The notes under the pieces were generated by a model that saw only the letters and a program-made list of their open reading frames with translations, was not told where the DNA came from and searched no databases. The position numbers and the translations under genes are program-made. 42,849 nucleotides of DNA from Nioella nitratireducens (lineage in GTDB: Bacteria > Pseudomonadota > Alphaproteobacteria > Rhodobacterales > Rhodobacteraceae). The stretch is taken from assembly GCF_001879715.1 (NCBI RefSeq), contig NZ_MNBW01000022.1:1-42849 (forward strand), written 5' to 3'. Below are positions 1-42,849 of the stretch, piece after piece; within the stretch, counting starts at the first letter, position 1; each line of letters begins with the position of its first letter.

Positions 1-59
1 CAGGCGAATATCGTTGGCGGAAAATAGAAGCGCAAAATCCTTAAAGGGGTTTTCTGCAC

Positions 60-1766
60 TCAGCCCCACTCGACCCCCAGTTCGGCATGCTGCGGCGATC
101 TCGGCGCGTAGGCCTCGAACGCGGCGCGGGCCTCTTCAACCTCCACGGCGCCCGCCCGCCGCACAGACGGGTCGTCCGAGAACGGATGATCGAAATCCGT
201 CCGGCGGAACTGCGCCACCAGCGCCCTGAACGCCTGCCGCTCAGATGGGGCAAAAAAGTCGGACTCGTCTTGCGCAAGATCAACCCCAGGTGTCGTCAAC
301 CGCTCACCAAGCGCTGCCTCTGCGTCATCCACCTCGTCGACCTCGGTTGGCGCGCGAAGGACGTGTGCATCCGTCAGAACGTCGCCCAACCGGACATGCG
401 CGGCTTCCAGCCGGTCGAGCGCTTCTTCGCGGTCCTCTGGTTTTTCCAGATCGAGGTCACCGTCTTTGGCAATCGTCTGCAGGTCCTGTGTCAGCCACTG
501 CCGTTCCAATGCGGCATTGCCAGCCCCTTCCCGCAGACGCGCGGCCACAGCCTTGGCATCGATGCCCGTGCCGTTCAACGCCTCGGCCAGCTTTAGTCCC
601 ACCTCCCCATCGTCAAGGCGCGCGAGGCGATCTTCACTCGCATTTGGCCTTGCATAGATGCCGTCCCGGGAGGGGGCATCGATCAGGGCGGCGGAGCGAT
701 CCCCAAGCGGGTTCAAATGCGCGACCGAGGCCAGAACGTCGGTCAGCTTGCGCTCGATCACCGGCCTCTCGGCCGCCGGCGCCCTGTCGATCGCCACCTC
801 GATCTGGCGAATGTTCTGAGAAAACTCGGTGATCAGCGTGTCGAATGCTGGCTCAACTTGGGACATGTAGATGGCTCCGTCAGATTGAATCTGACCGCCA
901 CTGGCAAGGATGGTGCTGGCCCTCTCGAGAGCCTCGGCCACGTCTTCGAAATTCGAGCGTGACGCCTCCGCCGCGAGCCCGCGATAGATCAGGGCATTCT
1001 GTCGGACAGTTTCCAGCGCAGCCGCCAAGTCAGCGCCGGTTCTCTGGCGCTCAACAGGGGGGCGCCCCTCTTCACGCGCTTTGTATATCTCGTCGATTTC
1101 GGCGCGGTAGGTCGTGACGCCGCGGTCCAGACGACGCGTCGCCTCAAGGCGGATCCCGTGTCCTCTAGCCGCTTCGACCATCGCCTCGCGAAAGGCGTCG
1201 TAGTTGAAGTGATGATCCTTTCCGAGAAAGAACATTTCGCCATCCTTGCTGCGGCGGTTCAGAACGATATGCGCATGTGGATGCGCGCGATCTTGGTGTA
1301 TTGCAGCAATATAGTCGAATTGCGACCCCTCACCTTGAAAGAACCTCTCGCACACAGCTTGGGTGATATCGCGCACTTCGTCGCCGCTCGTTCCAACCGG
1401 GAATGCCATCAGCAGATGCGATGTATGGCCAAGCTTGGGGCTATAGCGTTCGTTCCATTGGTTCTCGAACCGCCGCGCCACGCGGTTGATCTCCGCCTCC
1501 GTGAGTTGCTTCTTCCCATCGTGGGTGCCACGACTGTCGAGGATGTGGGTCGACTTCGTCGTGAGATATGTGAGCTGCGCCCGCAGTTGCGCCCCGGTGT
1601 GGCAGCCGCCATTGGAAATGGGTTTGAAAATCGCCGGCGAATAGCGGCGCGCGGCCCGGACCATCTGCGCGCCCTTGGAAAGCCCCTGCCAGGATCCGGA
1701 AACCCGGCTCCAGCCGCGGTCGAAGAGCGCCGGGTCGATACCCCGGACCCGGTCACTGCGCGCCAT
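60..1766 (-). CDS. VirD2/MobA-type relaxase (568 aa)
   Basis: Predicted to nick oriT and lead the transferred strand into the recipient. The N-terminal 200 residues carry the relaxase signatures: a candidate catalytic tyrosine (Y67, in LTYL), a second motif with HTSH near residue 114, and the metal-binding histidine motif HQDRAHPHAH at residues 157-166, followed by IVLNRR. The remaining 370 residues are charged, helical and not recognised; they may be the secretion-signal part. An upstream extension of the frame exists, but the ATG at 1766 is preferred because AGAGGG lies six bases before it. It overlaps the end of the mobC-like gene by 14 bases, so the two are translationally coupled. Family known: histidine-triad MOB relaxases; subgroup (MOBP or MOBQ) uncertain. 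Confidence 0.9.
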   Translation of the reverse strand: MARSDRVRGIDPALFDRGWSRVSGSWQGLSKGAQMVRAARRYSPAIFKPISNGGCHTGAQLRAQLTYLTTKSTHILDSRGTHDGKKQLTEAEINRVARRFENQWNERYSPKLGHTSHLLMAFPVGTSGDEVRDITQAVCERFFQGEGSQFDYIAAIHQDRAHPHAHIVLNRRSKDGEMFFLGKDHHFNYDAFREAMVEAARGHGIRLEATRRLDRGVTTYRAEIDEIYKAREEGRPPVERQRTGADLAAALETVRQNALIYRGLAAEASRSNFEDVAEALERASTILASGGQIQSDGAIYMSQVEPAFDTLITEFSQNIRQIEVAIDRAPAAERPVIERKLTDVLASVAHLNPLGDRSAALIDAPSRDGIYARPNASEDRLARLDDGEVGLKLAEALNGTGIDAKAVAARLREGAGNAALERQWLTQDLQTIAKDGDLDLEKPEDREEALDRLEAAHVRLGDVLTDAHVLRAPTEVDEVDDAEAALGERLTTPGVDLAQDESDFFAPSERQAFRALVAQFRRTDFDHPFSDDPSVRRAGAVEVEEARAAFEAYAPRSPQHAELGVEWG

Positions 1767-2340
1767 TCTCATCCCTCTCGGCGAAGCCCGCCAGAGCAGA
1801 ACTGATCTCAAGGTCCAGCACGCTGCGCCGCGCACGCGACATCTCCTGGACCTGGTCGGCCAGATCGAAGACCAGACCCGCAAGGGCGCGGACGTCACGG
1901 TGACTTGAGGCCGGGTAGGACAGTCTCTCGCCCCGCACCTTGGCCTCGTTCAGACGTCGCGCGATCTGGTTCACGTTGTTGCCGACCCGGTTGAGCGCGG
2001 CGCCGAGGCTGCGCAACTCGTCGCACATCTCGTCGTCGGGCAGGAAGACACCTTCGGCCGCCAGCATCAGGCGGCGCATGGCATCCGAGCGGTGCAAAAT
2101 CCCGCGCCGCGACAGCGCCGCGTCGAACCGGCGCAGGTCGTCGTCCGAGACCCGGATCCCCACAACCCGCGATCGGCTGCCGTTCGCTGTCTGACGCTCA
2201 CCCCAGTGGTTCACCACGTTGTAGATCGTCTTCAGGCTGACATCGTAGCGCGCGGCTAAAGACGCCGCGGAGACGCCGTTCCGGCGGTCCTGGGCGATGG
2301 TCGATCGCTCGATCTCTGACAGTCTGCGGCGGCGGGGCAT
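1753..2340 (-). CDS. MobC-like relaxosome accessory protein (195 aa)
   Basis: Likely binds oriT and helps the relaxase open the DNA. The N-terminus (about residues 5-45) is a helix-turn-helix of the kind that ends in SLKTIYNVVNHWG. The middle has the MobC hallmark, a VGNNVNQIARRLNE stretch near residue 125, followed by a helical C-terminus. The frame opens further upstream, but the ATG at 2340 gives the usual basic start (MPRRRR) with an AGGAA about eleven bases before it. It overlaps the relaxase start by 14 bases. A wide inverted repeat just upstream (2375-2427) may be its operator or part of oriT. Confidence 0.85.
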   Translation of the reverse strand: MPRRRRLSEIERSTIAQDRRNGVSAASLAARYDVSLKTIYNVVNHWGERQTANGSRSRVVGIRVSDDDLRRFDAALSRRGILHRSDAMRRLMLAAEGVFLPDDEMCDELRSLGAALNRVGNNVNQIARRLNEAKVRGERLSYPASSHRDVRALAGLVFDLADQVQEMSRARRSVLDLEISSALAGFAERDENGAQ

Positions 2341-2374
2341 TTTGAAGTTAACGTTCCTATTTCTTGCCAACTTC

Positions 2375-2427
2375 GTACAAGCAGGCCTTCTCCCAACGCA
2401 AGTGGAGTCGGCCATAAGGGCTTGTAC
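2375..2427. promoter_or_regulatory. Wide inverted repeat upstream of mobC
   Basis: GTACAAGC at 2375-2382 is repeated as GCTTGTAC at 2420-2427, perfect 8-base arms 37 bases apart. It lies 35 bases upstream of the mobC start. It could be a MobC operator or a relaxosome site; the nick site itself cannot be assigned from sequence alone. Confidence 0.4.
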
Positions 2428-2880
2428 TCAATGTAGAAAATTGCGCTGCAGGGGCGATTTCCCGTCCTTTGTCAAATGGATCGCGCTTCGCGCTCATTGC
2501 ACCTCGCGATGCGCTAACCGCATCGCGCATCGCGTCTTTCGCGCCCCGTCTCTTGCATCCCGCAAGACGTGTTTTGCTGCGTGCTGACCGTCTCGCGTCG
2601 CCCGCAGCACGACATAAGGCGACTGCCTCCCGTCGTCTGGAGCACGCTCTCCGTCACCTGCATTCCGTCCGCAGCACATCGCCAAGCGCATCCCGACATT
2701 TGGAGGATGTATGGTGCCCCGCGACGAATGCTGACGGCGACATGGGCCACGTCGCACGGTCATCGCACAACGCCGCCCGTAGCACGCCAAACGCGGGTCG
2801 CATCCCGACTTCTGCTTGACCCCTCCGCCGCATGCGTTTAGCGACACTTTTGTATTATCGTTGCATTTCACTATTTTTGT
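2428..2880. other. Gene-free gap, candidate oriT region
   Basis: About 450 bases without a convincing gene, between the leftward mobC-relaxase pair and the rightward virC1-virC2 pair, which is where oriT lies in comparable systems. It contains a strong hairpin (2505-2527). CCG(C/T)AGCAC occurs three times (2602-2610, 2669-2677, 2777-2785), and GCATCCCG occurs three times (2555-2562, 2688-2695, 2800-2807; the last two extend to GCATCCCGAC). Repeated short words of this kind suit multiple binding sites for VirC- or MobC-like proteins. The oriT call is inference from position and repeats. Confidence 0.5.
2505..2527. repeat. Perfect 9-bp hairpin in candidate oriT
   Basis: CGCGATGCG, a 5-base loop CTAAC, then CGCATCGCG. 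It is the strongest palindrome in the gap and could be a relaxase or accessory-protein recognition hairpin. Confidence 0.6.
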
Positions 2881-2891
2881 GGAGAGTCAGA

Positions 2892-3611
2892 ATGCCGAAC
2901 GAAAATCTTGTGGTGATCGCAACGATGGCCCGGAAGGGGGGCAGTGGAAAAACGACGCTGTCGCGCGCCTTGATCAGCGCCGCGATCGCCGCCGGACGCA
3001 GAGTGATGTTGATCGACACGGACAGCACGAGAGTACTCGGGGCCTGGCATGCTCGGGCGGAAGCCGGTGGGCTGAGTTCGCCGCTTCTCTGCTCGGCCAC
3101 CGTCGAAACCGTGGCGGGTGTCGAGGATCAGATCGATCAGGTCTACATGGCAGGCACGGCAGACTTCATCTTCATCGACACCGCAGGAGTCGGTGCCGAA
3201 TGGTCAGACGGCATCGCGGTGCTTGCGGACCACATTGTGACGCCCGTCATGCTGTCAACGTCTGATTTCGATGTCGGCACACAGACCGCCGATTGGTTTG
3301 AAAAACTGAAATCCCGTGTTGACGACCCCTCCAGCCTTCCGCGCCACTACGTCGTCCTCAACATGGTCGACCCGAAAACGACACGTGCTGACGCCGCCCT
3401 GATTAAAGAAGCGCTCACCCGTTTTCCGGTGATTGAGACCGTCATGATGCGACGGAACACTTACAAGGAGATGGACCAGAAGGGGCTTCTCCACGCCTTG
3501 GCGTTGGAAAAGCAATCCGATCCGAACCCCCTGATGCGTCCACATATACGCCATGTCGTCGAGGCGCTTGAGGAGGCGACGGACATTCTCAACAACATTC
3601 TTGCTGCGTGA
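2892..3611 (+). CDS. VirC1-like ParA-family ATPase (239 aa)
   Basis: Deviant-Walker ATPase of the ParA/MinD/VirC1 class. The P-loop KGGSGKTT is at residues 14-21, preceded by VVIATMAR, and the Walker A' region MLIDTDSTRVLGAW starts near residue 39. FIFIDTAG near residue 90 is Walker B. In Agrobacterium VirC1 gathers relaxosomes at the pole and works with VirC2 at oriT-like sites. Here it is followed by a VirC2-like gene and lies beside mobC-relaxase rather than a centromere or parB, so a transfer role is favoured over plasmid partition. The ATG at 2892 is chosen because GGAG precedes it; a longer frame from 2832 lacks this. Confidence 0.8.
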   Translation: MPNENLVVIATMARKGGSGKTTLSRALISAAIAAGRRVMLIDTDSTRVLGAWHARAEAGGLSSPLLCSATVETVAGVEDQIDQVYMAGTADFIFIDTAGVGAEWSDGIAVLADHIVTPVMLSTSDFDVGTQTADWFEKLKSRVDDPSSLPRHYVVLNMVDPKTTRADAALIKEALTRFPVIETVMMRRNTYKEMDQKGLLHALALEKQSDPNPLMRPHIRHVVEALEEATDILNNILAA

Positions 3612-3621
3612 GGACAGTCGA

Positions 3622-4263
3622 TTGCGCAAGAAGATCCCGACCATCACCAGGCCCGACCCGACCTACGCCGCCACCCTGCAACAGGGTGACCGCGAGGTTC
3701 ACGGGAAGGAAGATGAGGCACAGGTCACAGCTACAAAGACAGGCACCCCAGCCGCTGACGTTGACGTTGATCTGCGTGAGTCAGAGCGTGAACCGGAAAG
3801 TGCCGTGGCGCCGCACCAAGTCACCGCGGAAAGCTCTGACCCGCATACCAGCCTGAGTGCTCCCGTATCAACCGCGACCAAGAACCCGACCCGGAAGATC
3901 GACATCAGGGTCAACGCACTCGAACGACAGGAAGCAGCGCTGGAGACTTGTGGTGTTGAGCCGGCGCATGTGGTGCGTGCCGCCCTGCGCCGTGCAGTCA
4001 AAGGCTGGCAACTGTCGCCGGTCTTCGCCCCAGTCGCGGAGGAGCGACGCACTCGCAAAACACAGTGGCAGGCCCGGACATCTCTGGCAGTCGATGCGGC
4101 CAGCCTGGGTGTCCTCCTGCGGGACCACGACCCCCTCGACGTCTTGAGTAAATGGGCTCTGATCCGCGGCCAAGTGGAACCACGCTTATGGGGCGAGATC
4201 GATGCAATCCTGGAAGAGCTGGCCATTCGCATTGCATCGCAGCATGAACCGCACGCGTCGTAA
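3622..4263 (+). CDS. VirC2-like ribbon-helix-helix protein (213 aa)
   Basis: The N-terminal 85 residues are polar and low in structure. Residues about 90-130 read RKIDIRVN followed by two predicted helices (EAALETCGV, HVVRAALRRAV), the pattern of a ribbon-helix-helix DNA-binding fold as in VirC2. No ATG suits the start. A TTG at 3622 with AGGA seven bases upstream is the best choice and puts the gene eleven bases after the virC1 stop, so the two probably form an operon. The family call rests on fold pattern and position, not on close similarity. A partner role in DNA processing for transfer is inferred. Confidence 0.65.
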   Translation: MRKKIPTITRPDPTYAATLQQGDREVHGKEDEAQVTATKTGTPAADVDVDLRESEREPESAVAPHQVTAESSDPHTSLSAPVSTATKNPTRKIDIRVNALERQEAALETCGVEPAHVVRAALRRAVKGWQLSPVFAPVAEERRTRKTQWQARTSLAVDAASLGVLLRDHDPLDVLSKWALIRGQVEPRLWGEIDAILEELAIRIASQHEPHAS

Positions 4264-4351
4264 TACAACTGTCTAAAAAGACAACTTGCATTTCGGTGGC
4301 GGGATTTCGCTGGCGCGTCGCTATTCATATTGCACCCGCAGAAAGGCGCCA

Positions 4352-4388
4352 TTAACAGGCCGAAAACAATTATTCGGCCTCCTGTTAA
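4352..4388. repeat. Bulged hairpin upstream of the 56-aa gene
   Basis: TTAACAGGCCGAA at 4352-4364 pairs with 4373-4388 (TTCGGCC, a 3-base bulge, TGTTAA) around an 8-base loop. It follows the virC2 stop by about 90 bases and precedes the small TTG-start gene. No T-run follows, so a regulatory hairpin is as likely as a terminator. Confidence 0.45.
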
Positions 4389-4421
4389 CGCGTAACGAGG
4401 TCCTGGATTCAGGAGCGCATT

Positions 4422-4592
4422 TTGACCAAAGTTCCCCGCCTCACTGGCGAACCGATCATGCACATCCTTTGCAAGAAAACCGGCAAGTTGGTGGGCTATC
4501 TCTACCAGTGGAATAACGGCGATCTGCAGCCAGCGTGGTTCGATGGTGCCATGACCGAGATCCGCTACGAACCTTTTGAAAGTGCAGCTTGA
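4422..4592 (+). CDS. Small unrecognised protein with TTG start (56 aa)
   Basis: The frame reads LTKVPRLTGEPIMHILCKKT and continues with GKLVGYLYQWNNGD and a tail ending FESAA. The TTG start is supported by a strong AGGAG six bases upstream (4411-4415). The compact pattern, a hydrophobic strand (IMHILCK), KLVGYLYQW and a C-terminal acidic strand, looks like a small beta-rich protein. It is not a shadow of another gene because neither strand here encodes a better candidate. Function unknown; it may act with the adjacent WGR protein or the transfer genes. Confidence 0.55.
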   Translation: MTKVPRLTGEPIMHILCKKTGKLVGYLYQWNNGDLQPAWFDGAMTEIRYEPFESAA

Positions 4593-4818
4593 ACTACGCT
4601 CAATGACTTGATCGGACGAAAGCAAAAGAACCAGATGCGATGAGGCTGGATTCCGTTCGCATCGATCCTTGCGGCGTTCGCGGAGGGACAGTGCTCACAA
4701 CGGAGCCTGCCAGCCACAGTTTGTCATAAGGTTTCTGAATCCTAACCAACACTTGGATTCGAAATTTCGATTGGACTTTGGTGTCTGGCTGAACGATTCT
4801 CGAGGCAGGAGGATCGCT

Positions 4819-5052
4819 ATGACCCCAGTTCATTTGGAACGGATCAATCCAGACCGGAACATGGCGCGGTTCTATCGGATCGATGTGGCCCCGACACTGT
4901 TCGGTGAGACGAGCGTCCTTCGATCCTGGGGACGGATCGGAACGCTCGGGCGCACCACAATCGAAACCTGCGCATCGCGCGATGTCGCGGGCAAAAGCGT
5001 TGCGCGCACCGTCGAGGCAAAATCCCGACGCGGCTACGTTGCGTCTCCCTGA
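4819..5052 (+). CDS. WGR-domain protein (77 aa)
   Basis: The whole protein is one WGR-type domain. It starts with a short strand (MTPVHLERINP), continues with MARFYRIDV, and carries the signature SWGRIGT at about residues 36-42 followed by the basic C-terminal part. WGR domains are known in PARP enzymes, where they bind DNA ends, and occur alone in alphaproteobacterial plasmids. A perfect AGGAGG lies shortly before the ATG. A nucleic-acid-binding role is likely; anything more specific is inference. Confidence 0.75.
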   Translation: MTPVHLERINPDRNMARFYRIDVAPTLFGETSVLRSWGRIGTLGRTTIETCASRDVAGKSVARTVEAKSRRGYVASP

Positions 5053-5069
5053 AGCTTTTGGCTTCAGAA

Positions 5070-5091
5070 CCCGGCGGGTTGCCCCGCCGGG
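5070..5091 (-). terminator. Strong hairpin after ssb copy 1
   Basis: CCCGGCGGG and CCCGCCGGG around a four-base loop, 20 bases past the ssb stop. The identical hairpin follows ssb copy 2. There is no clear T-run, so it may be an mRNA 3' stabiliser rather than a classical terminator. Confidence 0.5.
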
Positions 5092-5111
5092 TCCGGGGGA
5101 GACCCCGTTCC

Positions 5112-5516
5112 TCAGAACGGGATCTCGTCGTCGCGGTCGACCAGCTCGGGGTTTTCGTTCTCGGCCGACTTCGGACGGCTCAGAAAGTCGACCTTTTCGG
5201 CGATGATCTCGCAGCCGTAGCGGTCGTTCCCCATGCTGTCGATCCACTTGGTGTAGTGGATACGGCCGTGGACGAGGACCTTCATGCCCTTTTCGCAGTG
5301 CTCGGCGACCGTTTTGCCGAGACCGTTGAAGCAGGTGATGCGGTGCCATTCCGTGTCCATGACCCGGTAGCCGTTCTCGTCGCGCAGGACGCGACCTTCC
5401 GAGAGGCGGGGGCGGGAGGTGGCAAGGCTGAAGTTGGTGATCTTGGTGCCGCCCTGGGTGGTGCGGGTTTCGGGTTTCTGACCGATGTTGCCGGCGAGGA
5501 CGACGATGTTTTGCAT
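5112..5516 (-). CDS. ssb: Single-stranded DNA-binding protein, copy 1 (134 aa)
   Basis: OB-fold SSB: MQNIVVLAGNIGQKPE at the N-terminus, then TKITNFSLATSRP, WHRITCFNGLGKTVAEHCEKG and VHGRIHYTKW, and a short acidic tail ending DRDDEIPF. That tail is the standard SSB partner-binding peptide. At 134 residues it is shorter than chromosomal SSB because the linker is nearly absent. The start is MQNIV at 5516, with AGCTCC (minus-strand GGAGCT) just upstream. Only four residues differ from the copy at 31719-32123. Plasmid SSBs protect incoming single strands during conjugation; expression upon entry is plausible. Confidence 0.92.
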   Translation of the reverse strand: MQNIVVLAGNIGQKPETRTTQGGTKITNFSLATSRPRLSEGRVLRDENGYRVMDTEWHRITCFNGLGKTVAEHCEKGMKVLVHGRIHYTKWIDSMGNDRYGCEIIAEKVDFLSRPKSAENENPELVDRDDEIPF

Positions 5517-5667
5517 GATTAGCTCCTGTGTTTCCTGTCTTCGGGACCGTCCCTTCGACAAGACCCTGAAAAAGCCCGTCGGATGACGCGTGCACGGGAG
5601 GGAGGCACGACCGGACGGAAACCCTCAGAGGGCCGGGGTGGTGCGGGCTGGTCGTGGCACACGACCG

Positions 5668-5741
5668 ACACGGCCCGGGCTGACGCGGGGTTGCGCGCAG
5701 GAGACCGAACGGGATTAGGGGATTGTCAGTCGAAGGGATGG
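5668..5741. other. 74-bp block identical in both ssb modules, left copy
   Basis: These 74 bases match 32273-32346 without a difference, although the sequence on either side is clearly diverged. The block lies about 150 bases upstream of ssb and 200 bases upstream of the hns start, so it is probably a shared regulatory element or an untranslated transcript. Confidence 0.6.
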
Positions 5742-5946
5742 GCCAGTAGACAGAGAGACGCGGGGAGCACAGGTCAGAACTGTCATCTTGCCCGTGGGAC
5801 ACATCCGAACCCAACCCTGCACCCCACTGGCGGCGACGAAAGCCGATCATCCAAACTCGCCACCCCCGCCAATGCCTTCCGGGAGTTGCGGGGCCATGCT
5901 GCGACAGGTGTTCGATACCGGAACATTCAGGACACGGATCGCACCA

Positions 5947-6030
5947 ATGGCCGATTTCGATCTCGGGGCGCTGTCGTTCAGCGAGCGGAAAAACAGGCAA
6001 AGGGGCGTCGTCAAAGCGATCTCCGCCTGA
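5947..6030 (+). pseudogene. H-NS/HvrA-type remnant, 27 codons
   Basis: ATG followed by 27 codons (MADFDLGALSFSERKNRQ and then a helix ending VVKAISA), then TGA. It aligns with the first 27 residues of the better-preserved copy at 32549, which also stops at codon 28. The upstream sequence (CGGGAGTTGCGGGG and TCGATACCGGAACA) is shared by both copies. Downstream of the stop only faint, out-of-frame traces of an H-NS C-terminal domain are visible. Either a dead remnant or a very short N-terminal peptide. Confidence 0.6.
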
Positions 6031-6190
6031 CGTGAGACCGGCAGATGGCAGAAACCCCGCGCGGAAGCGGCGAGATGTGGGTGTCGAAAGGGCAGAGACG
6101 AGCGGGTTTGCCGCCAGTCGGATCAGACACAGTCGTTGCAAATCCCGACTGCCGAGACAGATCTGGCGCTACTGTCCAACACGGGGCAGG

Positions 6191-7360
6191 TTACAGCGGA
6201 GCGGTCCCCTCGCTCAGAATATCCAGATAGCTCTGGTAGCTGAACACCCGGTTCCGCCGCTTGCCCGTGATCTCGGTCGCGATGCCGAGACGCTCGAGAT
6301 CGGCAAGCGCCGCGTTGACGGTCGGGGCGGACAACCCGATCTTCTCGACCAATTGGTTCGACGTCACGAACGGGTTGGACTGCATCCATTCGTGGACCCG
6401 CAAGGAGGATCCGGCACGATCGCTGTCGGCGGTGATCCGGTCCCGGTCGGCCTTGAACAGTTCGACAATCCGCGTCGCTGCATCGAACGCCTGATTGGCC
6501 GTCTGGGCCACGCCGTCCAGAAAGAACGCCAGCCAGTCTTCCCAGGCTCCGTTCTCGCGAACCGATTGCAGCAGCGCATAATAGTCCGTCCGGTGCGACT
6601 TCAGGTAGAGGCTGAGATAGAGCAGCGGGGCCTGAAGCGACCCCTTGGTGCAGAGATAGAGCGTGATCAGCAGGCGGCCGATCCGGCCATTGCCATCCAG
6701 GAACGGGTGGATGGTTTCGAACTGAACATGCAGCAATCCGGCCTTGATCAGCGGCGGCAGCCCGGACGCCTCCTCGTGAAAAAATACCTCGAAGTCGGCC
6801 AGGCAGGCATCGAGTTCGTTCGGCGGCACCGGCACGAACATGGCGTTGCCCGGCCGGGTGCCGCCGATCCAGTTCTGGCTGCGCCGGAATTCGCCGGGGT
6901 TCTTGTCACCGCCCCGGTTGCCGTCCATCAGCCGGGCATGCATCTCGCGGATCAGGCGCAAGGACAGGGGAAGCTCGTCCAGTCGCTCGAGACCATACAT
7001 CATCGCATCGACGTAGTTGGAAACCTCGCGCACATCGTCGAAGGTCTGGCCCGCCTCGGCGGCCGCTTCGAACCGCAACAGGTCGGTGAGCGTCGATTGC
7101 GTGCCTTCGATCTGCGAGGACAGCACCGCCTCCTTGCGCACATACATGTAGAGAAAGAGATCGTGGCGCGGGAGCAGCATGGTGATCCCGTCAAGCCGCC
7201 CCAATGCACGCTCGGCCGCGCTGAGTTTACTCAGCAGGGGCAGGACGTCGATCGGCGGCTCTGGCGGCAGCGGTGGCGGAACGAAGGCGCGGACGACCGC
7301 GCCGCCGACGGATGTTTCGACATAGCGCCCGAGGCGGGGATCTGGATTTGCGTCAGCCAT
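6191..7360 (-). CDS. Fic-family AMP transferase (389 aa)
   Basis: Transfers AMP, or another nucleotide part, to target proteins. The active-site motif HPFLDGNGRIGR is complete at residues 218-229. An inhibitory helix motif, SSQIEG at residues 81-86, lies N-terminal to the core, which makes it a class II Fic protein that holds itself in check. The last 80 residues form a winged helix (LSAPTVNAALADLERLG), common in this family. It is the last gene of the minus-strand defence island, 130 bases downstream of the HNH-like gene, with a palindrome between them. It may be an independent stress or toxin gene or an effector of the island. Confidence 0.9.
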   Translation of the reverse strand: MADANPDPRLGRYVETSVGGAVVRAFVPPPLPPEPPIDVLPLLSKLSAAERALGRLDGITMLLPRHDLFLYMYVRKEAVLSSQIEGTQSTLTDLLRFEAAAEAGQTFDDVREVSNYVDAMMYGLERLDELPLSLRLIREMHARLMDGNRGGDKNPGEFRRSQNWIGGTRPGNAMFVPVPPNELDACLADFEVFFHEEASGLPPLIKAGLLHVQFETIHPFLDGNGRIGRLLITLYLCTKGSLQAPLLYLSLYLKSHRTDYYALLQSVRENGAWEDWLAFFLDGVAQTANQAFDAATRIVELFKADRDRITADSDRAGSSLRVHEWMQSNPFVTSNQLVEKIGLSAPTVNAALADLERLGIATEITGKRRNRVFSYQSYLDILSEGTAPL

Positions 7361-7423
7361 GCATCGCGTTCTGGCACGAGCGCACTATTTAAGCAAGGCG
7401 GGTGTTTCTTTAACAGTGGGACA

Positions 7424-7449
7424 GGCTGTTTAGGCTGCCCTAAATAGCC
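7424..7449. repeat. Palindrome upstream of fic
   Basis: GGCTGTTTAGG, loop CTGC, CCTAAATAGCC: 11-base arms with one G-T wobble. It lies 64 bases before the fic start and 40 bases after the HNH-like stop. Operator for the Fic winged helix or a weak terminator; there is no T-run. Confidence 0.45.
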
Positions 7450-7489
7450 GGTAAGTCGTTTTATGTAAATTGATACCACATCCGGAACG

Positions 7490-8200
7490 TCATGACCATC
7501 GAACCTCGGTCAAGAGATACTCCCTAATTATGCTGCGCACGACGATGCCATCGTTCTCAAAAACTGTAAAAACATAGACACCAGGTTGCACAATGATCCA
7601 CCCGGCCGCCATGTCTTCTCCGGAGTAAAGCCGCTGAAGCAATCGACTGCCGACCTCCGGCCAGGCATTGCCATGATCGACGAGCAGAAATTCCGTGATC
7701 CATTTCTCAGGTGCCGTGATTAGCGGCTGAAGAAGAACGTGTTCAGGCTGACCGAAGCAAGGCTGTCCCAGTTCGTAGTGGGCGTGACCGCGAGCGTTTT
7801 TCACAACGACCTTTTCGATCCGTTCAAGTTCGGGACGCCAAATGAGCCGCTGGACCCCATCTTCATCCACGTAGGTTTCGGCGGAGCGACTGATCTCGGC
7901 CGCCAGTTTCGAATTTCCAAAAAGTGCGCGGCGAGCGCTCTCAAACATTTCAGGAACGGGTTCTACGCTTCCGGACATGGTGGCGCCGAGAAATGCCGCG
8001 AAGTATTCCTCGTTAGCTGAAAATCCATTGTTGCATTCCCCGCAAATCTCCACGACGTGCACATTGACCGGTAGCGGGCGATCCAAGAGCACTTTTGAGG
8101 GAACGTGATCACGCGTACTCGTCGTCTCGCTCAACGAGGCTCCGCAGTGCAAGCAGAATCCTCTGTACCGTGCGTCCGTAAAGTCCCTAATCGTCCTCAT
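7490..8200 (-). CDS. HNH-like zinc protein (236 aa)
   Basis: The N-terminal 60 residues look like a zinc-stabilised HNH nuclease core: CLHC at residues 16-19, DHVPSK starting at D31-H32, then CGEC at 53-56 followed by NNGFSANEEYF. The other 170 residues are not recognised. The start overlaps the PIN-like gene by 14 bases, making this the last member of the five-gene GHKL operon. If the second and third HNH residues are functional it would cut DNA; otherwise the Cys pairs may only hold a treble clef. Function of the C-terminal part unknown. Confidence 0.65.
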   Translation of the reverse strand: MRTIRDFTDARYRGFCLHCGASLSETTSTRDHVPSKVLLDRPLPVNVHVVEICGECNNGFSANEEYFAAFLGATMSGSVEPVPEMFESARRALFGNSKLAAEISRSAETYVDEDGVQRLIWRPELERIEKVVVKNARGHAHYELGQPCFGQPEHVLLQPLITAPEKWITEFLLVDHGNAWPEVGSRLLQRLYSGEDMAAGWIIVQPGVYVFTVFENDGIVVRSIIREYLLTEVRWS

Positions 8201-9266
8201 TCAGCTGTCCAATTTGCTCGTCTATCTCCTTTAGGCGCAGTCTAACTGACGCTCGGTCAGACATCGGACCACGCGATGCGCGGTGATCCGGAGCACCGGA
8301 TAACAATGCGATTAGATCGTCGCGCTCGTCCTCCAAAGTGGCCAACTGTTCCACGCGATTTCGTTCAGATTCGCTCTTCGACAGACGTTCCTTGGCTTCA
8401 CTGTCTTGCCTCAGACTTTGTTCCACCGCATCCAGATCTTTCTGAATCTCCGGATGATGTTCGGCGGCGATCCGTATGAAGTTCCCAAACTCGTAGATGT
8501 GAAAATCCTGATCGCTTTCGCGCTTAAATTCTTCTACGAGTTCGGGCCGCGGACCAAGCTTCTTGCCTTTATGGATCCACCACCAGTCTTCCTTGACGTC
8601 ATCCGATATGAAAATGACTGGCCGTTTCTCTGTTTTCGCCTTCTCGATCATGTCCTTCCAGATGATCAGGTCGCCGTACTTGCGGTACTCGTCGCCATCC
8701 TTCTTGGCGTCGAGGTAACCGGGCGGCACCTTGGTCGCATATCGGGTTTCGCCCTCTTTTTTGATCTTCCCAAGTTCCGCTTCTGGCCACCGCTCACTGA
8801 CACGATCCTCCAAGAGCTCAGTCAAGCGATTGACCACAGTCCCAATCTCCGCGTCAGGGTGCGCGTTTCGCGCGGATTCGATCCTATTTTTGAAGTCCGT
8901 CAGATGGACGTCGAGCGCTGAAACCTCGCGTTCGATGTCGATCGTGGGGTGGGCTCTCAACTGTCGCAGTTGTTCTCGGGCCTGTCGGATCGTCTTCTCA
9001 TGATCCCGTACGATCTGATCGTATGCGTCTAAGCCCGAGCGCTCCACGTCGAGCCGGTTTCGATGGAACTCGAGTGCGACCTGATAAGGCACCCAGAGGG
9101 ACGGTCGTAAGACGCCGAAGAGGCGAAGCAGCTCCTCACGCACCGCTTTCGGGTGTCGCACGCAGTGCAGTAGGATGTTCGCGTCCGGGACGAAGAGCGC
9201 GTTTTTCCAAATCTCGGCAAGCTCCCCGGCCGTCTTTGGATACCATCCCTCAAGCGCTTTTCGCAT
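8187..9266 (-). CDS. PIN-like nuclease, DUF4935 type (359 aa)
   Basis: PIN-type metal nucleases cut RNA or DNA with a set of acidic residues. Here ALFVPDANILLH places D28, VALEF gives E66, YGDLIIWKDMI gives D199, and VIFISDDVKEDWW gives D222/D223, the order expected for PIN_8. Between them is a long charged helical insert (about residues 85-165), and the C-terminus (about 285-359) is a predicted coiled coil. It starts three bases after the stop of the 175-aa gene and overlaps the HNH-like gene by 14 bases. Likely effector or RNA-cleaving part of the operon; substrate not deducible. Confidence 0.75.
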   Translation of the reverse strand: MRKALEGWYPKTAGELAEIWKNALFVPDANILLHCVRHPKAVREELLRLFGVLRPSLWVPYQVALEFHRNRLDVERSGLDAYDQIVRDHEKTIRQAREQLRQLRAHPTIDIEREVSALDVHLTDFKNRIESARNAHPDAEIGTVVNRLTELLEDRVSERWPEAELGKIKKEGETRYATKVPPGYLDAKKDGDEYRKYGDLIIWKDMIEKAKTEKRPVIFISDDVKEDWWWIHKGKKLGPRPELVEEFKRESDQDFHIYEFGNFIRIAAEHHPEIQKDLDAVEQSLRQDSEAKERLSKSESERNRVEQLATLEDERDDLIALLSGAPDHRASRGPMSDRASVRLRLKEIDEQIGQLNEDD

Positions 9267-9269
9267 CCC

Positions 9270-9797
9270 TCACTCCCACCAAACAATCGGGTCGACACCT
9301 AGGCGAGCGGCGGCGTCCCGAACCAGCTCTCGCATATCGAGATCGAACGTTTTGCCATTCTCTATCACGACGACCGAGCAGGCTTTCGCACGGGACGACG
9401 CCCGTTGCCGTTCGAAAGCCGCCATCAGCAAATGTTTCCAATCCCGACTGTTCCCCCAGCAGACCACCCTTCCGTCGCTCAAGAGCAGCCCGTGGGGTTT
9501 GATGTATTTCTGGACGATCGTGTGTTCCGCTGGGATGTCGAGCGCACGAAGAACCTGATCGGCGCTCTCAAGCAGCCGTTCGCGCGCATAATCCTTGACC
9601 AGAGTATCTTTGATATAGACCCGCACCGCACGCGGGTCCATGAAATGCCCGAGCTTGCCACCGATCTCGGGCGCGCGTGTCCACTGTTCGTAAAAGTTCG
9701 AGTGGTCCGCGTCTGACATGGTGAGCCAGCTCAAATCGTCCAGCTTCGCCCATAGCGCCTCCTTGATGGAGCGCCTGATCTCCTCGGGGATGTTCAT
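9270..9797 (-). CDS. Unrecognised operon protein (175 aa)
   Basis: I do not recognise this family. It has a helical N-terminus (EEIRRSIKEALWAKLDDLSW), a conserved-looking centre with DPRAVRVYIKDTLVKDYARE, and a C-terminal half with KPHGLLLSDGRVVCWGNSRDWKHLLMAA in pieces, ending in VDPIVWWE. There are no obvious catalytic motifs, signal peptide or membrane segment. It overlaps the helicase stop by four bases (ATGA) and is followed after three bases by the PIN-like gene, so it is made with them. It may be an adaptor or specificity factor; this is only inference from position. Confidence 0.7.
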   Translation of the reverse strand: MNIPEEIRRSIKEALWAKLDDLSWLTMSDADHSNFYEQWTRAPEIGGKLGHFMDPRAVRVYIKDTLVKDYARERLLESADQVLRALDIPAEHTIVQKYIKPHGLLLSDGRVVCWGNSRDWKHLLMAAFERQRASSRAKACSVVVIENGKTFDLDMRELVRDAAARLGVDPIVWWE

Positions 9798-11467
9798 TGC
9801 ACGGTGCCCCCGCCATGGGGCGCCGGGAAGTCAAAACGGGGCAGTTCAAGCATCGCGTCACCTTCTCGTGAGAAAAGATCGGCCTGGTCTTTCATCCATT
9901 CCAACATGAAGCTCCCGGCACTGGCGTCGCGGAACTCGACGACGCCGGGCAATCGAAGCCGTTCGATGTCGCCCTTTGCGCCTCGCTCCAGCTCAATCAC
10001 CTCTGCAATCCTGCGAATGTCACTCACGAAATCCAGGACCACCACCTTGTCTTTGGTTGGGCTCGTTCGCAGGCCTCGCCCCAACTGTTGCACGAAGATC
10101 CTGCGGCTATGGGTCACCCGCATGAAAGCGATGAGATCCACGTCCGGCACATCTACTCCCTCATTGAAGAGATCTCGGGTCGTGACAAGGTCAAGGGCGC
10201 CGCTCCTGAAACGGGCCATCACTTCGTCGCGATCCCGGCCCGACATCTCTCCGGTGATCGCCTCGCAACGTAAACCGAAGAGCCCGAGCATCGCCGCGAA
10301 GCTTTTCGCGTGCAGAACGGTGGAGCAAAAAACGATACCAGACCGGCGACTTTCGGCGTCGAAGACCTCTCTTATCCTGCGGGCCGCCTCCTCGTCGCGT
10401 GTCGGCAGCAGCAAACGCTTGTTCAACTGTGTAATCGAGTATGCGTTGCGGGATTGATCACGCACGAATTGCCAATCGATGTCGTCCGCGAACATGCGGT
10501 AGTCGGCCTCGCACAGAAAGCCGCGCCTCAGCCCTTCCGCGATTCCGACACGAATTACGGGTGGGCCCAAAAGTGTGTCGATGTCATAGCCATCCCCCCG
10601 CCAAGGGGTCGCGGTGACACCGCCAATCATTGAATCCACCATTCGATCAGTCACGTGGCGGAAGGTGTCGGAGCCGACATGATGCGCCTCGTCAATCAAG
10701 ACAAGCCCGAAGTCCGGAAGCTCGTCGAGCCGCGCGACGGCACTCTGAACGGTCGCGAATGTTATCCCATCCCAGAATGCCGGCGCCTCGCCTCCGATCA
10801 GGCGATGGGTTGGAATTGTTTTTGGTAGTTGATCCCAGAACGCACGCTGCAGCTGGTCCACGAGCTCGCGTGTCCCCGCTAACACAAGGGCCCTGCCATC
10901 TGGGACACGCGCGTCCGCGAACAGACGCGCGGTCGCCTCCGACATCACCACGGTCTTCCCAAGACCGGTGGCGAGCACGACCTGCCCCCTACCCGTCTCC
11001 CGAAGCGCGCCCACGAAAAGTTCGACGGCGCTTTCCTGATAGTCCCTTAGATTTCTGCGCGCTGGCGGGAACGGCGGGCTCTTTTGGGCCATTGCGAGAA
11101 GCGTGGCCGGCTCAAGCACCCCGATCTTCAGCCCAAGCTTGCCCCAGCGTTCAATGGCGGCACGCGTCGCGGGGCCCGCCGGACGAGAGGTCGCGACATA
11201 CATCCTTGAGGCGCGGTAGAAGCGCCCTGCCTCGGCGACCTCGTCGACCGCGGCCGCCGCAGCGAAACCATTTGTGGTGAACTTGCATTGGATGACCCAA
11301 AGCTCGCCGTTCTTCCGGCCCAAGACATCCGCGCCGCGATCTCCTGATCCACCTACAACCCGCACATCCTGGAAACCATTGCAGATCAGCAGTCGAGCGA
11401 CGTCACGCTCGAAGGCTTGCCAAGGCCCTTTCAGTAACCGTCTGGCATCCAGAAAGGCGTCCGTCAT
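9794..11467 (-). CDS. REase-fused superfamily 2 helicase (557 aa)
   Basis: The N-terminus (about 1-125) is a PD-(D/E)XK nuclease of the Mrr type: E20, then GGSGDRGADVLG with D47 and VIQCK at residues 58-62. It is followed by an SF2 helicase: ATGLGKT at 166-172, DEAH at 259-262, TATPWR at 285-290 and the late motif QQLGRGLR. The combination suggests ATP-driven movement coupled to DNA cutting, as in restriction systems. It overlaps the GHKL gene by four bases upstream and the 175-aa gene by four bases downstream. Iyer, Abhiman and Aravind described such fused helicases next to MORC-like GHKL ATPases in bacterial restriction neighbourhoods (from memory). Confidence 0.9.
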   Translation of the reverse strand: MTDAFLDARRLLKGPWQAFERDVARLLICNGFQDVRVVGGSGDRGADVLGRKNGELWVIQCKFTTNGFAAAAAVDEVAEAGRFYRASRMYVATSRPAGPATRAAIERWGKLGLKIGVLEPATLLAMAQKSPPFPPARRNLRDYQESAVELFVGALRETGRGQVVLATGLGKTVVMSEATARLFADARVPDGRALVLAGTRELVDQLQRAFWDQLPKTIPTHRLIGGEAPAFWDGITFATVQSAVARLDELPDFGLVLIDEAHHVGSDTFRHVTDRMVDSMIGGVTATPWRGDGYDIDTLLGPPVIRVGIAEGLRRGFLCEADYRMFADDIDWQFVRDQSRNAYSITQLNKRLLLPTRDEEAARRIREVFDAESRRSGIVFCSTVLHAKSFAAMLGLFGLRCEAITGEMSGRDRDEVMARFRSGALDLVTTRDLFNEGVDVPDVDLIAFMRVTHSRRIFVQQLGRGLRTSPTKDKVVVLDFVSDIRRIAEVIELERGAKGDIERLRLPGVVEFRDASAGSFMLEWMKDQADLFSREGDAMLELPRFDFPAPHGGGTVQ

Positions 11468-13797
11468 TCCAAATCCACATCCGGCTTCATGAGACGGAGG
11501 GAGCAGGTCGCTCGAATGATCTCGTCGCGGTTCGCGGTCTCCAGGTCGCGAGAGGACTGGTTCGCTAACCAGAGCGTATCTCCCAGATAGGCCTCATAGC
11601 GGGCGGCTAGACGACGCCGAGCCTCCTCATCGATATGGTCGGCGCCAAAACTAAGGGTCTCATAGGGGTCCGACCAATACTTGCCATCGAAGAACAGTTC
11701 TGGATGCCGAGTGAAGGTCGCGACGACAGCCTGAGGATCCATATACTCCCAGAAACGGCCTTCGGAAATCACCTTGGGCACATCCAGGACCCCGCGCGCG
11801 GCCATTCTTCGCGCGACATGCTCCCGATCGGGCTTCGAGAGCTCGGCGTAGTATGTTTGACCTTGACCCTCCGGGATCAGATGCGCCACCGCCTTCGCGA
11901 ATTCCTCCAGGCCCGTGTTCGCCATCGAAATGACTTCGGACGGCTCCAGTCGTGTCGCGCTGGCATAACTCGAGCGGTAGTCGGCGAGAATATTCGCCAG
12001 CGTCACGTCATGCACCTGGCCTTTCAGGAAATCCAGGGTCTGTACCGAAAGTTCGGTCAGTAGCGCGTCCATGGCGGTCATCGTCGTCGACCGAAACACG
12101 TCATGGGTCGGGTTGATCACGAATGCGTAGGTTCGGGTCGCGACGTCATCGAGTTCAAACGACCAGGGGAGACTGCCCGTGAGCGCCTTGTCCGTTGGAT
12201 CCGAGGCGAAGGCTTCCACTTGGAACTCGACTCGATAAGTGGGGTGCACGTATTTGCGCGATAGCTCATGAATCTGATTGCGCTCCGCCGTCTTCTCGGC
12301 GGGTTCCGGCACTGGCGCGGCACTCGAGCCATCGGTATCACTCCGCGAGCCGCCGTCGCCCGACGACCCGCCCTCGCCATCGTCAAGGAAGCCATCTGGA
12401 AGGTCAGTGTCGCCACCCTCCCCCAGAATTTCTTTGTCCTGCTCCTCTACCAGTTTCCACCACCGCTCGTCGTCAAGATAGTCGGCGTCGTTCTCATAGA
12501 ACGACTGGGCCATCTGCTCGGACCGATCATTGTCCTTGACCACGAGCACCCTTGACCACAGACCGTTCTTGCCTTGCGGGCTGGAGCGCCGGAACGCCTG
12601 GAACAACTTGTAGAGAGGGCTCGTGTTGCCGTCGAAGCCACTTTGCTTCGCCGCTTGCGGTCGTAGTGGGCCCTCTCCCCGGACGACGCGGACCATCTCC
12701 TCCCAAGACGGATCGTCCCGCTCGAAACGATCCTTGGTGTAGCTTACGCGGCAATGGTCGAGATGAACCTCCCCCACGAAACGACCGCGGCTTCGCGGAT
12801 CGTCAATCGGATACTCTATCTCCGCATTGTCCCCGTTGTTCCAAGTGAAGAGGTCTTTCGAGCCGATCTCGATCTTGCGGCCGTTCCGGATGAAGTCGAT
12901 ACCGAAGTCAGATTTATGCAAATAGCGTTGGAGGCCAACCCATCCTTTCACCCGGCGTTCCGTCGTGACGATCTCGCAATTCGGGCCGCCGTTCGGGCAT
13001 TGCTCCTCATCGCCGTTCAACGCCCGCATGCAATGCGTGCAATAGCGTCGGGCCGCGAGCGCAACGTCGAAGCGCTCGACGGCATGGACAACCGTCCCGT
13101 CGCTCAGCTCCACCGATCGCTCGGGATCCCAATGACAATGGCGTCTGGGATCCACCTTCGTTCCATTGACTTTAAGCCTAACCCGGCCAGCGTCAGACTC
13201 GCGCAAGATCGCGGAATAGGCTCGAGCAAGGTTTTTGCGGATCGTCCCAAGATTTGCCGACCTCGCGAGATAGGCGCGCTGGTCGGGCTTCAGCTTTGTG
13301 ATGATGATTTCGGTCCCATGCTGCGCGTGGTCCGGCTTCACCCTTGTTTGCCGAGGTGTCTTGTAACTCTGGCTCGCTCGAAGGCCTTCGAGGTCGATAC
13401 GCACACCAACCCACTCTGGCTCGCCAGCGCGGGTGGTCCAGACTTCTGTTACCGTGCCGAGCCGAGCGGTGGCAATGTTGAAACCCATGCCGAACAGCCC
13501 GAGGTTAGTCAGAGGATTGTTGCCCGACCACCCAGCTCGAACCGCGCGTTCCAATACATCGATCGCCATCCCGGGGCCGTTGTCTCGGATGGAGAGACGT
13601 GCGTCGCTCTTGTTCGAGGTGGGGATCGTGATCGTGATTTCAGGATGTTCTATCATCGCGCCAGATCGAGCCGCCCCTACGAAACCATCAATGCTGTTGT
13701 CAATCAGTTCGGCGATGCAACGCCACTGGTGAAGATTGATCTCACCGAGCATCTGCAAGACGCGGGCATCGGGAGTAAGGTCAAATTCTTGAGTCAT
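11464..13797 (-). CDS. GHKL/MORC-like ATPase with zinc motif (777 aa)
   Basis: Bergerat-fold ATPase: the N box AELIDN (E30, N34), DNGPGM at residues 72-77, GLFGMGF at 100-106 and HGTEI near 160. It is related to MutL, Hsp90 and MORC proteins. A four-cysteine insert, CTHC at 253-256 then C267 and C274, probably forms a zinc ribbon in the transducer part. Residues about 465-510 are an acidic, glycine/serine-rich linker, and the last 250 residues are a helical domain not recognised. The ATG at 13797 is chosen over a GTG nine bases upstream because GGTGG precedes it. First gene of the five-gene operon, probably an ATP-gated clamp acting with the helicase. Confidence 0.85.
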   Translation of the reverse strand: MTQEFDLTPDARVLQMLGEINLHQWRCIAELIDNSIDGFVGAARSGAMIEHPEITITIPTSNKSDARLSIRDNGPGMAIDVLERAVRAGWSGNNPLTNLGLFGMGFNIATARLGTVTEVWTTRAGEPEWVGVRIDLEGLRASQSYKTPRQTRVKPDHAQHGTEIIITKLKPDQRAYLARSANLGTIRKNLARAYSAILRESDAGRVRLKVNGTKVDPRRHCHWDPERSVELSDGTVVHAVERFDVALAARRYCTHCMRALNGDEEQCPNGGPNCEIVTTERRVKGWVGLQRYLHKSDFGIDFIRNGRKIEIGSKDLFTWNNGDNAEIEYPIDDPRSRGRFVGEVHLDHCRVSYTKDRFERDDPSWEEMVRVVRGEGPLRPQAAKQSGFDGNTSPLYKLFQAFRRSSPQGKNGLWSRVLVVKDNDRSEQMAQSFYENDADYLDDERWWKLVEEQDKEILGEGGDTDLPDGFLDDGEGGSSGDGGSRSDTDGSSAAPVPEPAEKTAERNQIHELSRKYVHPTYRVEFQVEAFASDPTDKALTGSLPWSFELDDVATRTYAFVINPTHDVFRSTTMTAMDALLTELSVQTLDFLKGQVHDVTLANILADYRSSYASATRLEPSEVISMANTGLEEFAKAVAHLIPEGQGQTYYAELSKPDREHVARRMAARGVLDVPKVISEGRFWEYMDPQAVVATFTRHPELFFDGKYWSDPYETLSFGADHIDEEARRRLAARYEAYLGDTLWLANQSSRDLETANRDEIIRATCSLRLMKPDVDLE

Positions 13798-13941
13798 GTT
13801 TTCCACCGATCAGGCACCACTCACTACGAATTACTGGAGTTTCGTGTGTTAAGAAAGCTTTTGCCTGAGGAATCTGGAGTTTAGGTGTTTGATCCCACGG
13901 TTTGTTGATGCGATCCTTTCGAAGGAATGGAAGGAAGCACT

Positions 13942-14190
13942 ATGGGACAAGTTCGTCACGGGAGCGCCACGACGACGCACGCCGTCAGAGCTGCAATACA
14001 GCGATCGCAGGCTTCACTCGCGCAGTTGAGCCGGGAGCTCGGCATCAACCCGCAGACGGTGGCGAAGTGGCGGAAGCGGGCGACGGTCGAGTACATGAAG
14101 ACCGGCCCGACAGAACCGCAGTCCACGGTACTGACCGAGGCCGAAGAGGCGACGGTTGTCGCCTTCCGGCGCCATAACCGGCGCGTCGCA
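13942..14190 (+). pseudogene. IS481-family transposase N-terminal fragment
   Basis: The frame from 13942 starts MGQVRHGSATTTHAVR and carries the helix-turn-helix SRELGINPQTVAKWRKRATV and the STVLTEAEEATVVAFRRH stretch typical of IS481-type transposases. Homology stops abruptly after FRRH, and the DDE catalytic core is missing. The left end of the element probably lies between 13846 and 13942, but the terminal repeat cannot be fixed. The scar sits between the GHKL operon and the Eco29kI-like restriction pair, so insertion and deletion here may have separated a formerly joined locus. Confidence 0.8.
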
Positions 14191-14363
14191 CGCGACCAAA
14201 ACCCGAGACCTGCAAGATCTCCTGGGGCAGGTCACAAACTATAGAACCAGGGGGCTACAGCATACGCGATATTGGTTAAATCTACTCAGCTAATCGTAAA
14301 ATCACTCTATCAACCACATACTTACATTACAGCATGACCGATAATAATGGGTCAAAGCAGCAT

Positions 14364-15239
14364 CTAGTCGGTGTCGTTGGGCCGCTCTTCCATTTCTGTC
14401 TCCCTTTCCGGATCGAAACGATCAGCTTGGCGAATTCCTTCAGCGAACGCGTTAAAAATGGCCTCCGTCGTCCTGAAAATAGGTTTGGTCCGAAAATGCT
14501 CGGATACCTCCAAGCGAATACTCTCAGTAGATTTGGCCTCGGGGTTGCCTTCCGCCCAAGTCCGACCCGGATGTATTGTGTCCCATGGCGATTTGTTGTT
14601 TGCACGAGTGGTCGCTGCGTCACCATGCTTGCCGATCCCGAAAAGTATCTTGGTCTCGTTGTTCCATATCGGCCAGAACAGACGGATGAGATGGTTTTCG
14701 GCAGCGGCTTGGTAACCGCTCTGCACGGCCAAGGCTCGGCATTCGAAGTCCTTGAGATCGATGCCCGCCACTTTCTCTATGTTTTTACGATGCTCATTCA
14801 ATCTACCAAAGAGCTTTGTCTCCTGCTCTATGACGGTTTTGGCACCGGTCGGAGGATCAGCCTTCCCAACATAGATCGGGGTTTCGGTGCCTGAGATCGG
14901 CGTGTAAATATCTGCAGGCCCATTATAGTATATCGCATACACGCCTGAACCGTAGAACGGCGTGATTGCTCCAAGCGGCAATCGTTCTTGTGATAGCAGG
15001 GCCAAGGCCACAAAATGCCCAATCAAACGCGGTTCCGAGGGATCGAAAAACGCATCCGGCAATCTTATCGGATCAATGTTCCGCTCCAGCTTGCGTAGCG
15101 CGTCCTTCATATCGGCGATGGCCGCCAGAACGCGCTTACGCGAAGGTGGAGTCAGCTCCGCTACCCGAACCATTTCTGCGAACTGCTCCAAGGCGGCAGC
15201 TGTCTCATCCGCTTTTTTGAGCTCGGGTCGGCGTGCCAT
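14364..15239 (-). CDS. Eco29kI-like GIY-YIG restriction endonuclease (291 aa)
   Basis: Type II restriction enzyme of the GIY-YIG fold. GSGVYAIYY (Y101) and PIYVGK (Y123) are the two GIY-YIG halves. R146 and H150 in GRLNEHR, E181 in AAAENHL and N193 in WPIWNN follow with the same R-to-H and E-to-N spacing as in Eco29kI. A helical region of about 90 residues precedes the core. The ATG at 15239 lies two bases after the methyltransferase stop; longer frames run into that gene. Eco29kI recognises CCGCGG, but the site here cannot be proved from sequence. Confidence 0.85.
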   Translation of the reverse strand: MARRPELKKADETAAALEQFAEMVRVAELTPPSRKRVLAAIADMKDALRKLERNIDPIRLPDAFFDPSEPRLIGHFVALALLSQERLPLGAITPFYGSGVYAIYYNGPADIYTPISGTETPIYVGKADPPTGAKTVIEQETKLFGRLNEHRKNIEKVAGIDLKDFECRALAVQSGYQAAAENHLIRLFWPIWNNETKILFGIGKHGDAATTRANNKSPWDTIHPGRTWAEGNPEAKSTESIRLEVSEHFRTKPIFRTTEAIFNAFAEGIRQADRFDPERETEMEERPNDTD

Positions 15240-15241
15240 CG

Positions 15242-16459
15242 CTAAGCGACCTCGGACTCGTTCAGCCTCGCGGCAACGCTCTCGCCGACAACTCGCGCAA
15301 GCTCCGCTGGAACGGCGTTCCCCAGTTGTCGCATGCATTCGGTCCATGCGCCGTGAAATTTATACCCATCTGGAAACGTTTGGATTCTAGCACCTTCGCG
15401 GACCGTGAAGTATCGAACCGAGCCATCGGCCCTGCGCAGCATGTTCTCTCCGCCGGGCACGCCGTGAACTCCCGCCTTAAGAGTTTTTGCTGGCTCGTCA
15501 AGATAGCTCCCGGTATGGCCTGGATAGGCCTTCGCGTTTGGCTGAAAACGATGATCCGAGACCATTTGCGAAGTTTTGGCTCTCTCCGGGTCCGGCAGAT
15601 CTCCGATCGCGTCCCGCGTCGTGCGCCACGGCAGACTTTCCGGTTTTTCTTCGACAGATAGGCGCTTCGACAACTGCAGTGCCCGCCCTTCGAGAATCCG
15701 GTCTTTCTTGGCAACGCCGTGACGCTCCCAGTAGCCACCGAACATCTGATCCCAAACGAGCGCGTCCTGCGTGAAGTCGCCCGGCCCAAATGACCACCGC
15801 GCGTCCACATCGTCACGGAACCCAACAAACAGTACGCGCTCACGTTTTTGCGGCACACCGTAGTTTGCCGAGTTGAGTAGCTTTGTAACCACTTGATAAT
15901 GGAGTCCCGGACGTCTCGTCGAGGTATGGTGTTGCTCAAGGCGGCAAAGGTGCTCCTGCCACTCCTCATCAGGTCGAGCTACGAGTTCAGGGTGCTCCAT
16001 CTGGAGTTTCACATATTCAAAATAGCTAAGGAACGATGCCCGGGTTAGTCCTTTCACGTTTTCGAAGACGAACGCACGAGGGCGAGCTTCCCGAAGCGCG
16101 CGCACAGCCTGCGGAAACATGTCCCGAGCATCATCGTATGCACGATGTCGGCCTCCCAAGCTGAACGGCTGACAGGGTGGACCGCCTGAGATTAGATCGA
16201 GCTTTCCCGCAAACTGCATAAAATCGACCTTGCGGACGTCGCCCTCGACGACGCGCCATGGACGCTCTCCCTTTGGCCGACCATCATCACCAAGAATTCG
16301 GTGGTTGTCGCGAAGGGTATCGCAGCACCATTTGTTGTACTCGACAACCATTTGCGGAACGAAACCCGCCTGCGCGAGTCCTATCCCAAGTCCGCCTGCA
16401 CCCGCGAAGAGCTCCACCGATTTTCGGAACAAGGGCTTGGCAGGCTGTTTGCTCGACAT
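15242..16459 (-). CDS. DNA C5-cytosine methyltransferase (405 aa)
   Basis: Protects host DNA from the partner endonuclease. The standard motifs are all present: VELFAGAGGLGIGL (residues 15-28) binds SAM, GGPPCQPFS (92-100) holds the catalytic C96, ENVKG begins at 133, QKRERV is at 204-209, and the last motif contains QLGNAVP. The variable region between about 215 and 330 would set the target. AGGAGGAG precedes the start. It is the first gene of the pair, so methylation is made before or with the endonuclease. The similarity to M.Eco29kI-type enzymes is by context and general match. Confidence 0.93.
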   Translation of the reverse strand: MSSKQPAKPLFRKSVELFAGAGGLGIGLAQAGFVPQMVVEYNKWCCDTLRDNHRILGDDGRPKGERPWRVVEGDVRKVDFMQFAGKLDLISGGPPCQPFSLGGRHRAYDDARDMFPQAVRALREARPRAFVFENVKGLTRASFLSYFEYVKLQMEHPELVARPDEEWQEHLCRLEQHHTSTRRPGLHYQVVTKLLNSANYGVPQKRERVLFVGFRDDVDARWSFGPGDFTQDALVWDQMFGGYWERHGVAKKDRILEGRALQLSKRLSVEEKPESLPWRTTRDAIGDLPDPERAKTSQMVSDHRFQPNAKAYPGHTGSYLDEPAKTLKAGVHGVPGGENMLRRADGSVRYFTVREGARIQTFPDGYKFHGAWTECMRQLGNAVPAELARVVGESVAARLNESEVA

Positions 16460-16718
16460 GATGCTCCTCCTGCAGGGCTTTTCATCGACTTAGAACAAAA
16501 TCACCGTCAAGTATCAAGAACAGATTGACAACATCTGGTTTAAGTTCGAGCCACGACCCCCACAAATTGACCGAACCAAACAGCAGGTTGGCCTTGCCTC
16601 AAGGGGGGGGTGAATTGCAGCGTTCTGCCCTGATAAGTAGTGAATAGTTCGCCGGTCTTTCGGCATAGAGCTTGACGTCAAACCAAACCTGCCTCGAATT
16701 CATGTATAACGATAAAGG

Positions 16719-16741
16719 AAAAAGGGGGCTCACGCCCCCTT
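16719..16741 (-). terminator. Intrinsic terminator of the DUF2493 gene
   Basis: On the minus strand: AAGGGGGC, loop GTGA, GCCCCCTT, then a T-run TTTTT. The stem overlaps the stop codon of the DUF2493 gene. A classic rho-independent terminator separating it from the restriction pair, which has its own start region at 16460-16560. Confidence 0.85.
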
Positions 16742-17662
16742 CTCGAACTTCATGACCGGAATGCCGAGCTTCTTGGCTTTGTCGGCGAGGTTCTCCTGGA
16801 TACCCGTGCCAGGGAACACCAGAACACCCACGGGTAGCACATCCAGCATCGCGTCGTTGCGCTTGAAGGGGGCGGCTTTGGCATGCTTGGTCCAATCGGG
16901 CTTGAAGGCCACCTGCGTCACGCCCCTCACCTCGGCCCATTTGGCGGCGATGAGTTCGGCACCCTTCGGGCTTCCACCGTGCAGAAGGACCATGTCGGGA
17001 TACTTGGTCCGGACCTGATCGAGCTTGCCCCAGATCAGGCGGTGATCGTTGAAGTCGGTCCCACCGGTGAGGGCGACCTTGGGGCCTGCGGGCAGCATCA
17101 CTTCGGTTTCCGCGCGGCGTTTGGCGGCGAGGAAGTCGCGGCTGTCGATCAGCGCTGCGGTCATGTGTTGGCGGTTCACCATCGAGCCCGTGCGGGGACG
17201 CCAGGTGGAGCCCGTGTGATGGACGAACTCGGTGGCGGCGTGATCGCGCATCATGTCCATGCAGTTGCGCCGTTCGATCAGGGTCAAGCCTTCGGCCGTC
17301 AGGCGTTCAAGCTCGGTCGATTTCACCTCGGAGCCGTCCTGCTCGCGCTGCAGGCGGCGCTGCGCCTGTTCGTTCTCATCGAGCGACCGCTCGATCCGGG
17401 CGGTGGCGCGGTGGAAGAGGTTGACCTGGCCCCAGAGCACCTCTTCGAGGTCGGGCTCCATGCGGGTGTCTTCCAGGGTCGCAACGAGGGCGTCGAAGAT
17501 GTCGGCGACGGCGACGGCGAGGCGCTGCCCATCTGGCATCGGGCGGGGATCGGGCTCGTCAAAGGGGCGGTAGCCATAGAGCTGCAGCTCGTCGAGCGCA
17601 TGGGCGGTCTGGGATGCGGTGTGGGCGGGTTCATACGCGTCGTCGTGGGTGTGGATCGTCAT
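16730..17662 (-). CDS. DUF2493/SLOG-type protein (310 aa)
   Basis: The C-terminal 120 residues are a Rossmann-like SLOG domain: VALTGGTDFNDHRLIW, VLLHGGSPKGAELIA, KRNDAMLD and GVLVFPGTGIQ. This fold binds nucleotide-derived ligands. The first 190 residues are helical and polar with no recognised domain, a common arrangement in Rhodobacteraceae plasmid copies. The start at 17662 has GGAGG eight bases upstream. It reads in the same direction as the Toprim gene but is separated by a 360-base gap holding a long inverted repeat. Molecular role unknown; nucleotide sensing or processing is inferred. Confidence 0.75.
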   Translation of the reverse strand: MTIHTHDDAYEPAHTASQTAHALDELQLYGYRPFDEPDPRPMPDGQRLAVAVADIFDALVATLEDTRMEPDLEEVLWGQVNLFHRATARIERSLDENEQAQRRLQREQDGSEVKSTELERLTAEGLTLIERRNCMDMMRDHAATEFVHHTGSTWRPRTGSMVNRQHMTAALIDSRDFLAAKRRAETEVMLPAGPKVALTGGTDFNDHRLIWGKLDQVRTKYPDMVLLHGGSPKGAELIAAKWAEVRGVTQVAFKPDWTKHAKAAPFKRNDAMLDVLPVGVLVFPGTGIQENLADKAKKLGIPVMKFEKGA

Positions 17663-17782
17663 CGGTTCTTGCCTCCGGGCCTGTCTCGTCCGCGCGTCAT
17701 CCCGCGCGGCCTTCATGGGCTGCGAAAGCCGTCACGGGGGACGCCCCTTCACCCCCTTTCGGGGCCGGAACGCATGTGGAGG

Positions 17783-17859
17783 AGGACGGGGGGCGGCTGA
17801 TTTGTCTCGCGATGCAAAGGCGGCTCTGCCGCCGGCGGAAATCAGTTACCCCCCGTCCT
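17783..17859. repeat. Long interrupted palindrome with nested hairpin
   Basis: AGGACGGGGGG (17783-17793) pairs with CCCCCCGTCCT (17849-17859). Inside it CTGATTT (17797-17803) pairs with AAATCAG (17839-17845), and GGCGGC-TCT-GCCGCC (17819-17833) forms the tip. It lies in the leader between the Toprim and DUF2493 genes. It may act as an RNA structure, a cruciform or a single-strand origin-like element. The rest of the 360-base gap shows no gene. Confidence 0.75.
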
Positions 17860-17861
17860 TG

Positions 17862-17876
17862 AAGGGGCGGCCCCTT
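17862..17876. repeat. Short hairpin beside the long palindrome
   Basis: AAGGGG, loop CGG, CCCCTT, three bases beyond the long palindrome on the Toprim side. It could be the terminator or processing hairpin of the upstream Toprim transcript. Confidence 0.45.
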
Positions 17877-18023
17877 TGACGGCCGCCTGCCCATCTCTTG
17901 AAGGCCGTGTGGGTGACGGATGGATGAGATTGCCCGGGAAGAGGCAAAGCGACGGTCCAGAACCATGACAGGGACCCGTGATCCGCGTCCCGCTGTCCCA
18001 GATTGCTCACCGCGCGATGCTGC

Positions 18024-19055
18024 TCAGCCTGACTGGCGATACCAATCCTCGGGCCCGATCTGCCCTGCCAGATGCTGGCGCAGCGCCTCCGCCCCGTACG
18101 CCCGGAGATCATCGTTGAAATCCCCGAGCCGGGGTTCCAGCACCCGTACGGCAATCCCGGCATCAAGGGCTCTGGCGCTCAACCTCTCTGCCGCGCCTTG
18201 CCCGGCAGAATCGCGGTCGATGGCGATATAGAGGCGCTGGAGCCCCTCCGGCAGTAGGACCGCCCCGAGGTGACCCGACGAGAGCGCCGCCCAGACGGGA
18301 AGGCCGGGCACGGCCTCGACAAGTGACAGCATGGTCTCGATGCCCTCGCCGACCACAAGGATGTCCTCATGCGGGGTCAGCCTGACGGCATTGCCGAGGA
18401 GGTGACCCATGGCACGCCGCTGCGTTTTGACCGCCGCCTTGCCCTTGCCGTCATGCGCCAGCCAAGTCCGATGCACACCCTGCAGGGCCCCTGCCCCATC
18501 GGTGACCGCAGCGATCAATGCTGGTCGGGGAATGCTCTTGGTCTGGCCTTCATCCCGATGCCAGCACTTCGGGTGGAAGCGAAGGGCACTCATCGTGCCC
18601 CCTTGGGAAAGGCCCCGGGAGCGGAGGTAGGTGTCAGCAAGCGTGCCTGCGACTGGCATAGAGGCTGCAAACATTCGCGCCGCTGCCGCTGGCGTGCCAC
18701 CGGGGGCCTTGGCCTTCTTCGGCACTGGCGTATTCGGAAGGACCGGCTGCGGACGGCCAAGATGCGCCCGGGCCTCGGCCAGAAGGTCGGGAAAGCGGGA
18801 GATCCCGGTCCTCTCGCGGATGATGTCGAGAAGATCGCCATGCTCGCCCGTGGCGGCGTCGGTGAACTTGCCGGCCGCGCCCGGCCCGGACGCGGACCCG
18901 GTCAGCCGCACGAAGAGCGACCGGCCGGGGTTGTTCTGCAAATCGCCCACGATCCAGTAGGACCCTTCCCGCCGTCCGGCGGGAAGGTAGGCGCGACACA
19001 CGCTCTCTGCATTCTCCGCCAGAGCGCGGATCACATCTTCGGTCTCGGAATACAT
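18024..19055 (-). CDS. Toprim-domain primase-like protein (343 aa)
   Basis: The C-terminal half is a Toprim domain: ILVVGEGIETML with E237 and LYIAIDRDSAGQ with D280 and D282, the metal-binding pattern of DnaG-type primases and topoisomerases. The N-terminal half (GSYWIVGDLQNNPGRSLFVR, then GKFTDAATGEHGDLLDIIR) matches plasmid and phage primase-like proteins, but a helicase part and a classical zinc finger are absent. It starts three bases after the strawberry-notch gene, so the two are coupled. Likely role: priming or single-strand processing for replication or transfer of the element. Confidence 0.85.
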   Translation of the reverse strand: MYSETEDVIRALAENAESVCRAYLPAGRREGSYWIVGDLQNNPGRSLFVRLTGSASGPGAAGKFTDAATGEHGDLLDIIRERTGISRFPDLLAEARAHLGRPQPVLPNTPVPKKAKAPGGTPAAAARMFAASMPVAGTLADTYLRSRGLSQGGTMSALRFHPKCWHRDEGQTKSIPRPALIAAVTDGAGALQGVHRTWLAHDGKGKAAVKTQRRAMGHLLGNAVRLTPHEDILVVGEGIETMLSLVEAVPGLPVWAALSSGHLGAVLLPEGLQRLYIAIDRDSAGQGAAERLSARALDAGIAVRVLEPRLGDFNDDLRAYGAEALRQHLAGQIGPEDWYRQSG

Positions 19056-19058
19056 GGC

Positions 19059-22000
19059 TCAAGACCCTCCACGTTCCTGTAGTCCCGTCACAGGACAACG
19101 CGCGAGCAGGCGCTCCAGAACGGCAATTCCGGTAGGGTCGGTCGGACAGAAGAGGCGAAGCTTCCAGCTAATGATCTCTGAGAAGAAGCCATCGGCCTTA
19201 AGCCGGTCTTTGGCGGCCTCGGAGAAACCGGACAGCTCGATCCGGTTCACGCCCATGACGCGGGATCGGTGGAGTTCCATCCCCTCGGCGAGCCGCACGA
19301 CCGTCTTGCCCTCCAGAACGAGGGCATGGACCTGCGCCGCCGTGAGCTTCGGTGCGTCGTCAGCAAGCGTGGTCGCGACCCAGCCGGGCGAAACCCGGCG
19401 GCCGATAATGCGTTGACCGTCGTCAGTCTGCAGCCGGTAGACGCGGGTTTCGTCCTGGGGGAGCTGCTTCCAGATCGGCAGCAGCAGACCCGCCACGATG
19501 TGCAGCGTGGCTTCCGAGAACTCGGGCACCTCGGCCAGTTCCGCGGTCCAGGCGACGGCGAAGGCTGCACGGTCAGCCTCGAGCCAGTGGGTGTCCTCCA
19601 TGATCCTCGCCGGGACTGTGCTGGCCTCGGTCGGGCGGATCAGGCGCAGGCGCGGCTCGATGGTGCCATCGTCCAGCATCAGGCTGGTGGCGGGCACCTG
19701 CACGGCGGCCCGACCCGAGCGGCTGTTGACCAGCAGGCGTGTCTTTGGATCGTCGAGCCAGTCAAGCGCATCCGCGAGCGCGGTCGGCGTGTTCCGCCGT
19801 TTCTCCGCGATGCTCAGCAGCTGGGTTTCCGCGCCGGAGCCGGGATGGGTGTAGATCACCCGCGCATCCGTGACGCGAAAGCTTTCGGCGCGCAGCGTCT
19901 CGAGCCCGAGGTCGTAGACCCCGGCGGCGATAGCACCCTCGATCCGTTGGTCGAGGAGTTCCTCGAAGGCCGAGAAGAGCGCGGCCTGCATGTCGATCGT
20001 CAGCGCCAGCAGGCGATTGAGGAAGGTGGTGATGGGTGGCAGGTCGTCCTTCAGACCGTTGTCATCGGTCAGGCTGAGACCTGTCGCGTCCTCAAAAGCC
20101 CCGAGCGAGCAGCCCGCCACATCGCCGCGATGAATGCGGCGGTAAAGCTGGCGCAGGGCGTCGCGGGCATAGGGGCTCTCGAGGTTGTCCTCGGGTCGGA
20201 ACAGCCCCTGCCCGCCGGTCTGGCGCTGGCCGCGTGTGATCGCCCCGAGCGTGTCGAGGCGACGGGCGATGGTGGAGAGGAACCGTTTCTCCGCCTTCAC
20301 ATCCGTGGCGACAGGTCGGAAGAGCGGCGGCTGCGCCTGATTGGTGCGGTTGGTGCGCCCGAGGCCCTGGATCGCGGCATCGGCCCTCCAGCCGGGCTCC
20401 AGGAGGTAGTGGACCCGCAGGCGCTGGTTCTTGGCACCGAGGTCGGCGTGGTAGCTCCGCCCGGTGCCGCCGGCATCCGAGAAGATCAGGATACGCTTTT
20501 CGTCATCCATGAAGGCTTGGGTCTCGGTGAGATTTGCCGAGCCAGCCCGGTTCTCCACCACGAGCCGTGCTGAATGCCCTTCGCCCTTGCGCACGATGCG
20601 CCGCGAGCGCCCGGTGACCTCGGCCACGAGATCGGTGCCGAAGCGCTGGACGATCTGGTCGAGCGCCCCGGGGACGGGCTGCAACGAGGCGAGCCTTTCG
20701 ATCAGAGCATCGCGCCGGCTTACAGCATCCCGGCACTCGACCGGTTGACCGTCCCGCGTGACGGGACGCGAGGACAGATTCCCCTCGCTGTCTGTGAAGG
20801 GCTCATAAAGCTGTACCGGGAAGGAATGGGCGAGGTAGTCCAGGACGTATTCCCGCGGAGTGATGTCACAGCGGATGTCGTTCCACTCCTCGGCCGGAAT
20901 CTCCGACAGGCGGCGTTCCATCAGCGCCTCACCCGTCGAGACGATCTGGATGACCGCCGCGTGACCCGCAGCCAGATCGGCATCGATGGATGCGATCAGC
21001 GTGGGGGTCTTCATCGAGGTGAGCAAATGGCCGAAGAAGCGCTGTTTGGCGCTCTCGAAAGCTGACCGCGCGGCGGATTTCGCCTGACGGTTCAGCGTGC
21101 CGCTCTCGCCAGAAATGTTTGCAGCCTCCAACGCCGCGGTCAGGTTGTTGTGAATGATGGCGAAGGCCCCGGCATAGGCATCGTAGATGCGGCGCTGCTC
21201 CGGGGTCAGCGCGTGTTCGAGCATCTCGTATTCGACACCATCATAGGATAGCGATCGTGCCGTGTAGAGGCCGAGCGCCCGGAGGTCGCGGGCCAGAACC
21301 TCCATCGCCGCGACACCGCCAGCCTCGATGGCTTCCACGAATTCCGACCGGGTAGCGAACGGGAAATCCTCCCCACCCCAAAGCCCGAGACGCTGCGCAT
21401 AAGCGAGGTTGTGGACGGTCGTTGCGCCCGTGGCAGAGACATAGACCACGCGGGCATTCGGAAGTTTGTGCTGCAGGCGCAGACCCGCCCTGCCCTGCTG
21501 CGAGGCCATGGTATCGCCCCGCTCGCCTTTGCCCCCGGCGGCATTCGCCATGGCATGGCTTTCGTCGAAGAGGATCACCCCGTCGAAATCCGCCCCGAGC
21601 CAGTCGACGACTTGGTCGACGCGGGATTTCTTGGCACCCCGTTCTTCCGAGCGCAGCGTCGCATAGGTGGTGAAGAGGATGCCCTCGGTCAGAGGAATGT
21701 CGCGGCCTTGTGCGAAACGCGACAGCGGCGTCACCAGAAGCAGCTCCTGGCCAAGCGCCGACCAGTCGCGCTGCGCGTCCTCCAGAAGCTTGTCGCTCTT
21801 CGAGATCCAGAGCGCCTTGCGGCGGCCTTGGCACCAGTTGTCGAGCAGGATCCCAGCCGACTGGCGGCCCTTGCCCGCTCCGGTGCCATCGCCAAGGAAG
21901 AAACCCCGGCGGAAGCGGACGGCGTCCGCGGCATCGTCGGGCGCGGCCGAGACCATGTCGCCGGTTTCATCGACAGTCCAAGACCCCGCGATATACGCGC

Positions 22001-23420
22001 CATGCGCCTCGCCCGCGTAGATCACGGTCTCAAGCTGCGCGTCGGACAGAAGGCCATCGCGCAGGATGGCGGCTGGAAGCTTGGGGCGGTACGTGGGTTT
22101 CGGCGGTGCGACAGAGGCCATGGCCGCCGATTGCACAAGCTTGGTCGGGTGCGATGCGGCGTCTGGGATGTCGATAGCCTGCAAACGGAAGGTCTCGTAG
22201 ATCGCGTCGGACAGCCGTGCGGCGTCTTCGTCCTCGGCGGCGTCGCGAGTTGCGTAGTCCAGTTCCTCGGCCTCAATCGGCGTTTCGGGTTTCGCTGGTT
22301 GAGCTGCGGAGGTCGCGCGCGATCGGCTGACGGGTTTGCGTGTGGTGAGGGCGGGGTTTCCCGGGAAGAGGGAAGAACGGCTCTCACATGCCGTTGCGGC
22401 CTGATCCAGTTCGAGACGCGGCGGAACTTCGGCGGTTATCCGGGCGAGGAGATGCGCTACATCTGGAGACATTGGCTGACGCAGGTCAGCGGTGACGCCA
22501 CCCATCTCGCCACCATGGCATTTGTCGAAGACCGAAATCCGGGTCTCGAAAGTGGTGCCATGCATGGCGAAAGCCGCCCCCGACACAGCGCCGGTGAAAA
22601 CCAGATGCGCGGACTCGGTCAGGCGGGTGAAGGTTTCGGCCCAGGCTGGAGCGTCGGGCGCAAAATTCGCACCCGTGATGGCGACCAACCGTCCTCCAGT
22701 GGCCAGCCGGGCAAGCGCCGATCGCAAGTGCCGCGCTGTCGCTTCGGTGCTGCGGCCATCAACATTGGCCACGGCGGAAAACGGCGGGTTCATCAAGATA
22801 ACGCTCGGGCGAACGCCCTCGTCGAGATGATCGTCGATCTGCGCGGCATCGAAGGTTGTGACGGGATCCCCTGGAAAGAGGAAGCGCAGAAGATCAGCGC
22901 GGGTGTCAGCTAGCTCGTTCAGCGCAAGGCTGCCCCCCGCGATCTCGGCTAGGACCGCCAGGAGTCCGGTCCCGGCCGAAGGCTCGAGGACCAGGTCGCG
23001 GGGCTGGATCTGCGCCGCTGCGAGCGCCGCGAGCCCCATCGGCAGCGGCGTCGAGAACTGCTGGAACCGCTCCATCTCCTCCGAACGCCGGGTATGCGTG
23101 GGCAAGAGGCCCGCCACCTTGGCGAGGATCGGCAGCAGCGCAGCGGGTGAGCCCGCCCGGGCCAGAAGGGCGCGGCCGAACTTCCGCAGGAAGAGGACGA
23201 GCGCAACCTCGCCCGCCTCATAGGCGAGCTTCCAGTCCCAAGCGCCATCGGCATCGGAGCCGCCAAAGGCGCGCTCCATCTCAAGCCGCAGGCGCAGCGC
23301 ATCGATCTGAAACCCTTGGGCCAGATCGGGCTGAAGAGCTTCGGCGACGGCGAGGATCGCAGGCGCGAGTTCAGCGGACGGAACTGCAACGGGAGGCGCA
23401 ACGGGCACGAGATAGGTCAT
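19059..23420 (-). CDS. Methyltransferase-strawberry-notch helicase fusion (1453 aa)
   Basis: The N-terminus (about 110-300) is a class I SAM methyltransferase: LVLEPSAGTGLLAVL (motif I near 146-152) and the adenine-type catalytic motif NPPF at 211-214. The middle and C-terminus are a strawberry-notch-type SF2 helicase: GDGTGAGKG at 510-518, DESH at 619-622, and a late helicase motif GLGRTNRTNQAQPP. Such fusions are common on alphaproteobacterial plasmids, often with the Toprim primase seen here. The N6-adenine target of the methyltransferase is inferred from NPPF. It shares an SOS-box region with the divergent gene at 23598, so damage control is possible. Confidence 0.9.
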   Translation of the reverse strand: MTYLVPVAPPVAVPSAELAPAILAVAEALQPDLAQGFQIDALRLRLEMERAFGGSDADGAWDWKLAYEAGEVALVLFLRKFGRALLARAGSPAALLPILAKVAGLLPTHTRRSEEMERFQQFSTPLPMGLAALAAAQIQPRDLVLEPSAGTGLLAVLAEIAGGSLALNELADTRADLLRFLFPGDPVTTFDAAQIDDHLDEGVRPSVILMNPPFSAVANVDGRSTEATARHLRSALARLATGGRLVAITGANFAPDAPAWAETFTRLTESAHLVFTGAVSGAAFAMHGTTFETRISVFDKCHGGEMGGVTADLRQPMSPDVAHLLARITAEVPPRLELDQAATACESRSSLFPGNPALTTRKPVSRSRATSAAQPAKPETPIEAEELDYATRDAAEDEDAARLSDAIYETFRLQAIDIPDAASHPTKLVQSAAMASVAPPKPTYRPKLPAAILRDGLLSDAQLETVIYAGEAHGAYIAGSWTVDETGDMVSAAPDDAADAVRFRRGFFLGDGTGAGKGRQSAGILLDNWCQGRRKALWISKSDKLLEDAQRDWSALGQELLLVTPLSRFAQGRDIPLTEGILFTTYATLRSEERGAKKSRVDQVVDWLGADFDGVILFDESHAMANAAGGKGERGDTMASQQGRAGLRLQHKLPNARVVYVSATGATTVHNLAYAQRLGLWGGEDFPFATRSEFVEAIEAGGVAAMEVLARDLRALGLYTARSLSYDGVEYEMLEHALTPEQRRIYDAYAGAFAIIHNNLTAALEAANISGESGTLNRQAKSAARSAFESAKQRFFGHLLTSMKTPTLIASIDADLAAGHAAVIQIVSTGEALMERRLSEIPAEEWNDIRCDITPREYVLDYLAHSFPVQLYEPFTDSEGNLSSRPVTRDGQPVECRDAVSRRDALIERLASLQPVPGALDQIVQRFGTDLVAEVTGRSRRIVRKGEGHSARLVVENRAGSANLTETQAFMDDEKRILIFSDAGGTGRSYHADLGAKNQRLRVHYLLEPGWRADAAIQGLGRTNRTNQAQPPLFRPVATDVKAEKRFLSTIARRLDTLGAITRGQRQTGGQGLFRPEDNLESPYARDALRQLYRRIHRGDVAGCSLGAFEDATGLSLTDDNGLKDDLPPITTFLNRLLALTIDMQAALFSAFEELLDQRIEGAIAAGVYDLGLETLRAESFRVTDARVIYTHPGSGAETQLLSIAEKRRNTPTALADALDWLDDPKTRLLVNSRSGRAAVQVPATSLMLDDGTIEPRLRLIRPTEASTVPARIMEDTHWLEADRAAFAVAWTAELAEVPEFSEATLHIVAGLLLPIWKQLPQDETRVYRLQTDDGQRIIGRRVSPGWVATTLADDAPKLTAAQVHALVLEGKTVVRLAEGMELHRSRVMGVNRIELSGFSEAAKDRLKADGFFSEIISWKLRLFCPTDPTGIAVLERLLARCPVTGLQERGGS

Positions 23421-23539
23421 CGGGAAACTCCGGGATGAAGGATAGGAACAGGCCCGGATGCCCTCTCTCGGGCACCCTCAGGCCTCATCTTCCCCAGCCC
23501 TCCTCTTCCTCTCGAACCGAGGCGTCCCGGACGTTTGGC

Positions 23540-23568
23540 TTGATTTTGTTCCCGTTATGTTCTATTTG
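23540..23568 (+). promoter_or_regulatory. Promoter with alphaproteobacterial SOS box
   Basis: GTTC-N7-GTTC at 23548-23562 is the LexA site form of Alphaproteobacteria. It sits between a -35-like TTGATT (23540-23545) and a -10-like TATTTG (23563-23568), 17 bases apart. It lies 30 bases before the rightward 98-aa gene and 130 bases before the leftward helicase gene, so LexA binding could control one or both. Confidence 0.7.
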
Positions 23569-23597
23569 GAGAAACAAGCCAACAAGGGAGTTTCCCG

Positions 23598-23894
23598 ATG
23601 GACAGCACCATACACGCCCTGCCTGCGACGCCCAAGCAGATCGCTTATGCGCGCTCGCTCGCCCTACGCAACCGGACCCTCTTGCCCTGGGAAGTTCAGC
23701 AGGACCGCCGGTCGCTTAGCGCCTGGATCGAAGCACAGGCCCGGCTGAAAACAGTATCCGACATGGACCGGCTGCCCACGTCCAAGCAGGTGGCCTTCGC
23801 CGAACGCCTCGCCCGGATCAAGCGCCGCGCCGTGCCGGACGAATGTTTCCGCGACAAGGGGCTGATGTCGAAGTGGATCGACGGGAACAAGTGA
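23598..23894 (+). CDS. Small protein of two repeated motifs (98 aa)
   Basis: The protein is two related units of about 45 residues. Unit one has ATPKQIAYARSLALR, LPWEVQQDRRSLSAWIE; unit two has PTSKQVAFAERLARI, VPDECFRDKGLMSKWID. The shared pattern is T-x-KQ-h-A(Y/F)A-x-x-L, a basic stretch, P, then D-(R/K), S-x-WI. I cannot name the family with certainty; similar units occur at the ends of some plasmid DNA-processing enzymes, which suggests DNA or protein binding. GGGAG precedes the ATG, and the promoter contains an SOS box. It is transcribed away from the helicase operon. Confidence 0.75.
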   Translation: MDSTIHALPATPKQIAYARSLALRNRTLLPWEVQQDRRSLSAWIEAQARLKTVSDMDRLPTSKQVAFAERLARIKRRAVPDECFRDKGLMSKWIDGNK

Positions 23895-23918
23895 CTCTGG
23901 GTCCGATGTCCCTGTCGC

Positions 23919-24941
23919 CTATTCCGCTTTGAAAGCTGTGTTCACCCTGAATGCAATGTCAGCACACCGCTCCATCAAGACGTCAAATGGCTCTGGTGCC
24001 GTGGCAAGCAAACCATCTTCAGTCATCCGGCGATAATCGTCCGCGAGGAGGTCAAAGGCGTCACCACTTGGGACCAGTTGAAGATGTCCAGCAATCGCTG
24101 CGTCGTAGTTGACTTTTTCGCCATCGGCGGTCTTTTCAGAGAAGAACATCGTCTTGTGACGAGCCACTGCGGCCGCGAGCGCCCGATCTTCGATCGCTAC
24201 GGCAGCGATACCCGCCTCATCCAGGCGGAAAACATCATGCCAGTGTCGGGAGAAGCGATCTCCGCGCATGCGAGCCTGCAGACAAAACACGTGGATCGCC
24301 GTCGCCTTCTCCCAGAACGTTCGCTCGGCATGCATGACACGGGGACGCGCCACCGGAAACTCCACGCCTTCAATCGCAGCAGCAGCATCGCAGACAATGT
24401 TGCGCGCAGATGCGGGCTCTCCGGTGGAGCGCGCCCCGAATTCCAGCATCACGCTCGGCGAAACATATCCCGTACCTTGAGCGAGGTTGGGATAGTTGAT
24501 GAACAACTTGTCGCCGTCGAGGCGAAGCTCGGCTTCGATCCCATCCTGCTCGAGGGCTTGCTGCAAGATCGGCTGGACGGTCCCTGCCACCCATTCGGGC
24601 AACGCCTGTCGGACCCGCTTTGACCAACGCCGCTCTTCGCTGGATGAGACCGGCATGGCATCCTCACGACCATCCAGCAAATCCGGGATCAGCGCGCGGA
24701 TATCAAAGGTCAGATCTACATCTTCGGAAAACCGGTCAATGACCTGATAGGCCTTCGAGAGCGAGGTGCCACCCTTGAAGACAAGACTGGCACCGATGGG
24801 CGATCCGAATAGCTGCTGGATCGCCCAGACAACCCAGACGTCCTTTTCGAGCAGATGGCTTGGCCGCCCAAGCTGATCGGCTGCGACACCAAGCGCGTCC
24901 AGACGGTCGCCAGCGCTGAGGCGGAGGAACGCCTCAGCCAT
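23919..24941 (-). CDS. AbiEii/AbiGii-type nucleotidyltransferase toxin (340 aa)
   Basis: Toxin of a type IV-like abortive-infection toxin-antitoxin pair. Nucleotidyltransferase motifs are in order: LLEKDVWV (about 30-37), FKGGTSLSK (55-63) and FSEDVDLTF (71-79), which hold the catalytic aspartates. The length and the rest of the protein match the family. Related enzymes add nucleotides to tRNA, but the exact substrate here is unknown. The start ATG overlaps the end of the antitoxin gene by eight bases. Confidence 0.9.
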   Translation of the reverse strand: MAEAFLRLSAGDRLDALGVAADQLGRPSHLLEKDVWVVWAIQQLFGSPIGASLVFKGGTSLSKAYQVIDRFSEDVDLTFDIRALIPDLLDGREDAMPVSSSEERRWSKRVRQALPEWVAGTVQPILQQALEQDGIEAELRLDGDKLFINYPNLAQGTGYVSPSVMLEFGARSTGEPASARNIVCDAAAAIEGVEFPVARPRVMHAERTFWEKATAIHVFCLQARMRGDRFSRHWHDVFRLDEAGIAAVAIEDRALAAAVARHKTMFFSEKTADGEKVNYDAAIAGHLQLVPSGDAFDLLADDYRRMTEDGLLATAPEPFDVLMERCADIAFRVNTAFKAE

Positions 24942-25527
24942 GGACCAGTTTCCCGATCATTTGTGCCAGCCAGGTCGGAAACTGCGGCGCGACAGTGATC
25001 AACTCCATCTTCGCTGTGTCCGTGAGCTTGGAACGCAGGATAGGCAGAGCGCCGGTCGCTTGCTCCGGCCCAAGCCAGGCAAGAGCACGCACGACCTGCC
25101 CGGAGGTCTTGTTCCCAAGGGTCAATTGCCAGCGCGGCGCGTGGCGCAGCTCGACCACTTGACGGCCAAGGCTGAGTACACGACTTCGACCAGAAGTGAG
25201 ATAGACCGACTGAACCGGCACCTGCGTCGTCACGCCCAGGGCATTCGCAGCAGAAGCGCCGCTTGGGACGATCGTCTCGCCTCTCTGTGCAGCAAGCGCC
25301 TCGATCGCCTGTTCGGCCGAGGGGCTACGCGGGCCAAAGCGCGTCTGGACCGGGCGCATGTAGATCCCGCGTCCGGCCCGGATCAACTCTCCACGCGCGG
25401 CCAAGCGCGAGAGGGTCTGATCGACTGCCGCGCGCGAACCGAGGTGCAAAAGCCCCTTCGCTGCCAAGGGCACCCCCTCCGGCAACGTTGTTGCGACTTG
25501 CATAATGCTTTCGGTCATGCGCTCCAT
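24934..25527 (-). CDS. AbiEi-type antitoxin (DUF6088) (197 aa)
   Basis: The N-terminal 65 residues are a winged helix (AAKGLLHLGSRAAVDQTLSRL, then LIRAGRGIYMRP in pieces), and the rest is the AbiEi-type domain with YLTSGRSRVLSLG. Antitoxins of this class repress their own promoter and neutralise the toxin without tight binding. The ATG at 25527 has AAAGGAG upstream. An imperfect inverted repeat lies immediately before it. Being first in the pair, it is made ahead of the toxin. Confidence 0.88.
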   Translation of the reverse strand: MERMTESIMQVATTLPEGVPLAAKGLLHLGSRAAVDQTLSRLAARGELIRAGRGIYMRPVQTRFGPRSPSAEQAIEALAAQRGETIVPSGASAANALGVTTQVPVQSVYLTSGRSRVLSLGRQVVELRHAPRWQLTLGNKTSGQVVRALAWLGPEQATGALPILRSKLTDTAKMELITVAPQFPTWLAQMIGKLVHG

Positions 25528-25540
25528 GATCGCTCCTTTG

Positions 25541-25563
25541 TTAGAAACATAAGCGGTTTTCTG
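25541..25563. promoter_or_regulatory. Candidate AbiEi operator
   Basis: Imperfect inverted repeat AGAAAC (25543-25548) and GTTTTCT (25556-25562) around ATAAGCG, 15-35 bases upstream of the antitoxin start. AbiEi proteins bind inverted repeats near their promoters. Weak match; inferred. Confidence 0.35.
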
Positions 25564-25584
25564 ACAGTTTTCAACTCTGCGTTC

Positions 25585-26229
25585 TCACCCAAACCGCCGC
25601 CCCCCTTCCGTGAAGGTGTATTCATTGGCGATGATGCCGTCCTCAACGGACTCGTCCGAGGTAAGGTGGTCGTATTCGCTCTGAAGCTGGCGGTAGAGCC
25701 AGCGGGCAAGGTCGCGCAGCGCCTCGGTCACGATCTCCTCGGCGTCCTTGGTCGGCGGCTGCCAGGTCGGGCTGTCGCGCGTGACGTCGATCGACATGAT
25801 GTATTCGTGGTAGTAGCGCCCGCGATGGCTGACCTCGGCGGCAAGCTGGTGGAAATTCCGCCGCTGGATGGCCTGCAAGCGGTCGGCGATACTGTGCAAG
25901 GTTGCGTCCTGGGGCGCATAGTCCCGGATGTGCGCGGCCGCGCCCTTGGCGTGGGACCAGTAGCCTACGAAACAGGCACCGTCGCCCTGGCTCCAGAACC
26001 CGGAGAACCAGATGCAGGGCTTGGCCCGCGCCCCGCCTCCCATCAGGCGGACGGGGGTGGTCTTTAGACGGATGCCGAGGAGCTCACAGACCCGCTCGAA
26101 ATCCTCATAGACCGCTTCCCACCAATCGTCATGGAGGCCGAGCTCGCGATACCAGCTGAGCGCCTTATCCTTGGCTGCATCCGAGAGTTCCGGGAACTGG
26201 TAGACTGTTGTGCAGATAACCTCAGGCAT
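25585..26229 (-). CDS. Conserved plasmid protein, function unknown (214 aa)
   Basis: Starts MPEVICTTVYQFPELSDAAK and includes WYRELGLHDDWWEAVYEDF, then a glycine-rich stretch and CIWFSGFWSQGDGACFVGYW. Proteins like this are often labelled in databases as antitoxin of a stability system (from memory), but nothing in this sequence proves that. There is no visible signal peptide or membrane segment. It overlaps the end of the preceding 139-aa gene by eight bases, so they are coupled. Last in a run of small plasmid genes. Confidence 0.65.
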   Translation of the reverse strand: MPEVICTTVYQFPELSDAAKDKALSWYRELGLHDDWWEAVYEDFERVCELLGIRLKTTPVRLMGGGARAKPCIWFSGFWSQGDGACFVGYWSHAKGAAAHIRDYAPQDATLHSIADRLQAIQRRNFHQLAAEVSHRGRYYHEYIMSIDVTRDSPTWQPPTKDAEEIVTEALRDLARWLYRQLQSEYDHLTSDESVEDGIIANEYTFTEGGRRFG

Positions 26230-26641
26230 CGACGTCCTCCCCATTCAGCGCGGCGGCCAGCCATTCTTGCGTGCTGGTCCAGCCGACGGATTTGCGCGCG
26301 CCGAGGTCGATGACATGCGCGCCGCCGCCGAAGGCGTCGAGGCGGGGTCGGGAGCAGGTCAGGGCATACTGGAAGCCCCAGAGGCCGGTGAGATCAAACT
26401 CTTCCGCAATGCGCAGCACGAAGCGGATGACCGCCTCGACATCACCGTGCTCGTCGTCATGGATCCAGAGGGTGCTGCCTTCGGGCGCGTCCTGGCGCAC
26501 GAGGTCGAAGCCTGCGACCTCCGGGTCCTCGGCATCCTGATCGGCTTCGCGCAAGCTCTGGAACAGGGCGAGCGCGCGGGCAGCTTTGTCGGGGGTGCCA
26601 ACGTCGAGCAGGCACGAGAAATGGGTGAAGTAATCCGCCAT
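26222..26641 (-). CDS. Conserved hypothetical protein (139 aa)
   Basis: An acidic soluble protein beginning MADYFTHFSCLLDVGTPDKA, with LWIHDDEHGDVEAVIRFV and LWGFQYALTCSRPRLDAFGGG. No known catalytic motif. GGAGG is placed six bases before the start. It is coupled by overlap to the 214-aa gene and may work with it. Function unknown. Confidence 0.7.
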   Translation of the reverse strand: MADYFTHFSCLLDVGTPDKAARALALFQSLREADQDAEDPEVAGFDLVRQDAPEGSTLWIHDDEHGDVEAVIRFVLRIAEEFDLTGLWGFQYALTCSRPRLDAFGGGAHVIDLGARKSVGWTSTQEWLAAALNGEDVDA

Positions 26642-26664
26642 TGGGACCTCCTGAATGGGGAAGA

Positions 26665-26682
26665 CCCGGCCAAATGGCCGGG
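26665..26682. repeat. Perfect 7-bp hairpin
   Basis: CCCGGCC, loop AAAT, GGCCGGG, in the 75-base gap between the 65-aa gene and the 139-aa gene. Possibly an mRNA-processing hairpin within the operon or a weak terminator. Confidence 0.55.
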
Positions 26683-26716
26683 CGCTATGTGGGGATGAGG
26701 GGGTGGTCGGGAGCGA

Positions 26717-26914
26717 TCAGCTGGCAGGATCGTCGCCCGCCGCCTGTCGCGCGGCATGCGCACAAAGCATCTGCAGGTAGAAGCGCTTGCGCGCCGTCCG
26801 GAAGCTGCGCACGGCGCGCGTGTCCGGGTGAAGCGCCCGGACCGCCGCGCGCAGGACGGCGTAGGGCGACGCCGTCGCCGGCAAGCCGAGGCGCTGATAT
26901 GCTGGATCGGTCAT
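26717..26914 (-). CDS. Small J-domain-like protein (65 aa)
   Basis: The layout resembles a shortened DnaJ J-domain: AYQRLGLPATASPYAVLRAA, then ALHPDTR with an HPD motif at the turn, then a basic helix. It lacks the longer fourth helix and any other domain. J-domains stimulate Hsp70, but here the helices are alanine/arginine-rich and the match may be chance. It starts one base after the DUF6915 stop, in the same operon-like run. Confidence 0.6.
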   Translation of the reverse strand: MTDPAYQRLGLPATASPYAVLRAAVRALHPDTRAVRSFRTARKRFYLQMLCAHAARQAAGDDPAS

Positions 26915-26915
26915 G

Positions 26916-27293
26916 TCAGCTGACCGCGACCACGGGCGAGGCGAGATGCGGATCGACCTGCGCCTCGATCCGCTCGGACCGGCCCATCCAGGGTTCGGGC
27001 CGGATGGCCTTCACCCAGTCGGCGAAGCTTGGGATGAAGCCGAGGTCTTCCTTGACATGCTGCTCGCCGACCCAGCGGGTCGGAATGATGCGCCCGTTCG
27101 AGAGGGTGAGGGTCGGCCCGAAGATCGTCTCGGCCATGAAGATGCCCTCGGCATGGTGGCGCAGTGCCCGGTGCCGAAAGTCGGCTGTGATCTCCTTGCT
27201 CTGGTCGAACCAGGAATGCACCGCGATGAAATCATCGACCGTGCCGCCCCATTTCTTCACCGAGGACAGGGCGTGGTGATAGGGATGTGCCAT
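26916..27293 (-). CDS. DUF6915-type protein (125 aa)
   Basis: Begins MAHPYHHALSSVKKWGG and continues with WFDQSKE, RHRALRHHAEGIF and GEQHVKEDLG, the signature of this small family in plasmids and phages of Alphaproteobacteria. The many histidines (HPYHH, RHRALRHH) could bind metal, but no function is established. GAGGGGG precedes the ATG at 27293; a longer frame upstream has low-complexity sequence and no ribosome site. Ten bases separate it from the DUF6878 gene. Confidence 0.75.
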   Translation of the reverse strand: MAHPYHHALSSVKKWGGTVDDFIAVHSWFDQSKEITADFRHRALRHHAEGIFMAETIFGPTLTLSNGRIIPTRWVGEQHVKEDLGFIPSFADWVKAIRPEPWMGRSERIEAQVDPHLASPVVAVS

Positions 27294-27303
27294 CGCCGCC
27301 CCC

Positions 27304-27795
27304 TCAGAAATCGTGCGTGTAGAGTTCGGACGAGGTGAAGCGCTCGTTGAACTCCAGATGGATACAGCGTGCGGATGCGTCGAAGCAGAACTCGCCGTAA
27401 GCGCCGTCGTTGTTTTCCCAACCGCCATAGGCGTCGGAGAGGAAGTCGTAGGCCAGCTGCTCGACGACATCTTCCAGCGAGAGCTGCCGCATCTCGACCT
27501 CGGGGTCGTCCCAGGTCAGTGCCGCATAGGCGATCTCGGTCGCCGGGAACTCGACGGCGGTCTCGCCGGACCAGGCGCCGATGCTTTCGATCTGGCCGCT
27601 GTCCCCGGCAACGTCGAAGGTCACAGTGACATGGGTGATGCCGGCGGCAATGAGACCATCGAAGAGCCGGTCTTTGTTGCCCGGGCGCAGAGCGAGGGTC
27701 CGGGCGGTGCGTTCGGCATGCGCGGCAAGGATCACCCCGAAATCGACGGTGGAAGGCCGCAGCGGGGCGGCCAGAGTGGGTTCAGTCTGGGTCAT
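27304..27795 (-). CDS. DUF6878-type protein (163 aa)
   Basis: Starts MTQTEPTLAAPLRPSTV; the body has ITHVTVTFDVAGDSGQIESI, DVVEQLAYDFL and GWENNDGAYGEF, characteristic of DUF6878. The D/E-rich surface and its position among the plasmid accessory genes suggest a DNA-mimic or adaptor, but that is speculation. The start at 27795 is chosen because the longer frame upstream translates into the gap before the next gene. Confidence 0.7.
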   Translation of the reverse strand: MTQTEPTLAAPLRPSTVDFGVILAAHAERTARTLALRPGNKDRLFDGLIAAGITHVTVTFDVAGDSGQIESIGAWSGETAVEFPATEIAYAALTWDDPEVEMRQLSLEDVVEQLAYDFLSDAYGGWENNDGAYGEFCFDASARCIHLEFNERFTSSELYTHDF

Positions 27796-27898
27796 GGATA
27801 ACTCCGTTCGGTGAGGACAGGTCAGACCCCCCGGGTGGCGCACTCTTCTGGCCCCCGAAGGCTCAAACCCTTCCCAGCCCTCCTCTGTCTCTCGGGCG

Positions 27899-28417
27899 TC
27901 ACGCCGCGATCTGCAGCGCCCGGGCGGCAAAAGCGCGCCACAGCGGATCGACCAGACGCGCATCCAGCAGATCAGCACGGTGACGCAGCCGCTGCGCCAA
28001 TTCAGGCTCGTGCCAATCAATGGCACGGCCAGCCTGGGCGCGAAGTTGAACCGCCTCGGTCACGACGGCCCGCGCCTCAAGGGCATTGGCGACAGGGTGG
28101 CACCAAGCCACAGCGCCATGACTGGCGGCCCCGGCAAGAACCAGGCGCTGGTCGCAATCAAGGATAGCCAGAAGCTGCGGCGCTGCATCGGAGCCGTTGT
28201 CCTCGGCAAGCTCAAACGCCCCCTGCATGGCATCAGCCAAGGTCGCAAAACGCTCAACGACCACGGGGGCAGCGGTGCCCGACATCAACGCTGCAGGCGT
28301 CCGGTGCATCCGCGTCAGCGCGAAAGGCAGGCTGGGATTAGAAGCGACAGTCCCACCATTTGCGACAGGACCCATCGGGCGCGGGCTCGGTTGGAGCGGC
28401 AGGGGAAGATCAAACAT
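27899..28417 (-). CDS. Unrecognised protein (172 aa)
   Basis: Starts MFDLPLPLQPSPRPMG. The first 45 residues are proline-rich and probably unstructured; the rest is alanine-rich and helical (VERFATLADAMQGAFELAE, LVLAGAASHGAVAW). No motif is recognised. GGAGA lies nine bases before the ATG, and a strong hairpin separates it from radC upstream. Its frame has the codon bias of its neighbours, which supports it as a real gene. Confidence 0.6.
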   Translation of the reverse strand: MFDLPLPLQPSPRPMGPVANGGTVASNPSLPFALTRMHRTPAALMSGTAAPVVVERFATLADAMQGAFELAEDNGSDAAPQLLAILDCDQRLVLAGAASHGAVAWCHPVANALEARAVVTEAVQLRAQAGRAIDWHEPELAQRLRHRADLLDARLVDPLWRAFAARALQIAA

Positions 28418-28475
28418 AGCAATGTCTCCAACGGCGCGGGAAGCCACTCTCCCCGCCTCATCCGTCAAAGACCAA

Positions 28476-28507
28476 ACCGCCGCCCTCTTCCTCGAAGGGG
28501 CGGCGGT
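28476..28507 (-). terminator. Hairpin downstream of radC
   Basis: Stem ACCGCCGCCC / GGGCGGCGGT with an inner CTTC / GAAG and a CTC loop, 20 bases past the radC stop. Minus-strand sequence after it is TTTGGTCTTT. Probably a terminator or attenuator between radC and the 172-aa gene. Confidence 0.65.
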
Positions 28508-28526
28508 AGCAAGTCTGGTGCCACGA

Positions 28527-28967
28527 TCAGAGCTTGCCGAGGGCCCGCAGGCTCAGCTCCGTTCCGGCACCGACGATGATGTGGTCATGCAGCGTGAGGC
28601 CGAGATACTTGCAGCCCTTCTGGATCTCCTTGGTCATGCTGAGATCCGCCTCGGACGGCGTCGGATCACCCGACGGGTGGTTATGGATCAGGATCAGGGC
28701 GCTGGCGTTCAGCATCAGCGCCCGCTTGATCACCTCGCGCGGATAGACCGGGACATGATCGACCGTGCCGGTCGACAGAAGCTCATCGGAAATGATGCGG
28801 TTCTTGCGGTCGAGGTAGAGGACGTGGAAGCGCTCGACTGGGCCGCGGACGGTCAGCGCGCAGTAGTCCATCAGCGCCTGCCAGCTGCCGATAACCGGGT
28901 TCTGGCTGAGATAGCGGCCGAGGATATCGCGGGCCTCGAGAATGACGGTTTCTTCCTGGGGAGTCAT
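28527..28967 (-). CDS. radC: RadC-like JAB-domain protein (146 aa)
   Basis: JAB/MPN+ fold with a complete metal site: E45 in PVERFH, HNHPSGDPTPSEAD at residues 95-108 giving H95, H97 and D108. It is shorter than chromosomal RadC because the N-terminal helix-hairpin-helix part is missing, as usual for plasmid copies. The biochemical role of these proteins is still debated; metal-dependent isopeptidase or nuclease functions have been proposed. The ATG at 28967 follows a leader with two strong hairpins. Confidence 0.88.
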   Translation of the reverse strand: MTPQEETVILEARDILGRYLSQNPVIGSWQALMDYCALTVRGPVERFHVLYLDRKNRIISDELLSTGTVDHVPVYPREVIKRALMLNASALILIHNHPSGDPTPSEADLSMTKEIQKGCKYLGLTLHDHIIVGAGTELSLRALGKL

Positions 28968-28986
28968 GGGTGTCTCGCTGAAATGC

Positions 28987-29032
28987 GCACGCCGAAGCCC
29001 CCTGCCCTTTCTGGGCAAAGCCAACGGCGTGC
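28987..29032. repeat. Nested hairpin in the radC leader
   Basis: GCACGCCG (28987-28994) pairs with CGGCGTGC (29025-29032), and TGCCC-TTTCT-GGGCA (29003-29017) forms the tip. It ends about 20 bases before the radC start, so it may control translation. Confidence 0.6.
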
Positions 29033-29048
29033 ATGTTGAGAAATAGCT

Positions 29049-29081
29049 GCAGCGACCGCCCCGGTGTCGGGCGATCGCTGC
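29049..29081. repeat. Second hairpin in the DUF932-radC gap
   Basis: GCAGCGA (29049-29055) pairs with TCGCTGC (29075-29081), with an inner GCCC / GGGC. It lies just past the DUF932 stop and could be its terminator. Confidence 0.6.
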
Positions 29082-29093
29082 GTGGGGGCTCTG

Positions 29094-30293
29094 TCAGCCG
29101 ACCCGGTCGAGGAGCTTCTTGGCGCGCCCTTCCATGTCGAGGCGGGCATCCTGCTGGGTCTTGTCGCGCGCAAGCCGCGTGATGCCCTGCACGAAGTCGA
29201 AGATACTCTCGGGCGGGCGGCCTTCCTCCATCAGCACTTTCTCGATGATCTTGCCGGACTCCGCCTTCGAGAAGCCCCGCTTGCGCAGGAAATCCGCGCG
29301 ATCCTCATCGCTGCGCGCCACGATCTGCTGTCGCGCAGCCTTGATGCCGTTCACGAAGCCCTGCGGCGAGGAATTGGCAAACCGCGTGAGCGCCGGGGCC
29401 GCCTCATGGGCAAAGCGCGAGGCCGCGTATTTCGAATGGCGGATCCGGATCTCCTGAAAATCCTCGACGCCCCAGAGGTTGCGGTTCTGGCACACTGCCC
29501 GCAGGTAGAAGCTCGCCATGCCGAGGGTCTTGGCGCCCACCTCCGAATTCCAGCAGTAAAAGCCCCGGAAGTAGAGATCGGGGGAGCCGTCGGGCAACTT
29601 GCCCGCCTCGATCGGGTTGCGATCATCGACCAGGAACAGGAAGACATCGCGGTCCGAGGCATAAAGCGTGGTCGTGTCGCGGCTGATCTCGACATCAGGG
29701 TTGTAGACCCCGGTCGACCAGTCGAGCACGCCCGGCACCTTCCAGCGCGTGTCGCCGGTGCCATTGCCCGCGATGCGCTGCACCGCCTCGACCAGCTCGA
29801 AATCGTGGATGCGGCCGTAATCGGGGCCGGTCACGGCGCGCAGTTCCGTGCGGCCATCCTCGGTCTCAAAAGTCTTCACCTGCTCGGCGCGGTGGTTGGT
29901 CAGACCATATTGCAGATTGATCCCCGCCAGCGGCGCGGGCAACTGCCGCAGGTAGGACGCCGGCGCGCCGACGATGCTGGCAAGCTGGCCGAACGCCCAA
30001 TGCGTCGGCGCGACCGGTTCTTGTGCCTTCGGCAGCATCAGATGCAACCGCTCGGGGTTGTCGCGCGCAGCCTCGACGCGGATGTCAGCCGTCTGCACCA
30101 CACGGCTGCGGCTGCGCTCCGACCGGCCTTTCACATTAGCCCAGAGATCATCGAGCGACAGATACCGCTCGTCATCCGGGCGGTTGAACCATTCGGACGA
30201 CACTCGCCCGTTCCGCTCTCCCCGGCTCACATCCACTTTCCAGCCACCCGCCCGCGTCGGCTGCACCGGATCCAGAACTTCTACAACGCCCAT
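29094..30293 (-). CDS. DUF932 protein (399 aa)
   Basis: Phage/plasmid-like DUF932 protein. WAFGQLASIVGAPASYLRQL, LRAVTGPDYGRIHDFELV, FRGFYCWNSEVGAKTLG and ICRNLWG-type VCQNRNLWG are the usual conserved parts, and the C-terminus (about 320-399) is helical and basic. Function is not established; the family is frequent on conjugative elements beside radC and ssb. First gene of a minus-strand run that reaches 25585. The 234 bases upstream to the next gene show no other gene. Confidence 0.85.
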   Translation of the reverse strand: MGVVEVLDPVQPTRAGGWKVDVSRGERNGRVSSEWFNRPDDERYLSLDDLWANVKGRSERSRSRVVQTADIRVEAARDNPERLHLMLPKAQEPVAPTHWAFGQLASIVGAPASYLRQLPAPLAGINLQYGLTNHRAEQVKTFETEDGRTELRAVTGPDYGRIHDFELVEAVQRIAGNGTGDTRWKVPGVLDWSTGVYNPDVEISRDTTTLYASDRDVFLFLVDDRNPIEAGKLPDGSPDLYFRGFYCWNSEVGAKTLGMASFYLRAVCQNRNLWGVEDFQEIRIRHSKYAASRFAHEAAPALTRFANSSPQGFVNGIKAARQQIVARSDEDRADFLRKRGFSKAESGKIIEKVLMEEGRPPESIFDFVQGITRLARDKTQQDARLDMEGRAKKLLDRVG

Positions 30294-30527
30294 CGGCTAT
30301 CTCCCGTGACAGGCGCCGGGAGCCACTCTCCCAGCCCTCAACCTGTCGCGAAAGCAGTCAGCCTTTCTTTCACTCTTCAGGAGAGGCACGAGCGGCAGCA
30401 ATGCGGGACGATGCGGGCGCTCGCTGCGCCTGCGCCATCTCCGAATTTCTTACCCAGATTCGGTTGTGCCAGCACAGTATGTGTCCATATCTAGATGTGC
30501 GCGGGGAATCTCAGACTTAGCGGGTGA

Positions 30528-31604
30528 ATGGTGAGCAAGATGCAGGATGAAGAGGGCAAGACCGACGAACTGCCACAAGGCGTTACGATTCCGAGCGATC
30601 TTCAGTTTTCCGCCAGAATGTTTGCAGATGAGGACTACGCCAAGGAGGCGATGTACAAGTTGCATTCCGTTCTCAGCGTCATCAGTCAATCCATTGACCT
30701 AGCCAACCTGGATGGCGTCACCGTCGCCTTCGACTACGACGAGGCACTAGCTGATCTTGATCGTGGATATAAGACAACCTACACACTCACCGCCACCAAA
30801 GGTGTCGCCATCGGTGTTGCAATGGCACCCACGGTAATTCGCGACGGTGTGATCAAAACGCATCTAGTACTTAACGCGAACTACGCGCTCAGCATCCTAG
30901 AAGAACCCGGGGAGGAAACCGAATACTTCTGGCAATCGCTTCATCTAGTTGCGCACGAATGCGCGCATGTGGAGGTGACAGCAGCATTTGACAGGTCTTT
31001 CCCCGGGTTTCTTCTTCAGAAAACACATAGAAATATCCTAGACAACATGCGCTGGCAGGTAATTCTGGCAACGTGGGATGAGTATGCAGTATGCCGCATC
31101 GCCGGCTCTATCGGATATGACCCCGCAGAGGGTTACCTCGAAACCTTGGTCAAGGTGTTGGGCGATACCAGGGGCCAATGCTATGAGCTGATCAAGGCAT
31201 ATCGGACCCACGGGGATGTTGGGCAGATTGTAGGGGAAGTGTATGGCAAGCTCGGCGATCTGCTAAAGTATTCATCTTACTTTGTGGGTGCCGCAGCCGC
31301 GCAGGAAACCCCAGAAACGCATCCGCCTGCTCTCACCGACGAGTCTGAGTTTGGGTGGTTTGCTCCGTTCTACGAACGCTTAATTGAAGTGCACGAAGCG
31401 CTTTGGAGCGAATTTGGGAAATGGAAGAATCTGGATGCCTTCGAGGCAATTGGCGATGTCTTAGAGGACATGGCTGAGAGTATTGGTGTCGAAGCTTCGC
31501 GCGAGTCCGACGACTTAATTAATTTCAGTATTCCATACCGACCAGAAAGCATGCCCGACATTGCCATGACGAACCCGTTAATGCGTGCACTGCTCGGCAA
31601 ATAG
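30528..31604 (+). CDS. Orphan HExxH zincin-like protein (358 aa)
   Basis: Not recognised as a known family. It carries LHLVAHECAHVEV, an HExxH metalloprotease motif at residues 143-147, and ATWDEYAVCRIAGSIG about 30 residues later could supply a third ligand. The first 40 residues are acidic and the last 100 helical; no signal peptide or membrane segment, so it acts in the cytoplasm. GC content and codon use are visibly lower than in neighbouring genes, which suggests separate acquisition. The ATG at 30528 is used, but an ATG at 30540 is also possible. It stands alone on the plus strand. Related in principle to M78/ImmA-type zincins, but without their helix-turn-helix partner. Confidence 0.7.
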   Translation: MVSKMQDEEGKTDELPQGVTIPSDLQFSARMFADEDYAKEAMYKLHSVLSVISQSIDLANLDGVTVAFDYDEALADLDRGYKTTYTLTATKGVAIGVAMAPTVIRDGVIKTHLVLNANYALSILEEPGEETEYFWQSLHLVAHECAHVEVTAAFDRSFPGFLLQKTHRNILDNMRWQVILATWDEYAVCRIAGSIGYDPAEGYLETLVKVLGDTRGQCYELIKAYRTHGDVGQIVGEVYGKLGDLLKYSSYFVGAAAAQETPETHPPALTDESEFGWFAPFYERLIEVHEALWSEFGKWKNLDAFEAIGDVLEDMAESIGVEASRESDDLINFSIPYRPESMPDIAMTNPLMRALLGK

Positions 31605-31672
31605 CTGCCGTTCAAATAAATTGCATCATCGGCCAAAGTCGACTCGAAGCTACATTGTAGCAGCGCAGCGAA

Positions 31673-31694
31673 CCCGGCGGGTTGCCCCGCCGGG
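31673..31694 (-). terminator. Strong hairpin after ssb copy 2
   Basis: CCCGGCGGG and CCCGCCGGG around TTGC, same sequence and position as after ssb copy 1. Confidence 0.5.
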
Positions 31695-31718
31695 CCCGAG
31701 GGGGAGACCCCGTTCCTT

Positions 31719-32123
31719 TCAGAACGGGATCTCGTCGTCGCGGTCGACCAGCTCGGGGTTTTCGGTCTCGGCCGACTTCGGGCGGCTCAGGAAGTCGACC
31801 TTCTCGGCGATGATCTCGCAGCCGTAGCGGTCGTTCCCCATGCTGTCGATCCACTTGGTATAGTGGATGCGGCCGTGGACGAGGACCTTCATGCCCTTTT
31901 CGCAATGCTCCGCGACCGTCTTGCCGAGACCGTTGAAGCAGGTGATGCGGTGCCATTCGGTGTCCATGACCCGGTAGCCGTTCTCGTCGCGCAGGACGCG
32001 ACCTTCCGAGAGGCGGGGGCGGGAGGTGGCGAGGCTGAAGTTGGTGATCTTGGTGCCGCCCTGGGTGGTGCGGACTTCGGGGGTCTGACCGATGTTGCCG
32101 GCGAGGATGACGATGTTCTGCAT
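31719..32123 (-). CDS. ssb: Single-stranded DNA-binding protein, copy 2 (134 aa)
   Basis: Starts MQNIVILAGNIGQTPE and is otherwise as copy 1, with the same acidic DRDDEIPF tail. Differences from copy 1 are V5I, K14T, T17V and N122T or close to it; all are conservative or surface. Upstream about 40 bases match copy 1 almost exactly, so both use the same translation signals. Both copies appear intact, so the element can make extra SSB or two differently regulated forms. Confidence 0.92.
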   Translation of the reverse strand: MQNIVILAGNIGQTPEVRTTQGGTKITNFSLATSRPRLSEGRVLRDENGYRVMDTEWHRITCFNGLGKTVAEHCEKGMKVLVHGRIHYTKWIDSMGNDRYGCEIIAEKVDFLSRPKSAETENPELVDRDDEIPF

Positions 32124-32272
32124 GATAAGCTCCTGTGTTTCCTGTCTTCGGGAACGTCCCTTCGACAAGACCCTGAAAAAGCCCGGCGGGTGACGCGTGC
32201 ACGGTGGACAGCATGGACATCGGAAACCCCCAAAGGCCCGGGGTGGAGCGGGCAGGACGCCACAGGCGGCCA

Positions 32273-32346
32273 ACACGGCCCGGGCTGACGCGGGGTTGCG
32301 CGCAGGAGACCGAACGGGATTAGGGGATTGTCAGTCGAAGGGATGG
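32273..32346. other. 74-bp block identical in both ssb modules, right copy
   Basis: Identical to 5668-5741. See that entry. The adjacent stretches 32206-32272 and 32347-32480 have diverged from the left copy. Confidence 0.6.
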
Positions 32347-32548
32347 ACCAAAAGCCAGAGAGGCGCGGGGAGCCCATGCCAGACCTTGTCATCCTGCCAG
32401 TCGGAACCGCCTGAACCCAAGCCCAGCACGCAAGGCAGCAGATACTTTGGATCAACCAACCCTCGCCCCCTGCGCCCTGCCTACGGGAGTTGCGGGGTCA
32501 TGCCACGACGGGAATCGATACCGGAACACTTAGGCCACAAGGCATTGC

Positions 32549-32860
32549 ATGGCTGACTACGACATCGAGGCGCTGTCGCTCACCAAGTTGAAGAAAATGC
32601 AGAAGGACGTCGCCAACGCGATCTCCACCTAAGAGGATCGACAGAAAGCGGAAGCCCGCACCAAGGTGGAAGCTGTGGCCAGAGAAATGGGCTACTCCCT
32701 GGCGGAACTGGTCGGGACAGATAGCAAACCCAAACGCGCCCCAGTCGCACCAAAGTACCAGCACCCTGACAACCCGACCATCACCTGGTCCGGTCGTGGG
32801 CGTAAACCGCCGTGGTTCGTGGACGCGCTAGCTGCTGGCACAACTGCCGGTGATCTGGAA
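32549..32860 (+). pseudogene. H-NS/HvrA-family gene broken by an in-frame stop
   Basis: The frame reads MADYDIEALSLTKLKKMQKD to AIST, then TAA at 32630-32632, then continues in frame with EDRQKAEARTKVEAVARE, MGYSLAELVGT and the DNA-binding signature TWSGRGRKPPWFVDAL. That signature is the core of HvrA/H-NS proteins. A TAC-to-TAA change at codon 28 would explain the break. Sequence after GDLE is not H-NS-like and runs to a stop at 33055, close to the IS1182-type element, so the 3' end may have been lost too. A GTG at 32666 could restart translation of the DNA-binding half. Confidence 0.8.
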
Positions 32861-33018
32861 ACCCGCTCAGAGTTTACCAACCCTGCGGCTAAAGTGCCCG
32901 AGGCTGCGCGTTGCCTGATCCGGTCATTTTGGCCTGGCGCCGCGCAGGAAAAGAGTGGCCTCATATGGGCAGCCAGTGTGGCTGACCTGCACCCTTCGAG
33001 CGACCGTAACAGACGGCG

Positions 33019-34493
33019 TATTTTGTTGAAAAACTCGTGCTTGATCGAAGCGTAAGTTACTGATTCAATTCTTCGGACCGGCGGGAGAATTGAGCAATGT
33101 TGGGACCGAGACAGGAAGCGCAGGCTGCACTTTTCTACGAGTTCTCGCTTGAGGATCACGTCCCCATGGATCACCTGCTTCGATCCATCGACCGTTTTGT
33201 CGATCTGAGCAGTATCCGCGCCTACCTTGCGGATTTCTACAGCCATACAGGCCGTCCGTCGGTCGATCCCGAACTGCTGATCCGGATGCTGCTGGTCGGC
33301 TATTGCTTCGGCATCCGGTCGGAACGGCGGCTGTGTGAAGAGGTGCATCTGAACCTGGCATATCGCTGGTTTTGCCGCCTGGATTTGAGCGACCGGGTCC
33401 CTGATCACTCGACGTTCTCCAAGAACCGGCACGGGCGTTTCCACGACAGCGAATTGCTGCGCCACCTGTTCGAGACGACCGTCGCTCGGTGCATCGAGGA
33501 AGGTCTGGTCAGCGGCCAGCGCATGGCCATCGACGCCAGCCTGATCGAGGCCGATGCGCCCCGTGCGGTGCGCGAGTATCTCGAAACGCTGGACGAGGCA
33601 GCGTTTGGCGCCGCCAGCGAGGTCCAGCCCAAGTTCACGTCGCATTCCGACCCGGCCAGCCAGTGGACTGCGGCGCGCAAGGGGCCGGCATTCTTCAGCT
33701 ATTCCGACAACTACCTGATCGACACGGATCATGGCGTCATCGTTGATGTCGAGGCGACGCGGTCGATCCGGCAGGCCGAAGTCGGATCGACCAAGACCAT
33801 GCTTGATCGGGTGAAGGCCAAGTTCAACCTGCATCCCGAGCGCCTGATAGCCGACACCGCCTACGGCACCGGACCGATGCTGGGCTGGCTGGTCGACCGC
33901 AAGATCGCCCCGCACATTCCGGTGCTCGACCATTCCGGGCGCAGCGACGGCACCTGGACCCGAGCCGACTTCGAGTGGGACGCCGAGAACGATCAATACA
34001 TCTGCCCCGAAGGCCTCGAGCTGAAGCAGTTCCGCCGGAACTACTCCGATCCGAACCGGGGACCGACCGGCAAGGGTGTCGCCAAATACCGCTGCTTGAA
34101 ACACACCTGCCAGGCCTGCCCATCGAAGTCACGCTGCTGCCCCACGTGGACTTCCGCTCCATCACCCGCGAGGAACACGAAGACGCCCGTCAGGCCGCCC
34201 GGGATATCGCGAAGACCAGGCAATACGAGATATCGATGAAGCTCCGGAAAAAAAAGGTCGAGATGCTTTTCGCGCACCTCAAGCGCATCCTCGGGCTCGG
34301 AAGGCTTCGACTACGCGGCCCATGCGGTGCAAAAGACGAATTCCTGCTCGCCGCCACCGCCCAGAACCTTCGGAAGTTGGCCAAGATCTTTCCCGCACCG
34401 CAGCAAGTGCGAAAAGCCTGACAGAAAAGGCGCTTGCGCCGCTTTCGGATGCCAGGATTCTGCGCTCGCGAACGGGTGTTTTTCCACAGAATC
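33019..34493 (+). mobile_element. IS1182-family insertion element, degenerate ends
   Basis: Holds a frameshifted transposase. Imperfect terminal repeats are suggested by TATTTTGTTGAAAAACTCG (33019-33037) against the complement of 34474-34493, about 14 of 20 matching. The exact ends and a target duplication cannot be seen. It is inserted between the broken hns and the ubiquitin-like operon. Confidence 0.6.
33097..34421 (+). pseudogene. IS1182-family transposase, frameshifted
   Basis: The first part (33097-34140) has the family's VDPELLIRMLLVGYCFGIRS, DHSTFSKNRHGRF, MAIDASLIEADA and LIADTAYGTG. Near 34138-34150 the reading shifts by one base; the other frame then gives VDFRSITREEHEDARQA, KKKVEMLFAHLKRILGL and EFLLAATAQNLRKLA to the stop at 34421. 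The two parts together equal the normal length of about 440 residues. A single-base loss explains it; programmed shifting is unlikely because no slippery run is present. Confidence 0.85.
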
Positions 34494-34645
34494 GGCGGAA
34501 TGCGGGCATTCGCTGCGGCAGGATTATCTATCTCGCCATGGACTTAGCACCGCCGCCGAAATCTCGTCAGACGGCCCACGCCGGATGGTTACCCTAAAGC
34601 GGACCTTAGTCTGGCCTCTGTTTTTCAGGACAGCATCTATCGATT

Positions 34646-35011
34646 TCATCTTTGCCCCAGATTGGAAGGCCGTCCACCCCGACACCAGTTTATCTCCCCT
34701 TTCTTGATCCAGAAATGGCATCCACATGCGTTCTTCTGGTGGATGGAAGGATGTACGGTGGGGCGGGACCAGAAATCTTCGGTGATCCGCCACCGCGGTC
34801 GTTGGTTTGGGTTAAGAGAAAGAGTGATGAGTTCCCCGCATCCGCCCGGACAGTTAAGGCAGGCCCACTTCTTGATATCGCCGTTTTCTACGACGGTGAG
34901 CTCCTCCGGGGCGATCATCGACCGGTCTGGTATCTTTGGTGCGCGGGTCGTCAAAAAATCGAAACGCAGAAGATGCAACCGACGGAAAAGTCGTGTGATC
35001 ATGTGTTTCAT
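34646..35011 (-). CDS. DUF6527 zinc-binding protein (121 aa)
   Basis: Cys-rich core: WACLNCPGGCGELITLSL (C51, C54, C58), RPRWRI, then ACGCHFWIKKGEINWC (C96, C98, C110). This matches DUF6527 proteins, found with bacterial ubiquitin-like systems. The basic N-terminus (ITRLFRRLHLLRFDFL) may be partly signal-like or an RNA/DNA-binding tail. One base separates its ATG from the JAB-E1 stop (TGACATG), so it is co-translated with it. Role unknown; it may recognise targets or act as an E3-like factor (inference). Confidence 0.8.
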   Translation of the reverse strand: MKHMITRLFRRLHLLRFDFLTTRAPKIPDRSMIAPEELTVVENGDIKKWACLNCPGGCGELITLSLNPNQRPRWRITEDFWSRPTVHPSIHQKNACGCHFWIKKGEINWCRGGRPSNLGQR

Positions 35012-35012
35012 G

Positions 35013-36404
35013 TCAACTCACCACATCCAAAAATGGTTGCATGTCAGCGCGGCCGAGCGTCGCTTCCTGGCTGCAACAAGGGCAATCCGGTTGCGGTTCA
35101 ACCAAGGGCTTACGTTCGTCTCGGGCGTGAAATCGCCGCATGCGGGTTGGCAACATACCGGCCTCTCCGGCAAGTCCGGTTATACCCGCCAGCCACTCAT
35201 TGACCGCCATCGCTCCGGCCTCGGTCGTAAAAGTTACCACGGCTGGAGATGGATCGCCCTCGCCCAAGACGTAGGCTTCCTCTTTCAACCGCTGATAGCT
35301 ATCGGGATCATCGCGTCGTAACGTTTCTTCCCGGGCTCGGCGCGGATCGACATATCCGCCGCACAGCAAGCAAGGGTGACCCGGCACAAGTGTCGAGACC
35401 CGGGCAAAGAGGTCGTATGCAGTTTCCGTCCGTCGCTGCATGGCCAGCCCGACGTCGATGACAGGGATGCCGTAAAACCTTGCAAATCGATTCAGAAACA
35501 GCCGACCTGCATGATCGTCTGTGCAACAGAAAATCACGTCGCAGGCTTTGAGTGCTTCCCATGTCACCGGGTCTCCGGCCCAAGCGTCGACGCTTACCAA
35601 CTTCATACCGAGAGCCGATTCCTCGACAGTTCGTGCGTGAATATTGGTCTTTGGCAACTTCGCATCAGCATCTGATCGCCGCGCCCCGTGGAGGCGGTTG
35701 AGATTGGTCAGGTCCACTATGTCTTTGTCGAATTGGACTGCCTCTTTCACTCCAAGCCGCAAAAGCAGCGGTAACACCGCACTTCCAGTTGCGCCGCCGC
35801 CAGCGATTCCGCAGCGAAAGCCTGACACTTGCAGTGATGCATCGTCGCCGAAAAGCCGGACCTGACGATCCAAGAATTTCGCCGGAGTTCCGGTGAGACC
35901 AGAAATCCGTAAGCGCGGTCCAGAATGCAGAATACGTCCAATTTCGACAGCATTTTCAGTTGTTGTCCAGATCCGAGCGGCGAGGTCGCCATTCTCTGCG
36001 ATAATAATGCTCACCAGACCCTGCATTCCCTTCAATAGGGCTGTGCGGGCGAGTTCGGCTTCGTTACGGTCATCCTGTTCGGAAAAACGCGCTTTGCCCT
36101 TCGGGTGGGTATGAACGAGAGCTGGGGTGAGGCCAGTCGTCTTGGCTTCGTTTAGTAGTCGCATGAATCCATCGGTTTGCCAGGTGACATGGCGCCCCGA
36201 CGCCGACACGAGTTCGTTATCGCCAACCGGATCGAACCGATGCGAAACCAAACGCCGCCGAGGTTGATTTGACCATGGATCACACTCGATATCAGCAATG
36301 CCAAAAAGCATGTAGGCCGAGCGCTCCGATCCTGCCCCTGCCGTGAGCAGGGACTGGATTTGCGCCTCATGCGGCTCCAAAAGGATGAGGTCCATGGCAT
36401 CCAT
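35013..36404 (-). CDS. JAB peptidase-E1 (ThiF) fusion (463 aa)
   Basis: The N-terminal half is a JAB/MPN+ isopeptidase: E27 in GSERSAY is a candidate first ligand, and LVHTHPKGKARFSEQDD gives H98, H100 and D111. The C-terminal half is an E1-like adenylating domain: IAGGGATGS (202-208), FDKDIVDLTNLNRLHGARR, and DVIFCCTDDHAGR. Two cysteine pairs, CLLC at 345-348 and CPCC at 441-444, would hold structural zinc. Combined, the protein could activate and trim ubiquitin-like proteins. The start ATG overlaps the stop of the Ub-E2 gene (TGATG). No clear E1 catalytic cysteine can be assigned. Confidence 0.88.
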   Translation of the reverse strand: MDAMDLILLEPHEAQIQSLLTAGAGSERSAYMLFGIADIECDPWSNQPRRRLVSHRFDPVGDNELVSASGRHVTWQTDGFMRLLNEAKTTGLTPALVHTHPKGKARFSEQDDRNEAELARTALLKGMQGLVSIIIAENGDLAARIWTTTENAVEIGRILHSGPRLRISGLTGTPAKFLDRQVRLFGDDASLQVSGFRCGIAGGGATGSAVLPLLLRLGVKEAVQFDKDIVDLTNLNRLHGARRSDADAKLPKTNIHARTVEESALGMKLVSVDAWAGDPVTWEALKACDVIFCCTDDHAGRLFLNRFARFYGIPVIDVGLAMQRRTETAYDLFARVSTLVPGHPCLLCGGYVDPRRAREETLRRDDPDSYQRLKEEAYVLGEGDPSPAVVTFTTEAGAMAVNEWLAGITGLAGEAGMLPTRMRRFHARDERKPLVEPQPDCPCCSQEATLGRADMQPFLDVVS

Positions 36405-37258
36405 CAGGCCCGTGCCTCCGCTAGAGCAGTTTGAACGCGGGCGACCATGGTTTGCAGACCATCGACCCCCGGACGCCAGGCAGTGTTGTGGCGCGACCAA
36501 CGCTGCCAAACGCGACCACCAAAACGGTGCTCAACAGTACAAGCTTTTGGAACTTGGCCCGTGTCCACCAGGGTGAGCTTCGGCGAGACATAGAACATGT
36601 CCGGCGAGCAGTCGGGATAGCCCCTGGGAAGTAGGATCAGAACGTCAGCCGACAAATGGTCGAACTTGCCCGCCGGAAGCGGCACAGCTTTCAGGATGGT
36701 GCCTGTGTTGCCGCCCTCTGTCACTACTTCGAACTCATACCCATGACCGGAAAGGTAGATTTGGTCCTTCGACGGAAGGGCATCGCCCTCCGTCGTTTGA
36801 TCAATCAGTGACACGAACCGCTCAACGCCGGCATCGGCCAGGTTAATTACATCCGTATCGATGATCTTCTTGTCATGCTGCCCTGGGATCTCTTGCCAGA
36901 GATTGTAGTTGGGCGGCAGTTTGGCCAGTTTGCGCAACACGAAGCCACTGACGCAGGCTCGGGGCCATTCGAGATCAGCGTCGTCGATTTTGAACTTGAA
37001 GTTGCGATCAGAGCGGGCGACCAGCACTCTCTCGATACCACGACCGCGCAGATCATAGCTTTCGTCGAGCCGGATGTCTTCGAAGTCGCCGTTGGGCAGG
37101 ATTGCGATGGCCACATGTTCATCAACAGGGTGCCCATCAGCGGCTTCGATCAACTGGCGTCCCAGAACCTTGGGATCGTCGAAGACGTGTTTCTTGAAGT
37201 TGAGGTCCTCATCGGCGATGAGAACACGGAAGCGAGGATCATTTCCTTGCGGTTTCAT
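36404..37258 (-). CDS. Tandem ubiquitin-like repeats fused to E2 domain (284 aa)
   Basis: Residues about 9-84 (FRVLIADEDLNFKKHVFDD to VLVAR) and 86-151 (FKFKIDDADLEWPRACVSG to GVERFVSLI) are two ubiquitin-like units of the multiubiquitin type. Residues about 160-284 look like a prokaryotic E2 of family E: VLILLPRGYPDCSPDMFYVSP, then VWQRWSRHNTAWRPGVDGL. C217 and C240 are the candidate active-site cysteines. No di-glycine follows either repeat. The start at 37258 has AAGGA eight bases upstream and lies 69 bases after the helicase stop. Translationally coupled to the JAB-E1 gene. Confidence 0.85.
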   Translation of the reverse strand: MKPQGNDPRFRVLIADEDLNFKKHVFDDPKVLGRQLIEAADGHPVDEHVAIAILPNGDFEDIRLDESYDLRGRGIERVLVARSDRNFKFKIDDADLEWPRACVSGFVLRKLAKLPPNYNLWQEIPGQHDKKIIDTDVINLADAGVERFVSLIDQTTEGDALPSKDQIYLSGHGYEFEVVTEGGNTGTILKAVPLPAGKFDHLSADVLILLPRGYPDCSPDMFYVSPKLTLVDTGQVPKACTVEHRFGGRVWQRWSRHNTAWRPGVDGLQTMVARVQTALAEARA

Positions 37259-37327
37259 ATTGTTAGTCCTTGTAGTGTTACAGAACGCAGACCCCATGTC
37301 TGCGCCTTCACAAGGACAATCGCGGCG

Positions 37328-40300
37328 TCAGGAAGTATCCGGTAAGCTAGATCCAATCTTTTTTCTCAGCGTGCCGGATGGCGGCGGATTGCAGATGAAA
37401 AAGTAAGGGCACCGCGCACATCGATCACTACGGTTTGGTGGGAACCTTCCCTCGATGATGGAGATCGCGGCGTCCGCGATCTTCTTCTTTCTGGTGCTGA
37501 TTTTACCCTCTGACATGTTCAAACGATCCCGATCACCGCCCGTCAAATACACGAATTCCGCTTCCCCACGCCCTTCTGCCGCAATCTGAAACGCCGCAGC
37601 ATCGAGCGCATCCAATGCTGTGCTCGTCTTGCGTCCCGTGCGGATACGTCGGAAAACCGTCGCGTGACCGGTCTCGATCTCCTCATGGGCCGACACGACA
37701 ATCTCCGCATCTTCAAACCTAAGCGATAGGGATTGGGGTACCTTCCGGGTCTCACTCCGCCGAAGCTGGAAGAAGAACTGCAACAAATCATCGGAAATCT
37801 GTCGATACTCGGCGGCGTAGCCATGCTCCGTAGGTCCATGTGCGACCCAGGCAGCTTCGATGATCGTCCTTAACTCTGTCTCGTCCGGCATCTCGGCGGG
37901 TCGCGCCGTCAGTTCATCAACGACAGCCTGCACAGCATTATGCATCCGCATGGGCGCCGACTCCATGCGACGCCCCCCAACTTGAAGAACATGAGCAAAG
38001 AAAAACCGCCGTGGGCATTTGTCGAAGGTCGCCAGTTGCGACGGCGACATACGGGCTACGCCATCGACTTGCAACGTGAAGCGCTCAGCCTCTCCGACAA
38101 CATCTCTAACTGCGGAAATCGGCTCTTGAATTGACAGTTGGCCGGAGATGTCGTCGACAAAACTGGACCGACTCTGCCGATAACCATTAGATTTTTTGCT
38201 GGGCGCGTATAGGAACAGACCGTCTTCTGCCCGGGATAGCGCAACGAAGAACAAACATCGCTGTTCCTCATCATGGCCGGCATCTATTGCCTCGCCGCCG
38301 CGAAACACCGGGCCCTCGATCATGCCATCCGGCGGGGGAAGGCCGCGGCTTTGTTTGGCCGAGCGCGGGATCGAGCCGCTTGTTAAAGACGGAAGGTGTA
38401 GCACCTTGAACTCAAGACCCTTGCTCCCGTGGATCGTCATCAGACGAACAGCGTCTATGCTCTGAGCAGCGCTAGGAAGATCGCGCAAATCGCGCTCATC
38501 TGAGAGGATCACCAACCGTCGGATGTGTTCCAGAAGGTCGCGGACTGGATATCCTGATTTTTCCGGGAGAGCGGAGCGCAGAAAGTTCTGGAACTGCCAG
38601 AAGGCAAGCGCGGGGTTGGCGTTGCCATCACGAGCCTGCTTTGCAATATCGGCCGCAAGCCGTGTGCGATCCAGATAGATCTTCGTGATCACTTGCCAGG
38701 CGGTCGCCGTGGGCTCGATCCCGTCGAAAGCGTCGATAAGGGCTTTCGCCGAGGCTTGGCTACTTTCGCTCAACCCATCTGCCGCATCCAAAATGGTCCG
38801 CCAGTTGAGAGGAAGGGGCTTCTTCGTGTCCCGGATAGCCTCGATTGCCAGGGCGATATCTTCGATGGGCATCTGAAATGACCGCATTGAGGCGACGCAT
38901 GTCAGTCCCATTGCTCTGGGGTCGACCACGAGCGACAGGAGCGATAGCGCTTCCTTGATTTCCGGTCGGTCGAATAATGGCCCGAGGAACAGAACAGGGA
39001 TTCCACGCGCCTCCAAACCAGCGGCGATCTCCGCCAACCGCGCATTTCCCTTGCAGATGACCGCTTGATCACGAAACGAGCCCATATCAGCTCGGGCAGC
39101 GGTTATGCGGGCAGCTATTTCGTCGACCTCATGGTCCTTCGACTCCACCGAAAGGAAAGACGGCGCTGCACCGTTGTTGCCCTTGAACGCATGCGCTTGG
39201 AAACTGGTGGCCTCCATTCGAATTTTTGCAAAAGTGCTGAATGCATCGCAGATTTCCTGGGACGAACGGTAATTGGTGCTGAGTTGCATTGAAGTTCCGC
39301 CGGGAAAGTCGTCCGTCTCGAACCGGTCGATATTGTAAGACGACGCGCCCCGGAAGCGGTAGATGGATTGCTTGGCGTCTCCCACAACCCAGAGGTTGCC
39401 ACCATCTGGTTTCAGAGCGCGCAAGAACCGCACGCTGGCGCGGTTCACATCCTGATATTCGTCCACAAGAACGTGCTCATACCGATCCTGAAGGTCCTTG
39501 CGCACGGCTTCGTCGGATTCGACCAATGCCGTCGGGCGCGCGACGAGATCACCGAAATCGACCGCGCCGCGCTCCAACTTCAGTTGCTCATAAAGGTCGT
39601 AGACCGACGCAATCTCTAGACATTTCTCAGCGGCAATCTGGTCTTCCTCCGTGTCCGCGGCATCAGCCATCTGCTGCGCCAGTACACGGTAGCGATGTTG
39701 GTCGACGACCTCGTCCTTGGCGCGCGAGATCGCTGACAGGATGGACCGCAGGTTGTCGGTCGGGTCCCAGAGATCATTGAAATGCGTCAGCCTCAGGCGC
39801 GGAAACTCGTCTTCGAGAAGCGCAATCGCTTCGGTCGCATCGATCAGACGTGGGTCTGGAGGCAAGTTTGCGCGGTCGTGGAACCGCCGCAGAAGATCGA
39901 GCCCGAAGGAATGAAACGTCCCGATCCATGCGGACCCGGCCGCTTCTGGCCAAGCCAACATGGCGCGATCCGTCATTTCACCGGCGGCCTTGTTCGAGAA
40001 GGTCAGAAGCAGAATGCTCTCGGGCTCGACGCTGCGGTTCTTTAGAACGGACAATCTGCCGACGAGCGTTTGTGTCTTTCCAGTTCCCGGCCCGGCCTTC
40101 AAAAGTAGGGCCTTTCCTTCGTGTTCTGCTGCCCGCTTTTGTTCTTCGTTCAAAGGCTTTGGCGGTGATACCGTATCTTTGTCAGGTTCAATCGGCGGAA
40201 GAAGAAGTGCGTCGAACAGTTGGACCGCCACCATCGGGTAGGGAGCCCCAAGCCGTTTGGTAATCTCTTCTGCGCTCAAGCACTCTTCGACATGCCAAGA

Positions 40301-40741
40301 CCAGGCGAGAGCACGCGGAAACAGAAACTCACGTGCAAACAGATCCATTTGGACCTCCTCGCGCGCACGATTGCTGTAGTCGACCACACGTTCCCCACCC
40401 ACCGATGATGGATCTGCGGAACGCGCGGGGTCGATCTCCATGGTTGGCGGAATATCCACTTCACCGCCAAACTCGTGGTGTCCAATCTCATGTGCGACCA
40501 AAAATGCATCGAGAAACGCGTTCCCGGTGTCTTCATGCAGAATAGTTGCGGACGTTTTCTGAAGAACAGCCCGCCCGCCTTTAAGTTGCGGATTACCTGC
40601 AGGGCGTTTCCGGACTTCCAGATCGCGTCGTTTGGCCTCGCAAAGCGCAAACTCATAGGGGCGGTTTGGGTCGCCACCTTTCTCTCGACACTGCGCGTGA
40701 AGGTCAGCCGCGCACGCTCTTATGGTTTCAATCCGATCCAT
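37328..40741 (-). CDS. ImmA/IrrE protease-UvrD helicase-RecB nuclease fusion (1137 aa)
   Basis: Three parts in one protein. Residues about 1-185 are an ImmA/IrrE-type zincin: [12 protein letters not shown] (HEIGH at 84-88) and [16 protein letters not shown]. Residues about 197-850 are a UvrD/Rep helicase: AGPGTGKT at 216-223, [26 protein letters not shown] and HGSKGLEFK. The last 250 residues resemble a RecB/AddB nuclease with an iron-sulfur cluster: a first cysteine in [13 protein letters not shown] and the C-terminal set C1108, C1111 and C1117; [11 protein letters not shown] is the likely active-site strand. Its start overlaps the HTH-like gene by 14 bases. Probably a regulated DNA-degrading motor. 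Confidence 0.88.
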
Positions 40742-41276
40742 CGTCCGCGAGCAACGTATTTAACGCGCGCCGCTCCTCCTCGGTCAAATCAGCATGTTCG
40801 ACATAGGTCTCGAATCCGATAGGCGCCTCATTACCTGGTTTCCCATCGGACTTCATCGCAACGGCCTGCCCATCTCCTTGCTGCATGCCGCTGATCACGT
40901 CTTGAATGTGCACATCCAGCTTTTTTGCCAGCGCCTTCAACAGCCCCAATGGCATCGAAGCAAGATATACGATGTCGGCATTCAGACCGGTAAAAAAGCC
41001 TCGGGGAAGGCCAAGGTCACGCGCAAATTCTCGTAAACCGCTGCCAAACAGTGTTTGCCGGACATGTTGGACGCGCAGGACCTCCGCGCTCATGGCCTTG
41101 GTCTCAAGCGAAAGGCTCGCCTCTGCAACCTCCAAATCGTTCATGGAAAGTTCGTTGAACAGCGCGAGGAGGTCTTGGGTGTATTCCGGATAGCGTTGGA
41201 GATACACTTTCAGCGTTTCAGGCGACAACTCCTCTTCGATTGTGAAGTCGTTAAGAACATCATCTCTATTTGCCAT
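40728..41276 (-). CDS. HTH-like regulator preceding the fusion protease (182 aa)
   Basis: The middle of the protein ([20 protein letters not shown], then [21 protein letters not shown]) looks like an Xre-type helix-turn-helix, and the first 75 residues are acidic helices ([16 protein letters not shown]). It overlaps the sigma-like gene by 11 bases and the fusion gene by 14, so the three are made together. ImmA/IrrE proteases typically cut a partner HTH repressor, so this is a candidate substrate of the fused protease domain (inference). Not a recognised named family. Confidence 0.65.
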
Positions 41277-42069
41277 TATCTATCTCCAGCGCCAGTGCTT
41301 GCCGGATCTTCGCAAAGGCTCGGTCGCGCCGGTTGCGTGCAGTCTTCTCCACGCAGCCCAGAAGCTCCGTCATCGAGCGTTCGCCATCTTTGTTCGTTTC
41401 AATTGGAATGTCTGCGAGCATCAAATCAATCACCTCTCGTTCATCTGTCGGTAAAGCGTTAATCGCACGGCGCACATGAATCCGGTAATCAAGATCGTCC
41501 TCAGCTGTGAGGTTACCCCTTTTATAGCGTTCTAGTGCCGCTTCGACGACGGCACGCACTTCGCCAGTGACCGCGTCCTCGACGTCCTCACTTGCGTTTT
41601 CCCGACGGTTCACCTTGCGGAGCTTCGTGATGTGCGCCGACCGCACCGCTTTGTCGAAGACGACCTCGTAGATATCGAGTTGCTCGTCATAGTTCTGCCT
41701 ATCGGTGAACATCAGCTCGGTGACATGATCTACCGTCGCGTCACGGATTTCAGCGAGGCGCGCATCTTCATGGATTTTGTCGCCAACTTGGCGGCTTGCT
41801 CGTGGGCACGCCGCTTCGACCCGATCGCGCAATATATCGTAGAGCCGAATGAACCGACCGTCCGCGTTGTCTGACTTTGTCTGGCGCAAATAGAACATGA
41901 GAACTTCTGAAGGCACATATTGACTATGTCGCCGGTCTCTTATGGCTGCGCTGTCCATTAATTTCTCGAACGACCATGTGAGGCTCATTTCAATATATTC
42001 GGTGATCAGCGGGCGTCTGGTATAAAATTCGCCGCTGATTTTACGTTTTCTTAGTGGATCAATACTCAT
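41266..42069 (-). CDS. Sigma-70-like transcription factor (267 aa)
   Basis: The C-terminal 65 residues match sigma region 4: RRAINALPTDEREVIDLMLA, then SMTELLGCVEKTARNRRDRA and FAKIRQALAL. The first 190 residues contain aromatic and charged helices (ITEYIEMSLTWSFEKLMDS, FYLRQTKSDNADGRFIRLYDI) that could be a divergent region 2. First gene of the minus-strand operon; it could switch on the downstream helicase and ubiquitin-like genes. The ribosome site before the ATG at 42069 is weak. Alternative: a sigma-like HTH without sigma activity. Confidence 0.7.
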   Translation of the reverse strand: MSIDPLRKRKISGEFYTRRPLITEYIEMSLTWSFEKLMDSAAIRDRRHSQYVPSEVLMFYLRQTKSDNADGRFIRLYDILRDRVEAACPRASRQVGDKIHEDARLAEIRDATVDHVTELMFTDRQNYDEQLDIYEVVFDKAVRSAHITKLRKVNRRENASEDVEDAVTGEVRAVVEAALERYKRGNLTAEDDLDYRIHVRRAINALPTDEREVIDLMLADIPIETNKDGERSMTELLGCVEKTARNRRDRAFAKIRQALALEIDNGK

Positions 42070-42594
42070 TCAGATACACTTTTGATCGTTGCTTAGCGCA
42101 CCACTACCACGAGGCGAACCTAAGCGGCAAATGCTCAACTGAGTCGAGCACACATTTGATATGCGTCTACGCGAGAATGATAGACGTACCATGTTCGCAA
42201 GTCGAAAGGCCGGTTTGACTGGTCATACCGCAGCATTGCAAGCAGTCATTAAATGGCAGTGATGGGAAGGCAGTTTATCCCATTAGTTCAAAGTCCCTGC
42301 GTTGTGTAAATTTGGCCAATACTAAGTTTTGCGAGCGCAACGAATAGCGGCAATAGGGGCTTCAAACGCAGCATGGCAATCGGCTGCCGGATGTTTCCTT
42401 AGGGTCGGACACTCGATCATCCTGACGTTGTGGCAGTCGCATGCGACTGACACTTTTGCGGTTTCAAGGCGTTTGGCCCTGCGCCTTCGACGGTCCGCTG
42501 TTCCGGATATCTCACCGGTACCGTGCGAGAGCGCAGCGACGCAGCAGGAGGCGCACTTGCGCCCCCGCGGGAGCGTGTCGAGGTAACCGTGAGC
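42070..42594. other. Gene-free stretch before the sigma-like gene
   Basis: About 525 bases without a convincing gene on either strand; the few frames are short and have no ribosome sites. It must hold the promoter of the 7.4-kb minus-strand operon, but no clear -35/-10 pair or palindrome was found. GC is lower near 42070-42340 than further right. Confidence 0.6.
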
Positions 42595-42759
42595 CTAAGC
42601 CCACGGGTCAATCTCAACCAGCACCTGAACCTCGTCGCCGTCGATTTCATCGGCGGGGACGGCGCCGAAGGTTCCATCCCCTGCCTGGAAGACGACGATC
42701 GAGACCATGAGCGTGGCGGCGAGGGAGGCGGCGAAGGCGTGTGCATCTTTGCGGGACAT
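42595..42759 (-). CDS. Small protein with N-terminal hydrophobic segment (54 aa)
   Basis: MSRKDAHAFAASLAATLMVS followed by IVVFQAG is a basic start and a hydrophobic stretch, which could be a signal peptide or single membrane span; the rest is acidic (DEIDGDEVQVLVEIDP). GGAG lies eight bases before the ATG. The longer frame from 42840 is not needed. Not recognised; the call rests on the ribosome site and segment pattern. Confidence 0.5.
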   Translation of the reverse strand: MSRKDAHAFAASLAATLMVSIVVFQAGDGTFGAVPADEIDGDEVQVLVEIDPWA

Positions 42760-42849
42760 CTGTTTGGCTCCAGTCTGGGAGGCGGGGGACCATCCCCCGC
42801 GCGACAGGACCCCGCAGGCCCGAAGACTGGCTGACATCACCGGGTGCGT

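Follow-up and report, generated by a model that had tools for sequence, protein, structure and literature searches.

A conserved six-gene locus of Nioella nitratireducens in which ubiquitin-like conjugation genes follow a sigma-70-like factor and an M78 protease fused to a helicase

The locus described here lies in a 42,849-nucleotide stretch of Nioella nitratireducens DNA (contig NZ_MNBW01000022.1; this whole stretch is referred to as the window) and consists of six genes, P1 to P6, together with two promoter-like sites and a leader with hairpin potential. In the direction of the operon, the genes and then the sites are:

41266..42069, minus strand: P1 (267 aa), sigma-70-like factor with a C-terminal region-4-like domain (ORF and homology)
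40728..41276, minus strand: P2 (182 aa), predicted mostly helical, possibly a CI/Cro-like HTH protein (ORF)
37328..40741, minus strand: P3, M78 (IrrE/ImmA-type) protease, UvrD-type SF1 helicase and PD-(D/E)XK domain (ORF; M78, UvrD and PDDEXK_1 matches)
36404..37258, minus strand: P4, two ubiquitin-like domains and an E2-fold domain (Multi_ubiq and Prok-E2_E)
35013..36404, minus strand: P5, JAB/JAMM peptidase fused to an E1-like ThiF adenylyltransferase (Prok-JAB and ThiF)
34646..35011, minus strand: P6, zinc-binding-type protein (DUF6527)
41461..41488, minus strand: promoter-like site 1, TTACCGG-N16-CGATT, in the 3' part of P1 and upstream of P2-P3
37318..37345, minus strand: promoter-like site 2, TTACCGG-N16-CGATT, spanning the P3 stop codon and upstream of the conjugation genes
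37266..37317, minus strand: potential leader hairpin of two stems, with the AAGGA ribosome-binding site of P4 in its 3' outer arm

All six minus-strand ORFs of the initial annotation were confirmed, and its spacings were correct: P2 overlaps P1 by 11 bases and P3 by 14, followed by a 69-base gap (37259-37327), an overlap of 1 base and a gap of 1 base.

The arrangement recurs in unrelated genomes. In GTDB, the best 80 of 201 P3 relatives were taken as the locus set, which includes near-copies, and its locus counts are not counts of independent events. P1 and P2 lay directly upstream of P3 in 80/80 of these loci and ubiquitin-like genes lay downstream in 75/80, the five exceptions being three contig ends and two truncated P3 genes. 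Where enough DNA was present (77 of the same best 80), ubiquitin-like genes followed P3 within 7.5 kb in 75, and in 67 of these 75 the Ubl, E1 and DUF6527 genes came in that order. This is far beyond chance, which rules out chance neighbours, and the two halves of the locus belong together. The initial annotation had proposed that the sigma/regulator genes, the protease-helicase and the conjugation genes form one six-gene system, unless the halves were almost never adjacent elsewhere, and the survey bears the proposal out. That two independent modules lie side by side by chance in a defence island is accordingly very improbable: both halves are mobile, and 26 of the 33 Multi_ubiq loci sampled have the conjugation half but no P3, yet this reading is effectively refuted by the neighbourhood survey, and the two halves also have a promoter-like motif in common.

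Of 15 plasmids with P3 that were inspected, 11 retained the six-gene order, the inspected regions being part of 177 E2 records and 86 M78 records. Defence-type neighbours (AbiEii, a Shedu domain, methyltransferase/helicase genes) occurred in several records. No relative was confirmed among viral contigs in a pattern-seeded scan and no phage DNA match was found, so that a viral origin was discarded. Two taxonomic labels may be binning errors, those of a Verrucomicrobiales bin identical to a Hyphomonas bin (L046 and L045) and of an archaeal bin (L089). In Robbsia, P3 stands with a different sigma-like gene in a divergent layout lacking the promoter-like motif.

The second half of the locus resembles a described operon type. 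P4 carries two Multi_ubiq stretches and its counterpart in locus L027 three, so that the ubiquitin-like domains are in tandem, while the E2-fold domain has no invariant cysteine among 27 sequences (the best columns reach 17/27 and 14/27). In P5, residues H98, H100, S108 and D111, which we take to be the JAMM motif, are each at least 95% conserved across 27 sequences, and in P6 the pairs C-x3-C and C-x2-H are conserved at 90% (87 sequences). The class 6e operon of Iyer, Burroughs and Aravind (2006, PMC1779556) consists of polyUbl, E2-like, JAB-E1 and metal-binding proteins, and the passages on it describe the same tandem Ubls, E2-fold without an invariant Cys, JAB-E1 and small metal-binding protein; this last, protein Y, is what P6 resembles, its second pair being given as H-x2-C (PMC1779556). 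Judged by these sequence features, P4-P5-P6 match class 6e part for part. Unlike the window, the class 6e passages describe no sigma, P2 or protease-helicase part, and the words helicase, UvrD and sigma do not occur in the main text as available here (PMC1779556).

The first half begins with P1, which by profile homology is a sigma-70 relative with a region 4. Sigma70_r4_2 matched 14 of 15 family members at E ≤0.1 (best 2.6e-8; 0.036 for the window protein itself), and the best solved match of the family profile was the sigma factor FliA (E 4.7e-5). Region-2 models matched none of the family and the ECF model a single member of 15; matches to NarL/GerE-like proteins were weak, and several relatives are annotated as response regulators. 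P2 is harder to place. The window protein had no Pfam match, its predicted structure (pLDDT 69) gave no confident fold match, and its relatives matched HTH_26 (8/65, best E 0.03) and Phage_CI_repr (3/65, best E 0.0013); other weak matches were scattered over unrelated families. Of the 'sigma/HTH' labels of the initial annotation, the first thus stands for P1, and the second is only weakly suggested for P2.

The sequence TTACCGG-N16-CGATT has two exact matches in the whole 4.0-Mb genome, and both are in the operon. Allowing one mismatch at most, 73 of the 75 GTDB loci that could be assessed (among the best 80 of 201) had both sites, and site 2 was present in 87 of 91 loci, 91 of 96 having an assessable gap; of the 89 copies of site 2 with two mismatches or fewer, 87 had a 16-base spacer. 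Site 1 falls within the coding sequence of P1, where the codons TAC, CGG and ATT occurred together in 75 of the 81 genes keeping the amino acids, against 0.031 expected, a count unconditioned on the exact motif; these codons are held at the nucleotide level. The exact motif was found in 0/6 multi-Ub genomes without P3, and it was absent from the operon in 3/6 species-sampled P3 genomes (the window's excluded). One-mismatch forms stand at the operon in L130 and L146, and three-mismatch forms only in L121. When two mismatches were allowed, the genome contained 186 matches to the pattern against 195 to the reversed control, hence no excess.

The motif consists of two dissimilar half-elements kept 16 bases apart, which gives it the look of a -35/-10 pair, and we infer that P1 would use both sites. 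Alternatively, P1 could be a two-site DNA-binding activator or repressor, P2 a CI-like co-repressor, and the motif an operator. The NarL/GerE-like matches and response regulator annotations, the lack of a clear region 2, and the HTH_26 and Phage_CI_repr matches of P2 fit this alternative, but the FliA match and the unlike, evenly spaced half-elements go against it, and we consider it rather unlikely.

The initial annotation had regarded a terminator accompanied by an independent promoter within the 69-base gap as a sign that the halves are distinct units. A promoter-like element is indeed predicted there, but a consensus scan of the gap returned no terminator-like site on the operon strand, and the element has a twin inside P1, upstream of P2, which connects the halves instead of setting them apart. 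A crude terminator-like site was present in 4 of 76 gaps, the window's not among them, and a terminator in this gap was rejected. The scan also returned no sigma-70-type promoter in the gap, as would be expected if P1 serves as the sigma factor. Upstream of P1 itself no clear -35/-10 pair emerged (k-mer pair maxima of 9/67 vs 5-6 in shuffles), and the motif at two mismatches or fewer occurred in 8 of 92 stretches, so that a conserved motif at this position was also set aside.

Between site 2 and P4, the leader could fold over the ribosome-binding site. Its folding z-score in the window was -4.36 when taken alone and -1.21 for a longer 101-base stretch around it. After near-copies were taken out, 38 of 71 leaders were kept, of which 35 had z below -1 (mean -2.95, vs shuffles). 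The single-sequence z-scores were relied on because RNAalifold returned no common structure for the leaders.

P3 was compared across 89 proteins longer than 1000 aa (six of the 80 GTDB loci contribute none; the tree has 89 rows, 82 of them different). The M78 catalytic residues, HExxH at 84-88 and E138, are present in 89/89, and the M78 profile is homologous to standalone M78 proteases (hhalign probability 83.6). The motor has an SF1 UvrD fold, with strong conservation of what are presumably its Walker A, DE-Q-D and later motifs. The C-terminal PD-(D/E)XK domain presents a different picture, as the catalytic D...D-x-K of RecB/AddAB-type domains was not found in the family (n = 89). Position 1032 is acidic in 0/89, window included, and position 1034 is Lys in 8/89; part of the motif is kept, with H934 in 89/89 and D1019 in 70/89 (His in the window protein). 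In a register taken from an alignment with low hhalign probability, the residues R-R-x-R-T-G of P3 line up with R-D-Y-K-T-G in a PD-(D/E)XK relative whose gene adjoins the system in L027. The domain is therefore probably catalytically dead, and an active nuclease in P3 was set aside because of the motif loss; the 'nuclease' label of the initial annotation probably does not hold as a function, the acid of the motif being missing in 89/89 family members. The domain does keep four cysteines, which to us recall AddB/Cas4 and form a probable metal (Fe-S-like) site. PDB searches with the M78 profile, the P2 profile and the P3 C-terminus gave nothing useful.

P3 might be the effector, its motor attacking or stripping invading DNA and its protease cutting a target or the ubiquitin-like protein, with the conjugation genes tagging P3 or its target and with P1 and P2 setting basal expression alone. 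The strongly kept helicase motifs and the PADLOC models that match P3, those of the UvrD-type defence proteins DRT-associated helicase and Gabija GajB, are in keeping with such a role, but the nuclease core is lost, P3 shares its predicted promoter with P2, and the same operon class elsewhere has a helicase-free M78 protease adjoining regulator genes. An effector role appears unlikely. By analogy with that pairing of a helicase-free M78 protease and an adjacent regulator, the protease-helicase is most likely part of the switch; it was correctly included in the six-gene system by the initial annotation, and it is its assignment within the system that changes. No homology was detected between P2 and the middle genes of the standalone-protease loci, and a common ancestry for them was set aside.

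In a sample of 398 phylum and 390 order genomes, an M78 protease was found nearby in 26 of 33 Multi_ubiq loci, in seven of them as P3, the calls resting partly on small home-made profiles (E ≤0.01). Operons of class 6e type carry interchangeable controllers. The multi-Ub operon of locus L116 has a CapK/CapS-like pair in front of it, albeit a weak match, and from this pair we infer that the Bub (bacterial ubiquitination-like) operons correspond to class 6e.

The preferred interpretation is an inducible system on a mobile element, in which P3 on aberrant DNA cleaves P2 and so releases P1 for transcription of P2-P3 and of the conjugation genes; we give it an even chance of being correct. P1 would serve as a dedicated sigma factor whose two private promoters lie before P2-P3 and before P4-P5-P6, and P2, the proposed substrate of the protease and inhibitor of P1, would restrain P1 or its promoters. 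P3 would act as the sensor, its UvrD-type motor and dead PD-(D/E)XK domain engaging aberrant DNA such as ends or gaps, and ssDNA formed or held there would activate the attached M78 protease, which would then cleave P2. Freed P1 would turn on P2-P3, providing feedback and reset, and the conjugation genes as output, with the hairpin over the P4 ribosome-binding site as a possible further gate on translation. The narrower proposal, that one polypeptide both reads the state of DNA, through its helicase, and cleaves the protein inhibiting a private sigma factor, which then switches on conjugation via two promoters and an RNA leader, is held with slightly less than even confidence.

The output most likely serves anti-phage or anti-mobile-element defence or DNA-damage protection. 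It may be that the role of the system is not anti-phage but the maintenance or protection of the plasmid or the cell after DNA damage, a reading compatible with the same switch mechanism and in line with the plasmid contexts of the records inspected, but the defence-type neighbours in several records weigh against it, and we regard it as a real possibility short of a probable one. If the narrower proposal holds, the locus would connect DNA damage or invasion to protein tagging in a self-contained way that does not depend on SOS, and would have spread between phyla on mobile elements. On the question of how bacterial ubiquitin-like pathways are triggered, this locus offers a predicted sensor, substrate, sigma factor and promoters, the last at base resolution, which makes the signal path directly testable.

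Several known systems share parts with this one. Gabija GajB and AddAB/AdnAB/RecB have the SF1 UvrD fold of P3, but P3 differs from them in its lost catalytic D-x-K, its added M78 protease and its ubiquitin-like partners, and the GajA gene of Gabija is missing among the six genes. PprI/IrrE-DdrO and CapP-CapH also rely on an M78 protease, which in those systems cleaves a transcription regulator; PprI is activated by ssDNA (PMC10904395), as is CapP according to PMC13373217. In the descriptions covered, the PprI/IrrE and CapP proteases are not fused to a helicase; the regulator pair of the window includes a sigma-like protein. In the Bub operons, too, a ubiquitination-like operon lies beside a swappable DNA-damage controller, either CapH+CapP, CapW or CapK+CapS, with CapW or CapH+CapP in 219 of 544 (PMC13373217). 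Of the features of a CapH+CapP-type controller, the HExxH and downstream Glu are present in 89/89 P3 proteins and P2 adjoins P3, although the HTH matches of P2 are weak. In the passages of PMC13373217 covered, helicase is not mentioned and UvrD concerns excision repair alone, and no description of a helicase-fused M78 controller was found in the literature covered, to which the Bil/Bub papers of 2024-2026 do not belong. The operon is therefore new in part: its conjugation half is class 6e and control of Bub operons by CapH with the M78 protease CapP has been published, but no fused controller was found described. Unlike the Bub controllers (PMC13373217), the CapP-like protease of the window is joined to a UvrD motor and accompanied by a sigma-like factor with its own promoter-like pair. 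A sensor of this sort, in which protease and DNA motor are covalently joined, would be unusual and would differ from CapP and IrrE, which are free proteases. What is new here is that an M78 protease, a UvrD-type motor and a PD-(D/E)XK domain, the last apparently dead, are fused in one protein.

Re-inspection of the window bore out the six open reading frames, overlaps and gaps of the initial annotation; the domains listed for P3 to P6 are Pfam assignments.

41266-42069, minus strand: P1, sigma-like protein
40728-41276, minus strand: P2, no Pfam match
37328-40741, minus strand: P3, Peptidase_M78, UvrD and PDDEXK_1
36404-37258, minus strand: P4, Multi_ubiq and Prok-E2_E
35013-36404, minus strand: P5, Prok-JAB and ThiF
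34646-35011, minus strand: P6, DUF6527

P1 itself gave a weak Pfam match to sigma region 4 (E 0.036), and 14 of 15 relatives matched Sigma70_r4_2 with E values no higher than 0.1 (best 2.6e-8). Against the PDB, the family profile matched the sigma factor FliA at E 4.7e-5; Pfam picked up no region 2. Among 65 relatives of P2, 8 and 3 gave weak matches to Cro/CI-type HTH families, and the AlphaFold2 model of P2 (pLDDT 69) was nearly all helical, with no confident match in a PDB search. The corresponding model of P3 (pLDDT 86.5) matched UvrD, AdnB and AddAB structures.

A profile of the M78 domain from 15 P3 proteins found 201 relatives in GTDB genome contigs, and neighbourhoods were counted for the best 80 of these. 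P1 and P2 lay directly upstream of P3 in all 80, the three P3 domains formed a single ORF in 74, and ubiquitin-like conjugation genes followed within 7.5 kb downstream in 75; of the other five, three lie on contigs that stop within 3.3 kb and two have a truncated P3. The downstream set was of the window type (fused Ubl and E2, JAB-E1, DUF6527) at 19 loci and of a second type at 50, with a longer Ubl protein lacking that E2, an E1 of another type, and DUF6527 in 48 of the 50. Five loci had E1 and DUF6527 with no recognised Ubl, and one had JAB-E1 alone. The sole second-type set scanned (L027) carries three Multi_ubiq stretches in its Ubl protein, and DUF6791 replaces JAB on its E1.

The window order was present on 11 of the 15 different P3 plasmids opened (Roseovarius, Agrobacterium, Klebsiella, four rhizobial, Cereibacter, two Acinetobacter and the cyanobacterium Leptolyngbya), one of them with a split P3 (L024). 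The remainder were interrupted by insertion sequences (L025), divergent (L021, Robbsia), or carried another E2-like/JAB/E1 set after the P1-P2-P3 trio (L023, L026), which suggests that the trio is a portable controller. The cassettes at L023:12507-15441 and L026:14521-16847 consist of DUF7665, a weak Prok-JAB and an E1-like gene. The P3 tree (89 rows) intermixes Pseudomonadota, Planctomycetota, Verrucomicrobiota, Myxococcota and one archaeal bin, and identical P3 copies in several genera suggest recent transfer. Seven loci titled Bradyrhizobium, Sphingomonas and other bacteria (L075, L077-L082) have identical P3, a sign of very recent transfer or of mobile islands. Among viral contigs, a scan seeded with a pattern confirmed no P3 relative.

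In the window, transposase-type ORFs at 33097-34421 (DUF772/DDE in 33097-34239) stop some 220 bases short of P6, which places an insertion sequence against the 3' side of the operon. The stretches 60-1898, 6191-13806, 15242-16459 and 19059-23420 contain Relaxase, Fic, PIN_8, a DEAD/Mrr helicase by a GHKL ATPase, a cytosine methylase and a strawberry-notch-type helicase; by these genes, the window is a putative mobilisable, defence-rich element. A caspase-family gene follows the system in Leptolyngbya (L018:15984-18558), and a TnsD-family gene follows it on a Klebsiella plasmid (L016:15515-16528).

The gap between P3 and P4 (69 bases in the window, median 81 among 76 loci) is a predicted control region. 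The pattern TTACCGG-N16-CGATT occurs around it exactly at 71 of 91 loci and with at most one mismatch at 87, and the spacer is 16 in 87 of the 89 gap sites with up to two mismatches. Shuffled controls (1820 pieces) gave no exact match and one with one mismatch; 1820 random pieces from the same loci, which may overlap real sites, gave 11 and one. The window's genome holds the exact pattern at two places, 41488-41461 inside P1 and upstream of P2 (site 1) and 37345-37318 across the P3 stop (site 2), with six more at one mismatch; when two mismatches were allowed, its count (186) did not exceed that of the reversed control (195). At 73 of 75 assessable GTDB loci the pair is present, each site with spacer 16 and no more than one mismatch. 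Because site 1 falls in coding DNA, a codon test was run without conditioning on the motif: TAC, CGG and ATT were used together in 75 of the 81 P1 genes keeping Tyr, Arg and Ile (expected joint use 0.031, judged by codon use elsewhere in those genes), and the Ala codon there was GCG in 92 of 95. The two sites vary in parallel at some divergent loci: in L130 both read TTTCCGG and CGATTA, with spacers of 15 and 16 bases, and in L026 CTTCCGG and TTTCCGG, following P3 and lying upstream of P1, each have CGATTA 17 bases away. Twelve other genomes gave six exact matches, and the reversed control two. Among the six of these with P3, three have the pattern at the operon (five matches), one (G692) has a single match on another contig, and two have no exact match; nor do the six genomes without P3. 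The simplest reading would make the two sites -35/-10 elements used by P1, one ahead of P2-P3 and the other ahead of P4-P6.

The leader after site 2 can form a hairpin with the ribosome-binding site in its 3' arm. Its folding z was -4.36 in the window; among 38 leaders the mean was -2.95, 35 fell below -1, and the ribosome-binding site is paired in 29. For a longer piece of 101 bases z was -1.21, and no structure shared by the leaders emerged from RNAalifold, so no covariation is claimed. Possibly the leader sequence serves as a DNA operator instead of an RNA hairpin.

The M78 domain has H84, E85, H88 and E138 without exception among 89 P3 family members, the window's protein being one of them. 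The SF1 helicase motifs are likewise retained, as are cysteines 909, 1108, 1111 and 1117 in 88-89 members. Aligned with RDYKTG of a PD-(D/E)XK protein encoded next to the system in L027, P3 reads RRxRTG; position 1032 is acidic in 0 of 89 and 1034 is Lys in 8, and the predicted nuclease core is not kept. Full decay is, however, countered by the invariant H934 and by D1019, present in 70 of 89 but His in the window. As the alignment has a lone sequence on one side, hhalign gave this register a very low probability; support for it comes from the R, T and G that flank the site and from the Pfam match to PDDEXK_1.

In the conjugation half, no invariant cysteine was found in the E2-fold domain among 27 sequences, and the class 6e E2-fold is likewise described without one (PMC1779556); the JAMM residues of P5 are retained. 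All 50 of the longer second-type Ubl proteins have a C-terminal Ser and lack a terminal Gly-Gly, so they may be processed, or the chemistry may differ. Their C-terminal pattern is ...NVTxTxx-Ser (50 GTDB loci, e.g., L050, L051).

A reverse search for Multi_ubiq covered 398 phylum genomes (15 positive) and 390 order genomes (19 positive); two genomes were common to both and one had two loci, giving 32 genomes and 33 loci, whose surroundings were fetched before controllers were counted. P1-P2-P3 stood at 7 of the 33, and another M78 protease, standalone or HTH-fused, was nearby at a further 19; the rest had one CapK/CapS-like pair, two Xre-RES pairs, one sigma-like gene only before the contig end, and three with nothing recognised or a contig end. 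At L120:8939-10031 and L145:7015-8344, an Xre antitoxin-like and RES-domain pair, divergent to the multi-ubiquitin operon, replaces the M78 controller. One-chain HTH_3-M78 fusions, likewise divergent, lie at L138:6627-7910, L141:6641-7819 (both by Pfam) and L137:9037-10215 (by 98.7% identity to L141); this single chain is another joined form of CapH/CapP-like controller. At class level, Prok-E2_E was detected in 4 of the 385 genomes searched; the two further strong positives among these (L131, L132) comprised one P3 locus and one with a standalone protease. Plasmid examples included sigma-like/small protein/ImmA trios (L011, L012, L110, L112), GNAT-like/HTH/ImmA sets (L013, L113), HTH with ImmA (L114, L015), a weakly matching CapK/CapS-like pair (L116), an AAA-S8 pair (L111) and an HTH gene only (L115). 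The sampled loci and the agreeing plasmid examples indicate that the conjugation operon is a known class with interchangeable controllers, in which P3 takes the place of the M78 protease. P3 of L021 is divergent to the conjugation genes, like the standalone proteases, and looks like an intermediate layout.

The joining of an M78 protease to a motor that would make or track ssDNA suggests P3 as the sensor, by analogy with PprI, an M78 protease described as activated by ssDNA (PMC10904395), and with CapP, to which the same is ascribed (PMC10904395, PMC13373217). P2 adjoins the sigma-like P1 and lies behind a P1-type site, which suggests an inhibitor that the protease would remove and the system then reset. 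No report of a helicase-fused M78 protease was found in the literature searched, although one may stand in the tables of the 2024-2026 Bil/Bub papers. P4-P6 correspond to class 6e as described in PMC1779556, and CapW, or CapH with CapP, is recorded at 219 of 544 Bub operons (PMC13373217).
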